From Vitreoscilla sp. (GTDB lineage: Bacteria; Pseudomonadota; Gammaproteobacteria; Burkholderiales; Burkholderiaceae_C), in NCBI GenBank assembly GCA_018780145.1, contig JADMKA010000148.1, positions 1 to 50,469 of the forward strand: 50,469 nt of DNA, in the 5' to 3' direction. A program made the translations under genes and the position numbers. Positions 1 to 50,469 of the stretch are shown here, piece after piece. Each line of letters begins with the position of its first letter. Position 1 is the first letter of the stretch. The notes under the pieces are model-generated. The model did no database searches. It was not told the origin of the DNA and saw only the letters and a list, made by a program, of their open reading frames with translations.

Positions 1-76
1 GCGCCTTGGCGGTCTCGGTCAGGTTGAGGTTGCGGCGCACCGCCTCCTGGACGAAGCGGAACTGGTGCAGGTTCAT
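1..76 (-). CDS. cysB: CysB-type LysR-family transcriptional regulator (5' end only)
   Basis: Only the first 25 codons lie in the window; the gene runs off the left edge. The N-terminus starts MNLHQFRFVQEAVRRN and continues LNLTETAKA, which is the typical opening of CysB/Cbl regulators and enters the first helices of the winged helix-turn-helix. CysB proteins activate sulfate-assimilation genes in response to N-acetylserine; that role is family knowledge. The ATG overlaps the stop codon of cbiX in an ATGA, so the two genes are probably translated from one message. A sirohydrochlorin chelatase fits here because sulfite reductase needs siroheme. CysB and Cbl cannot be told apart from so little sequence. 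Confidence 0.75.
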   Translation of the reverse strand, partial: MNLHQFRFVQEAVRRNLNLTETAKA

Positions 77-462
77 GGCTGCTCCGGGCCGGGCAGGGCC
101 AAGGTCTCGGCGGCGATGTCGGCCAGGGCCTGCACCAGCCGCGGGGACTCGCCGGCCGCGGCGTGCAAGGTCCAGGTGACCGTGGGGTGCCGCTCGCGCA
201 ACCGGGCGAGGCGCTCGGGCAGGTCTTTGCGCACATGGCCGCCAGCGCCCAGGAACAGCGGCAGCACCTCGACGCGCTGGCAGCCGGCCTCGGCGAGGGC
301 ATTGCCGGCGGCATCCAGGTCGGGTGCCATGAACTCCAGGTAGGCCATCGTCACCCGCTGGCCCGGCCTCAGTTCGCGCACGCGCGCCGCCACCTGGTCG
401 AACGGTTCGGCCCAGCGGGGATCGCGGGCTCCATGGGCGAAAAGAATCAGGCCTTGTTGCAT
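73..462 (-). CDS. cbiX: Short CbiX/SirB-type sirohydrochlorin chelatase
   Basis: Single-domain 129-aa protein of the CbiX/SirB class II chelatase family, which inserts Fe2+ or Co2+ into sirohydrochlorin on the way to siroheme or cobalamin. The opening GLILFAHGARDPRW contains the conserved metal-binding His10, and LGAGGHVRKDL contains the second conserved His, about residue 76. Its length matches the short one-domain CbiX type rather than the double-domain form. It lies 4 bases after lptG and overlaps the next gene (cysB-like) by 4 bases, so it is probably co-transcribed. Beside a cysB-like gene, siroheme for sulfite reductase is the likelier use, but the metal specificity cannot be read from sequence. 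Confidence 0.85.
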   Translation of the reverse strand: MQQGLILFAHGARDPRWAEPFDQVAARVRELRPGQRVTMAYLEFMAPDLDAAGNALAEAGCQRVEVLPLFLGAGGHVRKDLPERLARLRERHPTVTWTLHAAAGESPRLVQALADIAAETLALPGPEQP

Positions 463-466
463 CGGC

Positions 467-1579
467 TCAACGGTACCTCACCAGCCAGCCGAATGCTGCC
501 AAGGACATCAGCAGGTAGACCCCGCTGGGCAGCGCCGATGCGATCCATGGGGTCCAGTCGCGCAGCAACCCCAGGTGGCCGACCACGTTGTTCAGCAGCA
601 CGAAGCTGATGCCCAGCATGATGCCGCCGAAGACCTTCAGGCTGATGCCGCCGGCCCGGGCATGCAGGTAGGCGAAGGGCAGGGCGAGGGCCACCATCAC
701 GATGCAGGCCAGCGGGTAGAAGGCGCGGCGCCAGAACTGCAGCTCGTAGCGCTGGGCGGCCTGCTCCTGGAGCTCCAGGTGCCGGCTGTAGCGCCACAGG
801 TCGACTGTGGACATGCTCTTGATCGGCGAGATCGCTGCAGCGACGACGGTCTCGGCCAGCGTGGTCGGCCAGTCGACATGCGCTTCGCGCCGGCTGCGGA
901 CCACACCGTTCTCGCCGGCCGGCCACTCGGTGATCTGGGCGTCTTCGAGGCGCCAGACCGGCACACCGCCTGCGCTCTCTGCACGGCCATGAGCCGCCTG
1001 GATGCGCCGCAGCAGCACCCCGGCCGTGTCGTGCTCGAAGATCCGGATGTCGCGCATGCGGCCGTCGGTATCCGTGCCCTGCACGTTGATCGACAGGCTG
1101 CGCTCGGCATCGCCGCTGCCCTGGCGTTCCTTCAGCCACGCGCCGGTCTTGCCGAGCGCCTGGCCGCCGCGGAAGCGCGCCTTCAGGTTCACGGCCTGCT
1201 GTTCACCCAGCGGTGCCACGTACTCGCCGACCACGAAGGTCAGCACGCCCATCGCCACCCCCAGCGTCAGCAACAGGCTGAGCGCCTTGCCCGGGCCGAG
1301 ACCCCCGGTGCGCAGGATGGTGAACTCAGACGACTGGGCCAGCCGGGCCATGGCATAGATGGTGCCGATCAACACCGCGATGGGAAACAGCTCGTAGAAG
1401 CGCCCGGGCAGTTCGTACAGGGCGGCCAGCGCTGCGTGCCACAGTGTGAAGCCGCGCCGGCCGACGCCTTCGAGCTCCTCGAGGAAATCGATGAAGTAGA
1501 ACAACGACAGGAAGGCGATGGCGACGAACACCACCGACCAGACCACGTCGCGGTAGAGCAGGCGGCGGACTGTTCTCAT
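467..1579 (-). CDS. lptG: LPS export ABC transporter permease LptG
   Basis: YjgP/YjgQ-family permease of the LptB2FG complex, which extracts lipopolysaccharide from the inner membrane and passes it to LptC/LptA. From the chosen start (MRTVRRLLYRDVVWSV) it is 370 aa. There is a cluster of hydrophobic helices at the N-terminus, a long soluble periplasmic segment in the middle, and three more helices near the C-terminus, as is usual in the family. The ATG at 1579 overlaps the lptF stop by 4 bases, which decides the start over a longer in-frame extension inside lptF. lptF-lptG-cbiX form a tight minus-strand run. Confidence 0.93.
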   Translation of the reverse strand: MRTVRRLLYRDVVWSVVFVAIAFLSLFYFIDFLEELEGVGRRGFTLWHAALAALYELPGRFYELFPIAVLIGTIYAMARLAQSSEFTILRTGGLGPGKALSLLLTLGVAMGVLTFVVGEYVAPLGEQQAVNLKARFRGGQALGKTGAWLKERQGSGDAERSLSINVQGTDTDGRMRDIRIFEHDTAGVLLRRIQAAHGRAESAGGVPVWRLEDAQITEWPAGENGVVRSRREAHVDWPTTLAETVVAAAISPIKSMSTVDLWRYSRHLELQEQAAQRYELQFWRRAFYPLACIVMVALALPFAYLHARAGGISLKVFGGIMLGISFVLLNNVVGHLGLLRDWTPWIASALPSGVYLLMSLAAFGWLVRYR

Positions 1580-2676
1580 GCCGGCGCCCCGGCGCCGCGC
1601 ATCGGCCACCAACGCAGCACCGTGGCATGGTCGCGCCACCAGATCAACGCCAGCGCGGTGATGAACGCCGCGCCGTGGAGCGACGCCACGGCCACGCCCA
1701 GCCCGACCCGCCCGGCGCCGACCCAGGCCTGGCTGAGATTGATCAGGTTGTAGTACACGACAAAGGCGAGCAAGGCGAACAGCAGGTTCCAGTTGCTGGC
1801 CCGGCGCGGGTTGCTGGCCGCCAGGCCGACGCCCAGCAGCACGAGGTTGGCTGCACCGAACAGCAGGCCGAGGCGCCAGGTCAGCTCACCATGGTTCCTG
1901 GCCAGTGGCTCGCGAAGCAGCGCCAGCGTGCTCAAGGCCTTGGGCGGCACCGCATCGGCAGTGCGGGCCTTGCCCGCATCCACGCGCATCCGCAGGTTCT
2001 CGAAGCTCAGCCGCGCATGCTCGCCGGTCTCGTTGTTCTGTTCGCTGCGGTGGCCTGCGTCCAGCACCAGCAGGCGGTCCTCGCCTTCGGTTTCCAGGCG
2101 GCCGGCGCGGGCGGTCGTGACGCTCTCGCGCTCGGCGCTCTTGCCGAGCAGGAACACATTGCGTGCGGCCCCGGCGACGTCGCCCTCGCGCTCGACAAAG
2201 AACACCCGGCTGCCGTCGGCAGACGATTGGAAGCTGCCCGGGGCGACCCGCATCAGGTCGGAGCGCTGCTCGTAGCGCAGACGCAGTTCGGTGGTCTTCT
2301 GGTTGCCCCAGGGCCAGACGAACAGCGCCAGCAAGGCCACCACCGCCAGCACCGGCGAACCGGTGCGCAACACCGGCCGCACGAAGCGGGCCAGCCCGGC
2401 ACCGCTGCTGAACCAGATGGCCATCTCGCTGTCGCGGTACATGCGTCCCAGGCTCAGCACGGTGGCAATGAACAGCGACAGCGCCAGCATCATCGGCAAC
2501 TGCCCGAGCGCCGTGTAGCCCAGCAGCAGCACCACGTCCTGCGGGGCCACCGAGCCGCTCGCCGCCAGCCCCAGCGTGCGGATCAGCATCATCGTCAGCA
2601 CGATGGTCAGGATGACCACCAGGGTGGCCCCGAAACTGCGCGCCAGCTCCTTGCGGACAGTCGAATCGAATAACAT
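1576..2676 (-). CDS. lptF: LPS export ABC transporter permease LptF
   Basis: Partner permease of LptG in the LptB2FG lipopolysaccharide exporter. The 366-aa product begins MLFDSTVRKELARSF and has N-terminal membrane helices, a central periplasmic beta-rich domain (with a stretch rich in charged residues about residues 120-240) and C-terminal helices including LGLLFGAANLVLLGVGLAAS. A TTG lies immediately before the ATG at 2676; the ATG is preferred. The gene is divergent from pepA with only 29 bases between the start codons, as commonly seen for lptF and pepA in proteobacteria, so the two promoters must overlap or lie inside coding sequence. Confidence 0.93.
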   Translation of the reverse strand: MLFDSTVRKELARSFGATLVVILTIVLTMMLIRTLGLAASGSVAPQDVVLLLGYTALGQLPMMLALSLFIATVLSLGRMYRDSEMAIWFSSGAGLARFVRPVLRTGSPVLAVVALLALFVWPWGNQKTTELRLRYEQRSDLMRVAPGSFQSSADGSRVFFVEREGDVAGAARNVFLLGKSAERESVTTARAGRLETEGEDRLLVLDAGHRSEQNNETGEHARLSFENLRMRVDAGKARTADAVPPKALSTLALLREPLARNHGELTWRLGLLFGAANLVLLGVGLAASNPRRASNWNLLFALLAFVVYYNLINLSQAWVGAGRVGLGVAVASLHGAAFITALALIWWRDHATVLRWWPMRGAGAPA

Positions 2677-2677
2677 C

Positions 2678-2689
2678 AAGTGATCACTT
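2678..2689. promoter_or_regulatory. Perfect 12-bp palindrome between divergent lptF and pepA
   Basis: The 29-base gap between the two start codons contains AAGTGATCACTT, a perfect 12-bp palindrome with a central GATC. It sits just upstream of lptF and about 17 bases upstream of pepA. A dimeric regulator could bind here and affect both genes, but this is inference; the palindrome alone is weak evidence. Confidence 0.3.
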
Positions 2690-2705
2690 TCATTCGAGAC
2701 GGATT

Positions 2706-4169
2706 ATGAACTTTCATGCTCTGGCAACGCCGGCCGAAGGCCTCGGCGGCCTGGTGGCCGATGCCCTGGTCGTGGTGCTGCCGGCGGACGGCAAGCCGCA
2801 GACCGGCGACAAGCCACTCGACGCCGCCATTGCTGCCGCCACCAAGGGCGGCGACTTCGAGCTCAAGTCCGGGCGTACGCTGTATCTGCACGGGGTGCCT
2901 GGCGTCAAGGCCGCACGCGTCGTGCTTGCGGTCGCCCGCGACGGGTCGGCCAAGGCCTTCCGGGCTGCCGTGGGCACCGGCCTGGCGGCATTGAAGAACC
3001 GCGCAGTGAAGCACCTTGCGGTGCGGCTCGTCGGCGCCGCCGACGCGACGCACGCCGAGGCACTGACGCTGGCGGTCGACCAGGCGGGTTATGTCTACAC
3101 ACACACCAAGCCGAGCGCCGAAACGGTGGCGATGCCGAGCAAGGTGAGCCTGGTCGTCGACAAGGACGCGCTGGTTGCCGCCAAGCACGGCCTGGCGCAG
3201 GGCCAGGCCGTGGCCGCCGGCGTGGCCATGGCCCGCGAGTGCGCCAACCGCCCCGCCAACCACTGCACCCCCACCTGGCTGGGCGAGGAAGCCAAGCGCC
3301 TGGGCAAGGAGTTCGGCCTGCAGGTGCAGGTGCTCGACCGCAAGGCCTGCGAGAAGCTGGGCATGGGCTCCTTCCTCTCGGTGTCGCGCGGGTCCGAGGA
3401 GCCCTTGCGCTTCATCGTCATGCAGTACCACGGGGCTGCCAAGAAGGATGCGCCCCTCGTGCTGGTCGGCAAGGGGATCACCTTCGACACGGGCGGCATC
3501 TCGCTGAAGCCCGCTGCCGACATGGACGAGATGAAGTTCGACATGGGTGGCGCGGCCAGCGTGCTCGGCACCATGCGGGCCGTGGCCGAGCTGAAGCCCA
3601 AGGTCAACCTGGTCGGCATCATCCCGACCTGCGAGAACATGCCCAGCGGCCTGGCCACCAAGCCGGGCGATGTGGTCACCAGCATGTCGGGCCAGACCAT
3701 CGAGATCCTCAACACCGACGCCGAAGGCCGCCTGATCCTGTGCGATGCGCTGACCTACGCCGAGCGTTTCAAGCCGGCGGCCGTGGTGGACATCGCCACG
3801 CTCACCGGCGCCTGCGTGGTCGCCCTGGGCCACCACCATGCGGGCCTGTTCTCGCCGGACGACTCGCTGGCCGGTGATCTGCTGGCCGCCTCGCGCAGCG
3901 CAGACGATCCCTGCTGGCGCATGCCGCTCGACGACGAGTACGACGAGGGCCTGAAGAGCAATTTCGCCGACATGGCGAACGTCGGTTCGCGGGCCGGCGG
4001 CGCCATCACGGCGGCCAAGTTCCTGCAGCGCTTCACCAAGGCCTACCCCTGGGCCCACCTGGACGTGGCCGGCGTGGCCAACCGTTCCGGAGCGGCCAAA
4101 GGCGGAACCGGCCGGCCGGTCGGCCTGCTGACGCACTTCGTGCTGTCGCGCGCTGCCCGCAAGGCTTGA
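2706..4169 (+). CDS. pepA: Leucyl aminopeptidase PepA (peptidase family M17)
   Basis: Cytosolic hexameric two-metal aminopeptidase that removes N-terminal residues, mainly Leu, from peptides. The 487-aa length is normal for the family. The M17 signature NTDAEGRLIL is at residues 336-345, and upstream segments such as VGKGITFDTGGISLK and KFDMGGAASVLG carry the metal-binding Lys and Asp residues. The N-terminal macro-like domain (about residues 1-165) is also present. In some bacteria PepA also binds DNA in site-specific recombination and gene control; nothing here tests that. holC follows 14 bases later, a conserved neighbour pair. Confidence 0.97.
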   Translation: MNFHALATPAEGLGGLVADALVVVLPADGKPQTGDKPLDAAIAAATKGGDFELKSGRTLYLHGVPGVKAARVVLAVARDGSAKAFRAAVGTGLAALKNRAVKHLAVRLVGAADATHAEALTLAVDQAGYVYTHTKPSAETVAMPSKVSLVVDKDALVAAKHGLAQGQAVAAGVAMARECANRPANHCTPTWLGEEAKRLGKEFGLQVQVLDRKACEKLGMGSFLSVSRGSEEPLRFIVMQYHGAAKKDAPLVLVGKGITFDTGGISLKPAADMDEMKFDMGGAASVLGTMRAVAELKPKVNLVGIIPTCENMPSGLATKPGDVVTSMSGQTIEILNTDAEGRLILCDALTYAERFKPAAVVDIATLTGACVVALGHHHAGLFSPDDSLAGDLLAASRSADDPCWRMPLDDEYDEGLKSNFADMANVGSRAGGAITAAKFLQRFTKAYPWAHLDVAGVANRSGAAKGGTGRPVGLLTHFVLSRAARKA

Positions 4170-4183
4170 GGCCAGCCAGGCCC

Positions 4184-4618
4184 ATGGCCGAGGTCATGTT
4201 CCTCAGCGGCGTGGCCGACGTGGTCGACTACGCCGTGCGGCTGCTTCGCAAGAAGTACCTGCAGGGCGAACGAGTGGCGGTCTACGGCAGCCCGGCGACG
4301 CTGGCCCGCCTGGACCAGGCCTTGTGGGTCAAGGAGTCGCTGGATTTCACGCCGCACCGCTGGCTGCGCGGCGGCGCTGGCTTGCCCGATCCAGCGGTGC
4401 TGGAGAAGACCCCACTGTGGCTGCTGAGCACCCCGATGGATGGCCTGGGCTGCACCAACGGTGTCAACCTGGGGTGCGACGGGCTGGATCTCACCCGCCT
4501 GCATGCCCGCGTCGCCGAGATCGTCTCCAGCGACGAAGCCGACAAGGCGGCGGGGCGCGAACGCTGGAAACACTACAAGGCCCAGGGCCATGTGATGAGC
4601 AACCACGCGGTGGGTTGA
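4184..4618 (+). CDS. holC: DNA polymerase III subunit chi
   Basis: HolC links single-stranded-DNA-binding protein to the clamp loader through the psi subunit. The 144-aa protein starting MAEVMFLSGVADVVDYAVRL fits HolC in length and motif order (the segments around residues 20-45 and PLWLLSTPMDGLG). The start at 4184 is chosen because the upstream in-frame TTG overlaps the pepA stop and would add a stretch unlike the family. The gene follows pepA closely, a common arrangement. Downstream (4619-4822) there is about 200 bases without a gene before the next binding-protein gene, in which I see no clear terminator. Confidence 0.9.
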   Translation: MAEVMFLSGVADVVDYAVRLLRKKYLQGERVAVYGSPATLARLDQALWVKESLDFTPHRWLRGGAGLPDPAVLEKTPLWLLSTPMDGLGCTNGVNLGCDGLDLTRLHARVAEIVSSDEADKAAGRERWKHYKAQGHVMSNHAVG

Positions 4619-4822
4619 ACGCCCAAGGGCTCCGATTTGGCGCGCCTTGGTCATCCGGCGTGCCGTGGGCCGCGTTCAAGACAGCACGTGCGACAGGCGC
4701 AAACCGGGTTTGCCCCGGGCTTGTTCCCCATCGGGTCGAGGTCTTTTTGGAGTATTGTCTCGCCCGTTGAGAACCCCTCACGTTTTCACATCTCAACATA
4801 CCCCTATTGGAGGTTCGTACCT

Positions 4823-5965
4823 ATGCAAGTCAAACTGAATGTGGTCGTCGCGGCTGCCGCTGCCCTGCTGGCAGGCTCACTCCAAGCGCAGGAGCTGGTG
4901 GTCAAGATCGGCCACGTGGGGCCGACCAGCGGTGGCATTGCCCACCTGGGCAAGGACAACGAGAACGGCGCGCGCATGGCCATCGACGAGTTGAACGCCA
5001 AGGGCGTGACCATCGGCGGCAAGAAGGCCAAATTCGAGCTGCTGGCCGAAGACGACGCAGGCGACCCCAAGCAGGGCACCGCGGCCGCGCAGAAGCTGGT
5101 CGACTCCAAGGTCAACGGCGTGGTGGGCCACCTGAACTCGGGCACCTCGATCCCCGCCTCCAAGGTCTACTCCGACGCGGGCATCCCGCAGATCAGCCCG
5201 TCGGCCACCAACCCCAAGTTCACCCGCCAGGGTTTCAAGACCACCTTCCGCGTGGTGGCTGACGACGTGCACCTGGGTGGCACGCTGGGCCGCTACGCGG
5301 TCGAGCAGCTCAAGGGCAAGGTGATCGCGGTGATCGACGACCGCACCGCCTACGGCCAGGGCGTGGCCGACGAGTTCGAGAAGGGCGTCAAGGGCAAGGG
5401 CGGCTCGATCGCCAAGCGCGAGTTCACCAACGACAAGGCGACCGACTTCACCGCCATCCTGACCAGCATCAAGGCGGCCAAGCCGGACGTGGTCTTCTAC
5501 GGCGGCATGGACGCCGTGGCCGGCCCGATGATCCGCCAGATGAAGCAGCTGGGCATCAGCGCCAAGTTCATGGGCGGCGACGGCATCTGCTCGGGCGAGC
5601 TGCCCAAGCTGGCCGCTGGCGCCATGGCCGACGGCCAGGTGGTGTGTGCCGAGGCCGGTGGCGTCGAAGGCGCGCAGAAGGCCAGCATGGAGAAGTTCAA
5701 GGCCGACTTCAAGAAGAAGTTCAACGCCGATGTGCAGATCTACGCCCCGTACGTGTACGACGCCACCATGGTGATGGTCGACGCGATGGTCAAGGCCGGC
5801 TCCGCCGAGCCCGCCAAGTACCTGCCCGTGTTGGCCAAGACGGCCGGCTACAACGGCGTGACCGGCACCATCGCCTTCGACGAGAAGGGCGACATCAAGA
5901 ACGGCGCGCTGACCCTGTTCACCTACAAGGGTGAAAAGCGCGAGCAGATCGCCGTGGTTCGCTGA
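4823..5965 (+). CDS. Periplasmic branched-chain amino-acid-type substrate-binding protein
   Basis: Type I periplasmic binding protein (Peripl_BP_6, LivJ/LivK-like) of 380 aa, of the kind that delivers Leu/Ile/Val or related compounds to an ABC permease. A signal peptide is evident: a short basic start, a hydrophobic Ala/Leu/Val run, and probable cleavage around SLQAQ near residue 23. The mature part has the standard two-lobe pattern, starting VVKIGHVGPTSGGIAHLGKD. A good Shine-Dalgarno (GGAGG, 4809-4813) sets the ATG at 4823. No permease or ATPase genes are nearby, so it is an orphan here; its partner must be elsewhere. A strong terminator follows directly. Confidence 0.9.
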   Translation: MQVKLNVVVAAAAALLAGSLQAQELVVKIGHVGPTSGGIAHLGKDNENGARMAIDELNAKGVTIGGKKAKFELLAEDDAGDPKQGTAAAQKLVDSKVNGVVGHLNSGTSIPASKVYSDAGIPQISPSATNPKFTRQGFKTTFRVVADDVHLGGTLGRYAVEQLKGKVIAVIDDRTAYGQGVADEFEKGVKGKGGSIAKREFTNDKATDFTAILTSIKAAKPDVVFYGGMDAVAGPMIRQMKQLGISAKFMGGDGICSGELPKLAAGAMADGQVVCAEAGGVEGAQKASMEKFKADFKKKFNADVQIYAPYVYDATMVMVDAMVKAGSAEPAKYLPVLAKTAGYNGVTGTIAFDEKGDIKNGALTLFTYKGEKREQIAVVR

Positions 5966-5990
5966 ACCCGGGCAAACCTCACGTCCGTCC

Positions 5991-6015
5991 AGGCCGCCTT
6001 CGGGCGGCCTTTTTC
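5991..6015 (+). terminator. Rho-independent terminator after the binding-protein gene
   Basis: Perfect 8-bp stem AGGCCGCC / GGCGGCCT with a TTCG tetraloop (5991-6010), followed by a T-rich tract. It ends the transcript of the substrate-binding-protein gene and marks the left edge of the accessory block. Confidence 0.93.
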
Positions 6016-6072
6016 TTGCCGGTTACAACTGTGATGCAATCGAGGTCGACAAAGGATCAGAAGGGGGATTGG

Positions 6073-6885
6073 ATGGCGGGGCGCGTTCAGCGGTTGGTCG
6101 AGCAGGTCAATCAGATGCCGGGATGGCGCCATTGGCGCATGGCCCGTTTCGAGAAGGCGTTCCAGGCAGGGCAGGCGGTTGGCTGCTTCCGCGGCCACTA
6201 TGCGGACTACGAGCAGGCCGCAGCGGCCACGCCTCGGAGTCGGCCACTTGGGTACGATCACGACGACGGCGGCAGGATGTACCGTGATCGGCTGGATTCG
6301 CTCTATCCAGGCGACTACCCGATGGCTGTCTGGCTCGGCAGGGCCATGGCTGACGGTGCCCGGGACATCTTCGATCTTGGGGGGCACATCGGGCTGTCCT
6401 ACTACACCTACCAAAAGGCATTGGTCTACCCTCCCGGCTTGCGCTGGCGTGTCCATGACGTACCGTCGGTGATGGCAGCAGGCAAGGTCGAGGCCGAGAG
6501 CCGCGATCGGTCTGGCCGCCTGGGCTTCGAGGACGAGTTCGCCGCGGCAGACGGGGCTGATGTGCTTTTCACCGCCGGGTGCCTTCAATACCTCCGCGAG
6601 ACCCTGCCGGAGAAGTTGGCGGCATTGCGGAGGTTGCCCCGCTGGGTTCTGGTCAACCTCTTGCCGTTGCACCGGGAGGCCAGCTACTGGACGGTTCAGA
6701 GCATTGGCACGGCGTTCTGCCCCTATCGGATTCAACGCGACAGCGAGTTCTTCGATGGTCTGGCAAGCTTGGGCTACCAGGTTGAAGACCGGTGGGAAAA
6801 CCTGGAGAAGAAGTGCTGGGTTGCGTTCGATCCGGCGCATTCACTGGACCGCTACCACGGGGCAGCCTTCAGGCTGACACGCTGA
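6073..6885 (+). CDS. Putative methyltransferase, TIGR04325 (LIC12133-like) family
   Basis: A 270-aa protein resembling the TIGR04325 putative methyltransferase family, usually found in polysaccharide or other specialised gene clusters. A Rossmann-type SAM-binding loop is suggested by IFDLGGHIGLSYYTY, followed by RVHDVPSVMAAGK at the end of the next strand and LFTAGCLQYL where class I methyltransferases have motif IV. The substrate is unknown. The ATG at 6073 has a strong Shine-Dalgarno (AAGGGGG, 6061-6067); an earlier start would overlap the terminator. A gap of 209 bases without a visible terminator separates it from the biosynthetic operon, so membership of that operon is uncertain. By eye the gene is less GC-extreme than the core genes, compatible with transfer. 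Confidence 0.65.
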   Translation: MAGRVQRLVEQVNQMPGWRHWRMARFEKAFQAGQAVGCFRGHYADYEQAAAATPRSRPLGYDHDDGGRMYRDRLDSLYPGDYPMAVWLGRAMADGARDIFDLGGHIGLSYYTYQKALVYPPGLRWRVHDVPSVMAAGKVEAESRDRSGRLGFEDEFAAADGADVLFTAGCLQYLRETLPEKLAALRRLPRWVLVNLLPLHREASYWTVQSIGTAFCPYRIQRDSEFFDGLASLGYQVEDRWENLEKKCWVAFDPAHSLDRYHGAAFRLTR

Positions 6886-7094
6886 GTCCAGGTCTTGCGG
6901 AGGCCACCGGGGCCGATTCGGTCAAAAAATGGCGAGATGCGTGCGGTCTGTGCGCCACTCGCCGCGCGCGCAAGCAAGCGCTGTGCTCAAATATTGCGAG
7001 ACGTCTTCGAACGTGCTCTGCGCACGTGCCTGTCGACGCGGCCACACAGAAGAAGCCACCTTTCAGCCAAGTGAAGGGGCACAAGGGATTCATC

Positions 7095-7988
7095 ATGTTG
7101 TCAGGTCAGTTCCGACTGCTGGATGTCGATGCGGCATCGTTCAACCCATGGCGCATTGCCGAGGTCAGGCACCGTCTCGGCGACCACCCGCTGCTCCAGA
7201 GCGATGCGCTGATTGCCCTGGCCGAGCGCATGGAGCAGCGCGGCAGCGTTCGCTCGCATGGCAGCGGTGCCCAGGCCGGAACGTCCTTCAACCATGCGCC
7301 GGTGATCTTCCCCAACAAGCAAGCCGCAGCGCAAACGGTTGGCAACCTGCGCGAGGCGAAAGCCTGGACCTCGCTGCTGAATGTCCAGACCGACCCGATC
7401 TACCGGAAGCTGGTCGACGAGGTGCTCGACGACGTCAAGCCGCTGATCGACCTGAAGGACCCGGGCATGTGCTACCGGGGTGGCTGGATCTTCCTGACCT
7501 CGCCGAACACCGTGACTCCCTTCCACATGGACAAGGAGCACAACTTCATCCTGCAGATCAGCGGGAGCAAGACCCTGTATGTCTGGGAGCCGGACGACAC
7601 CGAGGTCGCTTCCGAACAGGCCCGCGACCTGTTCCATGCCACCCACAGCCGGGATCTGGTGACCTGGCGCGACGAGTTTCGCCAGCGTGCCCGTGTGTTC
7701 CATGTCGGGCCCGGCATGGGGGCCTACATGCCGTCGACCAGCCCGCACATGGTCGAGAACGGCCCGGATCCGTCGGTCACCATCAGCTTCACCTACTACA
7801 CCGACTCGACCCGCCGCAACGCGGCGCTGCACAGTGCCCATCAGCGGATGCGTGGCTATGGCCTGACGCCCTCCAAGGTGGGTGACAGGCCGGCTCTGGA
7901 TACCCTGGTCCACTCGATCTGGCGCTTGGGTGGGCGCGGCCAGCGGCCGGTCGACTCGGCACCCTACGCCTCGGCGTCGATCGGTTGA
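7095..7988 (+). CDS. Cupin/JmjC-like 2-oxoglutarate Fe(II)-dependent oxygenase, putative tailoring hydroxylase
   Basis: A 297-aa protein with the facial-triad layout of cupin_8/JmjC-type non-haem iron oxygenases: His144-x-Asp146 in VTPFHMDKEHNF and a distal His218 in STSPHMVENG, 72 residues later. Segments such as RGGWIFLTSP before the HxD and ISGSKTLYVWEP after it are typical of the double-stranded beta-helix core. Enzymes of this kind hydroxylate amino acids, peptides or proteins using 2-oxoglutarate and O2. The gene stops 22 bases before the NRPS-PKS start and is probably the first gene of the operon, so hydroxylation of the free amino acid, of a carrier-bound intermediate or of the product is inferred. 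The start at 7095 has a purine-rich AAGGGATT upstream. Confidence 0.72.
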   Translation: MLSGQFRLLDVDAASFNPWRIAEVRHRLGDHPLLQSDALIALAERMEQRGSVRSHGSGAQAGTSFNHAPVIFPNKQAAAQTVGNLREAKAWTSLLNVQTDPIYRKLVDEVLDDVKPLIDLKDPGMCYRGGWIFLTSPNTVTPFHMDKEHNFILQISGSKTLYVWEPDDTEVASEQARDLFHATHSRDLVTWRDEFRQRARVFHVGPGMGAYMPSTSPHMVENGPDPSVTISFTYYTDSTRRNAALHSAHQRMRGYGLTPSKVGDRPALDTLVHSIWRLGGRGQRPVDSAPYASASIG

Positions 7989-8010
7989 ACTGCCCCCTGA
8001 AGCCAAGCGC

Positions 8011-11000
8011 ATGGAATCGCCCCAGCCGACACCCACCGAGCCGCCCGCCAGTGGCTTGACTCTGCGCGACGTCTTTTCGCCGGCCGTGGATGGGCAGGTG
8101 GGATCCGAGCGGGCGGCGCGGCAATGGGCGCTGCCGGTGGGCCTGGCCTCGGCAGCCCAGGCCTGGGCGCGGGAGTCGGGCTGGGCGGAGGACACACCCG
8201 GTCTGGCCGCCTGGCTGCTGCTGCAACACCATTGGTGCGGTGGCGCCGAGGTGCGCCAGGCGGAGTGCGCCGCAGGTGCCACCCCCACCCAGTGCTGGCA
8301 CCCGGTGGACACCCACCAGGCCGTGCAGGCCTGGGTCGATGCGGTGGATCGCCGCCGCCAAGAAGGGCGGCCGGCACCCGACCCGGCGGCCATGGGCGAC
8401 AGCCTGTGGTGCAGCGGGCCGACGCCGGCCGCGCAGGCCAAGGCGCCGCTGATGCTGGGCGTCGATCCGGGTGATTCCGGTGCCTGGGTGCTTGACTTTG
8501 CGCCGTCCTGGGCGGGCGCCGAACGGTGTCGAGTCGTGGCCGAGGCGCTCGGTCAGACCCTCGGCAGCCTGCTGGCGAATCGCAGCCAGCCGCTGCGCGA
8601 GGTCCAGAGCCTCACCGACGCGCAGCGCGATCGCTGGATGGGTGTCTGGAACGAGCCGCTGCGAGCGATCGACCCCCGCCAGACGGTTCACGGCGCTTTC
8701 ACCCAGCAGGCCCTCACGGCGCCGGACCGCACCGCGTTGGCCTGGGCGGGGGGCAGCCTCAGTTACGCCGAACTGGACCGCCGTTCGGACGCATGGGCCC
8801 GCGCCCTGGTGGCACAGGGCGTAGGCCCGGGCGATCTGGTGGGGGTGTCGCTGGAGCGGTCGCCGCGGGCCATCGTCGCGTTGCTGGCCATCCTGAAATC
8901 CGGTGCGGCCTACCTGCCGGTGGACGCGGCCTACCCGGAAGAGCGCCTGGCCTTCATGCTGCGCGACGCGGGTGTGAAACGGCTGCTGGCCGCTGCGGGT
9001 GACACGGCGTGGCCCTCCGATGTGGCCGTCTGGGACCCTGATGCATGGGTCGACCCGGGTGGGGCGGTGCCCGTTGGAGGCAACACCGAGGCACTCGCCT
9101 ACGTGATGTACACCTCGGGCTCGACCGGCGTGCCCAAGGGCATCGCCATCGGGCACGGCGCCATCCTTCGGCTGGTGGTTGGTGCGCGCTACGTGGATCT
9201 CTCTCCGGCCGTGCGGATGATGCACGCCGCGCCGATCGGCTTCGACGCGTCGACGCTCGAGATCTGGGGCCCGCTGCTGAACGGTGGCTGCTGCGTCATC
9301 CACGACGAGGAACTGCCCACCCCGCAAGGCCTGGCGCGCACGATCAGCGGGCAAGGCGTCACCGCCGCCTGGCTGACGGCCGCCTTGTTCAATGCCGTGG
9401 TGGACGAGGGGCCGCAGCACCTGCGCGGCCTGAAGCAATTGCTGATCGGTGGCGAGGCCTTGTCGGTGCCGCACGTGCGCCGCACGCTGCAGGCCTTGCC
9501 CGAGATGACGCTCATCAATGGCTACGGGCCCACCGAGTGCACCACCTTCATCGCCACCCACCCGATCCCGGCTGACCTGCCGGCCGATGCGCGTTCCGTG
9601 CCCATCGGGCGGCCGATCACCGACACCCACCTCTACATCCTGGGCCCTGGCGGGCATCTGATGCCCGAGGGCCTGGTCGGCGAGTTGCATGCCGGCGGCC
9701 GCGGCCTGGCGCGCGGCTACCTCGGTCGCGACGAGCTCAATGCCGAACGGTTCGTGCAGCACCGTTTCGGTGACACCACCGAGCGCCTGTATCGCACGGG
9801 CGATCTGGCGCGCATCGGCCCTGATGGCGTGATCGAGTTCATCGGCCGCGCCGATGGCCAGGTGAAGGTGCGCGGATTCCGCATCGAGCTCGGCGAGATC
9901 GAATCGGCACTGGCCAGCCACCCGGCCGTTCAGCGCTGCGCCGTGCTGGCCATGAAGGACGCCGCGGGTCAGGCCCGGCTGGTCGCCTACCTGGTCGCTG
10001 CGGGCGAGCCGGCCCCAACCGCCCATTTGCGCAGCCACCTGGCCAGCCGGTTGCCCGAATTCATGGTGCCGGCAGCCTATGTGTGGATGCCGGCGTTGCC
10101 GATCACCGCCAACGGCAAGCTCGACCGGCACGCCTTGCCTTCGCCGTCGGTCGAGCGCCCCGACCTGAGCGTGCCCTACGAAGCCCCCGCGACCCCTGCC
10201 GAGCAGCGGGTGTGCCAGGCCTTTGCGGAGGTGCTGGGCCTGCAGTCGGTGGGCCGGCAGGACAACTTCTTCGAACTCGGCGGCAACTCGCTGGCCGTGC
10301 TGCGTGTGCTGGCCCGGCTGGCGCGCGATGGCGAGACCCGGCTGGCGCCCAAGGCCTTCTTCCGGCTGCCCACGCCGGCAGGCCTGGCACGTGAATTGAG
10401 CGGAGCCGGTGGCAGCGGCGTCGACGGGCAGCGCCTGGCGCGCCGCGCCGCGACCACCGCCGCCGAGCCGATCGCCATCGTCGGCATGGCCGGGCGCTTC
10501 CCGGGGGCTGCAGACGTCGATCGTTTCTGGCGCATGCTCTGCGACGGCCAGGACGGCATCACCACCTTCAGCCCCGAGCAACTCGACCCCAGCCTGCCGG
10601 CGGAATTGACCACCGACGCCGACTACGTGCGCGCCCGCGGGGTGATCGACCAGGTCGACCAGTTCGACGCCGCCTTCTTCGGCATCTCGCCGCGCGAGGC
10701 GGAGTTGATGGATCCGCAGCAGCGGGTCTTCCTGGAGGTCTGCTGGGAGTGCCTGGAGCGCGCCGGCCATGCGCCGGATGCCACCCACATGCCGGTGGGT
10801 GTCTTCGCCGGCATGTACAACGCCAGCTACTTCCAGCGGCATCTGCTGCACCGGCCGGACCTGATCGCCAGGCTCGGCGAGTTCCAGGTCATGCTGGCCA
10901 ACGAGAAGGACTACATCGCCACCCGGGTGGCGCACCGGTTGAACCTCACCGGCCCCGCGGTCAGCGTGCACACGGCCTGTTCGACCTCGCTGGTGGCCAT

Positions 11001-14000
11001 CGCCCAGGCCGTCGCCAGCCTGCGAGCCGGGCAGTGCGACATGGCGCTGGCCGGCGGTGTTTCCATCACCTGCCCGCCGAACAGCGGCTACCTCTACCAG
11101 GACGGCGCCATGCTGTCGCCGGACGGCCGCACGCGCAGCTTCGACGCCCAGGCGCGTGGCACCGTCTTCAGCGACGGAGCCAGCGTGGTGCTGCTGAAGC
11201 GGCTGAGCGATGCCCTGGCCGATGGCGACCAGGTCTGGGCGCTGATCCGCGGCGTGGCCGTCAACAACGACGGGCGCGACAAGGCGAGCTTCACCGCGCC
11301 GAGCGTCGATGGCCAGGCGGCCGTCGTCGCGGCGGCCTTGCGCGCAGCCGAAGTCGATGCCCGCAGCATCTCGTACGTCGAGACCCATGGCACTGCCACG
11401 CCCATGGGCGACCCGGTCGAGGTCGAGGCCCTGACCCGCGCCTACCGCCAGCAGACCGCCGACACCGGCTTCTGCCGCATCGGCTCGCTGAAGAGCAACG
11501 TCGGCCACATGGTCACGGCCGCGGGTGCCGCGGGCGTCATCAAGACGGCCCTGGCCCTGGCCCACGAACACCTGCCGCCCAGCATCCATTTCGACAGCCC
11601 GAACCCGCAGATCGACTTCGCCACCAGCCCGTTCGGCGTTCAGTCCGTCGGTGAACCGTGGCCGCGCGGCCGGGCCCCTCGCCGGGCCGGCGTGAGCAGC
11701 TTCGGTGTCGGCGGCACCAATGCCCATGCGGTGCTGGAAGAGGCGCCGGTGCAGGTGCCGTCGGTGCCGGCCGTCGGGCCGCAGCTGCTGATGTTGTCTG
11801 CGCGCTCCGCGGCGGCGCTGGCGGCGCAGGCCTCGCGACTGGCCGAGCACCTGGGCCGCGATCCGGCGCTCAACCTCGCCGATGTGGCGCACACCCTGCA
11901 AGCCGGCCGCAGCGCCTTCGTGCACCGGCTGGCCGTGGCCGCCGGCTCGGTTGACGAGGCCGTGGCCCAACTGGCATCGGCCGATGCACCTTGGCGAGTG
12001 GCCCGCGCCCTGGGGGGCCAGCAGCGCGCCATGGTCTGGATGTTCCCTGGCCAGGGCAGCCAGTACGGCGGCATGGGCCGCGCCCTGTACGAACGCGACA
12101 GCCATTTCAAGGCGGCCCTCGACGAGGCCTTGGCCGCCATGCGGGGCGTGGTGGCGGTCGATCTGAAGGCGCGCATCTTCGAGGGCGACGATGCGGCCTT
12201 GGTCGACACTGCGGTCACGCAGCCGGCGCTGTTCTGCATCGAGTACGCGTTGGCGCGTGCCTGGATGTCGCGCGTGGGCGCCCCGGTGGCGTTGATCGGC
12301 CACAGCGTCGGCGAGTTCGCCGCGGCGGTGATCGCCGGGGTGATGAGCCTGCCCGATGCCGCCCGGCTGGTGGCGCGGCGCGGCGCCCTGATGCAAGCCC
12401 AGCCGCCCGGCGGCATGCTGGCGGTGCGCCTGCCGCGTGAGCAGGTCGAGGCCCGGCTGCCACCCGAGCTGTCCCTGGCCGCCGAGAACGCGCCGATGGC
12501 CTGCGTGGTGGCCGGGCCCCGTCCGGCATTGGCCGCCTGGGCCTCGCAACTCGAGGCCGAGGGCATCGTCGCCCGAGCCTTGCACACCTCCCACGCCTTC
12601 CACTCGGCCATGATGGAGCCGGCGGTCGAGGCCTTTGCGCAGGAGCTTCAGGGGGTGGCGCTCAGCGCCCCGACCCTGCCGATTGCTTCGACGCTGACCG
12701 GCACCTGGATGCGTGCAGAGGACGCGACGGATCCGCGCTACTGGGCGCGCCATCTGCGCGAGACGGTGCAGTTCTCACGGGCCGTTCTCACCGTGCTGGA
12801 GCAGCACACGGCCGTGTTCCTGGAGCTCGGCCCTCGTGCCATGCTGTCCGCCCTGGCCCGCCAGCACAACCAGGCCGGCCGGCCGCCACCGGTGGCGGTG
12901 GCCAGCCTGGCGGACAACCCTTCCGACGAACTCCACGCCTGGCAACTGGCGCTGGGCCATCTCTGGACGCTGGGGCACGACCCGCGCGAATCCGCCGCGT
13001 TCCCGGCCACGGGCCGGCGCCGTGTGGTGCTGCCCACGTACCCCTTCGAACGCAAGCGCTTCTGGGTCGATGCGCCCGTGCGTGCCGCCGCGGTGAGCGC
13101 GGCCGCGCCGCCGGCACTCCCCGCAGCCGCTGCACCCGACACCCCCATTCCCGCATCAGGACCGACCGCCATGACCACCATCGCCTCTGCTGACGCGTCG
13201 AGCCCCCGCCGGGCTCAGCTGGCCGCCCGACTGCGCGTGCTGTTCGAGGACATCTCCGGCTCCGATTTCGGCGAGGTGGATCTGTCCAGCGGCTTCGTCG
13301 AGCTGGGGCTGGATTCGCTCACGCTGACCCAGGCTGCCCTGCAGGTCAAGGGCGAGTTCAAGGTGGACATCAGCTTCCGCCAGCTGATGGAGAAGTACCG
13401 CAGCATCGACGCCCTGGCCGGCCACCTGGACAGCGTGCTGCCTGCCGAGGCCGCCCCGGCCGCCGCCGCGCCGTTGGTGGCAACAGCACCGGCGATGGCC
13501 TCCACGATGGCCGCCATGCCGGCGATGAGTGGCCCGATGGCTGGCGGCGACCTGGTGCAGCAGGTGATCCAGCAGCAGATGCAGCTGATGGCGCAGCAGC
13601 TGGCGATGCTGCGCGGCGGGGCACCGATGCCTGTTGCACAGGCACCGGCCGTTGCCGTCATGGCGGCCCCGGCAGCCGGTGCTCTCCCGGCCAAGCCAGC
13701 GGCGGCGGAGGAGGGCGGTGCGGTCCGCTACGACGTCAAGAAGGCTTTCGGCGCCATTGCCCGCATCCATACCCAGCCCAGTGAGCTGACCGACCGGCAG
13801 CGCGCTCGCCTGAACGCCTTCATGCGCCGCTACACCGAGCGCACCCAGCGCAGCAAGGCCTATACCACCGAGCACCGCGGCCGCCTGGCTGACCCCCGCG
13901 TGGTCAACGGGTTCCGGCCGATGACCAAGGAGATCACGTACCAGATCGTCGTCGAGCGCTCCAAGGGCTCGCGGATGTGGGATCTGGACGGCAACGAGTA

Positions 14001-15270
14001 CGTGGATGTGCTGAACGGCTTCGGCATGAACATGTTCGGCTGGCAGCCCGATTTCGTGCAGGCCGCCGTGCGCGAGCAGCTCGAGCTCGGCTACGAGATC
14101 GGCCCGCAGCACCCCCTGGCCGGCGAGGTGGCCGAGCTGGTCTGCGAACTCACCGGCTTCGACCGTGCCGGCCTGTGCAACACCGGCTCCGAGGCGGTGA
14201 TGGCAGCGGTGCGCATCGCCCGCACCGTCACCGGCCGCAAGACCCTGGTGCTGTTCACCGGCTCCTACCACGGCACGATGGACGAGGTGCTGGTGCGGGC
14301 AGGGCGCAATGCCAAGGGGATCCCGGCAGCCCCCGGCATCATGTCCGGGGTGTTCGGCGACGTGCGGGTGCTGGAGTACGGCACCGACGAGTCGCTGGAG
14401 TTCATCCGCAACAACGCCGGCGACCTGGCCGCCGTGCTGGTGGAGCCGGTGCAAAGCCGCCGGCCCGATTTCCAGCCGCGCGAGTTTCTGCGCGAGGTGC
14501 GCGAGATCACCGAGAACAGCGGCACCTGCCTGATCTTCGACGAGGTCATCACCGGCTTCCGGGCCCACCTGGGCGGCATGCAGGCGGTGTTCGGCATCCG
14601 CGCCGACCTGGCCTGCTATGGCAAGGTGATCGGCGGCGGCTTCCCGGTCGGCGTGATCGCCGGCAAGCGCGACTACATGGACGCACTGGACGGGGGCGCC
14701 TGGCAGTACGGCGACGACTCCATCCCCACGGTCGGCGTCACCTACTTCGCCGGCACCTTCGTGCGCCACCCGCTGGCGCTGGCTGCGGCCAAGGCCTCGC
14801 TGCTACACCTGAAAAACGCCGGCAACGCGCTGCAGACCCAGCTGAACCTGCACACCGCCGCCATGGCCGACGAGTTGAACGCCTACTGCCGCGAGGCCGG
14901 CGCGCCGCTGGAGATCCGCCACTTCGCGTCGCTGTGGCGCGTCTCCTGGCTGGAAGACCACCCCCTGCAGGATCTGCTGTTCGCGATGATGCGCAGCCGG
15001 GGTGTCCACATCCTCGACAACTTCCCCTGCTTCATGACCACGGCCCACACGGCCGATGACATCGCCGTCATCAAGTCGGCTTTCCGTGAGTCGGTGGCCG
15101 AACTGCAGGAGGCCGGCTTCCTGCCACGCAGCGCCAACGCGGCAGCGGTCTTCGACGCCACGCGCCCGCCGGTGCCCAATGCCAAGCTGGGCCGCGACAA
15201 GGAGGGCCGCCCGGCCTGGTTCGTGCCGGATGCCGCCACGCCCGGCAAGTATGTCAAGCTGGACCACTGA
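8011..15270 (+). CDS. Hybrid NRPS-PKS megasynthase: (partial C)-A-PCP-KS-AT-ACP-aminotransferase
   Basis: A 2419-aa assembly-line enzyme. Residues 1-225 resemble the C-terminal part of a condensation domain without the HHxxxDG motif. The A domain (about 235-735) has YTSGSTG at 367-373 and NGYGPTE at 503-509; the pocket read by eye is D-A-L-W-L-G-G-T-F-K, close to valine codes. A PCP follows (LGGNSL, Ser760). The KS (about 815-1240) has TACSTS with Cys990, ETHGTA and SNVGH, so the Cys-His-His triad is intact. The AT has GHSVGE with Ser1432 and HAFH, indicating malonyl-CoA. The ACP has LGLDSL, Ser1769. After a Gln/Met/Ala-rich linker, a PLP aminotransferase of the glutamate-1-semialdehyde/MycA type follows (CYGKVIGGG, Lys2205). 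No KR, DH or ER is present. Predicted chemistry: aminoacyl plus malonyl gives a beta-keto acyl, then a beta-amino acyl unit. The next synthetase starts 9 bases later. Confidence 0.9.
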   Translation: MESPQPTPTEPPASGLTLRDVFSPAVDGQVGSERAARQWALPVGLASAAQAWARESGWAEDTPGLAAWLLLQHHWCGGAEVRQAECAAGATPTQCWHPVDTHQAVQAWVDAVDRRRQEGRPAPDPAAMGDSLWCSGPTPAAQAKAPLMLGVDPGDSGAWVLDFAPSWAGAERCRVVAEALGQTLGSLLANRSQPLREVQSLTDAQRDRWMGVWNEPLRAIDPRQTVHGAFTQQALTAPDRTALAWAGGSLSYAELDRRSDAWARALVAQGVGPGDLVGVSLERSPRAIVALLAILKSGAAYLPVDAAYPEERLAFMLRDAGVKRLLAAAGDTAWPSDVAVWDPDAWVDPGGAVPVGGNTEALAYVMYTSGSTGVPKGIAIGHGAILRLVVGARYVDLSPAVRMMHAAPIGFDASTLEIWGPLLNGGCCVIHDEELPTPQGLARTISGQGVTAAWLTAALFNAVVDEGPQHLRGLKQLLIGGEALSVPHVRRTLQALPEMTLINGYGPTECTTFIATHPIPADLPADARSVPIGRPITDTHLYILGPGGHLMPEGLVGELHAGGRGLARGYLGRDELNAERFVQHRFGDTTERLYRTGDLARIGPDGVIEFIGRADGQVKVRGFRIELGEIESALASHPAVQRCAVLAMKDAAGQARLVAYLVAAGEPAPTAHLRSHLASRLPEFMVPAAYVWMPALPITANGKLDRHALPSPSVERPDLSVPYEAPATPAEQRVCQAFAEVLGLQSVGRQDNFFELGGNSLAVLRVLARLARDGETRLAPKAFFRLPTPAGLARELSGAGGSGVDGQRLARRAATTAAEPIAIVGMAGRFPGAADVDRFWRMLCDGQDGITTFSPEQLDPSLPAELTTDADYVRARGVIDQVDQFDAAFFGISPREAELMDPQQRVFLEVCWECLERAGHAPDATHMPVGVFAGMYNASYFQRHLLHRPDLIARLGEFQVMLANEKDYIATRVAHRLNLTGPAVSVHTACSTSLVAIAQAVASLRAGQCDMALAGGVSITCPPNSGYLYQDGAMLSPDGRTRSFDAQARGTVFSDGASVVLLKRLSDALADGDQVWALIRGVAVNNDGRDKASFTAPSVDGQAAVVAAALRAAEVDARSISYVETHGTATPMGDPVEVEALTRAYRQQTADTGFCRIGSLKSNVGHMVTAAGAAGVIKTALALAHEHLPPSIHFDSPNPQIDFATSPFGVQSVGEPWPRGRAPRRAGVSSFGVGGTNAHAVLEEAPVQVPSVPAVGPQLLMLSARSAAALAAQASRLAEHLGRDPALNLADVAHTLQAGRSAFVHRLAVAAGSVDEAVAQLASADAPWRVARALGGQQRAMVWMFPGQGSQYGGMGRALYERDSHFKAALDEALAAMRGVVAVDLKARIFEGDDAALVDTAVTQPALFCIEYALARAWMSRVGAPVALIGHSVGEFAAAVIAGVMSLPDAARLVARRGALMQAQPPGGMLAVRLPREQVEARLPPELSLAAENAPMACVVAGPRPALAAWASQLEAEGIVARALHTSHAFHSAMMEPAVEAFAQELQGVALSAPTLPIASTLTGTWMRAEDATDPRYWARHLRETVQFSRAVLTVLEQHTAVFLELGPRAMLSALARQHNQAGRPPPVAVASLADNPSDELHAWQLALGHLWTLGHDPRESAAFPATGRRRVVLPTYPFERKRFWVDAPVRAAAVSAAAPPALPAAAAPDTPIPASGPTAMTTIASADASSPRRAQLAARLRVLFEDISGSDFGEVDLSSGFVELGLDSLTLTQAALQVKGEFKVDISFRQLMEKYRSIDALAGHLDSVLPAEAAPAAAAPLVATAPAMASTMAAMPAMSGPMAGGDLVQQVIQQQMQLMAQQLAMLRGGAPMPVAQAPAVAVMAAPAAGALPAKPAAAEEGGAVRYDVKKAFGAIARIHTQPSELTDRQRARLNAFMRRYTERTQRSKAYTTEHRGRLADPRVVNGFRPMTKEITYQIVVERSKGSRMWDLDGNEYVDVLNGFGMNMFGWQPDFVQAAVREQLELGYEIGPQHPLAGEVAELVCELTGFDRAGLCNTGSEAVMAAVRIARTVTGRKTLVLFTGSYHGTMDEVLVRAGRNAKGIPAAPGIMSGVFGDVRVLEYGTDESLEFIRNNAGDLAAVLVEPVQSRRPDFQPREFLREVREITENSGTCLIFDEVITGFRAHLGGMQAVFGIRADLACYGKVIGGGFPVGVIAGKRDYMDALDGGAWQYGDDSIPTVGVTYFAGTFVRHPLALAAAKASLLHLKNAGNALQTQLNLHTAAMADELNAYCREAGAPLEIRHFASLWRVSWLEDHPLQDLLFAMMRSRGVHILDNFPCFMTTAHTADDIAVIKSAFRESVAELQEAGFLPRSANAAAVFDATRPPVPNAKLGRDKEGRPAWFVPDAATPGKYVKLDH

Positions 15271-15279
15271 GCACCGCCG

Positions 15280-21084
<5,805 letters not shown>

Positions 21085-21091
21085 CGGCCCC

Positions 21092-22180
21092 ATGAGAGTC
21101 GCCCTGCTGGCAGTCGGCCTCGCCCTGCTGCTCGCCGTGGCGGTGGCGGTGGCTCTGGCCTATGGCGGGGTCGGCAGGGCACGCCAGGGTGCCCGCGCGG
21201 CGCAGGCCGTGCCGATCGGCATCCTCGGTGACTCGGACAGCCAGTCCTACCAGGGCCGGATTCCCATCGGGAGCCCCGGCACATCTGCGGGCGGAGCCTT
21301 CCACGCCACCACGCTGCAATGGCCGGAGGTGCTGGCCCGGCTTCGGCCAGGGCAGGTCGACCTGGGGGAGTGGGGGGTCTGGGGGCTGCCGCGATGGCTG
21401 TCGATGGCCCGGGTGCGCGATGGTCTGGCCCTGCGCTGGCGCGGCCCCCGCAAGGAGGACTATCGGCACAACCTCGCCTGGCCCAGCGGCTGTGACGATC
21501 TGAACGAGCGCCCGTGGCGCCAGACCCAGCGGCTCGTGGACATCATGGACGAGGACCCCGAGGCCTGGCGCCGCGGGGTGGTGGTGATCCGCATCGGTGT
21601 CAATGACTTCGGCAAGGAGTCGCTGGATCTGCTGGCTGTCGACAGCACGTCGCCCTCCGTGCATGGCCAGATGCAGGCCTGCGTGCGCCAGATCCGCGAG
21701 GCCGTGCGCCTGATCCGCCAACGCCATGTGGACACGCGCATCGTGGTCGTGGGCATCTTCAACAACGTGCATTGGCCTGAGTACCTGGCCCGCTTCCAGG
21801 CGCCCGACGCCTTGCGCCGCATCGACGACGGGCTGGATGCCTTCGACAATGCCTTGCGATCCTTCGCCGGCGAGCAGCCCGGTGTGGCCTTCTTCGACGA
21901 CCGAGCCTGGTTTTCCAAGCACTGGGGTGGGCGGGATCCGGCCGGGCAGCCCGCCTACCGGACCGTGGTGATCGGTGATGTGCTCCAAGTGACCAACACC
22001 GCGGGCGATGCGCCCAGCAACTCGGTGATCGCCAACGGCCACGCCGGCCTGGTGTGGAACGTCCTGTGGGTGCAGGAACTGGTCGGCCTGCTGCGCTCGG
22101 CGCTGCAGGTGCCCATCGACCCGGTGACGGACGACGAGGTCCGTGCGTTCGTTGCGGCGCTGCTGCGCACACCGCGCTGA
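21092..22180 (+). CDS. SGNH/GDSL-type hydrolase with N-terminal membrane anchor
   Basis: A 362-aa protein. The first 25 residues are a strongly hydrophobic Leu/Val/Ala segment, suggesting a signal anchor or signal peptide with the rest in the periplasm. Block I is seen as GILGDSDSQSY (Ser nucleophile in GDS), block III as RIGVNDFG, and block V as NGHAG with the catalytic His. The usual Asp three residues before that His is Ala, so the enzyme may use a Ser-His dyad or may be a divergent member. It lies between the NRPS and the phosphopantetheinyl transferase with gaps of 7 and 9 bases, so it is almost certainly co-transcribed with them. Removal of an acyl group or other ester hydrolysis on the product is a guess. 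Confidence 0.65.
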   Translation: MRVALLAVGLALLLAVAVAVALAYGGVGRARQGARAAQAVPIGILGDSDSQSYQGRIPIGSPGTSAGGAFHATTLQWPEVLARLRPGQVDLGEWGVWGLPRWLSMARVRDGLALRWRGPRKEDYRHNLAWPSGCDDLNERPWRQTQRLVDIMDEDPEAWRRGVVVIRIGVNDFGKESLDLLAVDSTSPSVHGQMQACVRQIREAVRLIRQRHVDTRIVVVGIFNNVHWPEYLARFQAPDALRRIDDGLDAFDNALRSFAGEQPGVAFFDDRAWFSKHWGGRDPAGQPAYRTVVIGDVLQVTNTAGDAPSNSVIANGHAGLVWNVLWVQELVGLLRSALQVPIDPVTDDEVRAFVAALLRTPR

Positions 22181-22189
22181 AGGTCTGGC

Positions 22190-22843
22190 ATGCGGGCTGT
22201 CCATTGTCAGGGGCCGGCTCAGGTCTGGTGGGTTTCGCTCGATGGCCGGAACCCGGCTGCGGACGGGTCCGCGGTGTCGCTGGATGAGCAGCAGCGGGCC
22301 TGTTCTTTCGTGTTCGACCTGGACAGGCAGCGCCACGTGGCATCGCACGCGGCGTTGCGCGAAATCCTGGCCAGGCACCTGGGCTGCGAGCCTGTGTCGC
22401 TGCGCTTCGCCGCGGGCCCGCACGGCAAACCCAGGCTTGCCGACCCGACCCGCCCCCACTTCAACCTGAGCCACAGCCAGGGCGGCGCGCTGATCGCACT
22501 CAGTGCCGGCCCGGAGGTCGGCGTCGACCTGGAGGCCGCGCGCGACTTGGACGACGCGGCAGTGCTTGCCGCACGGGTGTTCACACCGGCCGAGCAGGAG
22601 GAATGGCTCCGCACGCCGCAGCCGTTGCAATCCCGCGCGTTCCTGAGCGGCTGGACACGCAAGGAGGCCTGCCTCAAGGCCATCGGTTCGGGGCTGTCGG
22701 TGGAGCCCGCCACCTTCGAAGCCGGTCTGGATCCATGCAACCGGATGGTTCGGATGGGCACCCCGGGCTGGCCCGCCCATGTGGAGGTGCATTCGCTGGA
22801 CCTCGGCCCTGACTGGCTGGGCGCCGTGGCCTGGGTGCGCTGA
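22190..22843 (+). CDS. Sfp-type 4'-phosphopantetheinyl transferase
   Basis: Transfers the phosphopantetheine arm of CoA to the Ser of carrier proteins; here the natural targets are the PCPs and ACP of the two upstream synthetases (Ser760, Ser1769, Ser1026, Ser1596). The 217-aa protein has the family motifs in order: FNLSHSQGG from residue 91, VGVDLE with Asp113 and Glu115 (Mg2+ ligands), and WTRKEACLKAIGSGL from residue 155 with the key K-E-A. The length matches the Sfp/Gsp class. It lies 9 bases after the SGNH hydrolase, with GAAGG upstream of the ATG, and appears to be the last gene of the operon; the next gene is convergent. Confidence 0.92.
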   Translation: MRAVHCQGPAQVWWVSLDGRNPAADGSAVSLDEQQRACSFVFDLDRQRHVASHAALREILARHLGCEPVSLRFAAGPHGKPRLADPTRPHFNLSHSQGGALIALSAGPEVGVDLEAARDLDDAAVLAARVFTPAEQEEWLRTPQPLQSRAFLSGWTRKEACLKAIGSGLSVEPATFEAGLDPCNRMVRMGTPGWPAHVEVHSLDLGPDWLGAVAWVR

Positions 22844-22874
22844 GATGGAGCACCCGGTGCCGGGGTACCGGCCC

Positions 22875-22891
22875 CACCCGCCGAGCGGGTG
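22875..22891. terminator. Possible hairpin between convergent PPTase and glycosyltransferase genes
   Basis: CACCCG-CCGAG-CGGGTG gives a 6-bp GC-rich stem in the 90-base gap between the convergent genes. There is no T-run on either side, so if it stops transcription it is not a standard intrinsic terminator. Nothing else is seen in this gap. Confidence 0.25.
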
Positions 22892-22933
22892 CTCAGCCGG
22901 CTCGGGGCGGCCCGGCGCTCGGCTGGTGCCGCG

Positions 22934-23914
22934 CTATTTGTACTCGATGAGGGTGGCGCGCCGCTTCAGCAGGCGCAGCCGCCAATAGCGCAAGGCGCCT
23001 GTGACCTCGGCGAACTTGCCGATGCCGAGGAAGGTGGCCCGCAGCAGACGTGTCCTCCATGTGCCATTGCCCTGGATGAACAGCCGCAAGGCCTGTGCGG
23101 GATAGAGCGCCAGCAGCCAGGCCGCCGAAGGGCCCCACAGCGCCAGGCCCAGGAGCGTCAACAGCGGCAACACCAGGCCCCAACCGACACAGCGCATCAG
23201 TTCGCGAACGTTGTGCCGCTCAGGTGGGCCACCGTGCAGGGCGGCACCTTCGGCATACGCATAGCCCGACCGGACACTGCGGATCCACCATTGGCTGAAG
23301 CGCAGCATGTTGGCGTCGTGCAGGGTCATCTCCACCGCCAGCACCTGCACACCCCAGCCGCGCTGCCGCAAGCGAACGCACAACTCGGGCTCTTCCCCGG
23401 CAATCATGCCGGGGTTGTAGCCTCCCACATCGGCCAGGGCTGCGGAACGGAACATCGCGTCGCCGCCACAGGAGCGGGCTGGCCCCGGCGGCACGGCCCA
23501 CTCCACATCGCACAGCAGGTTGTAGACCGACCGTTCCGGGTGGCGTTCTCGCCGACGGCCGCAGACCGCAGCGACTTCGGCATGGGCCGCCATGAAGGCG
23601 GCGGCCGTGGCCAGCCACTGCGAACGCAACTCGCAGTCTCCATCGATGAACTGGACACAGGCTGCAGAAGGTGCCAGTTCGCGCCCCCGCTGGAAGCCGG
23701 CATTGCGGGCACGCGCAGCGGTGAACGGCACACTCATGTCGAGGGCGACGACCTCGGCCCCCATCGAGGCGGCCAACTCGCGCGAGCCGTCGGTGGAGCC
23801 CGAGTCGACATAGACCACCAGCTCGGCCTGCCCCGCCAGCGAGGCTAGGCACCGCCGCAGGCGCTCGCCCTCGTTGCGGCCGATGGCCACCACCACCACG
23901 CCCGCCTGGCTCAT
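22934..23914 (-). CDS. Family 2 glycosyltransferase with C-terminal membrane helices
   Basis: A 326-aa GT-A-fold glycosyltransferase. The N-terminus has VVAIGRNEGERLRRCLASL (the first beta strand and nucleotide-binding start), VYVDSGSTDGS (nucleotide contact) and FIDGDCE at residues 89-95, which serves as the DxD metal site (Asp91, Asp93). GEEPELCVRLRQRGW is the typical acceptor-side ED motif. The last 100 residues hold hydrophobic segments (GLVLPLLTLLGLALWG and neighbours), suggesting inner-membrane attachment. The sugar donor and acceptor are unknown. The gene faces the biosynthetic operon and lies 75 bases downstream of a second GT2 gene on the same strand; the pair looks like a remnant of a polysaccharide or glycan locus. 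Confidence 0.85.
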   Translation of the reverse strand: MSQAGVVVVAIGRNEGERLRRCLASLAGQAELVVYVDSGSTDGSRELAASMGAEVVALDMSVPFTAARARNAGFQRGRELAPSAACVQFIDGDCELRSQWLATAAAFMAAHAEVAAVCGRRRERHPERSVYNLLCDVEWAVPPGPARSCGGDAMFRSAALADVGGYNPGMIAGEEPELCVRLRQRGWGVQVLAVEMTLHDANMLRFSQWWIRSVRSGYAYAEGAALHGGPPERHNVRELMRCVGWGLVLPLLTLLGLALWGPSAAWLLALYPAQALRLFIQGNGTWRTRLLRATFLGIGKFAEVTGALRYWRLRLLKRRATLIEYK

Positions 23915-23989
23915 CCCGGCACCCCGCGCAGCCCCGCGCCAGCCTGTGCGGCAGCACGGTAGACAGGGGTAGTGATTTCGGTCATGGCA

Positions 23990-25039
23990 CTAGCGGGTCG
24001 GGCGCGTGCCCAGCCGGGTCTGGATCAGCAGGCGGCCCACGGCCGCCGAGTGGCGTGCAAAGACACCCAGCCCGGCCAATGGGCGGCGCTTGACGAGGTG
24101 CTTCACGATGAGGATGAGATCGGTCAGGAAGGAAAGCCCGGCGCTGAACAGCACGCCGGGCAATCCATCGTGCTTGCGGTAGTAGAGCAGCCCGCTCTCG
24201 ATCTGCAATTCGGGGATCTGCCTGCCAACGTTCAGTTCACCTTCGGACTTGGCGCTGGCCCCGCCGATGTGGATGACACCCGTCGTGGTGAGGCATTCGA
24301 TGGTCCAGCCGGCCTTCCATACCGCGCGGCAGTGATCGACCTCTTCGAAGTAGAGGAAGTAGCGCGGATCGAACAGGCCGACCCGGTCGATCACGCTGCG
24401 CCGGATCAGGTAGTAGCAGCCGACGACCCAGTCGCACTCGCGCACGCCGGGCTTCTCCCGGGCGGCGAGGACAGCGTCCTCCTCCTGGAGAAAGCGCTTG
24501 AAGAGCCCGGTCTGCAGCAAGAAGGTGTGCCAGGGCGACGGAAAGACGCGGCCGGCGTTGACCCCGTGCCCGTGTTCGTCGTGGAGGCTGACACCGAGTA
24601 CCCCGATGTGCTGCTTCGCCTGCATGTAGGTCAGGCTGCGCACCAAGGTGTCCGTCGACACGAAAGCGTCTGTGTTCAGCAGCAGGACATAGGGGGCGTG
24701 GCATGCCGCCAGGGCCTGGTTGTTGGCGCGGCCGAATCCGACGTTCTGCGCGTTGGCGATCAGCGTGCAATCGGGCAGGCGCTGCCGAATGATGCTCAAC
24801 GAATCGTCCCGCGACGCGTTGTCGACGATCACCACCTGAACGCTCAGGCCTGCGGCGGCCAGGCGGAGACTGCCGATGCACCGCTCAAGCAGGTGGCCGG
24901 TGTTGTAGTTGACGATGATCACGTCCAGGTCAGCCGCCTGGCCGCTGGACGCAAATCGAATCGGGGCGGAGCTTGCCGGCCGCGCGGAATCGCACGCGGC
25001 ATCGCAGGCGATCTCGGCACCCAGGTTCTTGTTCGTCAT
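23990..25039 (-). CDS. Family 2 glycosyltransferase, WbbL/rhamnosyltransferase-like
   Basis: A 349-aa GT2 enzyme similar in layout to WbbL-type rhamnosyltransferases. VIIVNYNTGHLLERCIGSL starts the domain, VIVDNASRDDS follows, NVGFGRANNQAL is the characteristic WbbL-type segment, and LLLNTDAFV supplies the metal-site Asp (residue 124). YFEEVDHCRAVWKAGW is the ED motif. A C-terminal amphipathic or hydrophobic stretch may associate with the membrane. The start at 25039 is chosen over an upstream in-frame start because GGGAG precedes it at good spacing and the first 35 residues are already a poorly conserved tail. It lies just downstream of the 3' end of tRNA-Ser, on the same strand. Confidence 0.85.
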   Translation of the reverse strand: MTNKNLGAEIACDAACDSARPASSAPIRFASSGQAADLDVIIVNYNTGHLLERCIGSLRLAAAGLSVQVVIVDNASRDDSLSIIRQRLPDCTLIANAQNVGFGRANNQALAACHAPYVLLLNTDAFVSTDTLVRSLTYMQAKQHIGVLGVSLHDEHGHGVNAGRVFPSPWHTFLLQTGLFKRFLQEEDAVLAAREKPGVRECDWVVGCYYLIRRSVIDRVGLFDPRYFLYFEEVDHCRAVWKAGWTIECLTTTGVIHIGGASAKSEGELNVGRQIPELQIESGLLYYRKHDGLPGVLFSAGLSFLTDLILIVKHLVKRRPLAGLGVFARHSAAVGRLLIQTRLGTRPTR

Positions 25040-25125
25040 CCCTTCCAACTCCCATCGGTCCACCCCGATGCTACCTGCAGTCCGCAAGGCGAGTCGAAGG
25101 CAGCGCGCATAGGCGACGTGCCATG

Positions 25126-25216
25126 TGGCGGAGGGAGCGGGATTCGAACCCGCGGTGGGCTGTTAACCCACACACGCTTTCCAGGCGTGCGACTTAAACC
25201 GCTCATCCATCCCTCC
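25126..25216 (-). tRNA. serT-like: tRNA-Ser (anticodon GGA)
   Basis: Class II tRNA read on the minus strand. The acceptor stem GGAGGGA pairs with TCCCTCC, the discriminator base is G, and CCA is encoded. The anticodon arm CACGC-CTGGAAA-GCGTG gives anticodon GGA (reads UCC/UCU). There is a long variable arm built on GTGGG/CCCAC and a T arm with GGTTCGAATCC. tRNA-Ser genes are frequent integration points for genomic islands; the accessory block begins at its 3' side. Confidence 0.95.
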
Positions 25217-25258
25217 GCAGGGACAGCCGGGCATTCTAGCCGACGCCAAGGGCTGGCC

Positions 25259-26185
25259 TCACCTGGGGCCCGCTGACGGGCCCACACCTCGCATCAGGCT
25301 CATCGCGCTGCCGACCAGCGCGGCCACTTCGGTCATGTTGCCAGGCACGATCATGGTGTTGTTCTTTTGCGCCAGTTGGGCGTAGGCATCCACGGCCTTT
25401 TCGGCCACCTTGAGCTGCACCGCCTGCTCGCCGCCCGGCGACTGGATGGCCGCGGCGATCTTGCGGATCGCCTCCGCGCTGGCCTCGGCCACGGTGGCGA
25501 TGGCGGCGGCCTCACCCTGGGCCTTGTTGATCTCGGCCTGCTTCTCGCCCTCGGAGCGGGCAATGAAGGCTTCGCGCTCGCCGGTGGCGATGTTGATCTG
25601 CTCCTGACGCCGGCCTTCCGAGGCAGCGATCAGGGCACGTTTTTCGCGCTCGGCGGTGATCTGGGCCTGCATGGATCGCAGGATCTCGGCCGGCGGGGTC
25701 AGGTCCTTGATCTCGTAGCGCAGTACCTTCACGCCCCAGGTGAGCGCCGCCTCGTCGAGCGCGTTGACGACGAAGGCATTGATCGTCTCCCGCTCCTCGA
25801 ATGTCTTGTCCAGCTCCATCTTGCCGATCACCGAGCGCAGCGTGGTCTGGGCCAGTTGGGTGATGGCCATCACATAGTTGGACGAGCCATAGCTGGCGCG
25901 CATCGGGTCGGTCACCTGGAAGTACAGGATGCCGTCGACCTGCAACTGGGTGTTGTCCTTGGTGATGCAGACCTGGCTGGGCACATCGAGCGGTACTTCC
26001 TTCAGCGAGTGCTTGTAGGCCAGCCGGTCCACGAAGGGGACCAGGAAGTTCAGGCCGGGCGCGAGGGTGCTGTGGTACTTGCCGAGGCGCTCGACGACAT
26101 AGGCCGTCTGCTGTGGCACGACCCGCACCGAGCGGGCGATGAACAGGATGGCGATGACGAACAGGATGGTCGCGGTGATTTCCAT
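25259..26185 (-). CDS. qmcA: SPFH-domain membrane protease adaptor, QmcA/paraslipin family
   Basis: A 308-aa stomatin/prohibitin-type protein. A single N-terminal membrane helix (about residues 4-18) is followed by VVPQQTAYVVERLGKY, the standard start of the SPFH domain, then the band-7 region to about residue 180 and a Glu/Ala/Lys-rich coiled coil (about 185-260), ending in a Met/Ala-rich tail. Such proteins form large ring assemblies in the inner membrane and act with membrane proteases such as FtsH. The longer reading frame upstream overlaps nfeD and is rejected; the ATG at 26185 gives a normal-length protein. nfeD lies 26 bases upstream on the same strand, the conserved NfeD-SPFH pair. 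Confidence 0.93.
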   Translation of the reverse strand: MEITATILFVIAILFIARSVRVVPQQTAYVVERLGKYHSTLAPGLNFLVPFVDRLAYKHSLKEVPLDVPSQVCITKDNTQLQVDGILYFQVTDPMRASYGSSNYVMAITQLAQTTLRSVIGKMELDKTFEERETINAFVVNALDEAALTWGVKVLRYEIKDLTPPAEILRSMQAQITAEREKRALIAASEGRRQEQINIATGEREAFIARSEGEKQAEINKAQGEAAAIATVAEASAEAIRKIAAAIQSPGGEQAVQLKVAEKAVDAYAQLAQKNNTMIVPGNMTEVAALVGSAMSLMRGVGPSAGPR

Positions 26186-26211
26186 GGGTGCTTTCTGTCG
26201 GAAGCCGGCAA

Positions 26212-26649
26212 TCAGGGGGCAGGGCGGCCCAGGACGAGCTGGCTGCCCTCGGACGAGACGATGACATGGCGGCCCGGTTCGGGCGCGCCGGGGCCGGCGA
26301 AGCGGGCGGTCCATTCGCTGCCGCGGTAGTGCACCCGGGCGCGGCCGTCGGCGTCCCAGGAGTCGACCTGAACCGGCGCGCCGGTATCGAGATTCATCGC
26401 AGACCGGGCAGCCGCAGGCGAGCGTGCCATTTGACGTTGCCGTTGCAGGTGCCAGGCCACCACGGCCGCACCACCCACCAGCGCCGCTGCGACCAGCTGG
26501 GCAGGGAAGGAGACGCCCAGATGCGCGGCCACCGCACCGGCCCCCGTTCCGATGGCGAGCATCAGCAGGTAGAAGGTGCCCGAGGTCAGCTCCACCGCCA
26601 CCAGCACCCCGGTGGCCACCCACCAGGCGGTTGCATCGGCCCATTCCAT
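26212..26649 (-). CDS. nfeD: NfeD family membrane protein
   Basis: A 145-aa short-form NfeD: two or three N-terminal membrane helices (WWVATGVLVAVEL, FYLLMLAIGTGAGAVAAHLG, LVAAALVGGAAVVAWHL) and a C-terminal OB-fold (about residues 85-145, NLDTGAPVQVDSW onward to the end). NfeD proteins act with a stomatin-like partner encoded alongside, which is exactly what follows here. This short form lacks the ClpP-like serine protease domain of long NfeD. The region 26650-26774 between it and the divergent decarboxylase gene must hold both promoters; I could not pick out confident elements there. Confidence 0.9.
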   Translation of the reverse strand: MEWADATAWWVATGVLVAVELTSGTFYLLMLAIGTGAGAVAAHLGVSFPAQLVAAALVGGAAVVAWHLQRQRQMARSPAAARSAMNLDTGAPVQVDSWDADGRARVHYRGSEWTARFAGPGAPEPGRHVIVSSEGSQLVLGRPAP

Positions 26650-26774
26650 GGTTCACGCTCCCGGAGATCCGTTCGGCCAGTGTAGCGACTGGGCCGCACG
26701 GTCACCGATTTGCGCAGGGTTCGGCCCTACACTTCGCCCTCGCCATTTCTGCCCCCCGATCCGGAGCCGCCGCC

Positions 26775-29033
26775 ATGCTGCGCTTTTCTTTTCCCATCGT
26801 CATCATCGATGAGGACTTCCGTTCCGAGAACACCTCGGGCCTGGGCATCCGTGCGCTTGCCGACGCCATGCAGAAGGAGGGCTTCGAGGTCATCGGCGTC
26901 ACCAGCTATGGCGACCTGTCGCAGTTCGCGCAGCAGCAAAGCCGGGCCAGCGCCTTCATCCTGTCGATCGACGACGAAGAGTTCACGCCCGGCCCCGAGC
27001 TCGATCCGGCAGTGCTGAACCTGCGCAAGTTCATCACCGAGATCCGCTTCCGCAACGCCGACATCCCGATCTACCTGTACGGCGAGACGCGCACCTCGCA
27101 ACACATCCCGAACGACATCCTGCGCGAACTGCACGGCTTCATCCACATGTTCGAGGACACGCCGGAGTTCGTGGCGCGCCACATCATCCGCGAGGCCAAG
27201 AGCTACCTCGAAGGCATCCAGCCGCCGTTCTTCAAGGCGCTGCTCGACTACGCGGAAGACGGTTCCTATTCGTGGCACTGCCCGGGCCACTCGGGCGGTG
27301 TGGCGTTTCTCAAGAGCCCGGTGGGCCAGATGTTCCACCAGTTCTTCGGCGAGAACATGCTGCGCGCCGACGTCTGCAATGCCGTCGAGGAACTCGGCCA
27401 GTTGCTGGACCACACCGGCCCGGTGGCCGCCTCGGAGAAGAATGCCGCGCGCATCTTCAATGCCGACCATTGCTTCTTCGTCACCAACGGCACCAGCACC
27501 AGCAACAAGATGGTCTGGCACCACACGGTGGCGCCGGGCGATGTGGTGCTGGTGGATCGCAACTGCCACAAATCCATCCTGCACTCGATCATCATGACCG
27601 GTGCGGTGCCGGTGTTCTTGACGCCCACGCGCAACCACTACGGCATCATCGGGCCCATCCCGGAGAGCGAATTCAGCAAGGCCTCGATCCAGAAGAAGAT
27701 CGCCAGGCACCCGCTGCTCCAGGGCGTGGACGCCAAGACCGTGCGCCCGAAGATTCTCACGGTGACCCAGAGCACCTACGACGGCGTGCTCTACAACACC
27801 GAGACGATCAAGGCCAAGCTCGACGGCTGGGTCGACACCATCCACTTCGACGAGGCCTGGCTGCCCCACGCTGCGTTCCACAAGTTCTACGGCCACTTCC
27901 ACGCCATGGGCAAGGCCCGGGTGCGGCCGAAGCAGGCGATGGTTTACGCCACGCAATCCACCCACAAGCTGCTGGCGGGCATCAGCCAGGCCTCCCAGGT
28001 GCTGGTGCAGGACTCGCAGACCGTGCAGTTGGACAAGCACCTGTTCAACGAGGCCTACCTGATGCACACATCCACCTCGCCGCAGTACGCGATCATCGCG
28101 TCATGCGACGTGGCGGCGGCGATGATGGAGCCGCCGGGCGGCACGGCGCTGGTGGAGGAAAGCATCCGCGAGGCGCTGGATTTCCGGCGTGCGATGCGCA
28201 AGGTCGATGCAGAGTATGAGCAGGACTGGTGGTTCCAGGTCTGGGGCCCCGACCGTCTGGCCGAGGAAGACATCGGCCAGCCCGCCGACTGGATCCTTCA
28301 GGCCAACGAGACCTGGCACGGCTTCGGCAAGCTGGCGCCCGGCTTCAACATGCTGGACCCGATCAAGTGCACCATCATCACGCCCGGGCTGGACGTGTCG
28401 GGCAAGTTCGCCACCAGCGGCATCCCGGCCAGCATCGTCACCAAGTTCCTGGCCGAGCACGGCGTGGTGGTGGAAAAGACCGGCCTGTATTCCTTCTTCA
28501 TCCTGTTCACCATCGGCATCACCAAGGGCCGCTGGAACACCTTGCTGACCGCGCTGCAGCAGTTCAAGGACGATTACGACAGGAACCAGCCGCTGTGGCG
28601 CATCCTGCCGGAGTTCTGTGCCGCACACCCGCGCTACGAGCGCATCGGCCTGAAGGACCTGTGCCAGGACATCCACGCGATGTATGCCAAGGGCGACATC
28701 GCGCGGCTGACGACCGAGATGTACCTGTCAGACCTTCAGCCGGCGATGAAGCCGAGCGATGCCTTCGCCTACATCGCCCACCGCAAGACCGAGCGGGTGG
28801 AGATCGACGCGCTGGAAGGGCGGGTGACCACCGCGCTGCTGACGCCGTACCCGCCGGGCATCCCGCTGCTGATCCCGGGCGAGCGCTTCAACCGCAAGAT
28901 CGTGGATTACCTGCGTTTCACCCGCGAGTTCAACAAGGCGTTCCCGGGTTTCGACACCGATGTCCACGGCCTGGTGGCCGAGGACCTGCCCAACGGCGAC
29001 AAACGCTACGGCGTCGACTGTGTCAGAGATTGA
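26775..29033 (+). CDS. Orn/Lys/Arg decarboxylase, fold type I, PLP-dependent
   Basis: A 752-aa basic amino acid decarboxylase of the AdiA/CadA/SpeC group. An N-terminal response-regulator-like wing domain (about residues 1-130, SFPIVIIDEDFRSENTSGLG onward) precedes the PLP domain; the cofactor Lys398 lies in STHKLLAGISQ, and DTIHFDEAW provides the Asp that pairs with the pyridine nitrogen. The C-terminal domain is complete. Whether the substrate is arginine, lysine or ornithine cannot be decided by eye. No amino acid antiporter gene adjoins it, so a classical acid-resistance operon is not visible here; polyamine synthesis is the alternative. The start at 26775 matches the family N-terminus; a longer frame overlapping nfeD antisense is rejected. 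Confidence 0.92.
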   Translation: MLRFSFPIVIIDEDFRSENTSGLGIRALADAMQKEGFEVIGVTSYGDLSQFAQQQSRASAFILSIDDEEFTPGPELDPAVLNLRKFITEIRFRNADIPIYLYGETRTSQHIPNDILRELHGFIHMFEDTPEFVARHIIREAKSYLEGIQPPFFKALLDYAEDGSYSWHCPGHSGGVAFLKSPVGQMFHQFFGENMLRADVCNAVEELGQLLDHTGPVAASEKNAARIFNADHCFFVTNGTSTSNKMVWHHTVAPGDVVLVDRNCHKSILHSIIMTGAVPVFLTPTRNHYGIIGPIPESEFSKASIQKKIARHPLLQGVDAKTVRPKILTVTQSTYDGVLYNTETIKAKLDGWVDTIHFDEAWLPHAAFHKFYGHFHAMGKARVRPKQAMVYATQSTHKLLAGISQASQVLVQDSQTVQLDKHLFNEAYLMHTSTSPQYAIIASCDVAAAMMEPPGGTALVEESIREALDFRRAMRKVDAEYEQDWWFQVWGPDRLAEEDIGQPADWILQANETWHGFGKLAPGFNMLDPIKCTIITPGLDVSGKFATSGIPASIVTKFLAEHGVVVEKTGLYSFFILFTIGITKGRWNTLLTALQQFKDDYDRNQPLWRILPEFCAAHPRYERIGLKDLCQDIHAMYAKGDIARLTTEMYLSDLQPAMKPSDAFAYIAHRKTERVEIDALEGRVTTALLTPYPPGIPLLIPGERFNRKIVDYLRFTREFNKAFPGFDTDVHGLVAEDLPNGDKRYGVDCVRD

Positions 29034-29042
29034 GGCCCCCAC

Positions 29043-29105
29043 GCCCCCTCCCGGGGGCTGCCCCCCGAGGGGGCTCGCGCAGCGGACCGGCGAAGCCGGA
29101 TCCGC
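29043..29105. repeat. Tandem pair of GC-rich intergenic hairpins (REP-like)
   Basis: Between the convergent decarboxylase and fabI genes lie two strong hairpins: GCCCCCTC / GAGGGGGC (29043-29050 with 29067-29074) and GCGGACCGGC / GCCGGATCCGC (29082-29105, loop GAA, one bulged A). There is no U-run. Such paired palindromes are typical of short repeated extragenic elements in Burkholderiales genomes, which is my recollection and was not checked. It may also stop transcription from both sides. Confidence 0.6.
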
Positions 29106-29148
29106 GCACGCCACTTGAAGGGGGCGGCGCTTCGCGCGCCCGTCAACG

Positions 29149-29946
29149 TCAACCTTCGTCGCCCGGCATCGCACCGACCATCACGTGGCTGAAGCCGCCG
29201 TCCACGTAGGTGATCTCCGAGGTCATGCCGGATGCCAGGTCGGAGAGCAAGAAGGCCGCCACGTTGCCGACGTCCTCGATGGTCACGTTGCGGCGCAGGG
29301 GCGCGTTCTTGGCGAACAATTCCAGCAGACGGCCGAAACCCTTGATGCCGGAGGCCGCCAGGGTCTTGATGGGGCCGGCCGAGATGCCGTTCACCCGGAT
29401 GCCCTTGGGCCCGAGGCTGGCCGCCAGGTAGCGCACGCTGGCCTCCAGCGAGGCCTTGGCCAGGCCCATGGTGTTGTAGGCTGGCACGTAGCGCATCGCG
29501 CCCAGGTAGGAAAGCGTCACCAGCGCGGCCTTCGGGCGCAGGCTGGGCAGGGCGGCCTTGGCCAGCGCCGGAAAGCTGTAGGCCGAGATGTCGTGGGCAA
29601 TGCGGTAGTTCTCGCGCGTCAGCCCATCGAGGAAATCGCCGGCGATGGCATCGCGCGGCGCAAAGCCGATGGAATGGACAAATCCGTCGAAGCCTTCGGG
29701 CCAGGCGGTTTTCAGGTCCACGAAGAGTTTCTCGATCTGCGCGTCGTCGCCCACATCGCAATCGAACACCAGCGTGGAATCGAACTCGGCGGCAAATTCG
29801 GTGATCCGGGCCTTGAAGCGTTCGCCGACATAGCTGAACGCCAGTTCGGCGCCTTCTCGCCGGCAAGCCTGGGCAATGCCATAGGCGATCGAGCGGTTGG
29901 ACAACAGTCCGGTGATCAAGAGGCGCTTGCCAGCGAGGAATCCCAT
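29149..29946 (-). CDS. fabI: Enoyl-[acyl-carrier-protein] reductase (NADH) FabI
   Basis: Last step of each fatty-acid elongation cycle: reduces trans-2-enoyl-ACP. The 265-aa SDR protein starts [20 protein letters not shown], the FabI-type nucleotide-binding opening. Catalytic residues Tyr147, Tyr157 and Lys164 lie in [19 protein letters not shown] with the Y-x6-K spacing of FabI. The end ([18 protein letters not shown]) is also typical. The upstream extension of the frame to 30057 is rejected because it adds an unlike 37 residues and would run through the divergent rimP promoter. Target of triclosan and related inhibitors in other species. Confidence 0.96.
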
Positions 29947-29998
29947 GCAGTCTCCGAGGGGTGTTGTGGCGTCAAGGGCGGATTCTGACACGAGCCGG

Positions 29999-30027
29999 TT
30001 GCGGGTACATCTCTTGCAGGCTACAAT
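29999..30027 (+). promoter_or_regulatory. Sigma70-type promoter of the rimP-nusA-infB operon
   Basis: TTGCGG (29999-30004) and TACAAT (30022-30027) are separated by exactly 17 bases, a good housekeeping promoter. Transcription would start about 30034, giving a leader of roughly 145 bases before rimP that contains the terminator at 30066-30094. Divergent from fabI. Confidence 0.65.
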
Positions 30028-30065
30028 GCCAGCTTCGCTAGAAATGCGCGAACACACTGATCAAG

Positions 30066-30094
30066 TGGGCGGATTCATCCAGCCCATTTTTTTT
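30066..30094 (+). terminator. Intrinsic terminator/attenuator inside the rimP-nusA leader
   Basis: TGGGC-GGA-TTCA-TCC-(A)-GCCCA forms an imperfect 8-bp stem (30066-30086), immediately followed by eight T residues. It lies between the putative promoter and rimP, so it would stop transcription before the operon unless read through. A weaker GCG/CGC hairpin with a second T6 run follows at 30095-30110. The placement suggests attenuation, possibly by NusA itself. Confidence 0.65.
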
Positions 30095-30177
30095 GCGTGA
30101 TCGCTTTTTTGTCTGCTTGAGCGCCCTGGCGTCCTCGAATGAGGGTGTCTTGGCTTGAAAAAGGGTACTGCCGCCTG

Positions 30178-30732
30178 ATGAGCTGGAGCCAAGCCGTTGA
30201 GAAGACGGTGACCGGTATGGGTTATGAACTCGTCGATGTCGAGCGATCGGCAGGCGGGTTGTTGCGCGTCTCCATCGACCGCATTCCCGGCCAGGCCTAC
30301 CCGACCGGCGAGCACGAGTTCGTCACGGTGGAAGACTGCGAGGCGGTCACCCGCCAGCTGCAGTATGTGCTGGAAGTCGGCAACGTCGACTATGCGCGGC
30401 TCGAAGTCTCGTCGCCCGGGCTGGATCGCCCGCTCAAGCGCGTCGAAGACTACACCCGCTTTGCCGGCCAGCAGGTGCTGATCACCCTGAAGCTGCCGTT
30501 CCAGGGCCGCAAGAAATACCAAGGCCTGTTGCAGGCCGCACCGCAAGGTTCGGGATGGCAACTGGTCTTCAACGATGGCAAGGTCGACCAGGTGCTCGAC
30601 TTTGCGTTCGACGAAGTTCGCGAAGCCCGGCTCGTGCCGGTGCTCGATTTCAAGGGGCGCCGAGGCAAGGGCGCGCCGCTGGCACCAGAGGGCCAGGCCG
30701 GCGAAACGGTTGACGGAGGTCTAGAAGAATGA
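30178..30732 (+). CDS. rimP: Ribosome maturation factor RimP
   Basis: Helps assemble the 30S subunit. The 184-aa protein has the N-terminal alpha/beta domain ([20 protein letters not shown] onward, with [12 protein letters not shown] closing it about residue 90) and the C-terminal SH3-like domain. The tail after residue 160 is Gly/Lys-rich and variable. The start at 30178 matches the family; an in-frame ATG at 30139 would add 13 residues and cannot be fully excluded. The stop overlaps nusA in an ATGA, the usual coupling in this operon. Confidence 0.95.
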
Positions 30733-32219
30733 ACCGCGAAATGCTGATGTTGGTGGACGCGATCTCGCGCGAGAAGAGCGTCGAGCGCGATGTCGTGTTC
30801 GGCGCCGTCGAGGCGGCGCTGGCCCAGGCGACCAAGAAGCTGCACGGCGGCGAGGTGGACATCCGCGTCACCGTCGACCGCGAAACCGGCGAATACGAGA
30901 CCTTCCGTCGCTGGCACGTGGTGCCGGACGAAGCCGGCCTGCAGATCCCCGACGCCGAGATCCTGCTGTTCGAGGCCAAGGAGCAGATCGACGACATCGA
31001 GGTCGACGACCACATCGAGGAAGCCATCGATTCGGTGCCCATCGGCCGCATCGGTGCGCAGGCCGCCAAGCAGGTCATCCTGCAGAAGATCCGCGACGCC
31101 GAGCGCGAGCAGCTGCTGAACGACTTCCTCTCGCGTGGCGAGCGGATCTTCGTCGGCACCGTGAAGCGCCTGGACAAGGGCGACATCATCGTCGAGTCGG
31201 GCCGAGTCGAAGGCCGCCTGAAGCGCAGCGAGATGATCCCGAAGGAAAACCTGCGCTCGGGTGACCGTGTCCGTGCCTTCATGGCCGGTATCGACACCCT
31301 GGCGCGCGGCCCGCAGATCATGCTGTCGCGCTCAGCGCCCGGCTTCATGGTCGAGTTGTTCGCCCAGGAAGTGCCCGAGATCGAACAAGGTCTGCTGGAG
31401 ATCAAGAGCTGCGCCCGCGACCCGGGCAGCCGCGCCAAGATCGCCGTCGTGTCGCACGACAAGCGGGTCGACCCGATCGGCACCTGCGTCGGCGTACGCG
31501 GTTCGCGCGTCACCGCGGTGACCAACGAGCTGGCCGGCGAGCGGGTGGACATCGTTCTGTGGTCGGAAGACCCAGCGCAGTTCGTGATCGGCGCGCTGGC
31601 GCCGGCCAACGTGCAGTCCATCGTCGTCGACGAGGAAAAGCATGCGATGGATGTGGTGGTCGACGAGGAGAATCTCGCCATCGCCATCGGCCGCGGCGGC
31701 CAGAACGTCCGGCTGGCGTCCGAGCTCACCGGCTGGCGCATCAACATCATGACGGCCGAGGAATCGGCCGCCAAGCAGGCCGAGGAGTCGGGCTCCATCC
31801 GCAAGCTCTTCGTCGACAAGCTCGACGTGGACGAGGAAGTCGCCGACATCCTGATTGCCGAGGGCTTCACCAGCCTGGAAGAAGTGGCCTATGTGCCGCT
31901 ACAGGAGCTGCTGGAGATCGAAGGCTTCGACGAGGACACGGTGGGCGAGTTGCGCACCCGTGCCAAGGACGCCTTGCTGACGATGGAAATCGCCCGAGAG
32001 GAACGCGTCGAGGAAGTCTCGCAGGACCTTCGCGACCTCGAGTACGACGGCAAGGGCCTGTCGCCCGAGCTGATCTCCAAGCTCGCCGACGGCGGCGTGC
32101 ACACCCGCGACGACCTGGCCGACCTGGCCGTCGACGAACTCATCGAGATGACCGGCGTGGATGACGCGCAGGCCAAGGCGCTGATCATGAAGGCGCGCGA
32201 ACATTGGTTCAACGCCTGA
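30729..32219 (+). CDS. nusA: Transcription termination/antitermination factor NusA
   Basis: RNA-polymerase-binding elongation factor that promotes pausing and hairpin termination and takes part in antitermination. The 496-aa protein has the standard order: N-terminal RNAP-binding domain (1-130), S1 domain (about 135-200, [15 protein letters not shown]), KH1 and KH2 (about 200-345, with [12 protein letters not shown] and [16 protein letters not shown] as the KH GXXG regions) and two C-terminal acidic repeats that bind RNAP alpha or lambda-N-like factors. Normal length for a proteobacterium with both acidic repeats. Coupled to rimP by a 4-base overlap. Confidence 0.97.
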
Positions 32220-32277
32220 ACCAAGACCGCCTCCCACCGCGCCCACGATACCGGCCTCAAGCCCAAGGAACCCAAGA

Positions 32278-35154
32278 ATGGCAGTGACCACCGTCGCCCA
32301 ACTCGCCGCCGAGCTGAACCGGCCCGCGGCGACGCTGCTCGAGCAGTTGCAGTCGGCCGGCGTCGCCAAGATTTCGCCAGACGACGCGTTGAACGAGTCC
32401 GACAAGGAGCGCCTGCTCGATTTCCTGCGCAACGCCCACGGCACCGCCGGCGGCGACCGCAAGAAGATCACGCTGACGCGCAAGTCGACCAGCGAGATCA
32501 AGCAGGCCGACGCCTCCGGCAAGGCGCGCACCATCCAGGTGGAGGTGCGCAAGAAGCGCGTGTTCGTCAAGCGTGACGAAGCCCCCGGGGCCCCCGCCGA
32601 GGAAGAAGTCACCCCCGCCGCCCCGGTGGTGGACGAAGCCGACGTGCTCGCCCGCCGCGAGGAAGAAGCGCGTCACCAGGCCGAGCAGATTCGCATCCAG
32701 GAAGAAGAGCTGGCCGAGAAGCGCCGCCAGCGCGAGGAGCGTGAGCGTGCCGAACGCGAGGCTGCCGAGCGCGCTGCCGCCGAGGCCGCCGCCGCGAAGG
32801 CTGCTGCCGAGGCTGCTGCCCAGGCCCAGGCCGCCTTGGCGAAAGCCGCCGGCAGCAGCGAAGCCGCCGCGGCCCCGGCACCGGCCGCTCCGGTGCCTGC
32901 GCCCGCGCCAGCCCCCACCGAGCCACCGCCCAAGCCCGCGCTGCGCGTGATCAAGGCGGCCGACACCGATGCCGAGGAGAAGCAGCGCCTGGCCGACCTG
33001 GCCAAACGCCGCAATGCCGCCGAGGCCGAAGCCGCCGCGATCCGCGACATGATGGCTCGCAAGAGCAAGGTCATGATCGCCAAGAAGCCGGAGGAGCCGC
33101 CGAAGCCTGTCGAGGCCACCAAGGAAGGCATCAAGGGCACGATCCACAAGGCCAAGGCCGTCCCGGGCGCGCCGACCACGGCCGCCACGGCAGCCAAGCC
33201 GGGCGACAAGAAGTCGGTCAAGTCCGAGAAGCTCTCGTCCAGCTGGGCCGATGATGCCAAGAAGCGCGGTGCCGCGGCCAAGGGCCGCACCGACAGCGGT
33301 GCGGGCCGTCCGGGCTGGCGCGCGCCGCGCGGTGGCCGCCGTGGCGACAGCCGCGACGGTGCCGGCGCGTCCAACTTCCAGGCCCCCAACGAGCCGGTGA
33401 CCCAGGAAGTGCACGTGCCTGAAACCATCTCGGTGGCGGATCTCGCCCACAAGATGTCGGTCAAGGCGTCCGAGGTCATCAAGCAGTTGATGAAGCTGGG
33501 GCAGATGGTCACCATCAACCAGCAGCTCGACCAGGAGACCGCGATGATCCTGGTGGAGGAGATGGGCCACAAGGCCTTCGCCGCCAAGCTCGACGACCCG
33601 GAGGCCTTCTCGGAAGAAGAAGAAGCCGCCGCCGGTGGCGAGCAGCTGCCGCGGGCCCCGGTCGTGACCGTGATGGGCCACGTCGACCACGGCAAGACCT
33701 CGCTGCTGGACTACATCCGCACCAGCCGCGTCGCGGCCGGCGAGGCGGGTGGCATCACCCAGCACATCGGCGCGTACCACGTGGAAACCCCGCGCGGCAT
33801 GATCACCTTCCTGGACACCCCGGGCCACGCGGCCTTCACCGCCATGCGGGCTCGTGGTGCCAAGGCGACCGACATCGTCATCCTGGTGGTGGCCGCCGAC
33901 GACGGCGTGATGCCGCAGACCAAGGAAGCGATCCACCATGCCAAGGCGGCGGGCGTGCCCATCGTCGTGGCGATGAACAAGATCGACAAGCCCGATGCCA
34001 ACCCCGAGCGCGTGAAGAGCGAGCTCGTGGCCGAGCAGGTGGTGCCGGAAGAGTTCGGCGGTGAGTCGCCGTTCGTGGCCGTATCCGCCAAGACCGGCCA
34101 GGGCATCGACGCCTTGCTGGAGCAGGTGCTGTTGCAGGCCGAGGTGCTGGAACTGACGGCGGCCTCCGACGCCATGGCCAAGGGCCTGGTGATCGAAGCG
34201 CGTCTGGACAAGGGCCGCGGCCCGGTCGCCACCGTGCTGGTGCAATCCGGCACGCTGAAGCGTGGCGACGTGGTGCTCGCCGGTGCCAGCTACGGCCGCG
34301 TGCGCGCCATGCTGGACGAAGACGGCAAGAACACCGCCGAGGCCGGCCCGTCGATCCCGGTCGAGATCCAGGGCCTGACCGAGGTGCCGCAGGCCGGCGA
34401 CGATTTCATGGTGCTGTCGGACGAGCGCCGGGCCCGCGAGATCGCCACCTTCCGCCAGGGCAAGTACCGCGATGTCAAGCTGGCCCGCCAGCAGGCCGCC
34501 AAGCTCGAGAACATGTTCGAGACCATGGGCCAGGGCGAGGCGCAGAACCTGGCGCTGATCATCAAGGCGGACGTTCAGGGCTCGCAGGAAGCCCTGGCCT
34601 CCTCGTTGCTCAAGCTGTCGACCGACGAGGTCAAGGTCCAGATCGTGCATGCGGCCGTCGGCGGCATCAGCGAATCGGACGTCAACCTGGCGATCGCCTC
34701 CAAGGCCATCATCATCGGCTTCAACACCCGGGCCGATGCCGGTGCGCGCAAGCTGGCCGAGGGCAATGGTGTCGACCTGCGCTACTACAACATCATCTAC
34801 GACGCCGTGGACGAGGTGAAGGCTGCGATGAGCGGCATGCTGGCCCCCGAGCAGCGCGAAGAGGCGTTGGGCACGGCAGAGATCCGCAAGGTCTTCGTGG
34901 CTTCCAAGATCGGCACGGTGGCCGGCTCGATGGTCACCTCCGGCCTGGTGCGCCGTGGCGCGAAGTTCCGCCTGCTGCGCGAGAACATCGTCATCTACAC
35001 CGGCGAGGTCGATTCGGTCCGCCGCGAGAAGGACGATGTCCGCGAGGTCAAGGAAGGCTTCGAGTGCGGTATCAAGCTGAAGAACTACAACGACATCGCC
35101 GAGGGCGACCAGTTGGAGTTCTTCGAGGTCAAGGAAGTGGCACGCACGCTGTAA
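32278..35154 (+). CDS. infB: Translation initiation factor IF-2
   Basis: GTPase that places initiator tRNA on the 30S subunit and promotes subunit joining. At 958 aa it is a long-form IF-2. The N-terminal IF2_N region (1-50), an Ala/Glu/Arg-rich probable coiled coil (about residues 110-200), a Pro/Ala linker, a second IF2_N-like domain (about 375-430), then the G domain with G1 motif GHVDHGKTS at 467-475, DTPGHAAF (G3) and NKIDKPDA (G4), followed by domains II-IV. The gene starts 58 bases after nusA with AAGGAA upstream. A strong terminator follows, unusual only in that rbfA comes right after it. Confidence 0.97.
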
Positions 35155-35178
35155 GGCGGGACAGGCTTCAACCAGCCG

Positions 35179-35207
35179 AAACCCCGCCGGAAACGGCGGG
35201 GTTTTTT
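35179..35207 (+). terminator. Rho-independent terminator between infB and rbfA
   Basis: Perfect 9-bp stem ACCCCGCCG / CGGCGGGGT with GAAA tetraloop (35181-35102 reading as 35181-35202), extended by A-T pairs and followed by T6. It would separate infB from rbfA-truB-typA, or reduce expression of the distal genes. Confidence 0.88.
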
Positions 35208-35233
35208 ACTTGGGGCGAGGCGAGGACACAACC

Positions 35234-35599
35234 ATGCGACACAAGAGAACCATTCCCAACCGCAGTTTCCGGGTGGCCGACCAGATCCAGCGCGATGTGG
35301 CCGAGCTGATCCGTGAGCTGAAGGATCCACGCATTGGCCTGGTCACGATCAATGCGGTCGAGGTCACGCCGGACTATGCGCACGCCCAGGTGTTCTTTTC
35401 GCTGCTGGTGGGTGACCCGCACGAGTGCGAAGTGGCCCTGAACGAGGCCGCCGGCTTCGTGCGCAACGGCCTGTTCAAGCGCCTGGCGATCCACACCGTG
35501 CCCACGCTGCACTTCAAGTTCGACCAGACCACCGAGCGCGCGCTGGAACTCAGCTCGCTGATCCAGAAGGCCAACGCCACGCGCGCCAAGGAAGACTGA
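35234..35599 (+). CDS. rbfA: 30S ribosome-binding factor RbfA
   Basis: KH-domain factor needed for late 30S maturation and 16S rRNA 5'-end processing. The 121-aa protein begins [20 protein letters not shown] and has the family core ([21 protein letters not shown], then the AxG kink region [19 protein letters not shown]). Length is normal. An upstream in-frame start lies within the terminator and is rejected. truB starts 7 bases after it. Confidence 0.96.
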
Positions 35600-35606
35600 G
35601 TTCATC

Positions 35607-36548
35607 GTGAACCCGCCGCAACGCCATCGCCTGCATCGCCGTGCCCTGCACGGTGTGCTGTTGCTCGACAAGCCGCTGGGCCTGTCGAGCAACGACGCGT
35701 TGCAGAAGGTCAAGCGAATCTACCGCGCGGAGAAGGCCGGCCACACGGGCACGCTGGACCCATTGGCCACCGGCCTGCTGCCGATCTGCTTCGGTGCCGC
35801 CACCAAGTTCTCGCAGGCCAGCCTGGACGCCGACAAGGCCTACACCGCCGTGCTGCGGCTGGGCCAGCGCACAGTGGGCGGCGACCGCGAGGGCGAGGTG
35901 ATCGCCGAGCGCCCGGTCGCGGTCACGCCCGAATCGTTGGCGCAGGCCTGTGCAGCCTTCGTCGGCCAGATCGACCAGATCCCGCCGATGCAATCCGCAC
36001 TGAAGAAGGACGGCAAGGCGCTGTACGAGTACGCCCGCGCCGGCATCGAGGTCGATCGCGTACCGCGCCGCATCACGATTCATGGCATCGACATGCTGGG
36101 CTGGGATGATGCCGCGCTGGAACTCACGATCCGCGTGCGCTGCAGCAAGGGCACCTACATCCGCACCCTGGCCGAAGACATCGGCGAACGGCTTGGTTGC
36201 GGTGCCCATCTGGCGGCACTGCGGCGTACCGAGACCGGCGCGTTGACGCTCGATGGTGCCATCACCTTGGATGCCCTGGCCGCGCTCGATGAGGCCGGGC
36301 GGGATGCGCTGCTGCACCCGCCGGACTGCCTGGTCGGCGACTGGCCATTGCTGCGGCTGGCCGAGACCGAAGCGGCGCGTTTCCTATCCGGTCTGCGTCG
36401 CCGGGTCGACCAGCCCGACCGGCCCGCGGTTCGCGTCTATGGCCCCGAACCGGCTGCCTTCCTGGGCAGCGCCCACATCACCGCCGGCGAACTGATCGCC
36501 GACCGCCTGTTGAGCCCGATCGAGGTCCAGGCCTTGCTGAATACTTGA
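35607..36548 (+). CDS. truB: tRNA pseudouridine(55) synthase TruB
   Basis: Makes pseudouridine 55 in the T loop of tRNAs. The 313-aa protein has [19 protein letters not shown] (substrate-binding start), the catalytic Asp51 in [12 protein letters not shown], and a C-terminal PUA-like part. GTG start at 35607, 7 bases after rbfA; no better ATG precedes the conserved part. typA starts 11 bases after its stop. Confidence 0.96.
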
Positions 36549-36559
36549 AAGAAAGCGTC

Positions 36560-38389
36560 ATGACCCGACAGATCCGCAACATCGCCATCATTGCCCACGT
36601 GGACCATGGCAAGACCACGCTGGTGGACCAGCTCCTGCGCCAGAGCGGCACCTTCCGTGAGAACGAGAAGGTGGCCGAACGCGTGATGGACAGCAACGAC
36701 ATCGAAAAGGAACGTGGCATCACCATCCTGGCCAAGAACTGCGCCGTGGAATGGAAGGGTACGCACGTCAACATCGTCGACACCCCGGGCCACGCCGACT
36801 TCGGTGGCGAGGTCGAGCGCGCGTTGTCGATGGTCGACGGCGTGGTGCTGCTGATCGACGCCCAGGAAGGCCCGATGCCGCAGACCCGCTTCGTGACCAA
36901 GAAGGCGCTGGCACTGGGCCTGAAACCCATCGTCGTGGTCAACAAGGTGGACAAGCCCGGCGCACGCCCCGACTATGTGATCAACGCCGCCTTCGAGCTG
37001 TTCGACAAGCTCGGCGCGACCGAAGCGCAGCTGGACTTCCCGGTGGTCTACGCCTCGGGCCTGAACGGCTGGGCCTCGCTGACGGAAGGCAAGCCGGGCG
37101 AGCAGTGGGGCGAGGACATGACGGCCCTGTTCGACACCGTGCTGGAGCAGGTGCCGGCGCACGAGGGCGACCCCGCGGCCCCGCTGCAGCTGCAGATCTC
37201 GTCGCTGGATTACTCCACCTATGTCGGTCGCATCGGCGTGGGCCGCGTCAACTCGGGCACCATCAAGCCCATGATGGACGTGCTAGTGATGGAAGGCCCG
37301 GATGGCCGGACCGTCAAGGGCCGCATCAACCAGGTGCTGAAGTTCGAGGGCCTGGAGCGCCTGCAGGCCGAGGAAGCCGGCCCGGGCGACATCGTGCTGA
37401 TCAACGGCATCGAGGACATCGGTATCGGCGTGACCATCACCGACCCGCTCGATCCGCAGCCGCTGCCGATGCTCAAGATCGACGAGCCGACGCTGACGAT
37501 GAACTTCTGCGTCAACACCTCGCCGTTGGCCGGCCGCGAGGGCAAGTTCGTCACCAGCCGCCAGATCTGGGACCGCCTGCAGAAGGAACTGCAATCCAAC
37601 GTCGCGCTGCGGGTCAAGGAGACGGATGCAGACGGCATCTTCGAGGTGTCCGGCCGCGGTGAACTGCACCTGACCATCCTGCTGGAGAACATGCGGCGCG
37701 AAGGCTACGAGCTGGCCGTGTCGAAGCCGCGCGTGGTCTTCCACGAGGTCGACGGCGAGCGCCACGAACCGATCGAACTCGTCACCGCCGATGTGGAAGA
37801 CACCCACCAGGGTGCCGTGATGCAGGCGCTCGGCGAGCGCAGGTCCGAGCTGGTCAACATGGAGACCGACGGCAACGGCCGCGTGCGGCTGGAATACCGC
37901 ATCCCGGCGCGAGGCCTGATCGGCTTCTCCAACGAGTTCATGAACCTGACGCGCGGCACCGGCCTCATCAGCAACATCTTCGACGGCTACGAGCCTTACA
38001 AGGGCGAAATCGAAGGCCGCAAGAACGGCGTGCTGATCAGCATGGACGCTGGCGAAATCTTCACCTACGCCCTGGGCAAGCTGGACGACCGTGGCCGCAT
38101 GTTCGTCAAGGCGGGAGACCCGGTCTACGAAGGCATGATCGTCGGCATCCACAGCCGCGACAACGACCTGGTCGTCAACGCCACGCGCATGAAGCAGCTG
38201 ACGAACTTCCGCGTCAGTGGCAAGGAAGACGCCATCAAGATCACGCCGCCGATCGACTTGACGCTCGAGTATGCGGTCGAGTTCATCTCCGACGACGAGC
38301 TGGTCGAGATCACGCCCAAGAGCATCCGTGTGCGCAAGCGCCACCTGTCGGAACACGACCGCAAGCGTGCTTCCCGCGAAGGGGCATGA
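36560..38389 (+). CDS. typA: Ribosome-associated GTPase TypA/BipA
   Basis: Translational GTPase related to EF-G/LepA that binds 70S or 50S subunits and supports ribosome assembly and stress adaptation. The 609-aa protein has G1 [10 protein letters not shown] (residues 12-21), G3 [16 protein letters not shown], and G4 NKVDKPGA, then the beta-barrel, alpha/beta and BipA-specific C-terminal domains. The ATG at 36560 with GAAAG upstream is chosen; the frame opens 15 bases earlier. Its stop overlaps the next gene by 4 bases. Confidence 0.97.
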
Positions 38390-39279
38390 CGCATCGTCGT
38401 GCCGTGTTGGTGATGCTGGCGGTGACCTTGCTGTGGAGCACCGCAGGGGTCGTCACGCGGCAGCTTGAAGCCGCGCGCTCCTTCGAGGTCACGTTCTGGC
38501 GCAGCTTGTTCAACGCGATCGGGCTGGTCGTGTTGCTGGGTTGGCTGCGAGGGCCACCGGTGCTGCTGCAACGGCTTCGATCCGGCGGTCGGTCGATGTG
38601 GGTCTCCGGCCTGTGCTGGTGCGTGATGTTCACCGCCTTCATGGTGGCCATGACATTGACGACCGTGGCCAATGTGCTGGTCGTGATGGCCACCGCGCCA
38701 CTGTTCACCGCCTTGCTCGCGCGCTTCGCGCTGCACCACCGCCTGCCGGCGCGAACCTGGCTCGCCATCATCGTGGCCGGTGCCGGCATCGCCTGGATGT
38801 ACGGCGCGGACATCAGTGCCGCGGGCGGGCAGCACGTGCTCGGCACGCTGGTCGCGCTGGGGGTTCCGTTGGCTGCAGCCCTCAACTGGACGCTGATTCA
38901 GCACGACGCGCGTGGCGAGACGCCCTCGGACATGCTGCCGGCGCTGCTCATCGGCGCCGTGCTGTCGGCGATGGCCACCCTGCCGCTGGCCTGGCCGCTG
39001 CAGGCCTCCGGTACGGACGTGGCCTGGCTGGCCGCCCTCGGGGTCGGCCAGTTGGCCATCCCCTGCGTCATGGCGGTCACGGCGGCCCGCACACTGGCGG
39101 CACCGGAAGTTGCCTTGCTGGCACTGCTGGAGGTGCTGTTCGGCGTCGTCTGGGCCTGGTTGGGCGCAGGCGAGGCGCCGTCGATCGCCGTCATCGGCGG
39201 TGGCGCGCTGGTGCTCGGCGCATTGGCCACCAACGAACTGGCTGCGCTGCTCAACCGCCGCCCGACCGCACTGCGCTAG
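38386..39279 (+). CDS. DMT-superfamily (EamA) permease
   Basis: A 297-aa inner-membrane protein with about ten hydrophobic helices in two EamA repeats (first repeat about residues 5-145, second about 155-285). Typical segments are MLAVTLLWSTAGVVTRQLEA at the start and GGGALVLGALATNELAALL near the end. Members export amino acids, metabolites or drugs; the substrate cannot be predicted. The ATG overlaps the typA stop (ATGA) with GAAGGGG upstream, so it is probably co-transcribed with typA. Confidence 0.88.
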   Translation: MTHRRAVLVMLAVTLLWSTAGVVTRQLEAARSFEVTFWRSLFNAIGLVVLLGWLRGPPVLLQRLRSGGRSMWVSGLCWCVMFTAFMVAMTLTTVANVLVVMATAPLFTALLARFALHHRLPARTWLAIIVAGAGIAWMYGADISAAGGQHVLGTLVALGVPLAAALNWTLIQHDARGETPSDMLPALLIGAVLSAMATLPLAWPLQASGTDVAWLAALGVGQLAIPCVMAVTAARTLAAPEVALLALLEVLFGVVWAWLGAGEAPSIAVIGGGALVLGALATNELAALLNRRPTALR

Positions 39280-39353
39280 GGTGAGACCCGAGCGGCCGGC
39301 ATGGCCGCCGCGCCTAGCATCGCCGACGTGAGATCAACCATGCGGGAACCCCG

Positions 39354-40865
39354 ATGCGGCAATTGAGCGGGCTGGATGCCACCTTTCTCTTCATCGAGTC
39401 GGCGGCGATGCCGATGCATGTCGGCGCGCTGCACGTGCTGGAACTGCCCAAAGGCTACCGCGGCCGGTTCGTGAAGGATCTGCGCCAGCACATGCAGGCG
39501 CGCCTGCCCCTGATGCCCGCGCTGCGCCGACGCCTGTGGTGGATGCCCTTGAACCTGGCCAACCCGGCCTGGGTGGATGCGGAACCGGATCTCGACCAGC
39601 ACATCGTCGAGATCCGCCTGCCCGCCAGCGCGAAGAAGGGCGACGGCATGGCCGAACTGCACGCCGCTGTCGGCGAACTTCACCCGCGCCTGCTCGACAG
39701 GAGCCGGCCGCTGTGGCGCTTCCATGTGCTGGAAGGGCTGGCCCCGTTACCTGGGGGCCGCAAGCGGGTGGCGCTCTACAGCCAGGTGCACCACGCCGCG
39801 GTCGACGGCCAGGCGGCGGTGGCGCTGGCCAACATCATCTTCGACCTCACGCCCGAGCCTCGCAGCATCGAGGCTCGGCCCTCGCAACGCACCAAGACCT
39901 TCCGCCTGCACATGACCGAGATGCTGCGCGGCGCCCTGGCCAGCGAGGTCCTGCAGGTCGGGCAGATCATCCGCGAGCTGCCGGCCACCGTCGGCACCCT
40001 GACGCGAGCCGCCGGCGCGGTGGTCTCCAACACCTCGCTGCTCGGCAAGTCCAAGGGCAAGGTCAGCAACCTGGCTCTAGCACCCCGCACGCCCCTGAAC
40101 GTGTCGGTGGGGCCGGGCAGGGCGTTCGCCAGCCTGTCGCTGCCCATCGGCGAGATGAAGCAGCTGGCCCGCGAACATGGCGCCACGCTGAACGACGTGG
40201 TGATGATGCTGTGCGCCGGCGCGATGCGGCGCTACTACGCCGCCCACAAACTGGCCATCCCGCGCAAGCCGATGATCGCGGCGGTGCCGATTTCTCTGCG
40301 CTCCGCCGGTGACACCCGGTCGGACAATCAGGCCTCGATGAGTTTCATCAGCCTGGGCACCCACCTGGCGGATCCGCAACGCCGCCTGGCCCACATCAAG
40401 GCCGCGTCGGCGTCGATGAAGGCCACCATGGGATCGCTGAAGAGCGTGCTGCCCACCGACTTTCCGAGCATCGGCGTGCCCTGGCTGATGGAGGCAGCGA
40501 CCGCGCTCTACGGCAAGGCCAAGGTGGCCGAGCGCATCCCGCAGGTGGCCAACCTGGTGATCTCCAACGTGCCAGGCCCGCCGGTGCCCTTGTTCCTGGC
40601 GGGCGCCCACATGCTGACCAACTACCCGACCAGCATCGTGGTGCACGGCATTGCGCTGAACGTCACCGTGCAGAGCTACGACCAGCACATGGATTTCGGC
40701 CTCATGGCCGATCTCGGCGCCATGCCCGATGTACAGGCCTTCGCGGACGGCCTCAAGGCGTCGTTCGAGCAACTGCGAGCCCTGCCGGTCAAGCATGCCG
40801 ATGTCGCCAAGGAGACAGGCCCGACTAGGGCAAGCGCCCCAGCCAGGCGCAAGGCCAGTCGCTAA
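39354..40865 (+). CDS. Wax ester synthase / diacylglycerol acyltransferase (WS/DGAT family)
   Basis: A 503-aa bifunctional-type acyltransferase that joins acyl-CoA to a fatty alcohol or diacylglycerol, producing storage lipids at the inner membrane. The active-site motif HHAAVDG is at residues 146-152 (His147 and Asp151 catalytic by homology). Other family segments are MRQLSGLDATFLFIE at the start, PLWRFHVLEGL, LNDVVMMLCAGAMRRYY and ISNVPGPPVPLFLAGA. The gene is followed 10 bases later by an alpha/beta hydrolase that may be a lipid-related partner. A GGGAA lies upstream of the start. Confidence 0.92.
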   Translation: MRQLSGLDATFLFIESAAMPMHVGALHVLELPKGYRGRFVKDLRQHMQARLPLMPALRRRLWWMPLNLANPAWVDAEPDLDQHIVEIRLPASAKKGDGMAELHAAVGELHPRLLDRSRPLWRFHVLEGLAPLPGGRKRVALYSQVHHAAVDGQAAVALANIIFDLTPEPRSIEARPSQRTKTFRLHMTEMLRGALASEVLQVGQIIRELPATVGTLTRAAGAVVSNTSLLGKSKGKVSNLALAPRTPLNVSVGPGRAFASLSLPIGEMKQLAREHGATLNDVVMMLCAGAMRRYYAAHKLAIPRKPMIAAVPISLRSAGDTRSDNQASMSFISLGTHLADPQRRLAHIKAASASMKATMGSLKSVLPTDFPSIGVPWLMEAATALYGKAKVAERIPQVANLVISNVPGPPVPLFLAGAHMLTNYPTSIVVHGIALNVTVQSYDQHMDFGLMADLGAMPDVQAFADGLKASFEQLRALPVKHADVAKETGPTRASAPARRKASR

Positions 40866-40875
40866 GATCAGGGGC

Positions 40876-41667
40876 ATGGCAGACACCGTTGACACGCTGC
40901 GCCCGCCGGGGCTGCTCAGGCTGGCGCTGGAAGGGCGCGCACCCTGGGAATTCGCGGCCCTGCTGGCCAGCGCACCGTGGCTGAAGAACCTGCCGCCGGG
41001 CGATGGCCATCCGGTCATCGTGTTTCCCGGCCTGGGTGTGTCGGATTTTTCCACCGTGCCGATGCGCAACTTCCTGCGTGACCGCGGCTACGACCCGCAA
41101 CCGTGGCGGCAAGGGTTCAACTTCGGCCCCCGTGCGGGCGTGCTCGAAGCCTGCCTGGAGCAGCTCAAGGCCCTGAACTACCGGCACGGCCAGAAGGTCA
41201 GCCTGATCGGCTGGAGCCTGGGGGGCATCTACGCCCGCGAGCTGGCCAAGGAACTGCCCGATCTGGTGCGCTGTGTCATCACGCTGGGCTCGCCGTTCTC
41301 CGGCCACCCGCGGGCGACCAATGCCTGGCGCCTGTTCGAGTTCGTCAGCGGGCAGTCGGCCCACGACCCCCAACTGATCGACGAGATCCGCCAGCCGCCG
41401 CCGGTGCCCACCACCTCCATCTACTCGCGCACGGACGGCATCGTGGCCTGGCAGTGCAGCCTGAACCCCGGCCTCGATCACACCGAGAACATCGAGCTGC
41501 ACGCCAGCCACGTGGGGATGGGCATGAACCCGCTGACCCTCTATGCCATCGCCGACCGCCTGCGCCAGCCGGTCGGGGGGTGGCAGCGCTTCCACACCGA
41601 GGGCACGCGCCGCTGGTTCTTCAAGACATCGACCAGCCAGGCGAGGACCACGGCGCAGGCCGCCTAG
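40876..41667 (+). CDS. Alpha/beta-hydrolase, putative lipase-like esterase
   Basis: A 263-aa protein with an alpha/beta-hydrolase core: HPVIVFPGLGVSDFST (oxyanion-side loop), GWSLGGIYARELA (nucleophile elbow with Ser) and a late HASHVGMGMNP that supplies the His. VSIYSRTDGIVAW type segment TTSIYSRTDGIVAW carries the likely acid residue. It follows the WS/DGAT gene by 10 bases with GATCAGGGG upstream, so they are probably co-expressed; a lipase or esterase in storage-lipid metabolism is inferred. Its stop codon abuts the left end of the palindromic element at 41666. Confidence 0.8.
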   Translation: MADTVDTLRPPGLLRLALEGRAPWEFAALLASAPWLKNLPPGDGHPVIVFPGLGVSDFSTVPMRNFLRDRGYDPQPWRQGFNFGPRAGVLEACLEQLKALNYRHGQKVSLIGWSLGGIYARELAKELPDLVRCVITLGSPFSGHPRATNAWRLFEFVSGQSAHDPQLIDEIRQPPPVPTTSIYSRTDGIVAWQCSLNPGLDHTENIELHASHVGMGMNPLTLYAIADRLRQPVGGWQRFHTEGTRRWFFKTSTSQARTTAQAA

Positions 41668-41696
41668 GGCCTGTCAATGCTATGGGAGGGCTCACG
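41666..41696 (+). repeat. Left terminal inverted repeat of the palindromic element
   Basis: Thirty-one bases beginning AGGGCCTGTCAATGC, overlapping the last two bases of the upstream hydrolase stop codon. Confidence 0.75.
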
Positions 41697-41902
41697 TGAC
41701 CCAGGAAACCGGCGCCATCAAGGCGCAAAGCACAGCCGGGGTTCATCCCCCGGCGAGCATTTGCAACGCCGAGGGCGTTGGTTTCCTGGGATCACCCTGC
41801 GGGCTCGTGCCTGGCAGGCCACAGGGCGTCGTTGCGGTCTCGTGGTGTGCCGCAGGCACACGGCCTCGGCCGCGCCTCGCCCTGTGGCCTGCCAGGCACG
41901 AG

Positions 41903-41933
41903 CGTGAGTCCTACCATAGCGTTGACAGGCCCT
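41903..41933 (-). repeat. Right terminal inverted repeat of the palindromic element
   Basis: Thirty-one bases that read, on the minus strand, AGGGCCTGTCAACGC and on; 28 of 31 identical to the left repeat. It ends one base before the start codon of the next gene. Confidence 0.75.
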
Positions 41934-41934
41934 G

Positions 41935-42843
41935 ATGCAGGTCTGCGCGAACGGCATCGCCATCGAGGTCGACGACCGGGGACCGCCGGGCGGCGAGCCG
42001 CTGCTGCTGATCATGGGCCTGGGCATGCAGCTCGTCGGCTGGCCCGATGAACTGGTGGCTGATCTGGTGTCGCGCGGTTTCCGCGTGATCCGTTTCGACA
42101 ACCGCGATGCCGGCCTCAGCCAAGGCTTCGATCATCTGGGCGTACCCAACATCGCGCTGGCCGGTCTGCAGCACCTCGTTCACTGGCCGGTGCGCGCGCC
42201 GTACAGCCTGGCCGACATGTCACGCGATGCCCTGGGGGTTCTGGACGCGCTGGGCATCTCCAGCGCCCATGTCTGCGGTGCCTCGCTCGGTGGCATGGTG
42301 GCGCAGCATCTGGCCGCCGAGTACCCGCAGCGCGTGCGCAGCTTGTGCCTGCTGATGACCACCAGCGGCTCGCGGCGCCTGCCTCAGGCCACGATGGCCG
42401 CACGCAGTGCCATGCTGTACCGCCCGGCCTCTGGCGACCCTGGCGCCCTGGCGGATCACCTGATGAAGGTGTTCCAGGTCATCGGCAGCCCGGCCTACCG
42501 GCCCGAGCCAGAGGCGTTCCGCCAGCGCCTCCTGCGCAGCGTGCAACGGGCCTGGCGGCCGTCGGGCACCCTGCGCCAGCTGGTGGCGGTGGCCGCCGAC
42601 GGTGACCGCACGCCCTTGCTGGCGCGTATCCAGGCGCCCACCCACGTCATCCACGGCATGGCGGATCCGCTGGTCCCGCTGGCGAACGGGCAGGATCTGG
42701 CCCGGCGCATCCCCGGGGCCACCAGCGACTGGGTCGAGGGCATGGGGCACGATCTCCCTCTCGCGCTTCTGCCGCGCATTGCGGAGGGCATCACGGCGAA
42801 TGCCAGTCGCGCCGTGAAACAAGGCGTAAGTCAGCCGCGATAA
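41935..42843 (+). CDS. Alpha/beta-fold hydrolase
   Basis: A 302-aa alpha/beta hydrolase. LLLIMGLGMQLVGWPDELV is the oxyanion-hole region, FDNRDAGLSQG follows, the nucleophile elbow is CGASLGGMVAQHLA, HGMADPLVPLANG carries the acid and GMGHDLPLALL the His. This pattern is common in esterases and haloperoxidase-like enzymes; the substrate is unknown. Its ATG lies one base after the right inverted repeat of the palindromic element, so the ribosome-binding region is made of element sequence (no good Shine-Dalgarno is seen). dusA follows after 7 bases. Confidence 0.83.
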   Translation: MQVCANGIAIEVDDRGPPGGEPLLLIMGLGMQLVGWPDELVADLVSRGFRVIRFDNRDAGLSQGFDHLGVPNIALAGLQHLVHWPVRAPYSLADMSRDALGVLDALGISSAHVCGASLGGMVAQHLAAEYPQRVRSLCLLMTTSGSRRLPQATMAARSAMLYRPASGDPGALADHLMKVFQVIGSPAYRPEPEAFRQRLLRSVQRAWRPSGTLRQLVAVAADGDRTPLLARIQAPTHVIHGMADPLVPLANGQDLARRIPGATSDWVEGMGHDLPLALLPRIAEGITANASRAVKQGVSQPR

Positions 42844-42850
42844 TCGGAGG

Positions 42851-43867
42851 GTGAATGCCCCGCTTGCTCCCGCTGCGCTGAAGGCCCCTGTCGGCACCTT
42901 GCCGGTCTCGGCCTGGCGCCTGAGCGTGGCCCCGATGATGGACTGGACGGACCGCCATTGCCGGTACTTCCATCGCCTGATCACCCGCCATACGCGCCTT
43001 TACACCGAGATGGTCACCACCGGTGCGCTGCGGCATGGCGACCAGCCGCGCCACCTCGACTTCAGCCCGGAGGAGCACCCGTTGGCGCTCCAGGTCGGCG
43101 GCAGCGAGCCGCACGAACTGGCCCATGCCACCGTGCTGGCCCGCCGCTGGGGATACGACGAGATCAACCTGAACTGCGGCTGCCCCAGCGAACGGGTGCA
43201 GCGAGGCGCCTTCGGGGCCTGCCTGATGGCCGAGGCACCCCTGGTAGCCAATTGCGTCAAGGCGATGGTGGACGCTGCCGATGGGCTGCCTGTGACGGTG
43301 AAGCACCGCATCGGCATCGACCGCGAGGAGAGCTACGACTTCGTGCGCGACTTTGTCGGCACGGTGTCGCAGGCGGGCTGCGATGTCTTCATCGTGCATG
43401 CCCGCAACGCCTGGCTGAAGGGCTTGAGCCCCAAGGAGAACCGCGAGCTTCCCCCCCTGCGCCACGAGTTTGTCCACCGGCTCAAGCGCGACTTCCCGCG
43501 GCTGACCATCGTGCTCAACGGCGGGGTCCGCACGAACGACGAGATTGCCGGCCATCTGCAGCATGTGGACGGCGTGATGCTGGGCCGCGAGGCCTATCAC
43601 AACCCCTGGCTGATGGCCGACTGGGATGCGCGCTTCTTCGACGCGCCCCAGGCACTGCGCCAGCGTGACGACGTCGAAGCGCGCATGGTCGAGCACATGG
43701 GCCAGTTGGCCGCGCAGGGTGTTCCCTGGTCGCATGCATCACGGCACATGCTGGGCCTGCGGCACGGCGAGCCAGGCGCCAGGCGTTGGCGCCAGGTCTG
43801 GTCGGATCACACCTTGAAGTCCTCGCCGCCGGCCGAAGTCAGCGCCGAGGCACGGCGAAACCGATGA
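42851..43867 (+). CDS. dusA: tRNA dihydrouridine(20/20a) synthase DusA
   Basis: FMN enzyme that reduces uridine in the D loop of tRNA. The 338-aa protein matches DusA rather than DusB/C: SVAPMMDWTDRHCRYFHRL, YTEMVTTGALRHGD, then LNCGCPSERVQRGAFGACLM with the catalytic Cys, and VKHRIGID. GTG start at 42851. The Shine-Dalgarno CGGAGG touches this GTG with no spacer, and would be better placed for an out-of-frame ATG at 42855 that opens an 8-codon reading frame; the true start might be further in, but the conserved domain begins near residue 22. Its stop overlaps the next gene (ATGA). Confidence 0.93.
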   Translation: MNAPLAPAALKAPVGTLPVSAWRLSVAPMMDWTDRHCRYFHRLITRHTRLYTEMVTTGALRHGDQPRHLDFSPEEHPLALQVGGSEPHELAHATVLARRWGYDEINLNCGCPSERVQRGAFGACLMAEAPLVANCVKAMVDAADGLPVTVKHRIGIDREESYDFVRDFVGTVSQAGCDVFIVHARNAWLKGLSPKENRELPPLRHEFVHRLKRDFPRLTIVLNGGVRTNDEIAGHLQHVDGVMLGREAYHNPWLMADWDARFFDAPQALRQRDDVEARMVEHMGQLAAQGVPWSHASRHMLGLRHGEPGARRWRQVWSDHTLKSSPPAEVSAEARRNR

Positions 43868-44946
43868 CGAAGGACACCATGCAAAACGTTCAATGGCGCC
43901 TTGGCAGCCTGGCATGCGCCCTGTTGCTGGCCGCCGGCAGCGCATTCGCCGAGGTACCGGTCTACAGGGTCACCGAGTTGCTGGTGGGCCCCAAGACCGA
44001 CAACAGCCTCTACTCGATCGGCCGGGCCATCAACAAGAGCGGCCAGACGGCCATCGAGTTCGGTTACACCTTCGGCGCCGGCTTTGCCGCTGCGCGCTGC
44101 AACAAGGGCCAGTGCAGCCTGGTGCCGGAACTGCAAACCCTGGGTGCCCCGGCGACCACGCCATGGGGCATCAACGACGCGGGGGCGGTCACCGGGAGTT
44201 CGCTCATCGGCGCGGCCACACACGCCTACGTGTTCGACGGCGTCACCAGCCAGGATCTGGGCAGCTTCCCCGAGGACGGCTGCGGCGGGTGCACGCTGGA
44301 CAGCCATGGCCGCGATGTCAACAACCTGGGCCAGGTCACCGGCCGTGCCACCACCATGTCCGGTGCGGTGCACGCCTTCCTGGTTCAGGGTCCGTCGATG
44401 CAGGATCTGGGCACCTTGGGTGGGGACTACAGCGAAGGTCTCGCCGTCAATGACAAGGGTGATGTGGTGGGCATGGCCCACTTGCCGGGGGGCGCGCAGC
44501 GGGCATTTCTCTACCGCAACGGCGTGATGAGCGACCTCGGCACCCTGGGCGGCGACCAATCCGCGGCCTTGGCCATCAACGAGGCGCGGCAGGTCGTGGG
44601 TTGTTCCACGCTGGCAGGCGACATCGTGCGCCAGGCCTTCGTGGTCCGGCAGGGCGTGATGCAGGCCTTGCCCTCATTGGGTGGTGACGACAGCTGTGCG
44701 TTGGGCATCAACCGCAACGGCTGGATGGTGGGCTACTCCACCCCGATCGGTGGCTGGAACCGGAGCGCCTTCGTGTACGACGGCCTGCAGCTGGTCGACC
44801 TGAACTCCCGCCTGGATCCGAAGACCGGCAAGAACTGGGTGATGCTGGAAGCCCGCGCCATCAACGACCAGGGCCTGATTGTCGGCACGGGCCAGCACAA
44901 GGGCGTGACCCGGGCCTTCCTGCTGACCCCCGTCGCTGCCCAGTAG
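43864..44946 (+). CDS. Secreted HAF-repeat protein
   Basis: A 360-aa protein with a signal peptide (hydrophobic LACALLLAAGSAFA, cleavage likely after AFA about residue 29). The mature part is made of HAF-type repeats, each with an 'x-DLGTLGGD-x-S-x-A-x-x-IN-x-x-G-x-V-VG' pattern; good copies are at MQDLGTLGGDYSEGLAVND and MSDLGTLGGDQSAALAINE, with degenerate copies before and after. Repeats of this kind are predicted to form beta structures and are found in secreted proteins of unknown role. The ATG overlaps the dusA stop by 4 bases. It is convergent with the next gene, with 1 base between stop codons, so no terminator fits there. Confidence 0.82.
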   Translation: MTKDTMQNVQWRLGSLACALLLAAGSAFAEVPVYRVTELLVGPKTDNSLYSIGRAINKSGQTAIEFGYTFGAGFAAARCNKGQCSLVPELQTLGAPATTPWGINDAGAVTGSSLIGAATHAYVFDGVTSQDLGSFPEDGCGGCTLDSHGRDVNNLGQVTGRATTMSGAVHAFLVQGPSMQDLGTLGGDYSEGLAVNDKGDVVGMAHLPGGAQRAFLYRNGVMSDLGTLGGDQSAALAINEARQVVGCSTLAGDIVRQAFVVRQGVMQALPSLGGDDSCALGINRNGWMVGYSTPIGGWNRSAFVYDGLQLVDLNSRLDPKTGKNWVMLEARAINDQGLIVGTGQHKGVTRAFLLTPVAAQ

Positions 44947-44947
44947 C

Positions 44948-46072
44948 CTATCCCCACACCTCGGCGGCCACTTCGGCCACTAACCGAAGCTTGGCGCGCT
45001 GGGCTTCCACCGCGATGTTGTTGCCGTGCACGGTGCTGGAGAACCCGCACTGCGGGCTCAGCGCCAGTTGCTCCAGCGGTGCGTATTCGGCCGCCTCTGC
45101 GATACGGCGCTTCAAAGCGTCCTTGCTCTCCATCTCGCCGAACTTGGTGGTCACCAGACCCAGCACCACGGTCTTGCCCGGTTTGAGGTAGCGCAACGGA
45201 CGGAAATCACCCGAGCGGTCGTCGTCGTACTCCAGGAAGTAGGCGTCGAGGTTCATCTCCGACAACAGCGCCTCGGCCACCGGCTCGTAGTTGCCCGAGG
45301 CAGCGTGGGTGCTCTTGAAGTTGCCTCGGCACAGGTGCATGGCCAACGTCATGCCAGGCGGCTTCAGTGCCACCACCTTGTTGATGAACCAGGCGTAGCG
45401 GTGGGGCAGCTCGTTGGGGTCGTCGCCGCGCTGGCGCGCGGCTTCGCGCATGCGCTCGTCGCACAGGTAGGCGAGGTTGGTGTCGTCCATCTGCACATAG
45501 GTGCAGCCGGCAGCCGCCAGCGAGCGCAACTCGTCGCCATAAGCATTGGCGACATCATCGTAGAACTGCGGGTCGAGCTCGGGGTAGTGCTCGCGGCTGA
45601 TGCCGGCGCGCCCGCCGCGGAAGTGCAGCATGGTCGGCGACGGGATGGTCACCTTGGGCGTGCAGCCGGGGGCATGCAATTCGACCTGGCTCTTCAGGTA
45701 CTCGAAGTCGGCGCGCTGGATGTCCTTCACGTGGCGGACCTTGTCGACCACCCTCATCACCGGCGGCGCGAGCTCCTCGGTGCCGTCCGGCTTTCGGATC
45801 GTGACCGGGATGTCGGTCTTGACTCCACCGAGTTGCTCCAGGAAATCGATGTGGAAGTAGGTGCGGCGGAACTCACCATCGGTGATGGAGCGCATGCCTG
45901 CGCCGACCTGGAACTGCACGATCTCGGTGATCGCCTTGTCTTCCACCGCACGCAATTCGGCCGCAGTGATCTCGCCGCGTGCGGCCTGCTCCCTCGCCTG
46001 CAGCAGGTAGGCCGGGCGCAGGAAGCTGCCGACATGGTCGGCCCGGAAGGGGGGGGTGTCTCGCAGTGTCAT
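44948..46072 (-). CDS. Cobalamin-independent methionine synthase-like protein (MetE C-terminal domain only)
   Basis: A 374-aa protein of the UROD/MetE-like family, equivalent to the C-terminal catalytic half of MetE and similar to the YxjG/YxjH type of Gram-positive bacteria. It starts DTPPFRADHVGSFLRP. Likely zinc ligands are His and Cys in TLAMHLCRGNF and the Cys in SPQCGFSS near the end. The N-terminal half of full MetE, which helps bind the folate polyglutamate, is absent, so the methyl donor is uncertain. Upstream a possible -10 (TAGGAT, complement of 46099-46104) and GGAG before the ATG are seen; the -35 is weak. Confidence 0.86.
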   Translation of the reverse strand: MTLRDTPPFRADHVGSFLRPAYLLQAREQAARGEITAAELRAVEDKAITEIVQFQVGAGMRSITDGEFRRTYFHIDFLEQLGGVKTDIPVTIRKPDGTEELAPPVMRVVDKVRHVKDIQRADFEYLKSQVELHAPGCTPKVTIPSPTMLHFRGGRAGISREHYPELDPQFYDDVANAYGDELRSLAAAGCTYVQMDDTNLAYLCDERMREAARQRGDDPNELPHRYAWFINKVVALKPPGMTLAMHLCRGNFKSTHAASGNYEPVAEALLSEMNLDAYFLEYDDDRSGDFRPLRYLKPGKTVVLGLVTTKFGEMESKDALKRRIAEAAEYAPLEQLALSPQCGFSSTVHGNNIAVEAQRAKLRLVAEVAAEVWG

Positions 46073-46133
46073 TGTGTGGTCTCCAGGAAATGCGCCCCAT
46101 CCTAGCGCGGCCGAGACGGCGCGCGCCAGGCCC

Positions 46134-46484
46134 TCATGGCGGGGCGGCGGGCCAGAGGCTGCGTGCCGCCTGGCAGGCGCTGTCGTCCCAGGACCGCTCG
46201 CAGCGGCTGCGCACCAGGCCGCACATGGCCTCGCCGGCACTGCGGATCTCGCGGTAAGCCTGGGCATCGATGGCACCGACACCGGCGACGAAGACCTGAG
46301 GGGCTGCGCCGGGGTTGTCTGGCCGGCTGTCGCGTTGTGCCAGGCAGGCATCGCGGGTCATCGCGTCGACGCAGCGCGCCACCAGCCCCGCCAGATCGTC
46401 GCGGGGCGGCGGGGGCTCGGGCCGGCATCCGGCCCCCAGCACGACCACCAGAGTGGCCATTGCCCAGCGGGGGCCCGAGCCCAT
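46134..46484 (-). CDS. Small putative lipoprotein, unknown function
   Basis: A 116-aa protein whose N-terminus (short basic start, MATLVVVLGAGC) looks like a lipoprotein signal with Cys20, though the position before the lipobox is Gly rather than Leu. Five further Cys residues in the mature part could form disulfides (for example in RCVDAM, DACLAQ, AMCGLVRSRCERS, SACQAAR). I do not recognise a family. The ATG overlaps the stop of the large G8 lipoprotein (TGATG), suggesting translational coupling and a shared role at the envelope. The preceding codon is GTG and could also serve as start. Confidence 0.6.
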   Translation of the reverse strand: MGSGPRWAMATLVVVLGAGCRPEPPPPRDDLAGLVARCVDAMTRDACLAQRDSRPDNPGAAPQVFVAGVGAIDAQAYREIRSAGEAMCGLVRSRCERSWDDSACQAARSLWPAAPP

Positions 46485-49405
46485 CACGGCAGGCCGAGCG
46501 CCTTGATCCGGGCGAAGCAGGCTTCGAGGTTGGACGCGCCCGTGCAGGTGTCCTGGGGGTAGACCACGGCCGAGTAGTAGCGGTACAGGTCGTCGTCGCT
46601 CTTGGGGATCAGGTCGGCCTCGTTGGGATAGGGCAGGCCACCCACGTGTCTGAACCAGACCAGGTTGTTCGCCCGGTCTTGCCAGAACGCATCTCCAGCG
46701 GAGTTGCTGACCGCAGCCAGATCCGCCACCGGCTTGAACACACGCACCTTGGACTGCGACAACCAGGACGGATCGAGCGTGCCCTGTTCCCGCGAATACT
46801 GCGTGCCCACGACGGTGTACGCGGCAGCGGTCAAGCGGCCATCGAAGCTGACTGCCATCAGGAAGCGGTCACTGGCCTTGGCCGCGTTGGTGATGTTCAG
46901 CGCCAGCCACTTCGGGACGGGCTTGCCCGGGAAGCTGAGCACGTAGCGGCCATCCTTGATGGTGGCGAAGTGGCGCATGATCCCGAGCTTCCAGGAGCAG
47001 AAGTTGCCAGGCGGCGGGGTCACCGCACGGTCGCAGGCGTAGTTCTTGGCCACCCTCTTGTCGTAGTACTCGCTGTAGCCGTCCTCGATGCGCCAGTGGC
47101 CGAGTTCGCGCCCGGTGCCGTCCAGCCGCGCCACATCGATCGCCGCCGCGAAGTTGAACCGGGAGGTGTCGACGTCCGTCTGCATGTCGGCCACGCCATA
47201 GAAAGGGCCTGCACAGCTCTTGCCATTGCGACCTGCCGGCTTGGCGTCGGTGCAAGTCGACCCGGTGGTCAGGAAGGGAACATCGGGCACGGTGTACCAA
47301 CCGGCGGCGCCCCAATGGCCCTCGCTGTCGAGCAGGGCGCTCGACATGGCCCAGTTCTCGCTCGGCAGGTGGGGTGTCTGCAGGTTGGGCTGCAGGCTGC
47401 GGTAGCCGGGAGCGCTGTTGATCAGCCGGTTGTTCTCGTTCCGCACGGCCCCCTTGCCGACCGGCACGAGGTAGTAGTCCTCGGTGCTGAAGGCGCCACT
47501 GGTCATGCCGTCGACGAACTGGAAGTTGACGAACGTGTTGCCGACCAACGACACGGTGGAGTGGTAGGTCGCGGTTCCGGCAGCCGGCGCCAGCCCCAGG
47601 GGATAGTACTTGCTGTTGTGATTCAGGCTGGTGCCCACCATCAAGGCGCGCTGGATGGTGCCTTGATCGGCAGCCCCGGCAAAGGCCATGCCGATGTTGT
47701 CGGCCACGGCCCACTCGAGGTAATCCGGCAAGGAGACCCGGTTGCGGTAGGCGCCATCGGTGTTCTTGAAGGACGTGGTCCGCTTGATGGTGAACCTGAC
47801 CCGTGTTTCGCAGTATTCGGACGGGTTGCCGTAGTCGTCGAGGCAGGGCTTGCCACCCTTCATGGGGGCGTACTTCTGAAGCACCACCGTACCGAGCGTG
47901 GCCTCGGGGTTGGCGACGTCGTCGTCCACGGGCACCAGTTCAAGGAACATGCCCGGGCCATGAGACGAATGGACCGTGTTGTTTTCGACCAGCCCGAGAG
48001 GGACATAGCGCGGCCAGATCGGGACCTTGCGCGACAAGCCCAGTGCATGCATGGGGAACGACAGCCAGATGCCGTTGCCGGTGGCATCGCCGGCATGGTT
48101 GTTGGTCACCGTGTTGTCAGGGTTGGTGATCCAGAAGCCCGAAGGCCCGCCCTGCAGCCCTTCGCTTTCATGGATCTTCAGCAGGTTCTTCGATTCTGGC
48201 GAGCGCATGCGCAAGGCCAGGTTGTTGTCGAAGACATTGCGGCGCTCCACGGCATCTTCCAGGAAGAAGCCGTGGCCGAGGATGTCGTAGCAGATGTTGT
48301 TCTGCACGTTCACGCCGTTGGTCGCGTGCAGCACCACGCAACGGTTGGCGGAGTTCCAGATCGTGCTGTTGCGCAGCACGTGGCCGACAGCGTCGCCGCG
48401 CTCCTTGCCGGTGGTGACGTCGTAGCTGAGCAGGTGCCAATGCACCGGGTACCGGCCGAGTTGCCCGGCCTGGCCGGCGCGGCGGAACTCGACACCGTCG
48501 ATCACCACCTTCGACGCCAGGTCCATCACCATCACGTGGGCGCCATGGCCCTGCCTGCGCCAGGCGTCGTCGTCGGCGCCCTGGACCACGATGCGACGGC
48601 TCAGGTTGCCGACCGCCGCGCGCTCGTCCAGCACCGTCGGGGCGGGTGAAACGGGTGGGGTGTAGGCCGGGTCCGGCACCAGCGACAGCCCGCTGGCCGT
48701 CATGTGCTGCAGCCTGCCCCAGCGCGCCTTCTTCAAGGCGGTGCCGGTGCTCAAGGTCTTGCCAGAGGCCGCCGTGGCCAGCGTCAGGTTCTCGGTGTCG
48801 ACGAAGCCGTAGTGGTCGGTGGGCGCCACGACGATCTGGTCACCGGCGCGCCAGTTGGTGGTGTCCTTCAACTGCAGGCTGGTGGCGCCCGCGGCGGCAT
48901 CGGTGCCGAGCTTCGTCCAGGCTGGCGAGGGCGAGACGGCCACCAGGCTGAGCGTACCGCCCAGGACACGCAAGCCTCGCGACGCGCCGTCGTTGGGCGA
49001 GACCGGTGCGCCGGTCAGCGTGATGGTGGCCTTCTGGGTGAAGGGCTTTGCCACGGTGCCGACTTCCAGCGTTCCGGTCGCGGACACGGTGATCGACTCG
49101 GCGGTGAGCTCGAGTTCACGGTCGGCGAAACGCAAGGTGCCTTCGACCCGAAGCGGCCCCACGGGGCCCATGCTGGCATCCAGGACCACGATCTTGCCGG
49201 CCGGGATGACCACCTCGGCACCGGGCGGCGGCAGAACGCCTCCCCAGGTGCGGGTGTCGGACCAGTTCACCGGTGCGGACTGTGCGACGGTCTTGGTCGG
49301 CGTCTCTTCGGGTGCATTGCCCCCGCCACAGGCGGCGAGGATGAGGAGGGTCAGCCCGAGGCTCAGGCGGTACGGGCGTGTGAAAAACTGATCGGGTTCG
49401 GTCAT
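46484..49405 (-). CDS. G8-domain, parallel beta-helix lipoprotein (CEMIP/TMEM2-like)
   Basis: A 973-aa secreted lipoprotein: signal with lipobox LILAACGGG (Cys26). Residues about 45-165 form a G8 domain (NWSDTRTWGGVLPPPGAEV, then IPAGKIVVLDASM and VEGTLRF, the Gly/Trp pattern of the family), followed by a long region with parallel-beta-helix type repeats (about 240-520: HWHLLSYDVTTGKERGDAVG, HVLRNSTIWNSANRCVVLH, NNICYDILGHGFFLEDAVE). G8 domains occur in human CEMIP, TMEM2 and PKHD1L1, where the first two degrade or bind hyaluronan; that activity here is untested. Surface polysaccharide binding or cleavage is the inferred role. The start at 49405 is supported by the signal. The downstream small lipoprotein is coupled. 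Confidence 0.8.
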   Translation of the reverse strand: MTEPDQFFTRPYRLSLGLTLLILAACGGGNAPEETPTKTVAQSAPVNWSDTRTWGGVLPPPGAEVVIPAGKIVVLDASMGPVGPLRVEGTLRFADRELELTAESITVSATGTLEVGTVAKPFTQKATITLTGAPVSPNDGASRGLRVLGGTLSLVAVSPSPAWTKLGTDAAAGATSLQLKDTTNWRAGDQIVVAPTDHYGFVDTENLTLATAASGKTLSTGTALKKARWGRLQHMTASGLSLVPDPAYTPPVSPAPTVLDERAAVGNLSRRIVVQGADDDAWRRQGHGAHVMVMDLASKVVIDGVEFRRAGQAGQLGRYPVHWHLLSYDVTTGKERGDAVGHVLRNSTIWNSANRCVVLHATNGVNVQNNICYDILGHGFFLEDAVERRNVFDNNLALRMRSPESKNLLKIHESEGLQGGPSGFWITNPDNTVTNNHAGDATGNGIWLSFPMHALGLSRKVPIWPRYVPLGLVENNTVHSSHGPGMFLELVPVDDDVANPEATLGTVVLQKYAPMKGGKPCLDDYGNPSEYCETRVRFTIKRTTSFKNTDGAYRNRVSLPDYLEWAVADNIGMAFAGAADQGTIQRALMVGTSLNHNSKYYPLGLAPAAGTATYHSTVSLVGNTFVNFQFVDGMTSGAFSTEDYYLVPVGKGAVRNENNRLINSAPGYRSLQPNLQTPHLPSENWAMSSALLDSEGHWGAAGWYTVPDVPFLTTGSTCTDAKPAGRNGKSCAGPFYGVADMQTDVDTSRFNFAAAIDVARLDGTGRELGHWRIEDGYSEYYDKRVAKNYACDRAVTPPPGNFCSWKLGIMRHFATIKDGRYVLSFPGKPVPKWLALNITNAAKASDRFLMAVSFDGRLTAAAYTVVGTQYSREQGTLDPSWLSQSKVRVFKPVADLAAVSNSAGDAFWQDRANNLVWFRHVGGLPYPNEADLIPKSDDDLYRYYSAVVYPQDTCTGASNLEACFARIKALGLP

Positions 49406-49468
49406 GGCGCAGGTGGCAAGGCCGGCGTCACGGGGACACCACGGGGCGCATACTAAAACAGGTCGCTG

Positions 49469-50404
49469 TTACAAACCGTTCGATTGCCCTACGGGATCAC
49501 GGGGCCACGGTCTCGGCCAGGTCGCAAGCAAGAGCCCGGCCAGTGCCAGTGCCAGCGCAGCGGCCTGGGACGCCGTGAGGCTCTCTCCCAGCCATGACAC
49601 GCCGACCACGGTGGCCGAAACCGGCAGCATCACGCTGAACACGCCGGCTTGCGGTGCGGGGACGCTGCGCAAACCCTTCATCCACAGCCAGACCGTGATC
49701 ACACTGGCGGCCAGGGCATAGAACACCAGCAGGCCCCATATCGCGGCCGAAACGCCGCCGAAGTCGAACCGCGTGGCCTGCCAGAGGCCCAATGGCGTGA
49801 CGAGGGCCAGGCCCCACAGGTTGATCAGGGCGCTGATTCGGCGCGCCGACACCTGCCCCGTGAGGCGCTTTCCGATCACCACGTACGCCGCCTCGCAAAC
49901 CACAGCCCCGACCAGCAAGAGGTAACCCCACCAGGGTGCTTCAGGTCCCTGCGCGGCACCACCTTGGGCGCCGGCCAGCAAGCCGATGCCGGCCACCGCA
50001 CACGCGATGCCGGCCCCGACACGCAGGCCGATCCGGTCGCCCAGGAAGGCCCAGGACATCAGCGCCACCGCCGCCGGCATGGCTGCCATCACCACACCGG
50101 CCGCCACGGCGGAGGTCGCCTGCACGCCGAACAGCATGCAAATGGAAAACAGGAAGTTACCGAGAAAGCTCTCCCAGAACAGCAGCCTGCGGTCGTGTGG
50201 GGACAGCGCTGGCTCGCCGGGTGGGCGCCTGACCCACCCGACCATGGCCACCGCAGCAATGCCGAATCGCAACCAGGCCAGCAGGAAGACCGGCAACACA
50301 GCCACCAACACACGGGACAGCCCCACGTAGGTGCCAACCAGGGCCATGCTGCCTGCGAGGCAGGCGTAGGCCAGCCAGGGTGTCGGCGATCGGTCTATCG
50401 GCAT
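49469..50404 (-). CDS. DMT-superfamily (EamA) permease
   Basis: A 311-aa membrane protein with about ten helices in two EamA repeats (about residues 10-145 and 155-300). Typical pieces are WLAYACLAGSMALVGTYVG at the N-terminus, MAAMPAAVALMSWAFLGDR at the end of repeat one and VFSVMLPVSATVVGVSWLGE in repeat two. Substrate unknown. It is not closely similar by eye to the other DMT protein in the window. The ATG overlaps a TGA of an upstream open frame (TGATG), suggesting that it is the second gene of an operon that continues beyond the right edge. Confidence 0.88.
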   Translation of the reverse strand: MPIDRSPTPWLAYACLAGSMALVGTYVGLSRVLVAVLPVFLLAWLRFGIAAVAMVGWVRRPPGEPALSPHDRRLLFWESFLGNFLFSICMLFGVQATSAVAAGVVMAAMPAAVALMSWAFLGDRIGLRVGAGIACAVAGIGLLAGAQGGAAQGPEAPWWGYLLLVGAVVCEAAYVVIGKRLTGQVSARRISALINLWGLALVTPLGLWQATRFDFGGVSAAIWGLLVFYALAASVITVWLWMKGLRSVPAPQAGVFSVMLPVSATVVGVSWLGESLTASQAAALALALAGLLLATWPRPWPRDPVGQSNGL

Positions 50405-50469
50405 CAGCGCCGCGGCCGACCGGCCGCATCCAGGACGGTCAGGCTGACCTGTCCGGATACCTGTCGGGG
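50404..50469 (-). CDS. Possible 3' end of an upstream gene (partial)
   Basis: The last 66 bases, read on the minus strand, are open in one frame (PRQVSGQVSLTVLDAAGRPRR then stop, 21 codons) and the stop overlaps the ATG of the DMT permease as TGATG. This is consistent with the end of a coupled upstream gene, but 21 open codons in GC-rich DNA is weak evidence and the product is not recognisable. Confidence 0.35.
   Translation of the reverse strand, partial: PRQVSGQVSLTVLDAAGRPRR

What the first reader, a model, noticed from the sequence alone, without database searches (positions are those of the whole stretch)
7095..22843. Unrecognised NRPS-PKS pathway predicted to make a beta,gamma-diamino acid unit
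Sequence shows A-PCP-KS-AT-ACP-aminotransferase in one protein with no KR, DH or ER. Known MycA-type enzymes run KS-AT-ACP-aminotransferase on a fatty acyl starter and make beta-amino fatty acids. Here the starter in front of the KS is an amino acid loaded by an A-PCP, so the same chemistry would give a 4-amino-3-oxoacyl thioester and then a vicinal 3,4-diamino acyl unit. From a Val starter and malonate this is 3,4-diamino-5-methylhexanoate, then extended with Gly by the second protein. Transamination of the keto group would also prevent spontaneous tetramate-type cyclisation. I know of no characterised pathway with this exact order, though I could not search.
Basis: partly seen in the sequence, partly recalled or inferred. 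Interest (0 to 1): 0.85.

Follow-up and report, generated by a model that had tools for sequence, protein, structure and literature searches.

The report
Diamino-acid assembly line, often polysaccharide-linked
A bacterial enzyme assembly line that probably builds an amino acid with two neighbouring amino groups from valine and malonate; relatives are widespread and often sit among genes for making the cell's outer slime, but no product is known.

Summary
In detail: 8011-15270 encodes (half-C)-A-PCP-KS-AT-ACP-AMT with no KR, DH or ER found, and 15280-21084 encodes C-A-PCP-C-PCP-TE. The A codes read Val-like and Gly-like; the AT has the malonyl motif; active-site motifs are intact. The AMT is nearest the solved MycA AMT, and the KS falls in a clade of mostly NRPS-fed KS. 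The best prediction is a 3,4-diamino-5-methylhexanoyl unit, then Gly (perhaps Gly-Gly). No chemistry is shown. The order is not unprecedented: a 2013 table lists A-CP-KS-AT-CP-PLP1 (Pedobacter) without a characterised product. I found it complete in 69 of 80 related loci (Variovorax, Thiomonas, Ideonella, Methylibium, Lysobacter, Dyella and others), mostly with Val-like starter codes. New here: such lines often lie near exopolysaccharide genes (13 of 24 chosen genomes against about 0.5 expected; in a less selected sample 5 of 16, against 0 of 20 for other AMT lines). In Ideonella most of the window's cassette lies inside such a cluster. The link is not universal: the window's contig holds only two glycosyltransferases, and some Variovorax loci have an efflux pump nearby. 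I found no open-access paper on product or link. New variant of a known kind; the bold reading is peptide-decorated exopolysaccharide.

The parts
6016..6885 (+). TIGR04325-family methyltransferase; its family recurs beside related lines
   Evidence: 191 bits against cut-off 80; homologues in 15 of 80 loci and 5 of 14 plasmid loci, within the flanks held; not beside the Ideonella line
7095..7988 (+). Cupin_8/JmjC-like putative Fe(II)/2-oxoglutarate oxygenase (possible hydroxylase of the product)
   Evidence: Pfam Cupin_8 23.9 bits, below the 27.4 cut-off; HxD...H invariant in 7 aligned sequences; model pLDDT 88, best PDB matches YxbC, NO66 and FIH with TM about 0.5 and 10-18% identity; homologue in 9 of 80 loci
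8011..15270 (+). NRPS-PKS protein: half-C, A1(Val-like), PCP, KS, AT(malonyl), ACP, AMT
8011..8697 (+). N-terminal half condensation domain, no HHxxxDG
   Evidence: alignment of 18; model pLDDT 84; top PDB matches are C domains, E 3e-11
8698..10119 (+). A1 domain, code DALWLGGTFK (Val-like)
   Evidence: Pfam; code
10204..10395 (+). PCP1 (GGNSL at 10279)
10465..11595 (+). KS; Cys motif 10975, His motifs 11386 and 11494
12034..12897 (+). AT; GHSVG 12298, HAFH 12592 (malonyl-type motif, meaning recalled)
13117..13401 (+). ACP (LGLDSL at 13303); limits approximate
13939..15018 (+). AMT, class III aminotransferase, PLP-Lys motif GKVIGGG at 14620
   Evidence: Pfam; MycA AMT 6kfm 440 bits, next family 183
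15280..21084 (+). NRPS protein: C1, A2(Gly-like), PCP2, C2, PCP3, TE
16735..18186 (+). A2 domain, code DILQLGLIWK (Gly-like)
18535..20172 (+). C2-PCP3 module without an A domain; HHIVWDG at 18934, GGNSL at 20056
20215..21081 (+). TE; nucleophile motif GGLCAGG at 20437 (Cys in place of Ser); a TE like it was found in 1 of 80 relatives (L025)
21092..22180 (+). SGNH/GDSL hydrolase with a hydrophobic N-terminus
   Evidence: PF13472 34.4 bits, cut-off 32.9; start; homologue in 2 of 80 loci
22190..22843 (+). 4'-phosphopantetheinyl transferase
   Evidence: homologue in 56 of 80 loci
22934..23914 (-). GT2 glycosyltransferase, 62% identical to the one beside the Ideonella line (only locus of 80 with a match)
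23990..25087 (-). GT2 glycosyltransferase, 57% identical to the one in the Ideonella EPS cluster (only locus of 80 with a match)

Best explanation
An NRPS-PKS-NRPS assembly line. A1 loads Val on PCP1; the KS decarboxylatively condenses it with malonate on the ACP to 4-amino-3-oxo-5-methylhexanoyl-ACP; the MycA-like AMT replaces the 3-keto group by an amine, giving a 3,4-diamino-5-methylhexanoyl unit; C1 joins this to Gly (A2-PCP2); C2-PCP3 probably adds a second Gly charged by A2; the TE releases it (free acid, lactam, or transfer to another acceptor). The cupin-type oxygenase and the methyltransferase may tailor it. Shown here: domains, motifs, codes, clades and conservation of the order. Inferred: every chemical step, the second Gly, and any link of the product to a surface polysaccharide. 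My step estimates: diamino unit about 0.7; Gly next about 0.7; Gly-Gly about 0.4; polysaccharide-related role about 0.35-0.4.
For: Order complete in 69 of 80 loci; of the rest, 10 are cut by a contig start and L088 lacks KS/AT. AMT PLP-Lys motif in 80 of 80; malonyl motif in 71 of 71 AT and KS triad in 67 of 68 KS long enough to judge. AMT nearest MycA AMT. KS tree of 54: all 23 rows that I labelled aminoacyl-fed fall in a 30-row clade (100/100); of its other seven, five follow an NRPS module, one follows a KS-PCP (G1062_6311) and one has unknown context; the rows labelled FAAL-fed lie outside. A1 codes vary (Val-like 48 of 69, others such as Thr, Pro, Gly) under one KS-AMT type. Where module 3 has an A domain with a readable code, it reads Gly-like (G264, L051, L083; G976).
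Against: No chemistry or expression data. Five of the seven module-3 A domains in the 80 loci give unreadable codes. A2 is Gly-like in only 22 of 75 loci. In Methylibium a further protein with a Ser-like A domain (DVRHVSLVEK) follows, so the chain need not end at module 3. The accessory genes are poorly conserved: cupin 9, SGNH 2, each GT2 1 of 80 loci. Codes and code positions are partly recalled; PMC12283262 (passages) gives codes one residue away for Val (DALWIGGTFK) and Gly (DILQLGMIWK). A half-C at the N-terminus leaves open an N-cap supplied in trans.
Confidence: 0.66

Rival explanations
1. Same chemistry, but the product is a free secreted small molecule (signal, metal ligand or weak antibiotic); the exopolysaccharide neighbours in relatives are incidental or merely co-regulated.
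For: The window's line sits between housekeeping-type genes with no EPS-priming gene on its contig; the own genome's matches lie on C17 and C199. No EPS-priming gene within 25 kb in 4 genomes of genus g19 or in G264. An AcrB-family (RND) permease gene lies near the line in 17 of 80 loci (cluster 6, one member checked), and RND, HlyD and TolC genes stand upstream in Variovorax RA8. A TE is present.
Against: Recurrent EPS neighbours in Alpha-, Beta- and Gammaproteobacteria; no MFS, ABC, MATE or RND family among the Pfam hits of the window genes from 4637 to 25087.
Confidence: 0.4
2. The 4-amine closes on the thioester, so the main product is a gamma-lactam (4-amino-5-isopropylpyrrolidin-2-one type) or, if the AMT is slow, a tetramate or pyrrolinone; the downstream NRPS works on little or nothing.
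For: Five-membered closure is chemically easy for gamma-amino thioesters (established chemistry, recalled); no complete N-capping C domain in the window.
Against: Both C domains keep HHxxxDG and the carrier Ser motifs are intact; C-A-PCP-C follows the AMT in 73 of 80 loci, the other 7 showing less.
Confidence: 0.12
3. MycA-like beta-amino fatty acid line with a fatty-acyl starter.
For: AMT related to MycA.
Against: A1 matches the amino acid adenylation model (TIGR01733 403 bits, cut-off 317) with a Val-like code, and KS and AMT fall apart from the FAAL-fed lines.
Confidence: 0.02

Closest known systems
MycA / BamA (mycosubtilin, bacillomycin D) PKS-AMT lines
   Same: Class III AMT after a carrier protein, acting on a beta-ketoacyl thioester; AMT followed by a C domain; MycA AMT is the best solved match
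   Different: Starter is an amino acid loaded by A-PCP, not a fatty acid; AT in cis (BamA has a separate BamD); AMT and KS apart from those of BamA
Uncharacterised A-CP-KS-AT-CP-PLP1 proteins of PMC3870968 Table 2 (Pedobacter heparinus C6XWU5; longer Salinisphaera F7QBN5, Thiorhodococcus G2E5C9)
   Same: Same domain order with a GSA-like Aminotran_3 domain
   Different: Only listed, with machine-predicted monomers; I did not fetch these sequences
Statine-type and other amino-acid-plus-malonate hybrids (recalled)
   Same: Gamma-amino beta-keto intermediate from an aminoacyl-fed KS
   Different: Those reduce the ketone with a KR; here an AMT takes that place and no KR is found
Rhizobium SL42 and Rhodobacter CZR27 lines next to EPS genes (L141, L144)
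   Same: A-PCP, KS-AT-ACP-AMT-C-A(Gly-like)-PCP and a separate C-PCP-TE, matching the window's logic
   Different: Split over three or two proteins, other A1 codes, EPS genes around them

Membership tests
MycA-type AMT PKS-NRPS | Class III AMT downstream of the ACP, PLP lysine present | tested here: met
MycA-type AMT PKS-NRPS | Fatty-acyl starter (FAAL-ACP feeding the KS) | tested here: not met
   A1 code DALWLGGTFK, TIGR01733 over cut-off; KS outside the FAAL-fed rows
MycA-type AMT PKS-NRPS | AMT in one clade with MycA-type AMT | tested here: not met
   tree of 34: 25 AMT of aminoacyl-fed lines together (97/96), BamA outside; MycA itself was not in the tree
Hybrid NRPS-PKS (aminoacyl-fed) module | A-PCP directly before the KS in the same chain | tested here: met
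   69 of 80 relatives
Hybrid NRPS-PKS (aminoacyl-fed) module | KS in the NRPS-fed hybrid clade | tested here: met
   references were fetched loci labelled by what stands upstream, not a curated KS set; one KS-PCP-fed row lies inside
Hybrid NRPS-PKS (aminoacyl-fed) module | Val and Gly actually loaded | not testable with these tools
   needs ATP-PPi exchange or MS
Beta,gamma-diamino acid pathway | Diamino product detected | not testable with these tools
   no metabolite data
XrtA/PEP-CTERM exosortase EPS system | Exosortase encoded with the EPS genes beside the line | tested here: not met
   PF09721 matched in 17 of 26 genomes, not in those of L057, L064, L088, L090, L093, L095, L096, L097, L099; none of the matches placed within 25 kb of the line (in the L067 genome it may be about 35 kb away, contig not verified), although XrtA-labelled EPS families flank the Thiomonas line
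EPS-linked NRPS-PKS | EPS-priming gene close to the line | tested here: inconclusive
   13 of 24 chosen genomes and 5 of 16 in a less selected sample; not met on the window's contig, which has two GT2 only

The most novel reading that the evidence does not exclude
A widespread class of NRPS-PKS lines in Proteobacteria makes short diamino-acyl peptides that decorate exopolysaccharides, giving them cationic, metal-binding vicinal diamines; the window carries a compact version (methyltransferase, oxygenase, line, SGNH protein, PPTase, two GT2) of what in Ideonella lies within a Wzx/Wzy-type EPS cluster.
Probability: 0.3. Interest if true: 0.85.

Novelty: new variant of a known kind. Interest (0 to 1): 0.62.

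Why it matters
A vicinal 3,4-diamino acid made by one KS-AT-ACP-AMT module from the amino acid its A domain loads would be a simple genetic route to a rare building block, with natural versions (Val-, Thr-, Pro- and Gly-like codes) to compare. If the product is attached to exopolysaccharide, it would join secondary metabolism to biofilm matrix chemistry and suggest a function for many uncharacterised clusters in common soil bacteria.

Tried and rejected
MycA-like fatty-acyl starter: rejected by the A1 code and by the KS and AMT trees. Exosortase system: XrtA-labelled EPS families flank the Thiomonas line, but exosortase is missing from 9 of 26 genomes and no match was placed within 25 kb of a line. 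Strict single origin of aminoacyl-fed KS: a first tree suggested it (24 rows, 99/95); a wider one needs 3-4 label changes. PDB top KS match 7zma (638 bits) was a sum over two KS domains, so it was not used. tRNA-Ser 25126-25216 as an island insertion site: the longest outside match to the tRNA end was 12 bases at 31203, so not supported. The sheath idea (Leptothrix) gave no obvious paper on an NRPS role in the 15 of 38 papers listed. Open-access searches: (NRPS, polyketide, exosortase, exopolysaccharide) 0 papers, 0 papers; some searches listed papers of which none, by title and start of abstract, describes this line's product or its EPS link. Read: section 7 and passages of PMC3870968; passages of PMC12283262 and PMC5583390; nothing more of any other paper. 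Most subscription papers are not in that library. Counts corrected: one search held one duplicate (LuteiOK325 = L097), so one search is cited; 15 apparent AMT misses were a too-narrow pattern (80 of 80).
Full report
What is there. P0002 (15280-21084) and the long ORF ending at 15270 are a two-protein NRPS-PKS line. Pfam gives AMP-binding, PP-binding (two stretches), ketoacyl synthase, acyltransferase and Aminotran_3 in the first protein, and Condensation (two), AMP-binding, PP-binding (two) and Thioesterase in the second; no KR, DH or ER family is listed. With the motif positions the order is A-PCP-KS-AT-ACP-AMT and C-A-PCP-C-PCP-TE. The first protein most likely starts at the ATG at 8011, just after the stop of an upstream cupin gene. 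Its first 229 residues are a half condensation domain without the HHxxxDG lobe (model pLDDT 84; best PDB matches are C domains). Around it lie a TIGR04325 methyltransferase, a Cupin_8-like gene with an invariant HxD...H triad in seven sequences and a fold nearest YxbC, NO66 and FIH at TM about 0.5, an SGNH protein, a PPTase and two GT2 genes. Housekeeping-type genes flank the set. In the held genome the best matches to the first protein outside this window score 137 bits or less.

Motifs and codes. The four carrier Ser motifs, both HHxxxDG motifs, the KS triad, the AT GHSVG and HAFH motifs and the AMT lysine motif are present; the TE has Cys in the nucleophile place. The ten-residue codes, read at positions I recalled from the PheA scheme, are DALWLGGTFK for A1 and DILQLGLIWK for A2. 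PMC12283262 (passages) names DALWIGGTFK among Val codes, DILQLGMIWK for Gly and DFWNIGMVHK in its Thr section, so the window's two codes are each one residue from a listed one.

Relatives. A scan of genome contigs found 234 relatives of the ACP-AMT region and kept the best 80. The order A-PCP-KS-AT-ACP-AMT is complete in 69 of 80; 10 are cut by a contig start, and L088 has ACP-AMT without a recognisable KS or AT. A1 is Val-like in 48 of 69; others read Pro-, Thr- or Gly-like or have codes I cannot name. A2 is Gly-like in 22 of 75. Downstream, C-A-PCP-C-PCP without an A in the last module is found in 59 of 80, C-A-PCP-C-A-PCP in 7, other or cut forms in 14; a TE like the window's in 1 (L025). 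Where the last A has a readable code it is Gly-like (L051, L083 and unnamed G264; G976); in five of the seven it is not readable. I infer that A2 also charges PCP3 in the window; this is not shown. Methylibium NZG carries a further protein with a Ser-like A domain. Accessory genes vary: PPTase in 56 of 80, TIGR04325 in 15, cupin in 9, SGNH in 2, the two GT2 in 1 each, within the flanks held.

Clades. The best solved match of the AMT is the MycA AMT (440 bits, next family 183). In a tree of 34, 25 AMT of aminoacyl-fed lines group apart from BamA, Paenibacillus, Planktothrix and Nostoc AMT (97/96); several branches there are long. A KS tree of 54 rows puts all 23 rows that I labelled aminoacyl-fed in a 30-row clade (100/100). 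Of the other seven, five follow an NRPS module (G218, G680, G749, G833, G1062_2473), one follows a KS-PCP (G1062_6311) and one has unknown context (G238_35016). Rows labelled FAAL-fed lie outside, BamA and Paenibacillus as the nearest; several outside rows have no recognised feeder in view. FAAL labels rest on annotation (Planktothrix), recall (BamA) or on the look of the code. The aminoacyl-fed KS are not a strict single clade (3-4 changes). The references were loci fetched here, not a curated set.

Surroundings in relatives. In Ideonella oryzae (L025, L122) homologues of the window's cupin, both synthetases, SGNH protein, PPTase and both GT2, but not the methyltransferase, lie between a WcaJ-type sugar-phosphate transferase and WecG, Wzz, a Wzc/ParA-like protein, Wzy and Wzx genes; its A1 code is Thr-like. 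In Thiomonas delicata the cupin and line follow EPS transferase, export, chain-length and tyrosine-kinase genes labelled XrtA. Variovorax paradoxus VAI-C has export, tyrosine kinase and sugar transferase genes three genes after its line. Of 78 plasmid records with an AMT match (30 listed) I looked at 14. Nine are of this starter type; seven have EPS genes nearby (Variovorax VAI-C, Rhizobium SL42 and CCGE532, Aliiroseovarius, Rhodobacter, Loktanella, Jannaschia) and two do not in the stretch shown (Variovorax RA8, Spirosoma). Of four annotated loci of the other type none does; one unannotated locus was set aside (two-sided p 0.02). For L149-L152 the type was judged from annotation, not from my domain scan. 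Against the link, an AcrB-family permease lies near the line in 17 of 80 loci, and RA8 has RND, HlyD and TolC genes upstream.

Counts. In 24 genomes chosen from the 80 loci a sugar-phosphate transferase gene lies within 26 kb of the AMT in 13 (12 within 25 kb), 10 by a TIGR03025 match over its cut-off and 3 by a shorter match below it, against 0.5 expected. Three of the 24 were known beforehand to have EPS-type neighbours; without them it is 10 of 21. Hit counts were entered by hand, and one (L029) should be 6 instead of 5. Relatedness among these genomes is not corrected. As a less selected test I took every genome with an AMT match (E 1e-100 or 1e-110) in evenly drawn order, class and phylum samples: 36 besides the own genome. 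Sixteen are aminoacyl-fed or likely so (G680 follows a peptide module, G1122 is cut), twenty are not or show no such feeder. A PF02397 gene lies within 25 kb in 5 of 16 (G592, G976, G1080, G1082, G1109) and 0 of 20 (one-sided p 0.012). Several contigs in both groups are too short to judge. Exosortase itself is absent from 9 of 26 genomes, so the link is to EPS assembly, not to the exosortase system. The window's own contig has no priming gene; the relative of the Ideonella WcaJ (65%) is on contig C17, where none of the other Ideonella EPS proteins had a match.

Interpretation. The diamino reading is the best supported: an A-PCP-fed KS, a malonyl AT, no reductive domain, and a MycA-like AMT in the right place. 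Whether the product is free or bound to a polysaccharide is open; I put the bound reading at 0.3.

Known or new. PMC3870968 (section 7 read) lists the order A-CP-KS-AT-CP-PLP1 in Pedobacter heparinus and within longer proteins of Salinisphaera and Thiorhodococcus, with predicted monomers only; the words exopolysaccharide and vicinal do not occur in its main text. Ten searches of the open-access library showed no paper on a product of this order or on the EPS link in their listings.

Noticed in passing
L088:9383-11536: A PCP-AMT reading frame of 718 aa with C-A-PCP-C-PCP after it but no KS or AT recognised in the 10 kb upstream.
   Followed up: no
A2 domains of related loci, e.g. L058, L074, L084: Frequent A2 codes DMPQWGGVYK (17 of 75) and DMPQWGLVWK (10 of 75), and DISDITGVWK in A1 (3 of 69) or A2 (6 of 75), whose amino acid I cannot name.
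   Followed up: no
window 20437: TE nucleophile motif is GGLCAGG, with Cys in the usual Ser place.
   Followed up: no
L094:2182-4155: Two tandem cupin genes before the line.
   Followed up: no
L053:17953-19062, L056:17321-18217 and their clusters: In many loci without a TE (clusters in 40 and 31 of 80) alpha/beta hydrolases resemble exosortase-A hydrolases 1 and 2 below cut-off; possible stand-ins for the TE.
   Followed up: partly
window 46484-49405 (-): Large protein with G8 and CEMIP beta-helix domains.
   Followed up: no
window 25126-25216 (-): tRNA-Ser beside the end of the gene set; no direct repeat supports an insertion there.
   Followed up: yes
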